Shown piece by piece: positions 1 through 64,000 of a stretch of 64,000 nt of DNA (the stretch's first letter is position 1; each line of letters starts with the position of its first letter). This stretch comes from Aurelia coerulea. Lineage: Eukaryota; Cnidaria; Scyphozoa; Semaeostomeae; Ulmaridae. Made by a program: the position numbers and the translations under genes. The stretch spans positions 7,826,501-7,890,500 of the forward strand of contig CM076960.1 of the NCBI GenBank assembly GCA_039566865.1, read 5' to 3'. The notes beneath the pieces are model-generated. The model made no database searches. It was not told the origin of the DNA and saw only the letters and a program-made list of their open reading frames with translations.

Positions 1-747
1 AAGCCAAAGAAAATACCAATGTCTATAGTAATGTATCCGAGAATGGTTGCTGCAGCACTAATATACTGCTATAAAAGAAGCTACTGGCAGAACTATAGTT
101 TAAATGCACGATGTGTACAATACCCTTTATAATAAAAATTGTGGCTACTAAAGTACGTTAAACAACACTTTTTGTGATTATATTTTGTTTTCTTTGAGAA
201 AATAAATATTTAATTGATCGATGTTTGTTTATGCCGTAAAGCTAAAATGAGACTAAAGAAAAAACTAAAGTCTATAGTAATTTTTACAAGAATGGTTGAT
301 GCAGCACTAATATAGTGCTATAAAAAAGTTACTGGCAGAACTAAAGTTTTATAGAACGATGAGTGCAAAACTCTTTATAATATAAATTGTAGCTTTAAAG
401 TACGTTAATCCACAATTTTTTGTGTTTATATTTTGTTTTTTTTTCTTTTGAGAAAATAAACATTTAATTAATCGATGTTTGCTTATGCAGTAAAGCTAAA
501 ATGAGACTAAAGAAAAAACTAATGTCTATAGTAATATTTCGAAAAATAGTTGCTGCAGTACTAATATAGTGTTATAAAAGATGTTACTTGCAGAACTAAA
601 GTTTTAAAGAACGATGAGTTCAATACTCTTTAAAATATAAATTGTAGCTATTAAAGTACGTTAATCCACACTTTTTGTGTTTATATTTTGTTTTCTTTGA
701 GAAAATAAACATTTAATTGATCGATGTTTGTTTATGCAGTAAAGCTA
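1..747 (+). repeat. Satellite A array, left segment (about 3 monomers)
   Basis: Three tandem monomers of about 249 bp run off the left edge of the window. Each carries the hallmarks of the family: GCTGCAGC next to the stem AGCACT-AATAT-AGTGCT, then CTATAAAAG, CACTTTTTGTG, GAAAATAAACATTTAATT and ATCGATGTTTGTTTATGCAG. The segment ends at the TA of 'aaagcTA', where the module-bounded block begins. It is nearly base-for-base the same as 12977-13721, including private variants such as 'ttacttgcag', so the two are recent paralogues. No coding potential. Confidence 0.96.
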
Positions 748-956
748 CAATCATGGACAAAATAGTTTGAGACAAGTTCAAACTTTAAGATCTGACTATT
801 GAAGATCCCCCCTCCCCCTTATTCAATGTTGGTGACGTGTCGAGGGAGGTTCTCCGATTTTTCAACATTGATTGTGGGGGAACGGGGGGAGAGGATGCTG
901 AAAAGTTCAACATATCAGAGAAAGTTAATTTGTCTTATAATTAATGTCCATGATTG
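748..956. repeat. Palindromic module copy 1 (MITE-like, left terminus of block)
   Basis: A 209 bp imperfect foldback. The ends are CAATCATGGAC and GTCCATGATTG, exact reverse complements. The similarity continues inward (GTTTGAGACAA against TTGTCTTATAA), and the centre has C-rich and G-rich tracts (CCCCCCTCCCCC and GGGGGAACGGGGGG) flanking ATTCAATGTTG and CAACATTGATT. A single strand could fold into one long hairpin. This copy directly abuts satellite A. Confidence 0.88.
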
Positions 957-1806
957 TCTGAAAAATGTTCATACTTAGCCAAATGTCAAAAGAACTTAAG
1001 CAAAATTTTTGCCCTGCTCGCAGTGCAGGTTTTATTCGTACCATATTATCAATATGAATGGCAATGCTCAGTACTTATTTCCGAGATGACAACAACAACA
1101 ACAACAACAAAAACAATAACATGGTAGATTATCTCTGTTAACATGAGATAAGAATTAAGCACGAGTCCTTTATCTTGCATCATATAAGATTGCGCTCATC
1201 AAATTAAATGAAGAACTCCTTTGGTAACATGCTAACATGTTACCATACATGATACCCACATGTTACTACAGTTTTCTATGCTTCAATTCGTGATATCGAC
1301 ATGTTACTACATGTTTCCATCATTTGTAAAAAAAGAGACATATATATTTTTATAAATGATGGTAACATGTGGTAACATGTTGGGAAAGAGCTATTTGTGG
1401 TACTTTTACACAAACTGAAATGGTATCATGTGTGGTATCATGTGGTAACATGTGGTAACATGTGGTAACATATGCTTAATGCATAACTCTATACGGTGTG
1501 TAATGCAAAATGTGTTCTATCAAATGTTCCACCATGGTTCCACGACCTGAACGTTGATCAGTGAGTGTGCACATCATGCTTTCTCTATCATCTAAAGCTT
1601 AGCTAAGTTAACTTTCAGAAAATGTGAGAAAAAGAGCCAAACAAGGGCCTAAATTTCTTAATTGAGGCAGCCTGGTTTTGAAAAAATATTCAGTAGTTTT
1701 GTCCAAGATTTTCTGAAAGCTAGAAATACTTTGTAAATCACGATAGTTCTTCAGGAAAATGTTTGGCTTCCTCTTCAGGTGGGGTATTTTGTATTTTTCA
1801 TTTGGA
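957..1806. repeat. Spacer 1 of the 1060 bp unit
   Basis: 850 bp, intact and non-coding. In order it holds a (CAA)7 tract at 1090-1110, a region dense in ACATGTTAC and its complement, a hairpin with 27 bp arms (1299-1325 and 1354-1380) around an AT-rich loop, direct repeats of GGTAACATGT/GGTATCATGT near 1420-1470, and a conserved 3' part running into module copy 2. A 106-codon minus-strand frame crosses from here into the next module, but I do not call it a gene. Confidence 0.85.
1299..1380. repeat. Hairpin with 27 bp arms in spacer 1
   Basis: Left arm 1299-1325 (ACATGTTACTACATGTTTCC...) pairs with right arm 1354-1380 across a 28 bp AT-rich loop containing TATATATA. The same structure occurs in every spacer and is the site of two later insertions. 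Confidence 0.85.
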
Positions 1807-2017
1807 CAATCATGGACAAAATAGTTTGAGACAAATTCAAACTTTAAGATCTGACTATTGAAGATCCCCCCCTCCCCCTTATTCAATGTTGGTGACGTGT
1901 CGAGGGAGGTTCTCCGATTTTTCAACATTGATTGTGGGGGGAACGGGGGGAGAGGATGCTGAAAAGTTCAACATATCAGAGAAAGTTAATTTGTCTCATA
2001 ATTTATGTCCATGATTG
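1807..2017. repeat. Palindromic module copy 2
   Basis: 211 bp, near-identical to copy 1. It is flanked internally by 'gga' and 'tct' rather than TA, so the GA/TC extension lengthens the inverted repeat and there is no sign of an independent insertion at each copy. The copies therefore multiplied with the spacer as one tandem unit. Confidence 0.86.
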
Positions 2018-2435
2018 TCTGAAAAATGTTCATACTTAGCCAAATGTCAAAAGAACTTAAGCAAAATTTTTGCCCTGCTCGCAGTGCAGGTTTTATTCGT
2101 ACCATATTATCAATATGAATGGCAATGCTCAGTACTTATTTCCGAGATGACAACAACAACAACAACAACAAAAACAATAACATGGTAGATTATCTCTGTT
2201 AACATGAGATAAGAATTAAGCACGAGTCCTTTATCTTGCATCATATAAGATTGCGCTCATCAATTTAAATGAAGAACTCCTTTGGTACCATGCTAACATG
2301 TTACCATACATGATACCCACATGTTACTACAGTTTTCTATGCTTCAATTCGTAATATCGACATGTTACTACATGTTACCATCATTTGTAAAAAAAGAGAC
2401 ATATATATTTTTATAAATGATGGTAACATGTGGTA
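2018..2435. repeat. Spacer 2, left part, interrupted by the LINE
   Basis: Same sequence as spacer 1 up to 'ggtaacatgtggta'. The hairpin left arm is at 2360-2386 and 21 of the 27 bases of the right arm remain (2415-2435). The LINE starts inside that arm. Confidence 0.88.
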
Positions 2436-2436
2436 G

Positions 2437-3606
2437 GATGCCTCTAAGAGTTTTTCCTTCTCGTCGCCCAACCCGAAGGGATGTGGTGACTACGATAGTG
2501 TCGAAAGATCGGATTTTGTCGTGTTTCTGGATCTTGTAAACAAGCTTACTGATGACATCCGGGATTTGAATAAGACTACCAACAGTTTAAGGGAAAAAAA
2601 TGAGCTTTTAGCTCAGGAAAAATTCAGTTTGCTTTTTGAAAATGAAAAACTCAAAGCAACCATGGCCCTGAACCCTCAGCTCAGTTCACCTTCAGTCTTA
2701 TCTCAAGGGGCAGCTCCCAAAGAAATTAAAACAAAAGAAAAGATCATTGAAAAGGTCGTTGATGCTAACAATACTAAGATTGTTTGCGAGAGTATTGAGC
2801 TAGACAATAGCAGTATTATACCAGAAAACAATAAGAGTCACACAAATCGTCCGAGCAAAAAGAAGAGACAAAAGGCAAAGGCTAAACAAAAGGCAAAAAC
2901 CAATGAAGCAACTGCTCAAAATAAACACATTGGCAAACAAGATGAAAATACCGATTCTCCGAAGCTTAGAGAAGCACAGAAACCTAAAACGCCTGAGTCT
3001 GACGAGCAAAGTGCCTTGCGTATTACAGTGGAAAAGAATGAAGCATCTAAATCTCAAAAATCCGGCTCACGTAACGAAAACCAGCAACGAAAAAAGCGAT
3101 CGACTTATATTGTGGGCGATTCTATGGTAAAAGACGTGCAAGGATGGGAGCTCAAGAAGTCTTGTGGTGATGAGAATGAGAATATATTTGTAAAGCCTTT
3201 CTCCGGCTCAACTGTGAAGGACATGAACAGTTATTGCCAGCCCATCATTGAAAGAGCACCCGATCTAATTCTGCTACATGTTGGCACCAATGATTTGGGT
3301 AATAATCAGAAGTCTGACGTCAATATAGCTCAAGATATCATAGACCTCGCTAAACGTATAGAAAGTCATCACATAGACGTTGTCGTGTCCGGCCTCGTGC
3401 CTAGATATGATAGATACGAACCGAAGAGGGTAAGAGTCAATTACATCCTTAGAGATTTATGCTTGGAACATAAATTGAAATATTGTGAACATTCGAACAT
3501 TGACGCTTCTAATCACTTGAACAGAAGTAAGGTCCATCTCAATAAAGCTGGTGTAAGTATTTTTGCAAATAATCTACTTAAGGCCACTAGGCCTACTACC
3601 CAGTGA
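2437..3606 (+). CDS. LINE ORF1 protein, coiled coil plus SGNH (GDSL-like) esterase domain, 5' partial
   Basis: The frame is open from the element's first bases (preceding TAG at 2434-2436) to TGA at 3604, 389 codons, without an initial ATG. The first in-frame ATG is at 2662 in a good context (aaccATGG) and would give 314 aa; the natural start probably lay upstream of the truncation. Visible order: a heptad-like leucine-rich coiled coil (roughly codons 2521-2660), a lysine-rich basic linker with KKKRQKAKAKQKAK (about 2855-2900), then an SGNH hydrolase fold with block I GDS (3115-3123), a downstream GST, GTND (3283-3294) and the C-terminal VHLN (His at 3535). The usual DxxH Asp position is Ser here (SKVH), so esterase activity is uncertain. 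In related LINEs, ORF1 proteins of this type bind nucleic acid, multimerise and associate with membranes or lipids; the exact role is unsettled. It shares its reading frame with ORF2. Confidence 0.9.
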   Translation, partial: DASKSFSFSSPNPKGCGDYDSVERSDFVVFLDLVNKLTDDIRDLNKTTNSLREKNELLAQEKFSLLFENEKLKATMALNPQLSSPSVLSQGAAPKEIKTKEKIIEKVVDANNTKIVCESIELDNSSIIPENNKSHTNRPSKKKRQKAKAKQKAKTNEATAQNKHIGKQDENTDSPKLREAQKPKTPESDEQSALRITVEKNEASKSQKSGSRNENQQRKKRSTYIVGDSMVKDVQGWELKKSCGDENENIFVKPFSGSTVKDMNSYCQPIIERAPDLILLHVGTNDLGNNQKSDVNIAQDIIDLAKRIESHHIDVVVSGLVPRYDRYEPKRVRVNYILRDLCLEHKLKYCEHSNIDASNHLNRSKVHLNKAGVSIFANNLLKATRPTTQ

Positions 3607-3702
3607 CTTCGTAATCACGGTATACATCGTAATTCTAGTGATGCCATTGCCGGGCCCCCGCAGTTAGAAATCACTTCTGATTTGCCCAATGCAAAGGCGC
3701 AA
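3604..3702 (+). other. In-frame UGA junction between ORF1 and ORF2
   Basis: ORF1 ends CAG-TGA-CTT. The following 32 codons (3607-3702) are open in the same frame up to the first ORF2 ATG at 3703, so from 2437 to 6609 the only stop is this single UGA. The context UGA-C, with CUU next, resembles but does not match the leaky UGA-CUA context. It could allow readthrough to an ORF1-ORF2 fusion, or ORF2 could start by reinitiation at 3703. Confidence 0.75.
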
Positions 3703-6612
3703 ATGGAAGGTTCGCCAGCTGGTCTGAGGCTGGGATTTCGAAAGGGCATGGTGATAGCATCACTAAATGTAAATAGTCTGCCCGCCCATCACGAGGAAAT
3801 TAAAATTCTTCTTCATGAAAAAGGGATCCATTTGCTTGCCCTCAATGAAACAAAAGTAGACCCAGACTACCCACGGGAACTTTTAGATATCGAAGGGTAT
3901 CGCTTTGATGGGCTTGACCGCAACCGCCACGGAGGTGGAGTAGGATTCTATATACAAGATAATTTTGTAGTTAACCCTCGTGAAGATATTCCTCTTTCTA
4001 GTTTGGAGTTAAGGTGTGTTGAGGTGAAGCCTATCCGAGCCAAACCCTTCTTTGTAGTTACTTGGTATCGGCCACCCTCGGACCCTGTGGACTCGTTTGA
4101 TAAATTAGAAGCAGTTTTTAGATTCCTCGAGTCTGAGGGCAAGGAGATTATCCTATTGGGAGACACCAACTGTGATGTTGCTCCTGCTAGTGACGTCTCT
4201 TTGTCCTCAGACTTGCCTAATAATACTAAACGCATCCTTGAGTTTTACAACTCGTTTGGCCTGAAGCAGCTTATATCCGAGCCTACTCGTGAGACGACGG
4301 ATACCTCAACTATAATAGATCACATCGCCGTCAGTAACCCCTCGAATGTGGTAGAATCCGGTGTAATTAAATGTTCTATTAGTGATCACAATTTGGTATA
4401 TGTGACGCGAAAATTTCGAGGTTCCGTCAAAGCTAAACACAAGAAGATCAGATCGAGGCAAATGAAAAATTTTGACAAGGATCTTTTTCTCCAAGACCTT
4501 GCGTCGTACGACTGGCTAAGTGTAGTGAATAATGCTGATAGTGTTGACGATGCAGTCAATAAATGGTCTGAACTGGTTTCTCTCGTAATCGAAAAGCATG
4601 CGCCAATCAGAGAACGAAGGGTAACGGAACGCTTTTCTCCTTGGATTACTCCATCCCTGAAACAGCTCTTCAGAACGAGAGATAAACTTAAGGTTAAGGC
4701 AGTAAAAATGAAATCTGAGATACTAATGAGCGCATACAAGCAAGTCCGTTGTAAAGCTAACAATTTGAATCGCAGAATGAAAAGGGAATATTTTTCCAAT
4801 AAGCTAGAATCCTGTGAGGGGGACATAAAGGAAACTTGGAAAACTGTTAATCAGCTGATAAATAAGAGGTCTAAAACCACTAACATCCTCTCTATTAAAG
4901 AGGACGAGAAAGTGATTTCAAATCCGGAAGATATAGCGGAAACCATGAATCACTTTTTTTGCAACATTGGAAAAGATCTCAGTGACAAGATACCGGCTAC
5001 AAAAAATCCTCTTCTTAATGGAGATTTTGGTGATAAAATTGTTTCATCTTCGTTTTCGTTCTCCCCCCTCGACAAGGCGAAAGTTTTCAAAGCTTTTTCG
5101 AAAATCAAAACATCCAATGGGTTTGGTACTGATATGATCTCCAGCTTTTTCTTAAAAACTGGCATTGAAATTTTGGTGCCCTCCCTTGTACTGCTGTTCA
5201 ACTGGTCCCTGTCTGTTGGACGCTTTCCTGACAAATGGAAGACTGCACGAGTTGCGCCTATCTTCAAACAAGGGTCCACTGATAATAAGTCTAATTATAG
5301 ACCGATTTCAGTACTCCCCGTCGTTTCACGTCTGTTTGAAAAATTAGTCTTTGACCAGTTGTATTCCTATTTTAACGACAACAAACTAATATTTTCGGAT
5401 CAGTCAGGTTTTCGATCACTCTATTCAACCCTTACGAGTCTGCTCAGGTGCACGAATGATTGGTACCTTAATATCGATAAGGGTTTATATACGGCAGCTG
5501 TCTATATTGATCTCAAGAAAGCCTTCGACACAGTAGATCACGAGATTCTATTGAGTAAACTCAAATTCTATGGTGTTAAAGGGAAGGAATTTAAATGGTT
5601 TCATTCCTACCTTGCCGACAGGAGGCAATTTTGTAGGGTTAACGGACAAATATCTAGTACCGAGCCTATAAATTGCGGAGTTCCTCAGGGATCCTGTCTT
5701 GGGCCCCTCCTCTTTTTGGTCTACATTAATGATTTACCAAAATGCTTGAAGCATTCCCATGTATCTATGTATGCCGATGATACTAGTATCTATTTTGCAT
5801 CTAATTCCGTTTCTGAGATCAATGACGCTATTAACGCTGATTTAGCTGCTTTGAAATTGTGGCTACAAGGAAACAAGCTATCATTAAATGTTGCAAAAAC
5901 TGAAGGCATGATTATCGGACTCCCAGGTAAACTGAAAAAACTTACTTCACCTGGCTCAGCTAAACCACAGTTTAAAATCGGGGAGGACGATATTAAAATG
6001 GCTGAATATACTAAATACCTAGGAGTTCAAGTAGATCAGCAATTAAAATGGTCTTCCCAATTGGCCTCATTGACAAGTAAGATTTCTAGAGGTATTGGCA
6101 TATTAAGATACTCTAAAAGGTACGTGCCTGCATCCACTGTTAAACAGATGTACAAAAGCCTCGTGGAACCTTACTTTAGATATTGCTGCCCTGTTTGGGG
6201 GAATGTTGGTGAGACCTCTCTTAATAAACTCCAAAAGCTACAAAATCGTGCTGCCAGAATAGTTACCGGCAGTCGATACGACCAGTCAGCCTTGCCACTC
6301 TTTCGTGCCCTAGGATGGCCCACGGTTAGGGAATTGATTGATCTTGAAACACTAAAAATGGTTTTCAAGTCCCTAAACGGTGATGCGCCGTCCTATATGA
6401 GCGACATGTTCAATAGAGTGAACGAAACAACCTCTCGCGTACTGAGGAATTCTAATATAAACCTTAGGACTCCAATGTTAAGAACATCAGCTGGTCAGAG
6501 ATGTTTTTCATTCAGAGGGGCCAGTCTCTGGAATGGGTTGAATGATGAATTAAAAGGAGCACCTACTCTAAAGAAATTCCGGGAAGGGTTGATGAAATCC
6601 CACAAAGCATAA
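3703..6612 (+). CDS. LINE ORF2 polyprotein: AP endonuclease and reverse transcriptase
   Basis: 969 aa from the ATG at 3703; the frame is open further upstream to the UGA at 3604. The N-terminal domain (about residues 16-230) is an exonuclease-endonuclease-phosphatase fold that nicks target DNA: it shows SLNVNSL, the catalytic Glu in LNETK, HGGGVGFYI, TWYRPP, LLGDTN and the terminal SDH near residue 226-228. The reverse transcriptase follows: RPISVLPVVSRLFEKL, QSGFR, motif A YIDLKKAFDTVDH (Asp about 603), motif B CGVPQGSCLGPLLFLVY (about 658), catalytic YADD (690-693), then GNKLSLNVAKTE and YTKYLGV. The C-terminal region has the LQKLQNRAARIVTG and SLWNGLN stretches usual in CR1/L2/jockey-type elements. 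No RNase H or CCHC knuckle is seen. All catalytic motifs are intact, so the protein could be active. It acts on its own RNA in target-primed reverse transcription. Confidence 0.95.
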   Translation: MEGSPAGLRLGFRKGMVIASLNVNSLPAHHEEIKILLHEKGIHLLALNETKVDPDYPRELLDIEGYRFDGLDRNRHGGGVGFYIQDNFVVNPREDIPLSSLELRCVEVKPIRAKPFFVVTWYRPPSDPVDSFDKLEAVFRFLESEGKEIILLGDTNCDVAPASDVSLSSDLPNNTKRILEFYNSFGLKQLISEPTRETTDTSTIIDHIAVSNPSNVVESGVIKCSISDHNLVYVTRKFRGSVKAKHKKIRSRQMKNFDKDLFLQDLASYDWLSVVNNADSVDDAVNKWSELVSLVIEKHAPIRERRVTERFSPWITPSLKQLFRTRDKLKVKAVKMKSEILMSAYKQVRCKANNLNRRMKREYFSNKLESCEGDIKETWKTVNQLINKRSKTTNILSIKEDEKVISNPEDIAETMNHFFCNIGKDLSDKIPATKNPLLNGDFGDKIVSSSFSFSPLDKAKVFKAFSKIKTSNGFGTDMISSFFLKTGIEILVPSLVLLFNWSLSVGRFPDKWKTARVAPIFKQGSTDNKSNYRPISVLPVVSRLFEKLVFDQLYSYFNDNKLIFSDQSGFRSLYSTLTSLLRCTNDWYLNIDKGLYTAAVYIDLKKAFDTVDHEILLSKLKFYGVKGKEFKWFHSYLADRRQFCRVNGQISSTEPINCGVPQGSCLGPLLFLVYINDLPKCLKHSHVSMYADDTSIYFASNSVSEINDAINADLAALKLWLQGNKLSLNVAKTEGMIIGLPGKLKKLTSPGSAKPQFKIGEDDIKMAEYTKYLGVQVDQQLKWSSQLASLTSKISRGIGILRYSKRYVPASTVKQMYKSLVEPYFRYCCPVWGNVGETSLNKLQKLQNRAARIVTGSRYDQSALPLFRALGWPTVRELIDLETLKMVFKSLNGDAPSYMSDMFNRVNETTSRVLRNSNINLRTPMLRTSAGQRCFSFRGASLWNGLNDELKGAPTLKKFREGLMKSHKA

Positions 6613-6790
6613 GTTGAGATGCTTTATGCAATGAACTCTTTCATTTTACTTTTATTGATATTATTTTAATCAGAAATTGTAATCTTAGTTTAGTTTTAGT
6701 ATTTTTATTGCATGGCCCCCTGTAAATCAGTTTTTCTCTAACTGAGGGGCTACCATGCCTAAAAAATTGAAAATGAAATGAAATGAAAAC
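6613..6790 (+). other. LINE 3' UTR and repeat tail
   Basis: 178 bp after the ORF2 TAA. It has an AT-rich stretch, a composite stem-loop (6710-6758), then a tail of TGAAA-type repeats (6768-6789). Short 3' microsatellite tails instead of poly(A) are typical of the CR1/L2 group; the reverse transcriptase of such elements recognises the 3' end structure. The repeat unit sequence resumes at 'atgcaaaatg' (6791). Confidence 0.85.
6710..6758 (+). promoter_or_regulatory. Composite 3' stem-loop of the LINE RNA
   Basis: Nested complementary segments: GCATGG (6710-6715) with CCATGC (6753-6758), CCCC (6716-6719) with GGGG (6746-6749), and TCAGTT (6727-6732) with AACTGA (6740-6745) closing a TTTCTCT loop. 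This is a likely recognition hairpin for the element's own reverse transcriptase; the role is inferred from other LINEs. Confidence 0.7.
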
Positions 6791-7094
6791 ATGCAAAATG
6801 TGTTCTATCAAATGTTCCACCATGGTTCCACGACCTGAACGTTGATCAGTGAGTGTGCACATCATGCTTTCTCTATCATCTAAAGCTTAGCTAAGTTAAC
6901 TTTCAGAAAATGTGAGAAAAAGAGCCAAACAAGGGCCTAAATTTCTTAATTGAGGCAGCCTGGTTTTGAAAAAATATTCAGTAGTTTTGTCCAAGATTTT
7001 CTGAAAGCTAGAAATACTTTGTAAACCACGATAGTTCTTCAGGAAAATGTTTGGCTTCCTCTTCAGGTGGGGTATTTTGTATTTTTCATTTGGA
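6791..7094. repeat. Spacer 2, right part
   Basis: Continuation of the 1060 bp unit after the LINE, from 'atgcaaaatgtgttc' to the start of module copy 3. It aligns with 9879-10182 without a gap. The stretch between the broken hairpin arm and this point (equivalent to about 9751-9878) is absent. Confidence 0.87.
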
Positions 7095-7304
7095 CAATCA
7101 TGGACAAAATAGTTTGAGACAAATTCAAACTTTAAGATCTGACTATTGAAGATCCCCCCTCCCCCTTATTCAATGTTGGTGACGTGTCGAGGGAGGTTCT
7201 CCGATTTTTCAACATTGATTGTGGGGGGAACGGGGGGAGAGGATGCTGAAAAGTTCAACATATCAGAGAAAGTTAATTTGTCTCATAATTTATGTCCATG
7301 ATTG
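7095..7304. repeat. Palindromic module copy 3
   Basis: 210 bp foldback module with the same CAATCATGGAC and GTCCATGATTG ends. The C-tract is one base shorter than in copy 2, which breaks the minus-strand frame seen in other copies. Confidence 0.87.
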
Positions 7305-7692
7305 TCTGAAAAATGTTCATACTTCGCCAAATGTCAAAAGAACTTAAGCAAAATTTTTGCCCTGCTCGCAGTGCAGGTTTTATTCGTACCATATTATCAA
7401 TATGAATGGCAATGCTCAGTACTTATTTCCGAGATGACAACAACAACAACAACAACAAAAACAATAACATTGTAGATTATCTCTGTTAACATGAGATAAG
7501 AATTAAGCACGAGTCCTTTATCTTGCATCATATAAGATTGCGCTCATCAAATTAAATGAAGAACTCCTTTGGTAACATGCTAACATGTTACCATACATGA
7601 TACCCACATGTTACTACAGTTTTCTATGCTTCAATTTGTGATATCGACATGTTACTACATGTTACCATCATTTGTAAAAAAAGAGACATATA
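7305..7692. repeat. Spacer 3, left part, interrupted by TIR element 1
   Basis: Spacer sequence including the (CAA) tract and hairpin left arm (7647-7673). It is interrupted at the TA (7691-7692) in the hairpin loop by TIR element 1. Confidence 0.87.
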
Positions 7693-8658
7693 CCGGGTGT
7701 CCCAAAAAAAAGGTAACAGATTTGATTGGGGCTAGCGAAGAGAATTTAAGTCGAATCAATCCCTGATAAGTTTTGAATTACTCTTAGATAGTTAACTTGA
7801 AGATTGATGCCTTATTTGTTGATATTGGTGCATCACGAGTTGAGATATTAATCTTAAAAGTCCAATTTTGCCTTGTACTCCAAACCAGAGCTTTTGGGGT
7901 TTGGCCTAAGCTGTTAACTCGCTGTGTTGTGGAATCTCCTCAATCATAGCCAAGTACAAACAAGAAACCTCGTGCTTAGAAACACATTTTAGTGGAAATC
8001 TGACTCTGAACTTTACAATCAGATTAAAGAATTTAGCCCCGAAGAGACCAGTTTCTTGATTCTACAAAAACTTCAAATTACACCTGCTTGAGAAAAGTTA
8101 TTCATCAGTGAAATAAGTCCCGTAGGTTTTAACACATAAACTATCTTGCAATCTTCATTGCTTGAATGAAACTTTTTTTGCATCATCTCTCACGAAATTA
8201 TTACGAAACAAGCAATCGTATATGCCCAAGGGAACATAAAAAATGCTCATTCGTGCTTTGCTTGGTGTACTTTTGTAAATGCATTTTGACTGGAGAAAAA
8301 TATTCCTTGGTGACTGTATTCATTAATTTGTTTGTTAGTTTTCAGTTTTTTACATTCTTTTCAAACAGGTACCCCAAGGACAGATCCTTGATCAAAAACG
8401 TCTTTGACTTAGGAGATTCCCCTAACAAGCGCGTTATCAGTTTAGGCCAAAACCCAAAACCTCTGGTTTGCAGATAGACGCAAATTTTGGCTTTCGATAT
8501 TAATATTTCAACTCTTGATGCACCAATATCGACAAACGAGGTATTAATCTTCAAGTTAACTATCGAAGAGTACTTCAAAACGTATTTGGGATCAATTCGA
8601 CTTATACTCTCATCGATATTCCCCATCAAATCTGTTACCTTTTTTTTGGGACACCCGG
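7693..8658. mobile_element. TIR element 1 (966 bp, TA duplication, about 260 bp inverted repeats)
   Basis: Starts CCGGGTGTCCCAAAAAAAAG and ends with its reverse complement, flanked by TA (7691-7692 and 8659-8660). The intact spacers read 'gacatatatattttt' here, so a TA was duplicated. The inverted arms run about 7693-7950 and 8400-8658 and are perfect for about 33 bp, then diverge to roughly four-fifths identity by eye. The interior has no transposase; the frames of about 60-100 codons it contains lie largely in the arms and look like nothing known. Non-autonomous TA-targeting element, presumably moved by a Tc1/mariner-type transposase. Confidence 0.9.
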
Positions 8659-9122
8659 TATATTTTTATAAATGATGGTAACATGTGGTAACATGTTGGG
8701 AAAGAGCTATTTGTGGTACCTTTACACAAACTGAAATGGTATCATGTGTGGTATCATGTGGTAACATGTGGTAATATGTGCTAACATATGCTTAATGCAT
8801 AACTCTATACGGTGTGTAATGCAAAATGTGTTCTATCAAATGTTCCACCATGGTTCCACGACCTGAACGTTGATCAGTGAGTGTGCACATCATGCTTTCT
8901 CTATCATCTAAAGCTTAGCTAAGTTAACTTTCAGAAAATGTGAGAAAAAGAGCCAAACAAGGGCCTAAATTTCTTAATTGAGGCAGCCTGGTTTTGAAAA
9001 AATATTCAGTAGTTTTGTCCAAGATTTTCTGAAAGCTAGAAATACTTTGTAAACCACGATAGTTCTTCAGGAAAATGTTTGGCTTCCTCTTCAGGTGGGG
9101 TATTTTGTATTTTTCATTTGGA
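8659..9122. repeat. Spacer 3, right part
   Basis: Resumes with the duplicated TA, the hairpin right arm (8670-8696), the GGTATCATGTG/GGTAACATGTG repeats and the conserved 3' spacer region. Non-coding. Confidence 0.87.
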
Positions 9123-9332
9123 CAATCATGGACAAAATAGTTTGAGACAAATTCAAACTTTAAGATCTGACTATTGAAGATCCCCCCTTCCCCTTATTCA
9201 ATGTTGGTAACGTGTCGAGGGAGGTTCTCCGATTTTTCAACATTGATTGTGGGGGGAACGGGGGGAGAGGATGCTGAAAAGTTCAACATATCAGAGAAAG
9301 TTAATTTGTCTCATAATTTATGTCCATGATTG
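9123..9332. repeat. Palindromic module copy 4
   Basis: 210 bp. Same termini and G/C tracts as the other copies, with small changes ('ccccttcccc', 'ggtaacgtg'). Confidence 0.87.
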
Positions 9333-10182
9333 TCTGAAAAATGTTCATACTTCGCCAAATGTCAAAAGAACTTAAGCAAAATTTTTGCCCTGCTCGCAGT
9401 GCAGGTTTTATTCGTACCATATTATCAATATGAATGGCAATGCTCAGTACTTATTTCCGAGATGACAACAACAACAACAACAACAAAAACAATAACATGG
9501 TAGATTATCTCTGTTAAGATGAGATAAGAATTAAGCACGAGTCCTTTATCTTGCATCATATAAGATTGCGCTCATCAAATTAAATGAAGAACTCCTTTGG
9601 TAACATGCTAACATGTTACCATACATGATACCCACATGTTACTACAGTTTTCTATGCTTCAATTTGTGATATCGACATGTTACTACATGTTACCATCATT
9701 TGTAAAAAAAGAGACATATATATTTTTATAAATGATGGTAACATGTGGTAACATGTTGGGAAAGAGCTATTTGTGGTACTTTTACACAAACTGAAATGGT
9801 ATCATGTGTGGTATCATGTGGTAACATGTGGTAACATGTGCTAACATATGCTTAATGCATAACTCTATACGGTGTGTAATGCAAAATGTGTTCTATCAAA
9901 TGTTCCACCATGGTTCCACGACCTGAACGTTGATCAGTGAGTGTGCACATCATGCTTTCTCTATCATCTAAAGCTTAGCTAAGTTAACTTTCAGAAAATG
10001 TGAGAAAAAGAGCCAAACAAGGGCCTAAATTTCTTAATTGAGGCAGCCTGGTTTTGAAAAAATATTCAGTAGTTTTGTCCAAGATTTTCTGAAAGCTAGA
10101 AATACTTTGTAAACCACGATAGTTCTCCAGGAAAATGTTTGGCTTCCTCTTCAGGTGGGGTATTTTGTATTTTTCATTTGGA
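9333..10182. repeat. Spacer 4 of the 1060 bp unit, intact
   Basis: 850 bp. Best reference copy of the uninterrupted spacer: (CAA) tract near 9466-9486, hairpin arms 9675-9701 and 9730-9756, ACATGT-rich direct repeats around 9800-9850. Non-coding. Confidence 0.87.
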
Positions 10183-10392
10183 CAATCATGGACAAAATAG
10201 TTTGAGACAAATTCAAACTTTAAGATCTGACTATTGAAGATCCCCCCCTCCCCCTTATTCAATGTTGGTGACGTGTCGAGGGAGGTTCTCCGATTTTTCA
10301 ACATTGATTGTGGGGGGAACGGGGGGAGAGGATGCTGAAAAGTTCAACATATCAGAGAAAGTTAATTTGTCTCATAATTTATGTCCTGATTG
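10183..10392. repeat. Palindromic module copy 5
   Basis: 210 bp. The right terminus has lost one A ('gtcctgattg'). Confidence 0.87.
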
Positions 10393-11242
10393 TCTGAAAA
10401 ATGTTCATACTTCGCCAAATGTCTAAAGAACTTAAGCAAAATTTTTGCCCTGCTAGCAGTGCAGGTTTTATTCGTACCATATTATCAATATGAATGGCAA
10501 TGCTCAGTACTTATTTCCGAGATGACAACAACAACAACAACAACAAAAACAATAACATGGTAGATTATCTCTGTTAAGATGAGATAAGAATTAAGCACGA
10601 GTCCTTTATCTTGCATCATATCAGATTGCGCTCATCAAATTAAATGAAGAACTCCTTTGGTAACATGCTAACATGTTACCATACATGATACCCACATGTT
10701 ACTACAGTTTTCTATGCTTCAATTCGTGATATCGACATGTTACTACATGTTACCATCATTTGTAAAAAAAGAGACATATATATTTTTATAAATGATGGTA
10801 ACATGTGGTAACATGTTGGGAAAGAGCTATTTGTGGTACTTTTACACAAACTGAAATGGTATCATGTGTGGTATCATGTGGTAACATGTGGTAACATGTG
10901 CTAACATATGCTTAATGCATAACTCTATACGGTGTGTAATGCAAAATGTGTTCTATCAAATGTTCCACCATGGTTCCACGACCTGAACGTTGATCAGTGA
11001 GTGTGCACATCATGCTTTCTCTATCATCTAAAGCTTAGCTAAGTTAACTTTCAGAAAATGTGAGAAAAAGAGCCAAACAAGGCCCTAAATTTCTTAATTG
11101 AGGCAGCCTGGTTTTGAAAAAATATTCAGTAGTTTTGTCCAAGATTTTCTGAAAGCTAGAAATACTTTGTAAACCACGATAGTTCTTCAGGAAAATGTTT
11201 GGCTTCCTCTTCAGGTGGGGTATTTTGTATTTTTCATTTGGA
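10393..11242. repeat. Spacer 5 of the 1060 bp unit, intact
   Basis: 850 bp, almost identical to spacer 4. Hairpin arms 10735-10761 and 10790-10816. Confidence 0.87.
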
Positions 11243-11453
11243 CAATCATGGACAAAATAGTTTGAGACAAATTCAAACTTTAAGATCTGACTATTGAAGA
11301 TCCCCCCCTCCCCCTTATTCAATGTTGGTGACGTGTCGAGGGAGGTTCTCCGATTTTTCAACATTGATTGTGGGGGGAATGGGGGGAGAGGATGCTGAAA
11401 AGTTCAAAATATCAGAGAAAGTTAATTTGTCTCATAATTTATGTCCATTATTG
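11243..11453. repeat. Palindromic module copy 6 (right terminus of block)
   Basis: 211 bp. The right end is TGTCCATTATTG, then TA and satellite A. The block therefore ends on a whole module and has no trailing spacer. Confidence 0.87.
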
Positions 11454-14400
11454 TAAAATGACACTAAAGAAAAAACTGAAGTCTATAGTAATTTTTACAA
11501 GAATGGTTGCTGCAGCACTAATATAGTGCTATAAAAAAGTTACTGGCAGAACTAAAGTTTTAAAGAACGATGAGTGCAATACTCTTTATCATATAAATTG
11601 TAGCTATTAAAGTACATTAATCTACAATTTTTGTTTTTATATTTTTTTTTTCTTTAAGAAAATAAACATTTAATTAATCGATGTTTGTTTATGCAGTAAA
11701 GCTAAAATGAGACTAAAGAAAAAACTAATGTCTATATTAATGTTTCCAAGGATAATTGCTGCAGCACTAATATAGTGCTATAAAAGAAGTTACTGGCAGA
11801 ACTATAGTTTTATGGGACAATGAGTGCAATACTCTTAATAATATGAATTGCAGCTACTAAAGTACTTTAATCCACAATTTTTGTGTTTATATTTTGTTTT
11901 CTTTAAGAAAATAAACATTTAATTAATCGATGTTTGTTTATGCAGTGAAGCTAAAATGAGACTAAAGAAAAAACTAATGTCTATAGTAATGTTTCGATAA
12001 ATAGTTGCTACAGTACTAATATAGTACTATAAAAGAAGTTACTGGCAGAACTATAGTTTTAAAGGACGATGAGTGCAATACTCTTAATAATATGAATTGT
12101 AGCTACTAAAGTACGTTAATCCACACTTTTTGTGTTTATATTTTGTTTTCTTTGAGAAAATAAACATTTAATTAATCGATGTTTGTTTATGCAGTAAAGC
12201 TAAAATTAAAGCTAGAATGAGACTAAAGAAAATACCAATGTCTATAGTAATGTATCCGAGAATGGTTGCTGCAGCACTAATATACTGCTATAAAAGAAGC
12301 TACTGGCAGAACTATAGTTTAAATGCACGATGTGTACAATACCCTTTATAATAAAAATTGTGGCTACTAAAGTACGTTAAACAACACTTTTTTTGAATAT
12401 GTTTTGTTTTCTTTGAGAAAAAAAATATTTAATTGATCGATGTTTGTTTATGCCGTAAAGCTAAAATGAGACTAAAGAAAAAACTAAAGTCTATAGTAAT
12501 TTTTACAAGAATGGTTGATGCAGCACTAATATAGTGCTATAAAAAAAGTTACTGGCAGAACTAAAGTTTTATAGAACGATGAGTGCAAAACTCTTTATAA
12601 TATAAATTGTAGCTATTAAAGTACGTTAATCCACAATTTTTGTGTTTATATTTTGTTTTTTTTTTTGAGAAAATAAACATACGCTTAATCGATGTTTGTT
12701 TGTGCAGTAAAGCTAAAATGAGACTAAAGAAAAAACTAATGTCTATATTAATGATTCCAAGAATGGTTGCTGCAGCACTAATATAGTACTATAAAAGAAG
12801 TTACGGGCAGAACTATAGTTTTAAAGGACGATGAGTGCAATACTCTTAATAATATGAATTGTAGCTACTTAAGTACGTTAATCCACACTTTTTGTGTTTA
12901 TATTTTGTTTTCTTTGAGAAAATAAACATTTAATTAATCGATGTTTGTTTAGGCAGTAAAGCTAAAATTAAAGCTAAAGCCAAAGAAAATACCAATGTCT
13001 ATAGTAATGTATCCGAGAATGATTGCTGCAGCACTAATATACTGCTATAAAAGAAGCTACTGGCAGAACTATAGTTTAAATGCACGATGTGTACAATACC
13101 CTTTATAATAAAAATTGTGGCTACTAAAGTACGTTAAACAACACTTTTTGTGATTATATTTTGTTTTCTTTGAGAAAGTAAATATTTAATTGATCGATGT
13201 TTGTTTATGCCTTAAAGCTAAAATGAGACTAAAGAAAAAACTAAAGTCTATAGTAATTTTTACAAGAATGGTTGATGCAGCACTAATATAGTGCTATAAA
13301 AAAAGTTACTGGCAGAACTAAAGTTTTATAGAACGATGAGTGCAAAACTCTTTATAATATAAATTGTAGCTATTTAAGTACGTTAATCCACAATTTTTGT
13401 GTTTACATTTTGTTTTTTTCTTTGAGAAAATAAACATTTAATTAATCGATGTTTGCTTATGCAGTAAAGCTAAAATGAGACTAAAGAAAAAACTAATGTC
13501 TATAGTAATATTTCGAAAAATAGTTGCTGCAGTACTAATATAGTGTTATAAAAGATGTTACTTGCAGAACTAAAGTTTTAAAGGACGATGAGTTCAATAC
13601 TCTTTATAATATAAATTGTAGCTATTAAAGTACGTTAATCAACACTTTTTGTGTTTATATTTTGTTTTCTTTGAGAAAATAAACATTTAATTGATCGATG
13701 TTTGTTTATGCAGTAAAGCTAAAATGACACTAAAGAAAAAACTAAAGTCTATAGTAATTTTTACAAGAATGGTTGCTGCAGCACTAATATAGTGCTATAA
13801 AAAAGTTACTGGCAGAACTAAAGTTTTAAAGAACGATGAATGCAATACTCTTTATCATATAAATTGTAGCTATTAAAGTACATTAATCTACAATTTTTGT
13901 GTTTATATTTTGTTTTCTTTAAGAAAATAAACATTTAATTAATCGATGTTTGTTTATGCATTGAAGCTAAAATGAGACTAAAGAAAAAACTAATGTCTAT
14001 AGTAATGTTTCGAAAAATAGTTGCTACAGTACTAATATAGTGTTATAAAAGATGTTACTGGCAGAACTAAAGTTTTAAAGGACGATGAGTTCAATACTCT
14101 TTATAATATAAATTGTAGCCATTAAAGTACGTTAATCCACAATTTTTGTGTTTATACTTTGTTTTCTTTAAGAAAATAAACATTTAATTAATCGATGTTT
14201 GTTTATGCAGTGAAGCTAAAATGAGACTAAAGAAAAAACTAATGTCTATAGTAATGTTTCGATAAATAGTTGCTACAGTACTAATATAGTGTTATAAAAG
14301 ATGTTACTGGCAGAACTAAAGTTTTAAAGGACGATGAGTTCAATACTCTTTATAATATAAATTGTAGCCATTAAAGTACGTTAATCCACAATTTTTGTGT

Positions 14401-15359
14401 TTATATTTTGTTTTCTTTAAGAAAATAAACATTTAATTAATCAATGTTTGTTTATGCAGTGAAGCTAAAATGAGACTAAAGAAAAAACTAATGTCTATAG
14501 TAATGTTTCGATAAATAGTTGCTACAGTACTAATATAGTGTTATAAAAGATGTTATTGGCAAAACTAAAGTTTTATAGGACGATGAGTGCAATACTCTTT
14601 ATAATATAAATTGTAGCTATTAAAGTACGTTAATCAACACTTTTTGTGTTTATATTTTGTTTTCTTTGAGAAAATAAACATATGCTTAATCGATGTTTGT
14701 TTGTGCAGTAAAGCTAAAATGAGACTAAAGAAAAAACTAATGTCTATATTAATGTTTCCAAGAATGGTTGCTGCAGCACTAATATAATGCTATGAAAGAA
14801 GCTACTGGCAGAACTATAGTTTAAAAGGACGATGAGTGCAATACTCTTAATAATATGAATTGTAGCTATTAAAGTACGTTAATCAACACTTTTTGTGTTT
14901 ATATTTTGTTTTCTTTGAGAAAATACACATTTAATTAATCGATATTTGTTGATGCAGTAAAGCTAAACTTAAAGCTAAAGCTAAAGAAAATAGCAATGTC
15001 CATAGTAATGTATCCGAGAATGGTTGCTGTAGCACTAATATACTGCTATAAAAGAAGCTACAGGCAGAACTATTGTTTAAATGCACGATGAGTGCAATAC
15101 CCTTTATAATAAAAATTGTGGCTACTAAAGTACGTTAAACAACACTTTTTGTGTTTATATTTTGCTTTCTTTGAGAAAGTAAACATTTAATTGATCGATG
15201 TTTGTTTATGCAGTGAAGCTAAAATGAGACTAAAGAAAAAACTAATGTCTATATTAATGTTTCAAAAATAGTTGCTGCAGTACTAATATAGTGTTATAAA
15301 AGATTTTACTGGCAGAACTAAAGTTTTAAAGGACGATGAGTGCAATACTCTTTATAATA
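11454..15359 (+). repeat. Satellite A array, about 16 monomers
   Basis: Head-to-tail monomers in + orientation, of about 249 and 257 bp. The first bases continue the monomer interrupted at 747: private variants such as 'tttatcatataaatt' and 'acattaatctacaa' are shared with 13850-13895. Early monomers form a 3-monomer (about 747 bp) periodicity (12230 and 12977). The segment ends at TA (15358-15359) where TIR element 2 inserted. No genes. Confidence 0.95.
12977..13721 (+). repeat. Paralogous empty site for the composite block
   Basis: Matches 1-747 almost exactly and then runs without a break into sequence matching 11454 onward. The TA at 13720-13721 corresponds to the duplicated TA around the block, giving a within-window control for the insertion. 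Confidence 0.88.
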
Positions 15360-16230
15360 CCGGGTGCGCCAAAATAAACTATGCACTTTTGGCAGGCCAC
15401 GATAAATCGTACACTGGACCGATTTTGAAGATATATCACTTAATCTTTAGCAGAAAGCCTGAATTAGATTCTAGGATTTTTTGCAAATTTTTCTGTTTTC
15501 AGTTTTTAGAGCTACAAGCGAGTTTCTTAAAATTTTTGTTTTCGAAAACACTGAAAACGATCAAAAAACGTTGATCAAATTTTCTAAAGACTCATCATGA
15601 ATGGACAAAGAGAAAATGTTTTCAGCGTGATTTGGGGATTTGGAGATTTTCTGCACGAGTGTTATTTCAAATATTGGCTTGTTGCGAAATTCTGTAGTAG
15701 TTGCAATAAAGTGCCGCCCCAAAAGCCGTCACAAAATCAAAAATGTAACAAAACTGCATCTTGCTGGCCCCATGACTCGTCCTCGCTTGTCCTTTAACCC
15801 CCTTGATACAGGAACACAGCCTGCAGCAAAGCATACATTCAATGACATTACAAAAGAAAAGACATTTCTTTATATTCTTGAAAATATTATTACATTTCTC
15901 ACAAGATAGTACGAACTCTCGCACAGCAGCTTACAATTAGTCGATTTCTAAATCCCAAATCACCACGAACAAGTTTTCTCTTTGTCCATTCATGTCGATT
16001 CTTTGGAAAGCTTGATCGACGTTTTTTGATCGTTTTCAGTGTTTTCGAAAACAAAAATTTTAAGAAACTCGCTTGTAGCTCTAAAAACTGAAAACAGAAA
16101 AATTTGCAAAAAATCCTAGAATCTAATTCAGGCCTTCTGCTAAAGATCAAGTCATAGATCTTCAAAATCGGTCTTGTGTACGATTTATCGTAGCCTGCCA
16201 AAAGTGCATAGTTTATTTTGGCGCACCCGG
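15360..16230. mobile_element. TIR element 2 (871 bp, TA duplication, about 285 bp inverted repeats)
   Basis: Starts CCGGGTGCGCCAAAATAAAC and ends with its reverse complement, flanked by TA (15358-15359 and 16231-16232) inside 'ctctttataaTAtaaattg' of a satellite monomer. The arms run about 15360-15650 and 15942-16230 and are over nine-tenths identical by eye, so this is the youngest of the three related elements. About 290 bp of unique, non-coding core lies between them. The 61-100 codon frames here are the two arms read outward and not genes. The arms could form a very long hairpin RNA. Confidence 0.92.
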
Positions 16231-19200
16231 TATAAATTGTAGCTATTAAAGTACGTTAATCAACACTTTTTGTGTTTATATTTTGTTTTCTTTGAGAAAA
16301 TACACTTTTAATAAAAATTGTGGCTACTAAAGTACGTTAAACAACACTTTTTGTGTTTATATTTTGCTTTCTTTGAGAAAATAAACATTTGCTTAATCGA
16401 TGTTTGTTTATGCAGTAAAGCTAAAATGAGCCTAAAGAAAAAACTAATGTCTATAGTAATGTTTCGAAAATAGTTGCTTCAGTATTAATATAGTGGTACA
16501 AAAGATGTTACTGGCAGAACTAAAGTTTTAAAGGACGATGAGTTCAATACTCTTTATAATATAAATTGTAGCTATTAAGTACGTTAACCCACACTTTTTG
16601 TGTTTATATTTTGTTTTCTTTGAGAAAATAAACATTTGCTTAATCGATGTTTGTTTATGCAGTAAAGCTAAAATGAGACTAAAGAATAAACTAATGTCTA
16701 TAGTAATGTTTCCAAGAATGGTTGCTGCAGCACTAATATAGTGCTATAAAAGAAGTTACTGGCAGAACTATAGTTTTATGGGACGATGAGTGCAATACTC
16801 TTAATAATATGAATTGCAGCTACTAAAGTACGTTAATCCACACTTTTTGTGTTTATATTTTGTTTTCTTTGAGAAAATAAACATTTAATTAATCGATGTT
16901 TGTTTATGCAGTAAAGCTAAAATTAAAGCTAAAACTAAAGAAAATACCAATGTCTATAGTAATGTTTCCGAGAATTGTTGCTGCAGCACTAATATAGTGC
17001 TATAAAAGAAGTTTCTGGCAGAACTATAGTTTTAATGGACGATGAGTGCAATACCCTTTATAATATAAATTTTGGCTACAAAAGTACGTTAAACAACACT
17101 TTTTGTGATTATATTTTGTTTTCTTTGAGAAAATAAACATTTGATTGATCGATGTTTGTTTAAGCAGTAAAGCTAAAATGAGACTAAAAAAAAACTAAAG
17201 TCTATAGTAATTTTTACAAGAATGGTTGATGCAGCACTAATATAGTGCTATAAAAAAAGTTACTGGCAGAACTAAAGTTTTAAAGAACGATGAGTGCAAT
17301 ACTCTTTATAATATAAATTGTAGCTATTAAGTACGTTAATCAACACTTTTTGTGTTTATATTTTGTTTTCTTTGAGAAAATAAACATTTAATTAATCGAT
17401 GTTTGTTTATGCAGTAAAGCTAAAATTAAAGCTAAAACTAAAGAAAATACCAATGTCTATAGTAATGTATCCGAGAATGGTTGCTGCAGCACTAATATAG
17501 TGCTATAAAAGAAGTTACTGGCAGAACTATAGTTTTAAATGACGATGAGTGCAATACCTTTATAATATAAATTGTGGCTACTAAAGTACGTTAAACAACA
17601 CTTTTTGTGATTATATTTTGTTTTTTTGAGAAAATAAACATTTGCCTAATAGATGTTTGTTTATGCAGTAATGCTAAAATGAGACTAAAAAAAAACTAAA
17701 GTCTATAGTAATTTTTACAAGAATGGTTGCTGCAGCACTAATATAGTGCTGTAAAAAAGTTTCTGGCAGAACGAAAGTTTTAAAGAACAATGAGTGCAAT
17801 ACTCTTTATAATATAAATTGTAGCTACTAAAGTACGTTAATCCACAATTTTTGTGTTTATATTTTGTTTTCTTTAAGAAAATAAACATTTAATTAATCGA
17901 TGTTTGTTTATGCAGTGAAGCTAAAATGAGACTAAAGAAAAAACTAATGTCTATAGTAATGTTTCGAAAAATAGTTGCTGCAGTACTAATATAGTGTTAT
18001 AAAAGATGTTACTGGCAGAACTAAAGTTTTATAGGACGATGAGTGCAATACTCTTTATAATATAAATTGTAGCTATTAAAGTACGTTAATCAACACTTTT
18101 TGTGTTTATATTTTGTTTTCTTTGAGAAAATAAACATTTAATTAATCGATGTTTGTTTATGCAGTAAAGCTAAAATGAGACTAAAGAAAAAACTAACGTC
18201 TTTAGTAATTGTTTCCAAGAAAGGTTGCTGCAGCACTAATATAGTGCTATAAAAGAAGTTACTGGCAGAACTATAGTTTTATGGGACGATGAGTGCAATA
18301 CTCTTTATAATATGAATTGTAGCTACTAAAGTACGTTAATCCACACTTTTTGTGTTTATATTTTGTTTTCTTTAAGAAAATAAACATTCAATTAATCGAT
18401 GTTTGTTTATGCAGTGAAGCTAAAATGAGACTAAAGAAAAAACTAATGTCTATTGTAATATTTCGAAAAATAGTTGCTGCAGCACTAATATAGTGTTATA
18501 AAAGATGTTACTGGCAGAACTAAATTTTAAAGAACGATGAGTGCAAAACTCTCTATAATATAAATTGTAGCTACTAAAGTACGTTAATCCACACTTTATG
18601 TGTTTATATTTTGTTTTCTATGAGAAAATAAACATTTAGTTAATCGATGTTTGTTTATGCAGTAAAGCTAAAATTAAAGCTAAAGCTAAAGAAAATACCA
18701 ATGTCTATAGTAATGTATCCGAGAATGGTTGCTGCAGCACTAATATACTGCTATAAAAGAAGCTACTGGCAGAACTATAGTTTAAATGCACGATAAGTGC
18801 AATACCCTTTATAATAAAAATTGTGGCTACTAAAGTACGTTAAACAACACTTTTTGTGTTTATATTTTGCTTCCTTTGAGAAAATAAACATTTAATTGAT
18901 CGATGTTTGTTTATGCAGTGAAGCTAAAATGAGACTAAAGAAAAAACTAATGTCTATAGTAATGTTTCGAAAAATAGTTGCTGCAGTACTAATATAGTGT
19001 TATAAAAGATGTTACTGGCAGAACTAAAGTTTTAAAGGACGATGAGTGCAATACTCTTTATAATATAAATTGTAGCTACTAAAGTACGTTAATCCACACT
19101 TTTTGTGTTTATATTTTGTTTTCTTTGAGAAAATAAACATTTAATTAATCGATGTTTGTTTATGCAGTAAAGCTAAAATGAGACTAAAGAAAAAACTAAT

Positions 19201-19660
19201 GTCTATAGTAATGTTTCCAAGAATGGTTGCTGCAGCACTAATATAGTGCTATAAAAGAAGTTACTGGCAGAACTATAGTTTAAATGGACGATGAGTGCAA
19301 TACCCTTTATAATATAAATTGTGGCTACAAAGGTACGTTAAACAACACTTTTTGTGTTTATATTTTGTTTTCTTTGAGAAAATAAACATTTAATTGATCG
19401 ATGTTTGTTTAAGCAGTAAAGCTAAAATGAGACTAAAGAAAAAACTAAAGTCTATAGTAATGTTTCCAAGAATGGTTGCTGCAGCACTAATATAGTGCTA
19501 TAAAAGAAGTTACTGGCAGAACTATAGTTTTATGGACGATGAGTGCAATACTCTTAATAATATAAATTGTAGCTATTAAAGTACGTTAATCCACACTTTT
19601 TGTGTTTATATTTTGTTTTCTTTGAGAAAATAAACATTTAATTGATCGATGTTTGTTTAT

Positions 19661-19909
19661 GCAGTAAAGCTAAAATGAGACTAAAGAAAAAACTAATGTC
19701 TATAGTAATGTTTCCAAGAATGGTTGCTGCAGCACTAATATAGTGCTATAAAAGAAGTTACTGGCAGAACTATAGTTTTATGGGACGATGAGTGCAATAC
19801 TCTTAATAATATGAATTGCAGCTACTAAAGTACGTTAATCCACACTTTTTGTGTTTATATTTTGTTTTCTTTGAGAAAATAAACATTTAATTAATCGATG
19901 TTTGTTTAT
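19661..19909 (+). repeat. Reference monomer of satellite A (249 bp)
   Basis: A typical short-class unit, GCAG to GCAG. Landmarks: GCTGCAGC palindrome (19726-19733, contains a PstI site), inverted repeat AGCACT-AATAT-AGTGCT (19731-19747), consensus TATA-box-like TATAAAAG (19747-19754), CACTTTTTGTG mini-hairpin, AATAAA (19878-19883), AAACAT...ATGTTT inverted repeat enclosing TTAATTAATCG, and a ClaI site ATCGAT. The family is strongly AT-rich. Confidence 0.9.
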
Positions 19910-22900
19910 GCAGTAAAGCTAAAATTAAAGCTAAAACTAAAGAAAAAACCAATGTCTATAGTAATGTTTCCGAGAAAGGTTGCTGCAGCACTAATATAGT
20001 GCTATAAAAGAAGTTACTGGCAGAACTATAGTTTTAAATGGACGATGAGTGCAATACCCTTTATAATATAAATTGTGGCTACAGAAGTACGTTAAAAAAC
20101 ACTTTTTGTGATTATATTTTGTTTTCTTTGAGAAAATAAACATTTGATTGATCGATGTTTGTTTAAGCAGTAAAGCTAAAATGAGACTAAAGAAAAAACT
20201 AATGTCTATAGTAATGTTTCGAAAAATAGTTGCTGCAGCACTAATATAGTGTTATAAAAGATGTTACTGGCAGAACTAAAGTTTTAAAGGACGATGAGTG
20301 CAATACTCTTTATAATATAAATTGTAGCTATTAAAGTACGTTAATCAACACTTTTTGTGTTTATATTTTGTTTTCTTTGAGAAAATAAACATTTGCTTAA
20401 TCGATGTTTGTTTATGCAGTAAAGCTAAAATGAGACTAAAGAAAAAACTAATGTCTATAGTAATGTTTCGAAAAATAGTTGCTGCAGTACTAATATAGTG
20501 CTATAAAAGAAGTTACTGGCAGAACTATAGTTTTATGGGACGATGAGTGCAATACTCTTAATAATATGAATTGCAGCTACTAAAGTACGTTAATCCACAC
20601 TTTTTGTGTTTATATTTTGTTTTCTTTGAGAAAATAAACATTTAATTAATCGATGTTTGTTTATGCAGTAAAGCTAAAATTAAAGCTAAAACTAAAGAAA
20701 ATACCAATGTCTATAGTAATGTTTCCAAGAATGGTTGCTGCAGCACTAATATAGTGCTATAAAAGAAGTTACTGGCAGAACTATAGTTTAAATGCACGAT
20801 GAGTGCAATACCCTTTATAAAAAAAATTGTGGCTACAAAGTACGTTAAACAACACTTTTTGTGATTATATTTTGTTTTCTTTGAGAAAATAAACATTTGA
20901 TTGATCGATGTTTGTTTAAGCAGTAAAGCTAAAATGAGACTAAAGAAAAAACTAATGTCTATAGTAATTTTACAAGAATGGTTGCTGCAGCACTAATATA
21001 GTGCTATAAAAGAAGTTACTGGCAGAACTAAAGTTTTAAAGGACGATGAGTGCAATACTCTTTATAATATAAATTGTAGCTATTAAAGTACGTTAATCAA
21101 CACTTTTTGTGTTTATATTTTGTTTTCTTTGAGAAAATAAACATTTAATTGATCGATGTTTGTTTATGCAGTAAAGCTAAAATGAGACTAAAGAAAAAAC
21201 TAATGTCTATAGTAATGTTTCCAAGAATGGTTGCTGCAGCACTAATATAGTGCTATAAAAGAAGTTACTGGCAGAACTATAGTTTTATGGGACGATGAGT
21301 GCAATACTCTTAATAATATGAATTTGCAGCTACTAAAGTACGTTAATCCACACTTTTTGTGTTTATATTTTGTTTTCTTTGAGAAAATAAACATTTGATT
21401 GATCGATGTTTGTTTATGCAGTAAAGCTAAAATGAGACTAAAGAAAAAACTAATGTCTATATTAATGTTTCCAAGAATGGTTGCTGCAGCACTAATATAG
21501 TGCTATAAAAGAAGTTACTGGCAGAACTATAGTTTTATGGGACGATGAGTGCAATACTCTTAATAATATGAATTGCAGCTACTAAAGTACGTTAATCCAC
21601 ACTTTTTGTGTTTATATTTTGTTTTCTTTGAGAAAATAAACATTTAATTAATCGATGTTTGTTTATGCAGTGAAGCTAAAATGAGACTAAAGAAAAAACT
21701 AATGTCTATAGTAATGTTTCGAAAAATAGTTGCTGCAGTACTAATATAGTGTTATAAAAGATGTTACTGGCAGAACTAAAGTTTTAAAGGACGATGAGTG
21801 CAATACTCTTTATAATATAAATTGTGGCTATTAAAGTACGTTAAACAACACTTTTTGTGATTATATTTTGTTTTCTTTGAGAAAATAAACATTTGATTGA
21901 TCGATGTTTGTTTATGCAGTAAAGCTAAAATGAGACTAAAGAAAAAACTAAAGTCTATAGTAATTTTTACAAGAATGGTTGCTGCAGCACTAATATAGTG
22001 CTATAAAAGAAGTTACTGGCAGAACTAAAGTTTTAAAGAACGATGAGTGCAATACTCTTTATAATATAAATTGTAGCTATTAAAGTACGTTAATCAACAC
22101 TTTTTGTGTTTATATTTTGTTTTTTCTTTGAGAAAATAAACATTTAATTAATCGATGTTTGCTTATGCAGTAAAGCTAAAATGAGACTAAAGAAAAAACT
22201 AATGTCTATAGTAATATTTCGAAAAATAGTTGCTGCAGTACTAATATAGTGTTATAAAAGATGTTACTGGCAGAACTAACGTTTTAAAGGACGATGAGTT
22301 CAATACTCTTTATAATATAAATTGTAGCTATTAAAGTACGTTAATCAACACTTTTTGTGTTTATATTTTGTTTTCTTTGAGAAAATAAACATTTAATTGA
22401 TCGATGTTTGTTTATGCAGTAAAGCTAAAATGACACTAAAGAAAAAACTAATGTCTATAGTAATGTTTCCAAGAATGGTTGCTGCAGCACTAATATAGTG
22501 CTATAAAAGAAGTTACTGGCAGAACTAAAGTTTTAAAGGACGATGAGTGCAATACTCTTTATAATATAAATTGTAGCTACTAAAGTACGTTAATCCACAC
22601 TTTTTGTGTTTATATTTTGTTTTCTTTAAGAAAATAAACATTTAATTAATCGATGTTTGTTTATGCAGTGAAGCTAAAATGAGACTAAAGAAAAAACTAA
22701 TGTCTATAGTAATGTTTCGAAAAATAGTTGCTGCAGCACTAATATAGTGTTATAAAGATGTTACTGGCAGAACTAAAGTTTTAAAGGACGATGAGTGCAA
22801 TACTCTTTATAATATAAATTGTAGCTATTAAAGTACGTTAATCAACACTTTTTGTGTTTATATTTTGTTTTCTTTGAGAAAATAAACATTTAATTAATCG

Positions 22901-23199
22901 ATGTTTGTTTATGCAGTAAAGCTAAAATGAGACTAAAGAAAAAACTAATGTCTATATTAATGTTTCCAAGAATGGTTGCTGCAGCACTAATATAGTGCTA
23001 TAAAAGAAGTTACTGGCAGAACTATAGTTTTATGGGACGATGAGTGCAATACTCTTAATAATATGAATTGTAGCTACTAAAGTACGTTAATCCACACTTT
23101 TTGTGTTTATATTTTGTTTTCTTTGAGAAAATAAACATTTAATTAATCGATGTTTGTTTATGCAGTGAAGCTAAAATGAGACTAAAGAAAAAACTAATG

Positions 23200-25640
23200 T
23201 CTATATTAATGTTTCCAAGAATGGTTGCTGCAGCACTAATATAGTGTTATAAAAGATCTTACTGGCAGAACTAAAGTTTTAAAGAACGATGAGTGCAAAA
23301 CTCTCTATAATATAAATTGTAGCTACTAAAGTACGTTAATCCAGACTTTATGTGTTTATATTTTGTTTTCTATGAGAAAATAAACATTTAGTTAATCGAT
23401 GTTTGTTTATGCAGTAAAGCTAAAATTAAAGCTAAAGCTAAAGAAAATACCAATGTCTATAGTAATGTATCCGAGAATGGTTGCTGCAGCACTAATATAC
23501 TGCTATAAAAGAAGCTACTGGCAGAACTATAGTTTAAATGCACGATAAGTGCAATACCCTTTATAATAAAAATTGTGGCTACTAAAGTACGTTAAACAAC
23601 ACTTTTTGTGTTTATATTTTGCTTCCTTTGAGAAAATAAACATTTAATTGATCGATGTTTGTTTACGCAGTGAAGCTAAAATGAGACTAAAGAAAAAACT
23701 AATGTCTATAGTAATGTTTCGAAAAATAGTTGCTGCAGTACTAATATAGTGTTATAAAAGATGTTACTGGCAGAACTAAAGTTTTAAAGGACGATGAGTG
23801 CAATACTCTTTATAATATAAATTGTAGCTATTAAAGTACGTTAATCCACACTTTTTGTGTTTATATTTTGTTTTCTTTGAGAAAATAAACATTTAATTAA
23901 TCGATGTTTGTTTATGCAGTAAAGCTAAAATGAGACTAAAGAAAAAACTAATGTCTATAGTAATGTTTCGAAAAATAGTTGCTGCAGCACTAATATAGTG
24001 TTATAAAAGAAGTTACTGGCAGAACTAAAGTTTTAAAGGACGATGAGTGCAATACTCTTTATAATATAAATTGTAGCTATTAAAGTACGTTAATCCACAC
24101 TTTTTGTGTTTATATTTTGTTTTCTTTGAGAAAATAAACATTTAATTAATCGATGTTTGTTTATGCAGTAAAGCTAAAATTAAAGCTAAAACTAAAGAAA
24201 ATACCAATGTCTATAGTAATGTTTCCGAGAATGGTTGCTGCAGCACTAATATAGTGCTATAAAAGAAGTTACTGGCAGAACTATAGTTTAAATGGACGAT
24301 GAGTGCAATACCCTTTATAATATAAATTGTGGCTACTAAAGTACGTTAATCCACACTTTTTGTGTTTATATTTTGTTTTCTTTGAGAAAATAAACATTTA
24401 ATTAATCGATGTTTGTTTATGCAGTAAAGCTAAAATGAGACTAAAGAAAAAACTAATGTCTATATTAATGTTTCCAAGAATGGTTGCTGCAGCACTAATA
24501 TAGTGCTATAAAAGAAGTTACTGGCAGAACTATAGTTTTATGGGACGATGAGTGCAATACTCTTTATAATATAAATTGTAGCTATTAAAGTACGTTAATC
24601 AACACTTTTTGTGTTTATATTTTGTTTTCTTTGAGAAAATAAACATTTAATTGATCGATGTTTGTTTATGCAGTAAAGCTAAAATGAGACTAAAGAAAAA
24701 ACTAATGTCTATAGTAATGTTTTACAAGAATGGTTGCTGCAGCACTAATACAGTGCTATGAAAAAAGTTACTGGCAGAACTAAAGTTTTAAAGGACGATG
24801 AGTGCAATACTCTTTAAAATCAAAATTGTAGCTATTTAATTACGTTAATCCACACTTTTTGTGTTGATATTTTGTTTTCTTTGAAAAAATAAACATTTAA
24901 TTAATCGATGTTTGTTTATGCAGTGAAGCTAAAATGAGACTAAAGAAAAAACTAATGTCTATAGTAATGTTTCGAAAAATAGTTGCTGCAGTACTAATAT
25001 AGTGTTATAAAAGATGTTACTGGCAGAACTAAAGTTTTAAAGGACGATGAGTGCAATACTCTTTATAATATAAATTGTAGCTATTAAAGTACGTTAATCA
25101 ACACTTTTTGTGTTGATATTTTGTTTTCTTTGAAAAAATAAATGCTTAATTAATCAATGTTTGTTGATACAGTAAAGCTAAAATGAGACTAAAGAAAAAA
25201 CTAATGTCTATAGTAATGTTTCAAGAATAGTTGCTGCAGCACTAATATAGTGCTATAAAAGAAGTTACTGGCAGAACTATAGTTTTATGGGACGATGAGT
25301 GCAATACTCTTAATAATATGAATTGCAGCTACTAAAGTACGTTAATCCACACTTTTTGTGTTTATATTTTGTTTTCTTTGAGAAAATAAACATTTGCTTA
25401 ATCGATGTTTGTTTATGCAGTAAAGCTAAAATTAAAGCTAAAACTAAAGAAAATACCAATGTCTATAGTAATGTTTCCGAGAATGGTTCCTGCAGCACTA
25501 ATATAGTGCTATAAAAGAAGTTACTGGCAGAACTATAGTTTTATGGGACGATGAGTGCAATACTCTTAATAATATGAATTGCAGCTACTAAAGTACGTTA
25601 ATCCACACTTTTTGTGTTTATATTTTGTTTTCTTTGAGAA
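23200..25640 (+). repeat. Higher-order satellite segment, left copy of the 17.05 kb-offset duplication
   Basis: Shares an ordered string of rare variants with 40255-42690 at a constant offset near 17054: 'agatcttactgg', 'aactctctataat', 'ccagactttatg', 'cacgataagtg', 'gctttgtttacgcag'-type changes, 'aaaatcaaaattg' (24813 against 41867) and the 'ggttcctgcag' variant. Part of the same string is also near 18480-18900. Confidence 0.75.
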
Positions 25641-28600
25641 AATAAACATTTAATTAATCGATGTTTGTTTATGCAGTAAAGCTAAAATTAAAGCTAAAGC
25701 TAAAGAAAAAACCAATGTCTATAGTAATTATTTCCGAGAATGGTTGCTGCAGCACTAATATAGTGCTATAAAAGAAGTTACTGGCAGAACTATAGTTTTA
25801 AATGGACGATGAGTGCAATACTCTTTATAATATAAATTGTAGCTATTAAAGTACGTTAATCCACAAATTTTGTGTTTATATTTTGTTTTCTTTGAGAAAA
25901 TAAACATTTAATTAATCGATGTTTGTTTATGCAGTGAAGCTAAAATGAGACTAAAGAAAAAACTAATGTCTATAGTAATGTTTCGAAAAATAGTTGCTCA
26001 GTACTAATACAGTGTTATAAAAGATGTTACTGGCAGAACTAAAGTTTTAAAGGACGATCAGTTCAATACTCTTTATAATATAAATTGTAGCTATTAAAGT
26101 ACGTTACTCAACACTTTCTGTGTTTATATTTTGTTTTCTTTGAGAAAATAAACTTTGATTGATCGATATTTGTTTAAGCAGTAAAGCTAAAATGAGACTA
26201 AAGAAAAAACTAATGTCTATAGTAATGTTTCGAAAAATAGTTGCTGTAGCACTAATATAGTGTTATAAAAGATGTTACTGGCAGAACTAAAGTTTTAAAG
26301 AACGATGAGTGCAATACTCTTTATAATATAAATTGTAGCTATTAAAGTACGTTAATCAACACTTTTTGTGTTTATATTTTGTTTTCTTTGAGAAAATAAA
26401 CATTTGCTTAATCGATGTTTGTTTATGCAGTAAAGCTAAAATGAGACTAAAGAAAAAACTAATGTCTATAGTAATGTTTCGAAAAATAGTTGCTGCAGCA
26501 CTAATATAGTGCTATAAAAGAAGTTACTGGCAGAACTAAAGTTTAAATGGGACGATGAGTGCAATACTCTTAATAATATGAATTGCAGCTACTAAAGTAC
26601 GTTAATCCACACTTTTTGTGTTTATATTTTGTTTTCTTTGAGAAAATAAACATTTAATTAATCGATGTTTGTTTATGCAGTAAAGCTAAAATTAAAGCTA
26701 AAAAAGAAAATACCAATGTCTATAGTAATGTTTCCGAGAATGGTTGCTGCAGCACTAATATAGTGCTATAAAAGAAGTTACTGGCAGAACTATAGTTTTA
26801 AATGGACGATGAGTGCAATACCTTTATAATATAAATTGTGGCTACAAAGTACGTTAAACAACACTTTTTGTGATTATATTTTGTTTTCTTTGAGAAAATA
26901 AACATTTGATTGATCGATGTTTGTTTAAGCAGTAAAGCTAAAATGAGACTTAAGAAAAAACTAAAGTCTATAGTAATTTTTACAAGAATGGTTGATGCAG
27001 CACTAATATAGTGCTATAAAAAAGTTACTGGCAGAACTAAAGTTTTAAAGAACGATGAGTGCAATACTCTTTATAATATAAATTGTAGCTATTAAAGTAC
27101 GTTAATCAACACTTTTTGTGTTTATATTTTGTTTTCTTTGAGAAAATAAACATTTAATTGATCGATGTTTGTTTATGCAGTAAAGCTAAAATGAGACTAA
27201 AGAAAAAACTAATGTCTATATTAATGTTTCCAAGAATGGTTGCTGCAGCACTAATATAGTGCTATAAAAGAAGTTACTGGCAGAACTATAGTTTTATGGG
27301 ACGATGAGTGCAATACTCTTAATAATATGAATTGCAGCTACTAAAGTACGTTAATCCACACTTTTTGTGTTTATATTTTGTTTTCTTTGAGAAAATAAAC
27401 ATTTAATTAATCGATGTTTGTTTATGCAGTAAAGCTAAAATGAGACTAAAGAAAAAACTAATGTCTATAGTAATGTTTCCAAGAATGGTTGCTGCAGCAC
27501 TAATATAGTGCTATAAAAGAAGTTACTGGCAGAACTATAGTTTTATGGGACGATGAGTGCAATACTCTTAATAATATGAATTGCAGCTACTAAAGTACGT
27601 TAATCCACACTTTTTGTGTTTATATTTTGTTTTCTTTGAGAAAATAAACATTTAATTAATCGATGTTTGTTTATGCAGTGAAGCTAAAATGAGACTAAAG
27701 AAAAAACTAATGTCTATAGTAATGTTTCGAAAAATAGTTGCTGCAGTACTAATATAGTGTTATAAAAGATGTTACTGGCAGAACTATAGTTTTATGGGAC
27801 GATGAGTGCAATACTCTTAATAATATGAATTGCAGCTACTAAAGTACGTTAATCCACACTTTTTGTGTTTATATTTTGTTTTCTTTGAGAAAATAAACAT
27901 TTAATTGATCGATGTTTGTTTATGCAGTAAAGCTAAAATGAGACTAAAGAAAAAACTAATGTCTATAGTAATGTTTACAAGAATGGTTGCTGCAGCACTA
28001 ATATAGTGCTATAAAAGAAGTTACTGGCAGAACTAAAGTTTTAAAGGACGATGAGTGCAATACTCTTTAATAATATAATTGTAGCTATTAAAGTACGTTA
28101 ATCAACACTTTTTGTGTTTATATTTTGTTTTCTTTGAGAAAATAAATATTTAATTGATCGATGTTTGTTTATGCAGTAAAGCTAAAATGACACTAAAGAA
28201 AAAACTAAAGTCTATAGTAATGTTTCCAAGAATGGTTGCTGCAGCACTAATATAGTGCTATAAAAGAAGTTACTGGCAGAACTATAGTTTTATGGGACGA
28301 TGAGTGCAATACTCTTAATAATATGAATTGTAGCTACTAAAGTACGTTAATCCACACTTTTTGTGTTTATATTTTGTTTTCTTTGAGAAAATAAACATTT
28401 AATTAATCGATGTTTGTTTATGCAGTAAAGCTAAAATTAAAGCTAAAGCTAAAGAAAAAACCAATGTCTATAGTAATATTTCCGAGAATGGTTGCTGCAG
28501 CACTAATATAGTGCTATAAAAGAAGTTACTGGCAGAACTATAGTGTTAAATGGACGATGAGTGCAATACTCTTTATAATAAAAATTGTAGCTACTAAAGT

Positions 28601-31600
28601 ACGTTAAACAACACTTTTTGTGTTTATATTTTGTTTTCTTTGAGAAAATAAACATTTAATTAATCGATGTTTGTTTATGCAGTGAAGCTAAAATGAGACT
28701 AAAGAAAAAACTAATGTCTATAGTAATGTTTCGAAAAATAGTTGCTGCAGCACTAATATAGTGTTATAAAAGATGTTACTGGCAGAACTAAAGTTTTAAA
28801 GGACGATGAGTGCAATACTCTTTATAATATAAATTGTAGCTATTAAAGTACGTTAATCAACACTTTTTGTGTTTATATTTTGTTTTCTTTGAGAAAATAA
28901 ACATTTAATTAATCGATGTTTGTTTATGCAGTAAAGCTAAAATGAGACTAAAGAAAAAACTAATGTCTATAGTAATGTTTCGAAAAATAGTTGCTGCAGC
29001 ACTAATATAGTGTTATAAAAGATGTTACTGGCAGAACTAAAGTTTTAAAGGACGATGAGTGCAATACTCTTTATAATATAAATTGTAGCTATTAAAGTAC
29101 GTTAATCAACACTTTTTGTGTTTATATTTTGTTTTCTTTGAGAAAATAAACATTTGCTTAATCGATGTTTGTTTATGCAGTAAAGCTAAAATGAGACTAA
29201 AGAAAAAACTAATGTCTATATTAATGTTTCCAAGAATGGTTGCTGCAGCACTAATATAGTGCTATAAAAGAAGTTACTGGCAGAACTATAGTTTTATGGG
29301 ACGATGAGTGCAATACTCTTAATAATATGAATTGCAGCTACTAAAGTACGTTAATCCACACTTTTTGTGTTTATATTTTGTTTTCTTTGAGAAAATAAAC
29401 ATTTAATTAATCGATGTTTGTTTATGCAGTAAAGCTAAAATTAAAGCTAAAACTAAAGAAAATACCAATGTCTATAGTAATGTTTCCGAGAATGGTTGCT
29501 GCAGCACTAATATAGTGCTATAAAAGAAGTTACTGGCAGAACTATAGTTTAAATGGACGATGAGTGCAATACCCTTTATAATATAAATTGTGGCTACAAA
29601 GGTACGTTAAACAACACTTTTTGTGATTATATTTTGTTTTCTTTGAGAAAATAAACATTTGATTGATCGATGTTTGTTTAAGCAGTAAAGCTAAAATGAG
29701 ACTAAAGAAAAAACTAATGTCTATAGTAATGTTTCGAAAAATAGTTGTTACAGTAATAATATAGTGTTATAAAAGATGTTACTGGCAGAACTAAAGTTTT
29801 AAAGGACGATGAGTTCAATACTCTTTATAATATAAATTGTAGCTATTAAAGTACGTTAATCAACACTTTTTGTGTTTATATTTTGTTTTCTTTGAGAAAA
29901 TAAACATTTGCTTAATCGATGTTTGTTTATGCAGTAAAGCTAAAATGAGACTAAAGAAAAAACTAATGTCTATAGTAATGTTTCCAAAAATAGTTGCTGC
30001 AGCACTAATATAGTGCTATAAAAGAAGTTACTGGCAGAACTATAGTTTTATGGGACGATGAGTGCAATACTCTTAATAATATGAATTGCAGCTACTAAAG
30101 TACGTTAATCCACACTTTTTGTGTTTATATTTTGTTTTCTTTGAGAAAATAAACATTTAATTAATCGATGTTTGTTTATGCAGTAAAGCTAAAATTAAAG
30201 CTAAAACTAAAGAAAATACCAATGTCTATAGTAATGTTTCCGAGAAAGGTTGCTGCAGCACTAATATAGTGCTATAAAAGAAGTTACTGGCAGAACTATA
30301 GTTTAAATGGACGATGAGTGCAATACCCTTTATAATATAAATTGTGGCTACAAAGGTACGTTAAACAACACTTTTTGTGATTATATTTTGTTTTCTTTGA
30401 GAAAATAAACATTTGATTGATCGATGTTTGTTTAAGCAGTAAAGCTAAAATGAGACTAAAGAAAAAAAATGTCTATAGTAATTTTTACAAAAATGGTTGA
30501 TGCAGCACTAATATAGTGCTATAAAAAAAGTTACTGGCAGAACTAAAGTTTTAAAGAACGATGAGTGCAATACTCTTTATAATATAATTGTAGCTATTAA
30601 AGTACGTTAATCAACACTTTTTGTGATTATATTTTGTTTTCTTTGAGAAAATAAACATTTGATTGATCGATGTTTGTTTATGCAGTAAAGCTAAAATGAC
30701 ACTAAAGAAAAAACTAATGTCTATATTAATGTTTCCAAGAATGGTTGCTGCAGCACTAATATAGTGCTATAAAAGAAGTTACTGGCAGAACTATAGTTTT
30801 ATGGGACGATGAGTGCAATACTCTTAATAATATGAATTGCAGCTACTAAAGTACGTTAATCCACACTTTTTGTGTTTATATTTTGTTTTCTTTGAGAAAA
30901 TAAACATTTAATTGATCGATGTTTGTTTATGCAGTAAAGCTAAAATGACACTAAAGAAAAAACTAATGTCTATAGTAATGTTTCCAAGAATGGTTGCTGC
31001 AGCACTAATATAGTGCTATAAAAGAAGTTACTGGCAGAACTATAGTTTTATGGGACGATGAGTGCAATACTCTTAATAATATGAATTGCAGCTACTAAAG
31101 TACGTTAATCCACACTTTTTGTGTTTATATTTTGTTTTCTTTGAGAAAATAAACATTTAATTAATCGATGTTTGTTTATGCAGTGAAGCTAAAATGAGAC
31201 TAAAGAAAAAACTAATGTCTATAGTAATGTTTCGAAAAATAGTTGCTGCAGTACTAATATAGTGTTATAAAAGATGTTACTGGCAGAACTAAAGTTTTAA
31301 AGGACGATGAGTGCAATACTCTTTATAATATGAATTACAGGCTACTAAAGTACGTTAATCCACACTTTTTGTGTTTATATTTTGTTTTCTTTGAGAAAAT
31401 AAACATTTAATTAATCGATGTTTGTTTATGCAGTAAAGCTAATTAAAGCTAAAACTAAAGAAAATACCAATGTCTATAGTAATGTTTCAAAGAATGGTTG
31501 CTGCAGCACTAATATAGTGCTATAAAAGAAGTTACTGGCAGAACTAAAGTTTTAAAGGACGATGAGTGCAATACTCTTTATAATATGAATTGTAGCTACT

Positions 31601-34600
31601 AAAGTACGTTAACCTACACTTTTTGTGTTTATATTTTGTTTTCTTTGAGAAAATAAACATTTAATTAATCGATGTTTGTTTATGCAGTAAAGCTAAAATG
31701 AGACTAAAGAAAAAACTAATGTCTATAGTAATGTTTCCAAGAATGGTTGCTGCAGCACTAATATAGTGCTATAAAAGAAGTTACTGGCAGAACTATAGTT
31801 TTACAGGACGATGTGTGCAATACTCTTTATAATATGAATTACAGCTACTAAAGTACGTTAATCGACACTTTTTGTGTTTATATTTTGTTTTCTTTGAGAA
31901 AATAAACATTTAATTAATCGATGTTTGTTTATGCAGTAAAGCTAAAATTAAAGCTAAAACTTAAGAAATACCAATGTCTATAGTAATGTTTCCGAGAAAG
32001 GTTGCTGCAGCACTAATATAGTGCTATAAAAGAAGTTACTGGCAGAACTATAGTTTAAATGGACGATGAGTGCAATACTCTTTATAATATAAATTGTGGC
32101 TACTAAAGTACGTTAAACAACACTTTTTGTGATTATATTTTGTTTTCTTTGAGAAAATAAACATTTGATTGATCGATGTTTGTTTAAGCAGTAAAGCTAA
32201 AATGAGACTAAAGAAAAAACTAATGTCTATAGTAATTTTACAAAATAGGTTGCTGCAGCACTAATATAGTGCTATAAAAGAAGTTACTGGCAGAACTAAA
32301 GTTTTAAAGGACGATGAGTGCAATACTCTTTATAATATAAATTGTAGCTATTAAAGTACGTTAATCAACACTTTTTGTGTTTATATTTTGTTTTCTTTGA
32401 GAAAATAAACATTTAATTAATCGATGTTTGTTTATGCAGTAAAGCTAAAATTAAAGCTAAAACTAAAGAAAAAACTAATGTCTATATTAATGTTTCCAAG
32501 AATAGTTGCTGCAGCACTAATATAGTGCTATAAAAGAAGTTACTGGCAGAACTATAGTTTTATGGGACGATGAGTGCAATACTCTTTATAATAAAAATTG
32601 TGGCTACTAAAGTACGTTAAACAACACTTTTTGTGTTTATATTTTGTTTTCTTTGAGAAAATAAACATTTAATTGATCGATGTTTGTTTATGCAGTAAAG
32701 CTAAAATGAGACTAAAGAAAAAACTAATGTCTATAGTAATGTTTCGAAAAATAGTTGCTGCAGCACTAATATAGTGTTATAAAAGATGTTACTGGCAGAA
32801 CTAAAGTTTTAAAGGACGATGAGTGCAATACTCTTTATAATATAATTGTAGCTATTAAAGTACGTTAATCAACACTTTTTGTGTTTATATTTTGTTTTCT
32901 TTGAGAAAATAAACATTTAATTAATCGATGTTTGTTTATGCAGTAAAGCTAAAATGAGACTAAAGAAAAAACTAATGTCTATAGTAATGTTTCCAAGAAT
33001 GGTTGCTGCAGCACTAATATAGTGCTATAAAAGAAGTTACTGGCAGAACTATAGTTTTATGGGACGATGAGTGCAATACTCTAAATAATATGAACGATTG
33101 CAATAATATATAATTGTAGCTACTAAAGTACGTTAATCAACACTTTTTGTGTTTATATTTTGTTTTCTTTGAGAAAATAAACATTTAATTAATCGATGTT
33201 TGTTTATGCAGTAAAGCTAAAATTAAAGCTAAAACTAAAGAAAAAACTAATGTCTATAGTAATGTTTCCAAGAATGGTTGCTGCAGCATTAATATAGTGC
33301 TATAAAAGAAGTTACTGGCAGAACTATAGTTTTAAAGGACGATGAGTGCAATACTCTTAATAATATGAATTGCAGCTACTAAAGTACGTTAATCCACACT
33401 TTTTGTGTTTATATTTTGTTTTCTTTGAGAAAATAAACATTTAATTAATCGATGTTTGTTTATGCAGTAAAGCTAAAATGAGACTAAAGAAAAAACTAAT
33501 GTCTATAGTAATGTTTCGAAAAATTGTTGCTGCAGTACTAATATAGTGTTATAAAAGATGTTACTGGCAGAACTAAAGTTTTAAAGGACGATGAGTTCAA
33601 TACTCTTTATAATATAAATTGTGGCTACAAAGTACGTTAAACAATACTTTTTGTGATTATATTTTGTTTTCTTTGAGAAAATAAACATTGATTGATCGAT
33701 GTTTGTTTAAGCAGTAAAGCTAAAATGAGACTAAAGAAAAAACTAAAGTCTATAGTAATTTTTACAAGAATGGTTGCTGCAGCACTAATATAGTGCTATA
33801 AAAGAAGTTACTGGCAGAACTATAGTTTTAAAGGACGATGAGTGCAATACTCTTTATAATATAAATTGTAGCTATTAAAGTACGTTAATCAACACTTTTT
33901 GTGTTTATATTTTGTTTTCTTTGAGAAAATAAACATTTAATTAATCGATGTTTGTTTATGCAGTAAAGCTAAAATTAAAGCTAAAGAAAAAACTAATGTC
34001 TATATTAATGTTTCCAAGAATGGTTGCTGCAGCACTAATATAGTGCTATAAAAGAAGTTACTGGCAGAACTATAGTTTTATGGGACGATGAGTGCAATAC
34101 TCTTAATAATATGAATTGTAGCTACTAAAGTACGTTAAACAACACTTTTTGTGTTTATATTTTGTTTTCTTTGAGAAAATAAACATTTAATTGATCGATG
34201 TTTGTTTATGCAGTAAAGCTAAAATGAGACTAAAGAAAAAACTAATGTCTATAGTAATGTTTCGAAAAATAGTTGCTGCAGTACTAATATAGTGTTATAA
34301 AAGATGTTACCGACAGAACTAAAATTTTAAAGGACGATGAGTTCAAAACTCTTTATAATATAAATTGTGGCTACAAAGTACGTTAAACAACACTTTTTGT
34401 GTTTATATTTTGTTTTCTTTGAGAAAATAAACATTTGATTGATCGATGTTTGTTTAAGCAGTAAAGCTAAAATGAGACTTAAGAAAAAACTAAAGTCTAT
34501 AGTAATTTTTACAAGAATGGTTGATGCAGCACTAATATAGTGCTATAAAAAAGTTACTGGCAGATCTAAAGTTTTAAAGAACGATGAGTGCAATACTCTT

Positions 34601-37600
34601 TATAATATAAATTGTAACTATTAAAGTACGTTAAACAACACTTTTTGTGTTTATATTTTGTTTTCTTTGAGAAAATAAACATTTAATTAATCGATGTTTG
34701 TTTATGCAGTAAAGCTAAAATGAGACTAAAGAAAAAACTAATGTCTATAGTAATGTTTCCAAGAATAGTTGCTGCAGCACTAATATAGTGCTATAAAAGA
34801 AGTTAATGTTAGAACTATAGTTTTAATGGACGATGAGTGCAATACTCTTAATAATATGAATTGTGGCTACTAAAGTACGTTAAACAACACTTTTTGTGTT
34901 TATATTTTGTTTTCTTTGAGAAAATAAACATTTAATTGATCGATGTTTGTTTATGCAGTAAAGCTAAAATGAGACTAAAGAAAAAACTAATGTCTATAGT
35001 AATGTTTCGAAAAATAGTTGCTGCAGCACTAATATAGTGTTATAAAAGATGTTACTGGCAGAACTAAAGTTTTAAAGGACGATGAGTGCAATACTCTTTA
35101 TAATATAAATTGTAGCTATTAAAGTACGTTAATCCACACTTTTTGTGTTTATATTTTGTTTTCTTTGAGAAAATAAACATTTAATTAATCGATGTTTGTT
35201 TATGCAGTAAAGCTAAAATGAGACTAAAGAAAAAACTAATGTCTATAGTAATGTTTCCAAGAATAGTTGCTGCAGCACTAATATAGTGCTATAAAAGAAG
35301 TTACTGGCAGAACTATAGTTTTATGGGACGATGAGTGCAATACTCTTGAACGATGATAATATAAATTGTAGCTACTAAAGTACGTTAATCAACACTTTTT
35401 GTGTTTATATTTTGTTTTCTTTGAGAAAATAAACATTTAATTAATCGATGTTTGTTTATGCAGTAAAGCTTAAATGAGACTAAAGAAAAAACTAATGTCT
35501 ATATTAATGTTTCCAAGAATGGTTGCTGCAGCACTAATATAGTGCTATAAAAGAAGTTACTGGCAGAACTATAGTTTTATGGGACGATGAGTGCAATACT
35601 CTTAATAATATGAATTGCAGCTACTAAAGTACGTTAATCCACACTTTTTGTGTTTATATTTTGTTTTCTTTGAGAAAATAAACATTTAATTAATCGATGT
35701 TTGTTTATGCAGTAAAGCTAAAATTAAAGCTAAAACTAAAGAAAATACCAATGTCTATAGTAATGTTTCCGAGAATGGTTGCTGCAGCACTAATATAGTG
35801 CTATAAAAGAAGTTACTGGCAGAACTATAGTTTAAATGGACGATGAGTGCAATACCCTTTATAATATAAATTGTGGCTACTAAAGTACGTTAAACAACAC
35901 TTTTTGTGTTTATATTTTGTTTTCTTTGAGAAAATAAACATTTAATTGATCGATGTTTGTTTATGCAGTGAAGCTAAAATGAGACTAAAGAAAAAACTAA
36001 TGTCTATAGTAATGTTTCGAAAAATAGTTGCTGCAGCACTAATATAGTGTTATAAAAGATGTTACTGGCAGAACTAAAGTTTTAAAGGACGATGAGTGCA
36101 ATACTCTTTATAATATAAATTGTAGCTATTAAAGTACGTTAATCAACACTTTTTGTGTTTATATTTTGTTTTCTTTGAGAAAATAAACATTTGCTTAATC
36201 GATGTTTGTTTATGCAGTAAAGCTAAAATGAGACTAAAGAATAAACTAAAGTCTATAGTAATTTTTACAAGAATGGTTGATGCAGCACTAATATAGTGCT
36301 ATAAAAGAAGTTACTGGCAGAACTATAGTTTTATGGGAACGATGAGTGCAATACTCTTAATAATATGAATTGCAGCTACTAAAGTACGTTAATCCACACT
36401 TTTTGTGTTTATATTTTGTTTTCTTTGAGAAAATAAACATTTAATTAATCGATGTTTGTTTATGCAGTAAAGCTAAAATTAAAGCTAAAACTAAAGAAAA
36501 TACCAATGTCTATAGTAATGTTTCCGAGAATGGTTGCTGCAGCACTAATATAGTGCTATAAAAGAAGTTACTGGCAGAACTATAGTTTAAATGGACGATG
36601 AGTGCAATACCCTTTATAATATAAATTGTGGCTACAAAAGTACGTTAAACAACACTTTTTGTGATTATATTTTGTTTTCTTTGAGAAAATAAACATTTAA
36701 TTGATCGATGTTTGTTTATGCAGTAAAGCTAAAATGAGACTAAAGAAAAAACTAAAGTCTATAGTAATTTTTACAAGAATGGTTGCTGCAGCACTAATAT
36801 AGTGCTATAAAAAAGTTACTGGCAGAACTAAAGTTTTAAAGAACGATGAGTGCAATACTCTTTATAATATAAATTGTAGCTATTAAAGTACGTTAATCAA
36901 CACTTTTTGTGTTTATATTTTGTTTTCTTTGAGAAAATAAACATTTAATTAATCGATGTTTGTTTATGCAGTAAAGCTAAAATGAGACTAAAGAAAAAAC
37001 TAATGTCTATAGTAATATTTCGAAAAATAGTTGATGCAGTACTAATATTGAGTGTTACTAATAAAGATGTTACTGGCAGAACTAACGTTTTAAAGGACGA
37101 TGAGTTCAATACTCTTTATAATATAAATTGTAGCTATTAAAGTACGTTAATCAACACTTTTTGTGTTTATATTTTGTTTTCTTTGAGAAAATAAACATTT
37201 AATTGATCGATGTTTGTTTAAGCAGTAAAGCTAAAATGAGACTAAAAAAAAACTAATGTCTATATTAATGTTTCCAAGAATGGTTGCTGCAGCACTAATA
37301 TAGTGCTATAAAAGAAGTTACTGGCAGAACTATAGTTTTATGGGACGATGAGTGCAATACTCTTAATAATATGAATTGTAGCTACTAAAGTACGTTAATC
37401 CACACTTTTTGTGTTTATATTTTGTTTTCTTTGAGAAAATAAACATTTGCTTAATCGATGTTTGTTTATGCAGTAAAGCTAAAATGAGACTAAAGAAAAA
37501 ACTAATGTCTATATTAATGTTTCCAAGAATGGTTGCTGCAGCACTAATATAGTGCTATAAAAGAAGTTACTGGCAGAACTATAGTTTTATGGGACGATGA

Positions 37601-40254
37601 GTGCAATACTCTTAATAATATGAATTGTAGCTACTAAAGTACGTTAATCCACACTTTTTGTGTTTATATTTTGTTTTCTTTGAGAAAATAAACATTTAAT
37701 TAATCGATGTTTGTTTATGCAGTAAAGCTAAAATTAAAGCTAAAACTAAAGAAAATACCAATGTCTATAGTAATGTTTCCGAGAATGGTTGCTGCAGCAC
37801 TAATATAGTGCTATAAAAGAAGTTACTGGCAGAACTAAAGTTTTAAAGGACGATGAGTGCAATACCCTTTATAATATGAATTGTGGCTACTAAAGTACGT
37901 TAATCCACACTTTTTGTGTTTATATTTTGTTTTCTTTGAGAAAATAAACATTTAATTAATCGATGTTTGTTTATGCAGTAAAGCTAAAATGAGACTAAAA
38001 AAAAACTAATGTCTATAGTAATGTTTCCAAGAATGGTTGCTGCAGCACTAATATAGTGCTATAAAAGAAGTTACTGGCAGAACTATAATTTAAATGGACG
38101 ATGAGTGCAATACTCTTTATAATATAAATTGTGGCTACTAAAGTACGTTAATCAACACTTTTTGTGTTTATATTTTGTTTTCTTTAAAGAAAATAAACAT
38201 TTAATTAATCGATGTTTGTTTATGCAGTAAAGCTAAAATGAGACTAAAGAAAAAACTAATGTCTATATTAATGTTTCCAAGAATGGTTGCTGCAGCACTA
38301 ATATAGTGCTATAAAAGAAGTTACTGGCAGAACTATAGTTTTAAAGGACGATGAGTGCAATACTCTTAATAATATGAATTGTAGCTACTAAAGTACGTTA
38401 ATCAACACTTTTTGTGTTTATATTTTGCTTTCTTTGAGAAAATAAACATTTAATTGATCGATGTTTGTTTATGCAGTAAAGCTAAAATGAGACTAAAGAA
38501 AAAACTAATGTCTATAGTAATGTTTCGAAAAATAGTTGCTGCAGCACTAATATAGTGCTATAAAAGAGGTTACTGGCAGAACTATAGTTTTATGGGACGA
38601 TGAGTGCAATACTCTTAATAATATGAATTGTAGCTACTAAAGTACGTTAATCCACACTTTTTGTGTTTATATTTTGTTTTCTTTGAGAAAATAAACATTT
38701 AATTAATCGATGTTTGTTTATGCAGTAAAGCTAATTAAAGCTAAAACTAAAGAAAAAACCAATGTCTATAGTAATGTTTCCAAGAATGGTTGCTGCAGCA
38801 TTAATATAGTGCTATAAAAGAAGTTACTGGCAGAACTATAGTTTAAATGGACGATGAGTGCAATACCCTTTATAATATAAATGTGGCTACTAAAGTACGT
38901 TAAACAACACTTTTTGTGATTATATTTTGTTTTCTTTGAGAAAATAAACATTTAATTGATCGATGTTTGTTTAAGCAGTAAAGCTAAAATGAGACTAAAG
39001 AAAAAACTAATGTCTATAGTAATTTTTACAAAAATGGTTAATGCAGCACTAATATAGTGCTATAAAAAAAGTTACTGGTAGAACTAAAGTTTTAAAGGAC
39101 GATGAGTGAATACTCTTTAGAATATGAATTGTAGCTATTAAAGTAGTTTAATATACGCTTTTCGTGTTTATATTTTGTTCTCTTTGAGAAAATAAACATT
39201 TAATTAATCGAAGTTTGTTTATGCAGTAAAGCTAAAATGAGACAAAAGAAAAAACTAATGTCTATAGTAATGTTTCGAAAAATAGTTGCTGCAGTACTAA
39301 TATAGTGTTATAAAAGATGTTACTGGCAGAACTAAAAATTAAAGGACGATGAGTTCAATACTCTTTATAATATAAATTGTAGCTATTAAAGTACGTTAAT
39401 CAACACTTTTTGTGTTTATATTTTGTTTTCTTTGAGAAAATAAACATTTAATTGATCGATGTTTGTTTATGCAGTAAAGCTAAAATGAGACTAAAGAAAA
39501 AACTAATGTCTATAGTAATTTTTACAAGAATGGTTGCTGCAGCACTAATATAGTGCTATAAAAGAAGTTACTGGCAGAACTAAAGTTTTAAAGAACGATG
39601 AGTGCAATACTCTTTATAATATAAATTGTAGCTATAAAGTACGTTAATCCACAATTTTTGTGTTTATATTTTGTTTTCTTTGAGAAAATAAACATTTAAT
39701 TAATCGATGTTTGTTTATGCAGTGAAGCTAAAATGAGACTAAAGAAAAAACTAATGTCTATAGTAATGTTTCGAAAAATAGTTGCTGCAGTACTAATATA
39801 GTGTTATAAAAGATGTTACTGGCAGAACTAAAGTTTTAAAGGACGATGAGTGCAATACTCTTTATAATATAAATTGTAGCTATTAAAGTACGTTAATCAA
39901 CACTTTTTGTGTTTATATTTTGTTTTCTTTGAGAAAATAAACATTTAATTGATCGATGTTTGTTTATGCAGTAAAGCTAAAATGAGACTAAAGAAAAAAC
40001 TAATGTCTATAGTAATGTTTCCAAGAATGGTTGCTGCAGCACTAATATAGTGCTATAAAAGAAGTTACTGGCAGAACTATAGTTTTATGGGACGATGAGT
40101 GCAATACTCTTAATAATATGAATTGTAGCTACTAAAGTACGTTAATCCACACTTTTTGTGTTTATATTTTGTTTTCTTTAAGGAAATAAACATTTAATTA
40201 ATCGATGTTTGTTTATGCAGTGAAGCTAAAATGAGACTAAAGAAAAAACTAATG

Positions 40255-42690
40255 TCTATAGTAATATTTCGAAAAATAGTTGCTGCAGCACTAATATAGT
40301 GTTATAAAAGATCTTACTGGCAGAACTAAAGTTTTAAAGAACGATGAGTGCAAAACTCTCTATAATATAAATTGTAGCTACTAAAGTACGTTAATCCAGA
40401 CTTTATGTGTTTATATTTTGTTTTCTATGAGAAAATAAACATTTAGTTAATCGATGTTTGTTTATGCAGTAAAGCTAAAATTAAAGCTAAAGCTAAAGAA
40501 AATACCAATGTCTATAGTAATGTATCCGAGAATGGTTGCTGCAGCACTAATATACTGCTATAAAAGAAGCTACTGGCAGAACTATAGTTTAAATGCACGA
40601 TAAGTGCAATACCCTTTATAATAAAAATTGTGGCTACTAAAGTACGTTAAACAACACTTTTTGTGTTTATATTTTGCTTCCTTTGAGAAAATAAACATTT
40701 AATTGATCGATGTTTGTTTACGCAGTGAAGCTAAAATGAGACTAAAGAAAAAACTAATGTCTATAGTAATGTTTCGAAAAATAGTTGCTGCAGTACTAAT
40801 ATAGTGTTATAAAAGATGTTACTGGCAGAACTAAAGTTTTAAAGGACGATGAGTGCAATACTCTTTATAATATAAATTGTAGCTATTAAAGTACGTTAAT
40901 CAACACTTTTTGTGTTTATATTTTGTTTTCTTTGAGAAAATAAACATTTAATTAATCGATGTTTGTTTATGCAGTGAAGCTAAAATGAGACTAAAGAAAA
41001 AACTAATGTCTATAGTAATGTTTCGAAAAATAGTTGCTGCAGCACTAATATAGTGTTATAAAAGATGTTACTGGCAGAACTAAAGTTTTAAAGGACGATG
41101 AGTGCAATACTCTTTATAATATAAATTGTAGCTATTAAAGTACGTTAATCAACATTTCTTGTGTTTATATTTTGTTTTCTTTGAGAAAAAAACATTTAAT
41201 TAATCGATGTTTGTTTATGCAGTAAAGCTAAAATTAAAGCTAAAACTAAAGAAAATACCAATGTCTATAGTAATGTTTCCGAGAATGGTTGCTGCAGCAC
41301 TAATATAGTGTTATAAAAGAAGATACTGGGAGAACTATAGTTTAAATGGACGATGAGTGCAATACCCTTTATAATATAAATTGTGGCTACTAAGGTACGT
41401 TAATCCACACTTTTTGCTTTTATATTTTGTTTTCTTTGAGAAAATAAACATTTAATTAATCGATGTTTGTTTATGCAGTAAAGCTAAAATGAGAGCTAAA
41501 GAAAAAACTAATGTCTATAGTAATGTTTCCAAGAATGGTTGCTGCAGCACTAATATAGTGCTATAAAAGAAGTTACTGGCAGAACTATAGTTTTATGGGA
41601 CGATGAGTGCAATACTCTTTATAATATAAATTGTAGCTATTAAAGTACGTTACTCAACACTTTTTGTGATTATATTTTGTTTTCTTTGAGAAAATAAACA
41701 TTTAATTAATCGATGTTTGTTCATGCAGTAAAGCTAAAATGAGACTAAAGTAAAAACTAATGTCTATAGTAATTTTTACAAGAATTGTTGCTGCAGCACT
41801 AATATAGTGCTATAAAAAAGTTACTGGCAGAACTAAAGTTTTAAAGGACGATGAGTGCAATACTCTCTAAAATCAAAATTGTAGCTATTTAAGTACGTTA
41901 ATCCACAATTTTTGTGTTTATATTTTGTTTTCTTTGAGAAAATAAACATTTAATTAATCGATGTTTGTTTATGCAGTGAAGCTAAAATGAGACTAAAGAA
42001 AAAACTAATGTCTATAGTAATGTTTCGAAAAATAGTTGCTGCAGCACTAATATAGTGTTATAAAAGATGTTACTGGCAGAACTAAAGTTTTAAAGGACGA
42101 TGAGTGCAATACTCTTTATAATATAAATTGTAGCTATTAAAGTACGTTAATCCACACTTTTTGTGTTTATATTTTGTTTTCTTTGAGAAAATAAATATTT
42201 AATTAATCGATGTTTGTTTATGCAGTAAAGCTAAAATGAGACTAAAGAAAAAACTAATGTCTATAGTAATGTTTCGAAAAATAGTTGCTGCAGCACTTAT
42301 ATAGTGTTATAAAAGATGTTACTGGGAGAACTATAGTTTTATGGGACGATGAGTGCAATACTCTTAATAATATGAATTGCAGCTACTAAAGTACGTTAAT
42401 CCACACTTTTTGTGTTTATATTTTGTTTTCTTTGAGAAAATAAACATTTGCTTAATCGATGTTTGTTTATGCAGTAAAGCCGAAATTAATGCTAAAACTA
42501 AAGAAAATACCAATGTCTATAGTAATGTTTCCAAGAATGGTTCCTGCAGCACTAATATAGTGCTATAAAAGAAGTTACTGGCAGAACTATAGTTTTATGG
42601 GACGATGAGTGCAATACTCTTAATAATATCAATTGCAGCTACTAAAGTACGTTAATCCACACTTTTTGTGTTTATATTTTGTTTTCTTTG
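40255..42690 (+). repeat. Higher-order satellite segment, right copy of the 17.05 kb-offset duplication
   Basis: Partner of 23200-25640. The order of variant monomers is kept over roughly ten monomers, which single-monomer exchange would not produce; a block duplication or long-period unequal exchange is needed. Confidence 0.75.
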
Positions 42691-44219
42691 AGAAAATAAA
42701 CATTTAATTAATCGATGTTTGTTTATGCAGTAAAGCTAAAATTAAAGCTAAAACTAAAGAAAATACCAATGTCTATAGTAATGTTTCCGAGAAAGGTTGC
42801 TGCAGCACTAATATAGTGCTATAAAAGAAGTTACTGGCAGAACTATAGTTTAAATGGACGATGAGTGCAATACCCTTTATAATATAAATTGTGGCTACAA
42901 AAGTACGTTAAACAACACTTTTTGTGTTTATATTTTGTTTTCTTTGAGAAAGTAAACATTTGATTGATCGATGTTTGTTTAAGCAGTAAAGCTAAAATGA
43001 GACTAAAGAAAAAACTAATGTCTATATTAATGTTTCGAAGAATAGTTGCTGCAGCACTAATATAGTGCTATAAAAGAAGTTACTGGCAGAACTATAGTTT
43101 TATGGGACGATGAGTGCAATACTCTTAATAATATCAATTGCAGCTACTAAAGTACGTTAATCCACACTTTTTGTGTTTATATTTTGTTTTCTTTGAGAAA
43201 ATAAACATTTAATTAATCGATGTTTGTTTATGCAGTAAAGCTAAAATGAGACTAAAGAAAAAACTAATGTCTATAGTAATGTTTCCGAGAAAGGTTGCTG
43301 CAGCACTAATATAGTGCTATAAAAGAAGTTACTGGCAGAACTATAGTTTAAATGGACGATGAGTGCAATACCCTTTATAATATAAATTGTAGCTATTAAA
43401 GTACGTTAAACAACACTTTTTCTGTTTATATTTTGTTTTCTTTGAGAAAAAAAACATTTAATAAATCGATGTTTGTTTATGCAGTAAAGCTAAAATGAGA
43501 CTTAAGAAAAAAATACCAATGTAATAGTAATTTTTCCAAGAATGGTTGCTGCAGCACTAATATAGTGCTATAAAAAAAGTTACTGGCAGAACTAAAGTTT
43601 TAAAGAACGATGAGTGCAATACTCTTTATAATATAATTTGTGGCTATTAAAGTACGTTAATCAACACTTTTTGTGTTTATATTTTGTTTTCTTTGAGAAA
43701 ATAAACATTTGCTTAATCGATGTTTGTTTATGCAGTGAAGCTAAAATGAGACTAAAGAAAAAACTAATGTCTATAGTAATGTTTCGAAAAATTGTTGCTG
43801 CAGTACTAATATAGTGTTATAAAATATGTTACTGGCAGAACTAAAGTTTTAAAGGACGATGAGTTCAATACTCTTTATAATATAAATTGTAGCTATTAAA
43901 GTACGTTAATCAACACTTTTTGTGTTTATATTTTGTTTTCTTTGAGAAAATAAACATTTGCTTAATCGATGTTTGTTTATGCAGTAAAGCTAAAATGAGA
44001 CTAAAGAAAAAACTAATGTCTATATTAATGTTTCCAAGAATGGTTGCTGCAGCACTAATATAGTGCTATAAAAGAAGTTACTGGCAGAACTATAGTTTTA
44101 AAGGACGATGAGTGCAATACTCTTAATAATATGAATTGTAGCTACTAAAGTACGTTAATCCACACTTTTTGTGTTTATATTTTGTTTTCTTTGAGAAAAT
44201 AAACATTTAATTAATCGAT

Positions 44220-47200
44220 GTTTGTTTATGCAGTAAAGCTAAAACTTAAAGCTAAAACTAAAGAAAATACCAATGTCTATAGTAATGTTTCCGAGAATGG
44301 TTGCTGCAGCACTAATATAGTGCTATAAAAGAAGTTACTGGCAGAACTACAATTTAAATGGGCGATGAGTGCAATACCCTTTATAATATGAATTGTGGCT
44401 ACTAAAGTACGTTAAACAACACTTTTTGTGATTATATTTTGTTTTCTATGAGAAAATAAACATTTAATTAATCGATGTTTGTTTATGCAGTAAAGCTAAA
44501 ATGACACTAAAAAAAAAACTAATGTCTATAGTAATTTTTACAAGAATTGTTGCTGCAGTACTAATATAGTGTTATAAAAAAAAAAGTTACTGGCAGAACT
44601 AAAGTTTTAAAGAACGATGAGTGCAATACTCTTTATAATATAAATTGTGGCTACTAAAGTACGTCAATCCATTTTTTTGGTGTTTATATTTGTTTTTCTT
44701 TGAGAAAATAAACATTTAATTAATCGATGTTTGTTTTTGCAGTGAAACTAAAGTGTGACTAAAGAAAAAACTAATGTCTATGTTAATGTTTCCAAGAATG
44801 GTTGCTGCAGCACTAATATAGTGCTATAAAAGAAGTTACTGGCAGAACTATAGTTTTAAAGGACGATAAGTGCAATACTCTTAATAATATGAATTGTAGC
44901 TACTAAAGTACGTTAATCCACACTTTTTGTGTTTATATTTTGTTTTCTTTGAGAAAAAAAAGAGTTAATCGATGTTTGTTTATGCAGTAAAGCTAAACTT
45001 AAAGCTAAAACTAAAGGAAATACCAATGTCTATAATAATGTTTCCGAGAATGGTTGTTGCAGCACTAATATAGTGCTATAAAAGAAGTTACTGGCAGAAC
45101 TACAATTTAAATGGGCGATGAGTGCAATACCCTTTATAATATGAATTTTGGCTACTAAAGTACATTAAACAACACTTTTTGTGATTATATTTAGTTTTCT
45201 TTGAGAAAATAAACATTTAATCAATCGATGTTTGTTTATGCAGTAAAGCTAAAATGACACTAAAAAAAAACTAATGTCTATAGTAATTTTTACAAGAATT
45301 GTTGCTGCAGTACTAATATAGTGTTATAAAAAAAAAAGTTACTGGCAGAACTAAAATTTTAAAGGACGATGATTGAATGCTCTTTAAAATATGAATTGTA
45401 GCTACTAAAGTACGTCAATCCATTTTTTTGGTGTTTATATTTGTTCTCTTTGAGAAAATAAACATTTAATTAGTCGATATTTGTTTTTGCAGTAAAACTA
45501 AAGTGTGACTAAAGAAAAAACTAATGTCTATGTTAATGTTTCCAAGAATGGTTGCTGCAGCACTAATATAGTGCTATAAAAGAAGTTACTGGCAGAACTA
45601 TAGTTTTAAAGGACGATAAGTGCAATACTCTTAATAATATGAATTGTAGCTACTAAAGTACGTTAATCCACACTTTTTGTGTTTATATTTTGTTTTCTTT
45701 GAGAAAAAAAAGAGTTAATCGATGTTTGTTTATGCAGTAAAGCTAAAATTAAAGCTAAAACTAAAGAAATTTCCAATGTCTATAGTAATGTTTCCGAGAA
45801 TAGTTGCTGAAGCACTAATATAGTGCTGTAAAAGAAGTAACTGGCAGAACTAAAGTTTTAAAGAACGATGAGTGCTCTTTATAATATAAAATGTAGTTAT
45901 TAAGGTACGTTAACCCACACTTTTTGTGTTTATATTTTGTTTACTTTGAGAAAAAAAAAATTAATCGATGTTTGTTTATGCAGTAAAGCTAAACTTAAAG
46001 CTAACACTAAAGGAAATACCAATGTCTATAATAATGTTTCCGAGAATGGTTGTTGCAGCACTAATATAGTGCTATAAAAGAAGTTACTGGCAGAACTACA
46101 ATTTAAATGGGCGATGAGTGCAATACCCTTTATAATATGAATTGTGGCTACTAAAGTACATTAAACAACACTTTTTGTGATTATATTTAGTTTTCTATGA
46201 GAAAATAAACATTTAATTAATCGATGTTTGTTTATGCAGTAAAGCTAAAATGACACTAAAAAAAAACTAATGTCTATAGTAATTTTTACAAGAATTGTTG
46301 CTGCAGTACTAATATAGTGTTATAAAAAAAGTTACTGGCAGAACTAAAGTTTTAAAGAACGATGAGTGCAATACTCTTTATAATATAAATTGTGGCTACT
46401 AACGTACGTCAATCCATTTTTTTGGTGTTTATATTTGTTTTTCTTTGAGAAAATAAACATTCAATTAATCAATGTTTGTTAATGCAGTAAAGCTAAAATC
46501 AGAATAGAGAAAACTAATGTCTATGTTAATGTTTCCAAAAATGCTTTTTGCAGAACTAATATAGTGCTATAAAAGAAATTACTAGCAGAACTATAGCTTT
46601 AAAGGACGATAAGTGCAATACTCTTAATAATATGAATAGTAGCTACTAAAGTACGTTAATCCACACTTTTTGTGTTTATATTTTGTTTACTTTGAGAAAA
46701 AAAAGAGTTAATCGATGTTTGTTTATGCAGTAAAGCAAAACTTAAAGCTAAAACTAAAGGAAATACCAATGTCTATAATAATGTTTCCGAGAATGGTTGT
46801 TGCAGCACTAATATAGTGCTATAAAAGAAGTTACTGGCAGAACTACAATTTAAATGGGCGATGAGTGCAATACCCTTTATAATATGAATTGTGGCTACTA
46901 AAGTACATTAAACAACACTTTTTGTGATTATATTTAGTTTTCTATGAGAAAATAAACATTTAATTAATCGATGTTTGTTTATGCAGTAAAGCTAAAATGA
47001 CACTAAAAAAAAACTAATGTCTATAGTAATTTTTACAAGAATTGTTGCTGCAGTACTAATATAGTGTTATAAAAAAAAAAGTTACTGACAGAACTAAAGT
47101 TTTAAAGAACGATGAGTGCAATACTCTTTATAATATAAATTGTGGCTACTAAAGTACGTCAATCCATTTTTTTGGTGTTTATATTTGTTTTTCTTTGAGA

Positions 47201-50200
47201 AAATAAACATTTAATTAATCGATGTTTGTTTATGCAGTGAAACTAAAATGAGACTAAAGAAAAAACTAATGTCTATGTTAATGTTTCCAAGAATGGTTGC
47301 TGCAGCACTAATATAGTGCTATAAAAGAAGTTACTGGCAGAACTATAGTTTTAAAGGACGATAAGTGCAATACTCTTAATAATATGAATTGTAGCTACTA
47401 AAGTACGTTAATCCACACTTTTTGTGTTTATATTTTGTTTTCTTTGAGAAAAAAAAGAGTTAATCGATGTTTGTTTATGCAGTAAAGCTAAACTTAAAGC
47501 TAAAACTAAAGGAAATACCAATGTCTATAATAATGTTTCCGAGAATGGTTGTTGCAGCACTAATATAGTGCTATAAAAGAAGTTACTGGCAGAACTACAA
47601 TTTAAATGGGCGATGAGTGCAATACCCTTTATAATATGAATTTTGGCTACTAAAGTACATTAAACAACACTTTTTGTGATTATATTTAGTTTTCTATGAG
47701 AAAATAAACATTTAATTAATCGATGTTTGTTTATGCAGTAAAGCTAAAATGACACTAAAAAAAAACTAATGTCTATAGTAATTTTTACAAGAATTGTTGC
47801 TGCAGTACTAATATAGTGTTATAAAAAAAAAAGTTACTGGCAGAACTAAAGTTTTAAAGAACGATGAGTGCAATACTCTTTATAATATAAATTGTGGCTA
47901 CTAAAGTACGTCAATCCATTTTTTTGGTGTTTATATTTGTTTTTCTTTGAGAAAATAAACATTTAATTAATCGATGTTTGTTTATGCAGTGAAACTAAAA
48001 TGAGACTAAAGAAAAAACTAATGTCTATGTTAATGTTTCCAAGAATGGTTGCTGCAGCACTAATATAGTGCTATAAAAGAAGTTACTGGCAGAACTATAG
48101 TTTTAAAGGACGATGAGTGCAATACTCTTAATAATATTAATTGTAGCTACTAAAGTACGTTAATCCACACTTTTAGTGTTTATATTTTGTTTTCTTTGAG
48201 AAAAAAAAGAGTTAATCGATGTTTGTTTATGCAGTAAAGCTAAAATTAAAGCTAAAACTAAAGAAATTTCCAATGTCTATAGTAATGTTTCCGAGAATAG
48301 TTGCTGAAGCACTAATATAGTGCTGTAAAAGAAGTAACTGGCAGAACTAAAGTTTTAAAGAACGATGAGTGCTCTTTATAATATAAAATGTAGTTATTAA
48401 GGTACGTTAACCCACACTTTTTGTGTTTATATTTTGTTTACTTTGAGAAAAAAAAAATTAATCGATGTTTGTTTATGCAGTAAAGCTAAACTTAAAGCTA
48501 ACACTAAAGGAAATACCAATGTCTATAATAATGTTTCCGAGAATGGTTGTTGCAGCACTAATATAGTGCTATAAAAGAAGTTACTGGCAGAACTACAATT
48601 TAAATGGGCGATGAGTGCAATACCCTTTATAATATGAATTGTGGCTACTAAAGTACATTAAACAACACTTTTTGTGATTATATTTAGTTTTCTATGAGAA
48701 AATAAACATTTAATTAATCGATGTTTGTTTATGCAGTAAAGCTAAAATGACACTAAAAAAAAACTAATGTCTATAGTAATTTTTACAAGAATTGTTGCTG
48801 CAGTACTAATATAGTGTTATAAAAAAAGTTACTGGCAGAACTAAAGTTTTAAAGAACGATGAGTGCAATACTCTTTATAATATAAATTGTGGCTACTAAC
48901 GTACGTCAATCCATTTTTTTGGTGTTTATATTTGTTTTTCTTTGAGAAAATAAACATTTAATTAATCGATGTTTGTTTATGCAGTGAAACTAAAATGAGA
49001 CTAAAGAAAAAACTAATGTCTATGTTAATGTTTCCAAGAATGGTTGCTGCAGCACTAATATAGTGCTATAAAAGAAGTTACTGGCAGAACTATAGTTTTA
49101 AAGGACGATAAGTGCAATACTCTTAATAATATGAATTGTAGCTACTAAAGTACGTTAATCCACACTTTTTGTGTTTATATTTTGTTTACTTTGAGAACAA
49201 AAAAATTAATCGATGTTTGTTTATGCAGTAAAGCTAAAATTAAAGCTAAAACCAAAGAAATTTCCAATGTCTATAGTAATGTTTCCGAGAATAGTTGCTG
49301 AAGCACTAATATAGTGCTGTAAAAGAAGTAACTGGCAGAACTAAAGTTTTAAAGAACGATGAGTGCTCTTTATAATATAAAATGTAGTTATTAAGGTACG
49401 TTAACCCACACTTTTTGTGTTTATATTTTGTTTACTTTGAGAAAAAAAAAATTAATCGATGTTTGTTTATGCAGTAAAGCTAAACTTAAAGCTAAAACTA
49501 AAGGAAATACCAATGTCTATAATAATGTTTCCGAGAATGGTTGTTGCAGCACTAATATAGTGCTATAAAAGAAGTTACTGGCAGAACTACAGTTTAAATG
49601 GACGATGAGTGCAATACCCTTTATAATATGAATTGTGGCTACTAAAGTACATTAAACAACACTTTTTGTGATTATATTTAGTTTTCTATGAGAAAATAAA
49701 CATTTAATTAATCGATGTTTGTTTATGCAGTAAAGCTAAAATGACACTAAAAAAAAACTAATGTCTATAGTAATTTTTACAAGAATTGTTGCTGCAGTAC
49801 TAATATAGTGTTATAAAAAAAGTTACTGGCAGAACTAAAGTTTTAAAGAACGATGAGTGCAATACTCTTTATAATATAAATTGTGGCTACTAAAGTACGT
49901 CAATCCATTTTTTTGGTGTTTATATTTGTTTTTCTTTGAGAAAATAAACATTTAATTAATCGATGTTTGTTTATGCAGTGAAACTAAAATGAGACTAAAG
50001 AAAAAACTAATGTCTATGTTAATGTTTCCAAGAATGGTTGCTGCAGCACTAATATAGTGCTATAAAAGAAGTTACTGGCAGAACTATAGTTTTAAAGGAC
50101 GATAAGTGCAATACTCTTAATAATATGAATTGTAGCTACTAAAGTACGTTAATCCACACTTTTTGTGTTTATATTTTGTTTTCTTTGAGAAAAAAAAGAG

Positions 50201-51480
50201 TTAATCGATGTTTGTTTATGCAGTAAAGCTAAAATTAAAGCTAAAACTAAAGAAATTTCCAATGTCTATAGTAATGTTTCCGAGAATAGTTGCTGAAGCA
50301 CTAATATAGTGCTGTAAAAGAAGTAACTGGCAGAACTAAAGTTTTAAAGAACGATGAGTGCTCTTTATAATATAAAATGTAGTTATTAAGGTACGTTAAC
50401 CCACACTTTTTGTGTTTATATTTTGTTTACTTTGAGAAAAAAAAAATTAATCGATGTTTGTTTATGCAGTAAAGCTAAACTTAAAGCTAACACTAAAGGA
50501 AATACCAATGTCTATAATAATGTTTCCGAGAATGGTTGTTGCAGCACTAATATAGTGCTATAAAAGAAGTTACTGGCAGAACTACAATTTAAATGGACGA
50601 TGAGTGCAATACCCTTTATAATATGAATTGTGGCTACTAAAGTACATTAAACAACACTTTTTGTGATTATATTTAGTTTTCTATGAGAAAATAAACATTT
50701 AATTAATCGATGTTTGTTTATGCAGTAAAGCTAAAATGACACTAAAAAAAAACTAATGTCTATAGTAATTTTTACAAGAATTGTTGCTGCAGTACTAATA
50801 TAGTGTTATAAAAAAAGTTACTGGCAGAACTAAAGTTTTAAAGAACGATGAGTGCAATACTCTTTATAATATAAATTGTGGCTACTAAAGTACGTCAATC
50901 CATTTTTTTTGGTGTTTATATTTGTTTTTCTTTGAGAAAATAAACATTTAATTAATCGATGTTTGTTTATGCAGTGAAACTAAAATGAGACTAAAGAAAA
51001 AACTAATGTCTATGTTAATGTTTCCAAGAATGGTTGCTGAAGCACTAATATAGTGCTAAAAAAGAAGTTACTGGCAGAACTATAGTTTTAAAGGACGATA
51101 AGTGCAATACTCTTAATAATATGAATTGTAGCTACTAAAGTACGTTAATCCACACTTTTTGTGTTTATATTTTGTTTTCTTTGAGAAAAAAGAATTAATC
51201 GATGTTTGTTTATGCAGTAAAGCTAAAATTAAAGCTAAAACTAAAGAAAATACCAATGTCTATAGTAATGTTTCCGAGAATAGTTGCTGAAGCACTAATA
51301 TAGTGCTATAAAAGAAGTTACTGGCAGAACTAAAGTTTTAAAGAACGATGAGTGCTCTTTATAATATAAAATGTAGTTATTAAGGTACGTTAACCCACAC
51401 TTTTTGTGTTTGTATTTTGTTTTCTTTGAGAAAATAAACATTTAATTAATCGATGTTTGTTTATGCAGTAAAGCTAAAAC
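44220..51480 (+). repeat. Young higher-order block with 3- and 4-monomer units
   Basis: A distinct satellite subfamily. The marker 'ctaaaggaaatacc' recurs near 45011, 46007, 46753, 47503, 48501, 49497 and 50489, that is at steps of about 996, 746, 750, 998, 996 and 992 bp. The marker 'agaaatttccaatg' or its relative recurs near 45761, 48258, 49252, 50247 and 51241. Four monomer types alternate; the type with 'gctgaagcac' and a shortened 'gatgagtgctcttt' is skipped in the 3-monomer units. Copies are nearly identical, indicating recent expansion. Confidence 0.82.
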
Positions 51481-51662
51481 GAGACTAAAGCAAAAACTAA
51501 TCTTTATATTAGTGTTTCCATGAATGGTTGCTGCAGCACAAATATAGTGCTAGAAGAGAAGTTACTGGTAGAACTAAAGTTTTAAAGGACGATGAGTGCA
51601 ATACTCTTTATAATATAAATTGTAGCTATTAAAGTACGTTAATCAATTTTTTTGTGTTTATA

Positions 51663-52389
51663 CCGGGTGAGTCAGAAAAAACGTGGGGTGTTTGGCGGAT
51701 TGTGACGTCGCGTTCAGCAACCCGATCGTAGCCCGACTAAATTTTTTCTTGCAGCCAGAGGTCTAACTTAGATCATAAGCTTTTCCCCATCGAAATCGGT
51801 CACTTGATGTATTAATCAGAAAATATTTTCTTCGTAAGACGTTGTATGGGAGTTTTGCAAACTTATGAAATCTTTGATAGAGCCCCTTCAGCATTTTACC
51901 CTTGCCAAAGCTGCAGGTACACGTGGTATTATCAGGGGAGAATGAAATAGTTTTGTCATGAAACATCGCGTTGATCTTGTTGAAATAAATCTCTTTACAA
52001 CACAAAGAAGCATGCATTTTTACTGTCTCTCAAACATATTCTCTTTGCAGGACAAGTTATGACGTGACAAGGCATCCCAGAGGAGAAAACACTATTTCCG
52101 AACTGTTTCATGCTCCCCAGATAATACCACGTGTACCCGCAGCTTTGGCAAGGCTAAAATGCTGAAGGGGCTTGGTTAAAGGTTTCCTCAGTTTGCAAGA
52201 CTCCCATACAAAGTTTTAGGAAGAAAATCTTTTTTAAATAATGAATCACATGACCGATTTCGATGGAGAAAAGTTTAAGATCTAAGTCAGATTCATGGCT
52301 GCACGGAATAATTTAGTTCACAACGGTCGGATGGCTAAACGCGACGTCACAGTCCGCCAAACACCCCACGTTTTTTCTGACTCACCCGG
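51663..52389. mobile_element. TIR element 3 (727 bp), located at a satellite orientation switch
   Basis: Starts CCGGGTGAGTCAGAAAAAAC and ends with its reverse complement, with TA on each side (51661-51662 and 52390-52391). The arms run about 51663-51955 and 52095-52389, roughly four-fifths identical by eye, with a core of about 140 bp and no transposase. The 84-codon minus-strand frame is arm sequence. Unlike the other insertions the flanks do not rejoin into one monomer: satellite A is + on the left ('gtgttta') and inverted on the right ('ttagttttttc'). Confidence 0.88.
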
Positions 52390-52391
52390 TA

Positions 52392-53771
52392 TATTAGTTT
52401 TTTCTTTAGTCTCATTTTAGCTTCACTGCATAAACAAACGTCGATCAATTAAATATTTATTTTCTCAAAGAAAACAAAATATAAACACAAAAAGTGTGGA
52501 TTAACGTACTTTAGTAGCTGCAATTCATGTTATTAAGAGTATTGCACTCATCGTCCCATAAAACTATAGTTCTGCCAGTAACTTATTTTATAGCACTATA
52601 TTAGTGCTGCAGCAACCATTCTTGGAAACATTAATATAGACATTAGTTTTTTCTTTAGTGTCATTTTAGCTTTACTGCATAAACAAACATCGATCAATTA
52701 TATGCTTATTTTCTCAAAGAAAACAAAATATAAACACAAAAAGTGTTGATTAACGTACTTTAATAGTTACAAATTATATTATAAAGAGTATTGCACTCAT
52801 CGTTCTTTAAAACTTTAGTTCTGCCAGTAACTTTTTTTATAGCACTATATTAGTGCTGCATCAACCATTTTTGTAAAAATTACTTTAGTTTTTTCTTAAG
52901 TCTCATTTTAGCTTTACTGCTTAAACAAACATCGATTAATTAAATGTTTATTTTCTCAAAGAAAACAAAATATAAACACAAAAAGTGTGGATTAACGTAC
53001 TTTAGTAGCCACAATTTATATTATTAAGAGTATTGCACTCATAGTCCCATAAAACTATAGTTCTGCCAGTAACTTCTTTTATAGCACTATATAAGTGCTG
53101 CAGCAACTATTTTTCGAGACCTTACTATAGACATTAGCTTTTCCTTAGTCTCATTTTAGCTTTACTGCATAAACAAACATCGATTAAGCAAATGTTTATT
53201 TTCTCAAAGAAAACAAAATATAAACACAAAAAGTGTTTAGTAGCGTACTTTAACAGCTACAATTTATACTATAAAGAGTATTGCACTCATCGTTCTTTAA
53301 AACTTTAGATCCGCCAGTAACATCTTTTATAACACTATATAAGTGCTGCAGCAACTATTTTTCGAGACATTACTATAGACATTAGCTTTTCCTTAGTCTC
53401 ATTTTAGCTTTACTGCATAAACAAACATCGATTAAGCAAATGTTTATTTTCTCAAAGAAAACAAAATATAAACACAAAAAGTGTTTAGTAGCGTACTTTA
53501 ACAGCTACAATTTATACTATAATGAGTATTGCACTCATCGTTCTTTAAAACTTTAGTTCTGCCAGTAACTTTTTTTATAGCACTATATTAGTGCTGCATC
53601 AACCATTTTTGTAAAAATTACTATAGACTTTAGTTTTTTCTTAAGTCTCATTTTAGCTTTACTGCTTAAACAAACATCGATCAATCAAATGTTTATTTTC
53701 TCAAAGAAAAAAAAATATAATCACAAAAAGTGTTGTTTAACGTACCTTTGTAGCCACAATTTATATTATAT
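52392..53771 (-). repeat. Inverted satellite A island, about 5.5 monomers
   Basis: Monomers here read as the reverse complement (for example 'agtctcattttagcttcactg' and 'gcactatattagtgctgcag'), unlike every other satellite segment in the window. The right edge near 53767-53773 switches back to + within 'tatattata-tagtaatg', where both orientations share a short TATA microhomology. Confidence 0.9.
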
Positions 53772-54559
53772 AGTAATGTTTCGAAAAATATTTGCTGCAG
53801 TACTAATATAGTGCTATAAAATAAGTTACTGGCAGAACTATAGTTTTATGGGACGATGAGTGCAATACTCTTAATAACATGAATTGCAGCTACTAAAGTA
53901 CGTTAATCCACACTTTTTGTGTTTATATTTTGTTTTCTTAAAGAAAATAAACGTTTAATTAATCGATGTTTGTTTATGCATTGAAGCTAAAATGAGACTA
54001 AAGAAAAAACTAATGTCTATAGTAATGTTTCGAAAAATTGTTTCTACAGTAATAATATAGTGTTATAAAAGATGTTACTGGCAGAACTAAAGTTTTAAAG
54101 GACGATGAGTTCAATACTCTTTATAATATAAATTGTGGCTACAAAGGTACGTTAAACAACACTTTTTGTGATTATATTTTATTTTTCTTTGAGAAAATAA
54201 ACATTTGATTGATCGATGTTTGTTTAAGCAGTAAAGCTAAAATGAGACTTAAGAAAAAACTAAAGTCTATAGTAATTTTTACAAAAATGATTGATGCAGC
54301 ACTAATATAGTGCTATAAAAAAAGTTACTGGCAGAACTAAAGTTTTAAAGAACGATGAGTGCAATACTCTTTATAGTATAAATTGTAGCTGTTAAAGTAC
54401 GCTACTAAACACTTTTTGTGTTTATATTTTGTTTTCTTTGAGAAAATAACCATTTGCTAAATCGATGTTTGTTTATGCAGTAAAGCTAAAATGAGACTAG
54501 AGAAAAAACTAATGTCTATATTAATGTTACCAAGAATAGTTGCTGCAGCACTAATATAG

Positions 54560-55480
54560 TGCTATAAAAGAAGATACTGGCTGAACTATAGTTTTATGGG
54601 ACGATGAGTGCAATACTCTTAATAATATCAATTGCAGCTACTAAAGTACGTTAATCCACACTTTTTGTGTTTATATTTTGTTTTCTTTGAGAAGATAAAC
54701 ATTTAATTAATAGATGCTTGTTTATGCAGTAAAGCTAAAATTAAAGCTAAAACTAAAGAAAATACCAATGTCTATAGTAATGTTTCCGAGAATGGTTGCT
54801 GCAGCACTAATATAGTGTTATAAAAGAAGATACTGGGAGAACTATAGTTTAAATGGACGATGAGTGCAATACCCTTTATAATATAAATTGTGGCTACAAA
54901 GGTACGTTAAACAACACTTTTTGTGATTATATTTTGTTTTCTTTGAGAAAATAAACATTTAATTGATCGATGTTTGTTTAAGCAGTGAAGATAAAATGAC
55001 ACTTAAGAAAAAACTAAAGTCTATAGTAATTTTTACAAGAATGGTTGCTGCAGCATAAATATTGTGCTTTAAAAAAAGTTACTGGCAGATCTAAAGTTTT
55101 AAAGAACGATGAGTGCAATACTCTTTATAATATAAATTGTAACTATTAAAGTACGTTAAACAACACTTTTTGTGTTTATATTTTGTTTTCTTTGAGAAAA
55201 TGAGCATATAATTGATCGATGTTTGTTTATGCAGTAGAGCTAAAATTAAAGCTAAAACTAAAGAAAATACCTATGTCTATAGTAATGTTTCCGAGAAAGG
55301 TTGCTGCAGCACTAATATAGTGCTACAAAAGAAGTTACTGGCAGAACTATAGTTTAAATGGACGATGAGTGCAATACCCTTTATAATATAAATTGTGGCT
55401 ACAAAGGTACGTTAAACAACACTTTTTGTGATTATATTTTGCTTTCTTTGAGAAAATGAACATTTGATTGATCGATGTAA
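54560..55480 (+). repeat. Four-monomer duplication, copy 1
   Basis: Shares 'ggctgaactatag', 'agaagataaac', 'aatagatgcttg', 'gcagtgaagataaaatg' and 'gagcatataattg' with copy 2 at an offset of about 1003 bp. At its end (about 55478) some 20 bp is missing ('gatcgatgtaaagctaaagc'), joining ATCGATG straight to the next monomer start. Confidence 0.82.
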
Positions 55481-55561
55481 AGCTAAAGCTAAAATGAGAC
55501 TTAAGAAAAAACTAATGTCTATATTAATGTTTCCAAGAATGGTTGCTGCAGCACTAATATA

Positions 55562-56483
55562 GTGCTATAAAAGAAGATACTGGCTGAACTATAGTTTTAT
55601 GGGACGATGAGTGCAATACTCTTAATAATATCAATTGCAGCTACTAAAGTACGTTAATCCACACTTTTTGTGTTTATATTTTGTTTTCTTTGAGAAGATA
55701 AACATTTAATTAATAGATGCTTGTTTATGCAGTAAAGCTAAAATTAAAGCTAAAACTAAAGAAAATACCAATGTCTATAGTAATGTTTCCGAGAATGGTT
55801 GCTGCAGCACTAATATAGTGTTATAAAAGAAGATACTGGGAGAACTATAGTTTAAATGGACGATGAGTGCAATACCCTTTATAATATAAATTGTGGCTAC
55901 AAAGGTACGTTAAACAACACTTTTTGTGATTATATTTTGTTTTCTTTGAGAAAATAAACATTTAATTGATCGATGTTTGTTTAAGCAGTGAAGATAAAAT
56001 GACACTTAAGAAAAAACTAAAGTCTATAGTAATTTTTACAAGAATGGTTGCTGCAGCATAAATATAGTGCTTTAAAAAAAGTTACTGGCAGATCTAAAGT
56101 TTTAAAGAACGATGAGTGCAATACTCTTTATAATATAAATTGTAACTATTAAAGTACGTTAAACAACACTTTTTGTGTTTATATTTTGTTTTCTTTGAGA
56201 AAATGAGCATATAATTGATCGATGTTTGTTTATGCAGTAGAGCTAAAATTAAAGCTAAAACTAAAGAAAATACCTATGTCTATAGTAATGTTTCCGAGAA
56301 AGGTTGCTGCAGCACTAATATAGTGCTACAAAAGAAGTTACTGGCAGAACTATAGTTTAAATGGACGATGAGTGCAATACCCTTTATAATATAAATTGTG
56401 GCTACAAAGGTACGTTAAACAACACTTTTTGTGATTATATTTTGCTTTCTTTGAGAAAATGAACATTTGATTGATCGATGTTT
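55562..56483 (+). repeat. Four-monomer duplication, copy 2
   Basis: Near-identical partner of 54560-55480, without the small deletion at the end ('gatcgatgtttgtttaagc'). Confidence 0.82.
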
Positions 56484-56739
56484 GTTTAAGCAGTAAAGCT
56501 AAAATGAGACTTAAGAAAAAACTAATGTCTATATTAATGTTTCCAAGAATGGTTGCTGCAGCACTAATATAGTGCTATAAAAGAAGTTACTGGCAGAACT
56601 ATAGTTTTATGGGACGATGAGTGCAATACTCTTAATAATATGAATTGCAGCTACTAAAGTACGTTAATCCACACTTTTTGTGTTTATATTTTGTTTTCTT
56701 TGAGAAAATAAACATTTGCTTAATCGATGTTTGTTTATG

Positions 56740-58960
56740 CAGTAAAGCTGAAATTAATGCTAAAACTAAAGAAAATACCAATGTCTATAGTAATGTTTCC
56801 GAGAATTGTTGCTGCAGTACTAATATAGTGCTATAAAAGAAGTTACTGGCAGAACTACAATTTAAATGGACGATGAGTGCAATACTCTTTATAATATAAA
56901 TTGTGGCTACTAAAGTACGTCAATCCATTTTTTTGGTGTTTATATTTTGTTTTCTTTAAAGAAAATAAACATTTAATTAATCGATGTTTGTTTATGCAGT
57001 AAAGCTAAAATTAAAGCTAAAACTAAAGAAAAGACCAATGTCTATAGTAATATTTCCGAGAATGGTTGCTGCAGCACTAATATAGTGCTATAAAAGAGGT
57101 TACTGGCAGAACTATATGTTAAATTTGACAATGAGTGCAATACTCTTTATAATAAAAATTGTAGCTATTAACGTACATTAATCCACAATTTTTCTGTTTA
57201 TATTTTGTTTTCTTTAAGAAACTAAACATTTAATTAATCGATGTTTGTTTATGCAGTGAAGCTAAAATGAGACTAAAGAAAAGCATGTCTATAGTAATGT
57301 CTCGAAAAATAGTTGCTGCAGCACTTATATAGTGTTATAAAAGATGTTACTGGCGGATCTAAAGTTTTAAAGAACAATGAGTGCAATACTCTTTATAGTA
57401 TAAATTGTAGCTGTTAAAGTACGTTACTCAACACTTTTTGTGTTTATATTTTGTTTTCTTTGAGAAAATAAACATTTGCTTAATCGATGTTTGTTTATGC
57501 AGTAAAGCTAAAATGAGACTAAAGAAAAAACTAATGTCTATATTAATGTTTCCAAGAATAGTTGCTGCAGCACTAATATAGTGCTATAAAAGAAGTTACT
57601 GGCAGAACTATAGTTTTATGGGACGATGAGTGCAATACTCTTAATAATATCTATTGCAGCTACTAAAGTATGTCCATCCACACTTTTTGTGTTTATATTT
57701 TGTTTTCTTTGAGAAAATAAACATTTAATTAATCGATGTTTGTTTATGCAGTAAAGCTAAAATTAAAGCTAAAACTTAAGAAAATACCAATGTCTATAGT
57801 AATGTTTCCGAGAAAGGTTGCTGCAGCACTAATATAGTGCTATAAAAGAAGTTACTGGCAGAACTATAGTTTAAATGGACGATGAGTGCAATACCCTTTA
57901 TAATATAAATTGTGGCTACAAAGGTACGTTAAACAACACTTTTTGTGATTATATTTTGTTTTCTTTGAGAAAATAAACATTTGATTGATCGATGTTTGTT
58001 TAAGCAGTAAAGCTAAAATGAGACTTAAGAAAAAACTAAAGTCTATAGTAATTTTTACAAGAATGGTTGATGCAGCACTAATATAGTGCTATAAAAAAAG
58101 TTACTGGCAGAACTAAAGTTTTATGGGACGATGAGTGCAATACTCTTAATAATATGAATTGCAGCTACTAAAGTACGTTAATACACACTTTTTGTGTTTA
58201 TATTTTGTTTTCTTTGAGAAAATAAACGTTTAATTAATCGATGTTTGTTTATGCAGTAAAGCTAAAATGACACTAAAGAAAAAACTAATGTCTATATTAA
58301 TGTTTCCAAGAATGGTTGCTGCAGCATTAATATAGTGCTATAAAATAAGTTACTGGCAGAACTATAGTTTTATGGGACGATGAGTGCAATACTCTTAATA
58401 ACATGAATTGCAGCTACTAAAGTACGTTAATACACACTTTTTGTGTTTATATTTTGTTTTCTTAAAGAAAATAAACGTTTAATTAATCGATGTTTGTTTA
58501 TGCATTGAAGCTAAAATGAGACTAAAGAAAAAACTAATGTCTATAGTAATGTTTCGAAAAATTGTTTCTACAGTAATAATATAGTGTTATAAAAGATGTT
58601 ACTGGCAGAACTAAAGTTTTAAAGGACGATGAGTTCAATACTCTTTATAATATAAATTGTAGCTATTAAAGTACGTTACTCAACACTTTTTGTGTTTATA
58701 TTTTGTTTTCTTTGAGAAAATAACCATTTGCTAAATCGATGTTTGTTTATGCAGTAAAGCTAAAATGAAACTAGAGAAAAAACTAATGTCTATATTAATG
58801 TTACCAAGAATAGTTGCTGCAGCACTAATATAGTGCTATAAAAGAAGTTACTGGCTGAACTATAGTTTTATGGGACGATGAGTGCAATACTCTTAATAAT
58901 ATCAATTGCAGCTACTAAAGTACGTTAATCCACACTTTTTGTGTTTATATTTTGTTTTCT
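56740..58960 (+). repeat. Nine-monomer (2.26 kb) unit, copy 1
   Basis: Variants 'gctgaaattaatg', 'aaaagaccaatg', 'actatatgttaaatttgac', 'tggcggatctaaag', 'tatctattgcag' and 'gtttctacagtaat' recur in the same order in copy 2, offset 2261 bp before the TTAA insertion. The uninterrupted TTAA at 58000-58003 is the empty site for the element in copy 2. Confidence 0.8.
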
Positions 58961-58999
58961 TTGAGAAAATAACCATTTGCTAAATCGATGTTTGTTTAT

Positions 59000-61900
59000 G
59001 CAGTAAAGCTGAAATTAATGCTAAAACTAAAGAAAATACCAATGTCTATAGTAATGTTTCCGAGAATTGTTGCTGCAGTACTAATATAGTGCTATAAAAG
59101 AAGTTACTGGCAGAACTACAATTTAAATGGACGATGAGTGCAATACTCTTTATAATATAAATTGTGGCTACTAAAGTACGTCAATCCATTTTTTTGGTGT
59201 TTATATTTTGTTTTCTTTAAAGAAAATAAACATTTAATTAATCGATGTTTGTTTATGCAGTAAAGCTAAAATTAAAGCTAAAACTAAAGAAAAGACCAAT
59301 GTCTATAGTAATATTTCCGAGAATGGTTGCTGCAGCACTAATATAGTGCTATAAAAGAGGTTACTGGCAGAACTATATGTTAAATTTGACAATGAGTGCA
59401 ATACTCTTTATAATAAAAATTGTAGCTATTAACGTACATTAATCCACAATTTTTCTGTTTATATTTTGTTTTCTTTAAGAAACTAAACATTTAATTAATC
59501 GATGTTTGTTTATGCAGTGAAGCTAAAATGAGACTAAAGAAAAGCTAATGTCTATAGTAATGTCTCGAAAAATAGTTGCTGCAGCACTTATATAGTGTTA
59601 TAAAAGATGTTACTGGCGGATCTAAAGTTTTAAAGAACGATGAGTGCAATACTCTTTATAGTATAAATTGTAGCTGTTAAAGTACGTTACTCAACACTTT
59701 TTGTGTTTATATTTTGTTTTCTTTGAGAAAATAAACATTTGCTTAATCGATGTTTGTTTATGCAGTAAAGCTAAAATGAGACTAAAGAAAAAACTAATGT
59801 CTATATTAATGTTTCCAAGAATAGTTGCTGCAGCACTAATATAGTGCTATAAAAGAAGTTACTGGCAGAACTATAGTTTTATGGGACGATGAGTGCAATA
59901 CTCTTAATAATATCTATTGCAGCTACTAAAGTATGCAGCTGTCCATCCACACTTTTTGTGTTTATATTTTGTTTTCTTTGAGAAAATAAACATTTAATTA
60001 ATCGATTTTTGTTTATGCAGTAAAGCTAAAATTAAAGCTAAAACTTAAGAAAATACCAATGTCTATAGTAATGTTTCCGAGAAAGGTTGCTGCAGCACTA
60101 ATATAGTGCTATAAAAGAAGTTACTGGCAGAACTAAAGTTTAAATGGACAATGAGTGCAATACCCTTTATTATATAAATTGTGGCTACAAAGGTACGTTA
60201 AACAACACTTTTTGTGATTATATTTTGTTTTCTTTGAGAAAATAAACATTTGATTGATCGATGTTTGTTTAAGGTAGAATCCCCCCTCATTTTAAAGATT
60301 AAAAAATTTTTTTGATAAATTTTTGTTTTAATCGAAATCATATAGACAATTTTATTGGCTTTCACGTGATGTATGCATTGCCATGCTTGCCAGCTCCAAT
60401 TTTTCTAAAAATTATATTTTAGCAGGGTTGGTAAGGTTTTTTGCACCAAAAGTTACATGGCAACGCCCTTAGCAACGCTTTGAGTTTAATAATTTTGGCA
60501 TAAAATTGCCCCAAATGTCCCATTCACCCCTATGATTGTATTTTTGGGGTCTACCATCTTTGCTACACCAAAAAGAGGTCATTAGCCTCGTTTGCAATGC
60601 TCAATGACATTATTTCTTCACCGTGCAACATGAGCCAAGATTGTGATGTTGTTTTTACATTTGGAAATTTAAAAGCGCAAGTTTTCTGGTAACCAGTACA
60701 TCAAGAAAGATAGAAGTGATGCTTGATAAATCAAAGTGCCAGCAAAGAAGAGAGAAAGGCCTCTTCTACGGCTTCAGAATAGGGTCAAGAGTTGTCAAAG
60801 TGATGTAGCTAGGCCCTGCTTAGGCCCATCCATCCCCACCAGAAGAAAAGAGGATCCAAATTTTCCAAGAGCATAGCCCGGACCTAAATCCGCCAGATAA
60901 ACACATGAAAGATCATTTCCCTTCAAAAAACATTGCAGAAACAAGGGTATAGAGAGCAGGTTGCATTCACTTCGGGTAGAAATCAAGATAGATTTGAAAC
61001 TTAGAAATGAATCAAATGTTAAATGATGATGGATGTAAAAATTTTGCCTAAATGTCCCCTCACCCAGATTATTCCTCTGTCTTGCTTGATGTGGTTTCAA
61101 GGAGGAAAATGGATTTGCTGGTTATCTTGCTCTTTCACTGTCACAAAGAGTTTGCTGTGGTAACACTAACATGAAAAGGAAATTTGAAATCAACAAGACT
61201 GTTTCATATTGATGTTTGCGCAATATTCGTTTGAAGATTTCTAAGTGCAAAGAATGGCTGTGCGATTATGAAACTGTATTTCTACAAACAAAAATTAATC
61301 TAATTGATGCAGAGAGTAATTCTTCAAAGCTGCAGTACTGTTTGAAGCTAATTTTCTCAAGGCTCAACATTGAAAGTCTTTTGGAAGTGACAAAGTGCTC
61401 TCCGCGGATGGAAATAAAATCATATTATCTTTCAGCAGGATTATTTGGGATAGATTTAAAAATCTACTTTTACTGGAAAATATCTGTTTGAGTTGGTGTT
61501 TATGATGTTATTGCAAACTTTGATATGAGTGTTCAGGCAGTGAAAACAATCCTTAGAAATTGTGAAGTAGCACAAAAAACATTTCACATAAAGACATTCG
61601 TTTACTTTGACAGCGCCAGAATATTGTTGCAGAAAATTATGAGAAGTGAGCCTCAAAAGTTTCAAGAAACAAATTTAGGAGTAAAGGGCAGTCCAATAAT
61701 GACAAGAAAAAGATTTCAGAGGCTGAAAGTTATTGACCTAGCATATTTCAACTATTTGATTATTATCATGAACTTTGAAGTCAACTTCCCGGAAACGCGA
61801 TTTTCACGAAATCAGTGCAATGGATATATTTTTAATTTCCAAACCATAAGAGATATTTAGATGAAATTTGGTCAAAATGTTCAGTAAAGATAGGGCTTCA

Positions 61901-63240
61901 AAATGAACCTCTGCTTTTACAATTGGCTAAGCACAAGGGGATGCCCTCATGTCTGATTTTTTTTCCATCAAAATTTAATCATGCAAAATCTGGAAAACCA
62001 GTCAACCTTCTGAAAAGATGTTGCTTCATTTTGACCAACTACATACTTGCAAAAAGTCCAGCAAATTTCATTGAGATATCTTTAACCAGTAAAGAATGAA
62101 AAATACTTTTCCGGGTACCATTTTTTGCAAAATTTAGGCTATTTTTGGTTGCTATGGCAACATGAAAGGTACCATTTTGAATTTTTCAGTCCAAACATTT
62201 TACATTCATGAATATGTACCATCTCAACTTGGTTGTATACCCATATTCATAGTAATTCTATGACCGGGGGGATGCTACCTTAAGCAGTAAAGCTAAAATG
62301 AGACTTAAGAAAAAACTAAAGTCTATAGTAATTTTTACAAGAATGGTTGATGCAGCACTAATATAGTGCTATAAAAGAAGTTACTGGCAGAACTATAGTT
62401 TTATGGGACGATGAGTGCAATACTCTTAATAACATGAATTGCAGCTACTAAAGTACGTTAATACACACTTTTTGTGTTTATATTTTGTTTTCTTTGAGAA
62501 AATAAACGTTTAATTAATCGATGTTTGTTTATGCAGTAAAGCTGAAATGACACTAAAGAAAAAACTAATGTCTATATTAATGTTTCCAAGAATGGTTGCT
62601 GCAGCACTAATATAGTGCTATAAAATAAGTTACTGGCAGAACTATAGTTTTATGGGACGATGAGTGCAATACTCTTAATAACATGAATTGCAGCTACTAA
62701 AGTACGTTAATCCACACTTTTTGTGTTTATATTTTGTTTTCTTAAAGAAAATAAACGTTTAATTAATCGATGTTTGTTTATGCATTGAAGCTAAAATGAG
62801 ACTAAAGAAAAAACTAATGTCTATAGTAATGTTTCGAAAAATTGTTTCTACAGTAATAATATAGTGTTATAAAAGATGTTACTGGCAGAACTAAAGTTTT
62901 AAAGGACGATGAGTTCAATACTCTTTATAATATAAATTGTAGCTATTAAAGTACGTTACTCAACACTTTTTGTGTTTATATTTTGTTTTCTTTGAGAAAA
63001 TAACCATTTGCTAAATCGATGTTTGTTTATGCAGTAAAGCTAAAATGAGACTAGAGAAAAAACTAATGTCTATATTAATGTTACCAAGAATAGTTGCTGC
63101 AGCACTAATATAGTGCTATAAAAGAAGTTACTGGCTGAACTATAGTTTTATGGGACGATGAGTGCAATACTCTTAATAATATCAATTGCAGCTACTAAAG
63201 TACGTTAATCCACACTTTTTGTGTTTATATTTTGTTTTCT
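59000..63240 (+). repeat. Nine-monomer unit, copy 2, split by the TTAA element
   Basis: Same ordered variants as copy 1. After subtracting the 2011 bp insertion, markers on the right side (such as 'gtttctacagtaat' at 58565 and 62845) remain about 2269 bp apart, matching the 9-monomer period. Confidence 0.78.
60273..62279. mobile_element. Non-autonomous TTAA transposon (2.0 kb, 14 bp TIRs)
   Basis: Left end GGTAGAATCCCCCC; the right end read inward is GGTAGCATCCCCCC. It is flanked by TTAA on both sides (60269-60272 and 62280-62283), and the paralogous empty site at 58000-58003 has a single TTAA. TTAA duplication is characteristic of the piggyBac and Kolobok superfamilies. I see no DDE transposase: the longest frames (60795-61100 minus, 61216-61491 plus, 61525-61860 plus; 91-111 codons) resemble nothing I recognise and are probably chance. 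Base composition is less repetitive than the surrounding satellite. An imperfect palindrome GTTGCTATGGCAAC lies at 62148-62161. Confidence 0.85.
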
Positions 63241-64000
63241 TTGAGAAGATAAACATTTAATTAATAGATGCTTGTTTATGCAGTAAAGCTAAAATTAAAG
63301 CTAAAACTAAAGAAAATACCAATGTCTATAGTAATGTTTCCGAGAATGGTTGCTGCAGCACTAATATAGTGCTATAAAAGAAGATACTGGCAGAACTATA
63401 GTTTAAATGGACGATGAGTGCAATACCCTTTATAATATAAATTGTGGCTACAAAGGTACGTTAAACAACACTTTTTGTGATCATATTTTGTTTTCTTTGA
63501 GAAGATAAACATTTAATTAATCGATGCTTGTTTATGCAGTAAAGCTAAAATTAAAGCTAAAACTAAAGAAAATACCAATGTCTATAGTAATGTTTCCGAG
63601 AATGGTTGATGCAGCACTAATATATCGCTATAAAAAAAGTTACTGGCAGAACTAAAGTTTTAAAGAACGATGAGTGCAATACTCTTTATAATATAATTTG
63701 TAACTATTAAAGTACGTTAATCAACACTTTTTGTGTTTATATTTTGTTTTCTTTGAGAAAATTAGCATATAATTGATCGATGTTTGTTTATGCAGTAAAG
63801 CTAAAATGACACTAAAGAAAAAACTAATGTCTACATTGATGTTTCCAAGAATGGTTGCTGCAGCACTAATATAGTGCTATAAAATAAGTTACTGGCAGAA
63901 CTATAGTTTTATGGGACGATGAGTGCAATACTCTTAATAACATGAATTGCAGCTACTAAAATACGTTAATCCACACTTTTTGTGTTTGTATTTTGTTTTC
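62280..64000 (+). repeat. Satellite A array, right segment, about 7 monomers
   Basis: Resumes with the duplicated TTAA and the continuation of the monomer cut at 60272, then runs off the window end. Same + orientation as before the insertion; no genes. Confidence 0.95.

Follow-up and report, generated by a model that had tools for sequence, protein, structure and literature searches.

A TA-bounded tandem block in Aurelia coerulea: probable insertion and in-place growth of a paired-end, composite-like DNA transposon

A tandem block of 10,706 bp in the genome of the scyphozoan Aurelia coerulea is very probably the product of a single insertion, that of a paired-end, composite-like DNA transposon, with the arrays of this kind then expanding in place. 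The block lies in the window, meaning the whole stretch of 64,000 nucleotides analysed (GenBank assembly GCA_039566865.1, contig CM076960.1, positions 7,826,501 to 7,890,500 of the forward strand), and has the structure M-(S-M)x5, where M is a palindromic module of about 210 bp and S is a spacer of about 850 bp. Together with a sister family, M2, the M family is read as a composite-like lineage, probably of the Tc1/mariner type. The parts of the block, in window positions, are as follows.

746..747, no strand: left TA of the target-site duplication, read from the sequence
748..11453, + strand: whole insertion, M-(S-M)x5, 10,706 bp
748..956, + strand: module copy 1, left edge, palindromic, with 12-bp perfect terminal inverted repeats
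957..1806, + strand: spacer copy 1, 850 bp
1807..2017, + strand: module copy 2, internal, in the context GGA/M/TCTG
2018..7094, + strand: spacer copy 2, broken by a LINE at about 2436-6790
7095..7304, + strand: module copy 3, internal
7305..9122, + strand: spacer copy 3, broken at about 7693-8658 by a foldback element with TA at its flanks
9123..9332, + strand: module copy 4, internal
9333..10182, + strand: spacer copy 4
10183..10392, + strand: module copy 5, internal
10393..11242, + strand: spacer copy 5
11243..11453, + strand: module copy 6, right edge
11454..11455, no strand: right TA of the target-site duplication
13720..13721, no strand: TA of an empty copy of the satellite site that the insertion occupies, with 1 mismatch over 100 bases around the junction

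The module is an imperfect palindrome over its full length with perfect 12-bp ends, and the six copies in the window are 96-100% identical to copy 1. An earlier note on this DNA had described a block beginning and ending exactly on a module, with a TA on each side and with internal modules devoid of flanking TA, and this description is confirmed: all four internal modules are preceded by GGA at the left junction (GGA/CAATC) and followed by TCTG at the right (GATTG/TCTG). No terminal inverted repeats were detected at the spacer's own ends (score of 16 against a shuffled median of 14 and a 95% point of 19). Two separate MITE insertions around S were considered as the direct origin and set aside, because the TA expected of them is missing at the internal junctions. 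The block sits inside a 249-bp satellite, and a near-identical second copy of it lies 55,877 bp upstream. The single-TA empty site that the same note had placed at 13720-13721 was recovered as well: when the two flanks are joined around one TA, the resulting 100 bases differ from 13672-13771 at a single position, and no other ungapped alignment in the window between 11.5 and 63.8 kb is as good (the runner-up, at 36682, has two mismatches). With the joined flank extended to 2.2 kb, the site ranks second (92.2%, the best being 36493-38720 at 92.6%) because similar units fill the satellite.

The module family was then followed across the genome in searches that scored the best 39-40 of 93, 121 and 296 candidates, so that copy numbers are lower bounds; 35 genome pieces were annotated for M and S, and a 13-unit locus, C15, was added later. 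Among the matches listed, at least 19 loci bear spacers, 12 of which keep both module ends, while six are truncated or rearranged and one is short of an edge module, apparently through excision. TA-flanked copies with zero, one, two or more spacers, for which the earlier note had proposed a search, were indeed found, with n = 0, 1, 2, 4, 5, 7 and 13. Insertions with one spacer are L013, L014 (whose left module lacks its first C), L017 and L019, together with the deletion derivative L020; two spacers are present in L010 and, without the middle module, in L012 and L016, the latter with an additional deletion; L011 has four, the window five, L009 seven and C15 thirteen. L021 is a fragment without a module. 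The truncated loci L024, L023 and L021 were not seen to continue in 5-10 kb of extra flank, nor did the stretch L050 yield a continuation. Lone modules (at least 14 read, among the matches listed) carry TA on the right in 14/14 and on the left in 12/14, the two exceptions having one common flank; being short and non-coding, with terminal inverted repeats and a target-site duplication, these 14 copies, at about 11 distinct sites judged by flank, have the attributes of a MITE.

The only duplication seen in the 25 elements examined is TA, as is characteristic of the Tc1/mariner superfamily, and the neighbouring bases (C in 21/25, G in 22/25) indicate CTAG as the preferred target. The TA ends are not a matter of chance, because TA is present on both sides of all 12 two-ended composite loci and because the string of TA plus terminus has 131 genomic occurrences, whereas its reversed control has 4. 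Because 11 further two-ended loci, spread over 10 other contigs, show the same ends with TA, there is no need to invoke a local assembly join. That the block should be such an artefact, or an ordinary free satellite array, is scarcely credible on these grounds, even though its satellite surroundings and the upstream copy, perhaps in part a false duplication, would suit it. Free arrays ending at random phases, which had been named beforehand as the outcome that would tell against a transposon, were not met as the usual state of the M family.

M2 forms similar arrays with units of about 3.2 or 4.5 kb (about 4,505 bp, as at C11:12774005-12783243 and C13:10999454-11013193), deduced mostly from match positions and periodicity, the left edges having been read at L070 and L072 only; the one-mismatch matches correspond to internal GA/TC junctions as read at L072 and, presumably, elsewhere. 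The module lengths recorded are 209, 219 and 258 bp. Ten periodic M2 series were seen, the longest, on C3, spanning 46.8 kb by positions; seven have an exact TA right end, always in terminal position, and six of those an exact TA left end too, which again speaks against free arrays. The three series in which the right end lacks an exact TA, namely C9 near 8.07-8.09 Mb, C14:249860-291398 and C22:2610040-2653756, lend the free-array reading some support, mutated or truncated ends being indistinguishable here from free ones, and an exact TA left end was not found in C1, the C9 series near 8.07-8.09 Mb or C14. Two M2 loci share the M/TCTG junction of the M family with a different spacer. A giant transposon bounded by module termini (divergent pairs 37-46 kb apart) was dropped for the places read, because the modules of L065, L066 and L067 share one common 60-bp flank. 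No transposase frame was seen in the old long spacers of L017 and L018, nor in L044, when the frame lists were judged by eye; L044 contains LINE-like frames.

In a tree of 37 spacers, those of the window, L009, L010, L011 and C15, which comprise all five multi-unit arrays with intact modules, each cluster by locus with support of at least 95/92, and post-insertion growth is therefore concluded. Mean spacer identity is 99.0-99.97% inside these arrays and 98.0% between loci (549 pairs), with overlapping ranges, as between-locus pairs reach 99.41% and within-window pairs fall to 98.49%; the two spacers of L012 are 97.3% identical and do not cluster together. Such homogenised arrays could also be explained by gene conversion. 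At C15, seven module columns differ between the left and right edges, one of them (204) being private to the left edge and another (67) falling in a run of C. All 12 internal modules are right-like at columns 15 and 67 and left-like at 102, 119, 140 and 219, and this shared chimera, with its left part from the right edge and its right part from the left edge, points to an exchange between the two modules of a one-unit founder. The markers available in L010 (one) and L011 (two) are compatible with a chimera; the window array itself, judged by its edge differences, shows no such chimera. Local expansion and homogenisation of the satellite kind are thus seen in arrays of up to 13 units read.

The other possibility raised in the earlier note, that every locus received, in a single event, an M-S multimer already in tandem or circular form, is consistent with the likeness of units within each array, and a recombination circle of M and S would carry the same chimeric module. 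It is nonetheless improbable: one-unit and zero-unit copies with identical ends are common, array spacers cluster by locus, the C15 edges are unlike one another and unlike the interior in the way expected of exchange in a one-unit founder, and a circle would have to open exactly at the outer ends of a module. An already tandem molecule is accordingly an unneeded and worse-fitting premise, circles perhaps helping in later growth, and it is the note's first alternative, a transposon with foldback-module ends and an expanded interior, that the TA-bounded copies with n = 0-13, the clustering by locus and the C15 chimera bear out. A further ordering of events would make S the original satellite, S-CAG-S its native junction and M a MITE that invaded later. 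S-CAG-S does occur at four loci (L012, L016, L018, where upstream support amounts to about 40 bp of spacer end, and L021), with diverged spacers in two, but very little credence can be given to this ordering, as no S-only array appears among the matches listed, all 12 two-ended loci terminate on M with TA, M stands in the context GGA/M/TCTG instead of a duplicated TA, and the M/TCTG junction recurs in M2 despite the different spacer. Moreover, CAG and CTG are both present, like an excision footprint, the latter as TA-CTG-S at L015.

With insertion and in-place growth of a transposon as the preferred reading, these short scars at five loci, where the flanks are intact and CAG or CTG is added, match the excision scars of Tc1/mariner elements. 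The terminus of Sleeping Beauty is CAGT. That of M is CAATC, and four of the five M scars lie between GA and TC, the one at L015 alone adjoining a TA. The likeness to Sleeping Beauty and mariner consists of the TA target and the CAG or CTG footprint (PMC4378557, PMC2642840), the Sleeping Beauty consensus footprints being TACAGTA and TACTGTA (PMC4378557).

Several known systems resemble the M family in part. Cassandra is a retroelement that is not known to have terminal inverted repeats of the M-family kind, and its arrays are reportedly tandem LTR elements with a shared LTR. Cassandra arrays share the layout (repeat-internal)n-repeat (PMC7215508). Tetris/DAIBAM of Drosophila virilis is likewise a foldback element with terminal inverted repeats, whose ends are common with a MITE and which supplies satellite units, but its repeats of about 220 bp lie inside each terminal inverted repeat, whereas in the M family the repeat is module plus spacer and the end is the module (PMC4079207). 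The Tc1/mariner MITE miDNA4 and the MITE Xstir of Xenopus also hold tandem repeats in variable copy number, within one pair of ends, in contrast to the complete end pair per repeat unit seen here (PMC12628747). The closest known kind is KolobokP (Kojima and Bao 2022, Mob DNA 13:24, PMC9587614), which differs in termini and target duplications. In both, the direct repeats around the internal region are themselves elements with terminal inverted repeats and occur as solo copies; (LTDR-INT)n-LTDR multimers have target-site duplications at their extremes, internal regions abut after loss of a repeat, and unequal exchange has been suggested for KolobokP too (PMC9587614). These long terminal direct repeats and solo or multimer forms are found in the M family and, by positions, in M2, and the M2 unit of about 4.5 kb comes close to the 4.0-4.7 kb of autonomous KolobokP in the Pacific oyster (PMC9587614). 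That the window element is itself a KolobokP of the Kolobok superfamily is nevertheless highly improbable, since KolobokP has duplications of 3-5 bp (here TA only, at the empty site and in 25 elements), termini of the form 5'-RR...YY-3' (here CAATC...GATTG), repeats of about 450 or 660 bp with terminal inverted repeats of 11-18 bp (here palindromic modules of 209-258 bp) and excision that loses 1-5 flanking bp (here flanks kept, with CAG or CTG added). The defining proteins of KolobokP are a DDD/E transposase and a His-Me nuclease (PMC9587614). In the M family, the duplication is TA at CTAG, and chimeric modules occur within one array.

A mechanism can be proposed on this basis. As M has terminal inverted repeats at each of its own ends, a putative transposase, which would be of the Tc1/mariner type, could pair any left end with any right end, so that what moves might be M by itself, M-S-M or something longer. 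The block would have entered as M-S-M at a TA, preferably CTAG; its directly repeated modules would then recombine out of register, by unequal sister or allelic exchange and perhaps via M-S circles, and complete M-S units would accumulate between fixed TA-bounded ends until n = 5 was reached in the window. Lone modules may be mobile by themselves, some perhaps being recombination remnants, and the loss of TA beside internal modules (GA/M/TC) may lower their separate excision and so keep the array together. The M2 unit of about 4,505 bp may be the autonomous form, or the closest to it. A more far-reaching reading, offered tentatively and to be regarded as rather doubtful, is that of a second eukaryotic composite-like lineage with a TA target, of separate origin from KolobokP, in which TA loss licences the outermost ends only and permits growth to tens of kilobases as a single mobile element, the M2 unit (with a spacer of about 4.3 kb) being autonomous and the 1,060-bp family of the window a miniature derivative.

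As a rule, the transition from transposon to satellite is deduced from arrays that are already complete. A single genome here contains the lone module, the one-unit insertion and arrays of 2, 4, 5, 7 and 13 units, apparently from separate expansions, and the chimeric modules of C15 record the initiating exchange within one array. The findings suggest that the paired-end architecture of KolobokP is not limited to the KolobokP lineage, and the combination of the same palindrome at both ends, what was apparently a single-unit insertion and multiplication in place constitutes one route from a transposon to a new satellite.

The block at 748-11453 was held by an earlier note to be one insertion of the form module-(spacer-module)x5, and it does consist of six copies of a palindromic module (M, 209-211 bp) alternating with five copies of a spacer (S) of ~850 bp. 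M is palindromic over its whole length, imperfectly overall and perfectly in its outer 12 bp (CAATCATGGACA...TGTCCATGATTG). Both block edges adjoin TA, and the internal modules, which the note had described as lacking TA, are read in the sequence as GGA-M-TCTG. The empty site proposed at 13720-13721, in the 249-bp satellite, was borne out: fused over a single TA, the block flanks match it with one mismatch in 100 bases, the top ungapped match of the 100-base fused flank within window 11.5-63.8 kb. The insertion thus duplicated TA. With 2.2 kb of fused flank, 36493-38720 is slightly ahead (92.6% vs 92.2% at the 13720 site).

Spacers 2 and 3 of the block were later invaded, the former by a LINE and the latter by a foldback element. 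These and other features of the window are as follows.

1226-1536 (example): the spacer's own degenerate foldback, ACATGTTACC-type repeats flanking a central TATATA
~2436-6790: LINE in spacer copy 2, with two long open frames of 361 and 976 codons
~7693-8658: foldback element with ends CCGGGTGTCCCA, TA on either side, inserted near the TATATA-centred foldback of the spacer
52393-53770: oppositely oriented stretch of the 249-bp satellite, GC skew reversed

Among the matches listed, most relatives of the LINE ORF2 have Pfam domains of reverse transcriptase and endonuclease, and the best is 93% identical. Ends like CCGGGTGTCCCA also occur after the cut-short spacer of locus L024 (near 1118) and beside a module in L066. 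The block and its satellite surroundings are repeated 55,877 bp upstream (G000:C18:7770624 onward against window 1 onward), at 99.97% identity over the first 6.8 kb and 99.34% over the next 12 kb, fading gradually by ~45 kb; this is either a recent large satellite duplication or, in part, a false assembly duplication.

The genome (574 Mb, 294 contigs) was searched for further copies, all copy numbers being minimum values, and 35 fetched pieces and later a 50-kb stretch of contig C15 were annotated. At least 19 loci bear spacers, the window included and its upstream duplicate left out. Both ends are kept in 12 of these 19, with TA at both sides in all 12; spacer number varies while the ends stay constant.

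Spacer-bearing loci (n, number of spacers)
Both ends kept, TA at both sides:
window, n=5
L009, n=7
L010, n=2
L011, n=4
L012, n=2, middle module missing
L013, n=1
L014, n=1, first C of left module mutated
L016, deletion derivative of n=2
L017, n=1, interrupted
L019, n=1, interrupted
L020, deletion derivative of n=1
C15:9804229-9827116, n=13, 8.9-kb insert in first spacer
Others:
L015, left module lost
L018, L021, L022, L023, L024, L026, truncated or rearranged

The search for TA-flanked copies differing in spacer number, which the note had suggested, therefore yielded lone modules and composites with n=1, 2, 4, 5, 7 and 13. Lone modules (at least 14 read) have TA at the right in 14/14 and at the left in 12/14; the two without a left TA have a common flank, and a second flank recurs in three further modules. 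They may have been self-mobilised or may be remnants of composite recombination. The target consensus is CTAG, with C beside the TA in 21/25 cases and G in 22/25. A head-to-tail module dimer without spacer (L068, C11:14548700-14549340, 427 bp, TA at both sides) and a third palindromic module with the same terminus (L071, C1:16517550-16518250, 258 bp, lone and TA-flanked) were also seen.

The interior expansion of a TIR transposon with foldback-module ends, as the note proposed, agrees with a tree of 37 spacers, in which those of five arrays each cluster by locus (window 100/98, L009 95/92, L010 96/93, L011 100/97, C15 98/94; bootstrap not fully settled). Mean spacer identity is 99.0-99.97% inside these arrays vs 98.0% between loci (549 pairs), with overlapping ranges (between-locus maximum 99.41, within-window minimum 98.49); the L012 spacers are the exception, at 97.3% identity and without clustering. 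The window's six modules carry common substitutions not found in the other four arrays. Growth has thus been local, and from their sequences the arrays appear to have grown after insertion. The growth is most clearly documented in the C15 array. Its left-edge and right-edge modules differ at seven alignment columns, and the 12 internal modules are one common chimera at six of them, right-edge-like at 15 and 67 (the latter within a C run) and left-edge-like at 102, 119, 140 and 219; at column 204 only the left-edge module deviates. Such a chimera is expected from a crossover of right module with left module between copies in a one-unit founder, and a circle formed by recombination of two modules would give the same. 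L010, with a single marker, and L011, with two, are compatible with this; the edge differences of the window's own array do not show it.

Single modules are also missing, with short scars. Loss of a module from between spacers is marked by GGA-CAG-TCTG or a close variant (L012, L016, L018, with only ~40 bp of recognisable spacer upstream, and L021), and at the lost left edge of L015 the junction is TA-CTG-TCTG. Sleeping Beauty has two consensus footprints between TAs, CAG and CTG (PMC4378557); CA...TG ends cut with a 2-nt stagger and one A:A mismatch would also be expected to leave CAG or CTG. These single-module scars suggest an enzyme that can use both ends of one module, besides the outermost ends.

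TA plus the terminus string occurs 131 times in the genome vs 4 for the reversed control, positions being those of the matches listed (the first 100 of 131, in contig order up to C15). In two of the eight places read from them (L070, L072), the module of a sister family, M2 (217-219 bp), was recognised; the two copies are alike at 214/217 aligned bases and, as in M, have TA as left and TCTG as right neighbour. The best local match of the M2 spacer start to S is 22 bases in an uncontrolled comparison. A query of M2 with 304 bp of spacer gave largely periodic series among the 40 scored of 296 candidates, and TA plus the M2 right end gave 206 matches at up to two mismatches vs 0 in the control, the 21 exact ones coming first among the 100 listed. 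M2 arrays are thus known from match positions and periodicity: an exact match is a TA-flanked end, and a periodic one-mismatch match was taken as an internal end, as read in L072 only. Both M2 queries together give at least ten series; an exact TA right end, always terminal, is present in seven of the ten, and an exact TA left end too in six of these seven.

M2 series with an exact TA right end
C3: 14 internal ends, 46.8 kb, unit ~3,228, two irregular steps; exact TA both ends
C4: 5 internal ends; exact TA both ends
C9 near 16.78 Mb: 3 internal ends; exact TA both ends
C13, first: 2 internal ends, one irregular 8.7-kb step; exact TA both ends
C13, second: 3 internal ends; exact TA both ends
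C11: 2 internal ends; exact TA both ends
C1: 4 internal ends; exact TA right end only

C1 shows no exact left end, though this contig lies entirely within the TA-plus-terminus matches listed. Among the matches listed, an exact right end is absent from three series, on C9 (near 8.07-8.09 Mb), C14 and C22, and an exact left end from those on C9 and C14 (C22 lies beyond the listed TA-plus-terminus matches); their ends may be mutated, truncated or free. Regular steps are 3,213-3,236 or 4,497-4,509 bp, and one copy on C17 is consistent with a single unit. Divergent terminus pairs also lie 37-46 kb apart (C5:15471428/15509868, C5:18791180/18831067, C8:8733790/8770767, C3:20385256/20431232); the three such places read (L065, L066, L067) have one 60-bp flank in common, as though a giant inverted-repeat element had the module inside its ends.

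The block is very probably one composite-like transposon insertion expanded in place by M-S units. The inserted form would have been M-S-M, growth would have proceeded by unequal module-module exchange, in which circles may or may not have taken part, and the enzyme would be of the Tc1/mariner kind, possibly encoded by the ~4,505-bp M2 unit; the composite may be held together by the loss of TA next to its internal modules. KolobokP (PMC9587614) has the same architecture, TSD-bounded multimers and internal-repeat loss included. The M family differs from it in three features that define KolobokP, namely TSD, termini and repeat length, and also in its scars. Tetris (PMC4079207) and Xenopus MITEs (review PMC12628747) have been the subject of related ideas. 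No second lineage of this architecture appeared in the titles and abstract starts searched. The three M2 series without an exact TA right end slightly lower our confidence both in the composite reading and in that of a second lineage. The latter is a tentative and rather doubtful proposal: the family may represent a composite-like lineage independent of KolobokP in the TA-target group, in which TA loss would license only the outermost ends, the ~4,505-bp unit would be autonomous and the 1,060-bp family would be its miniature derivative.
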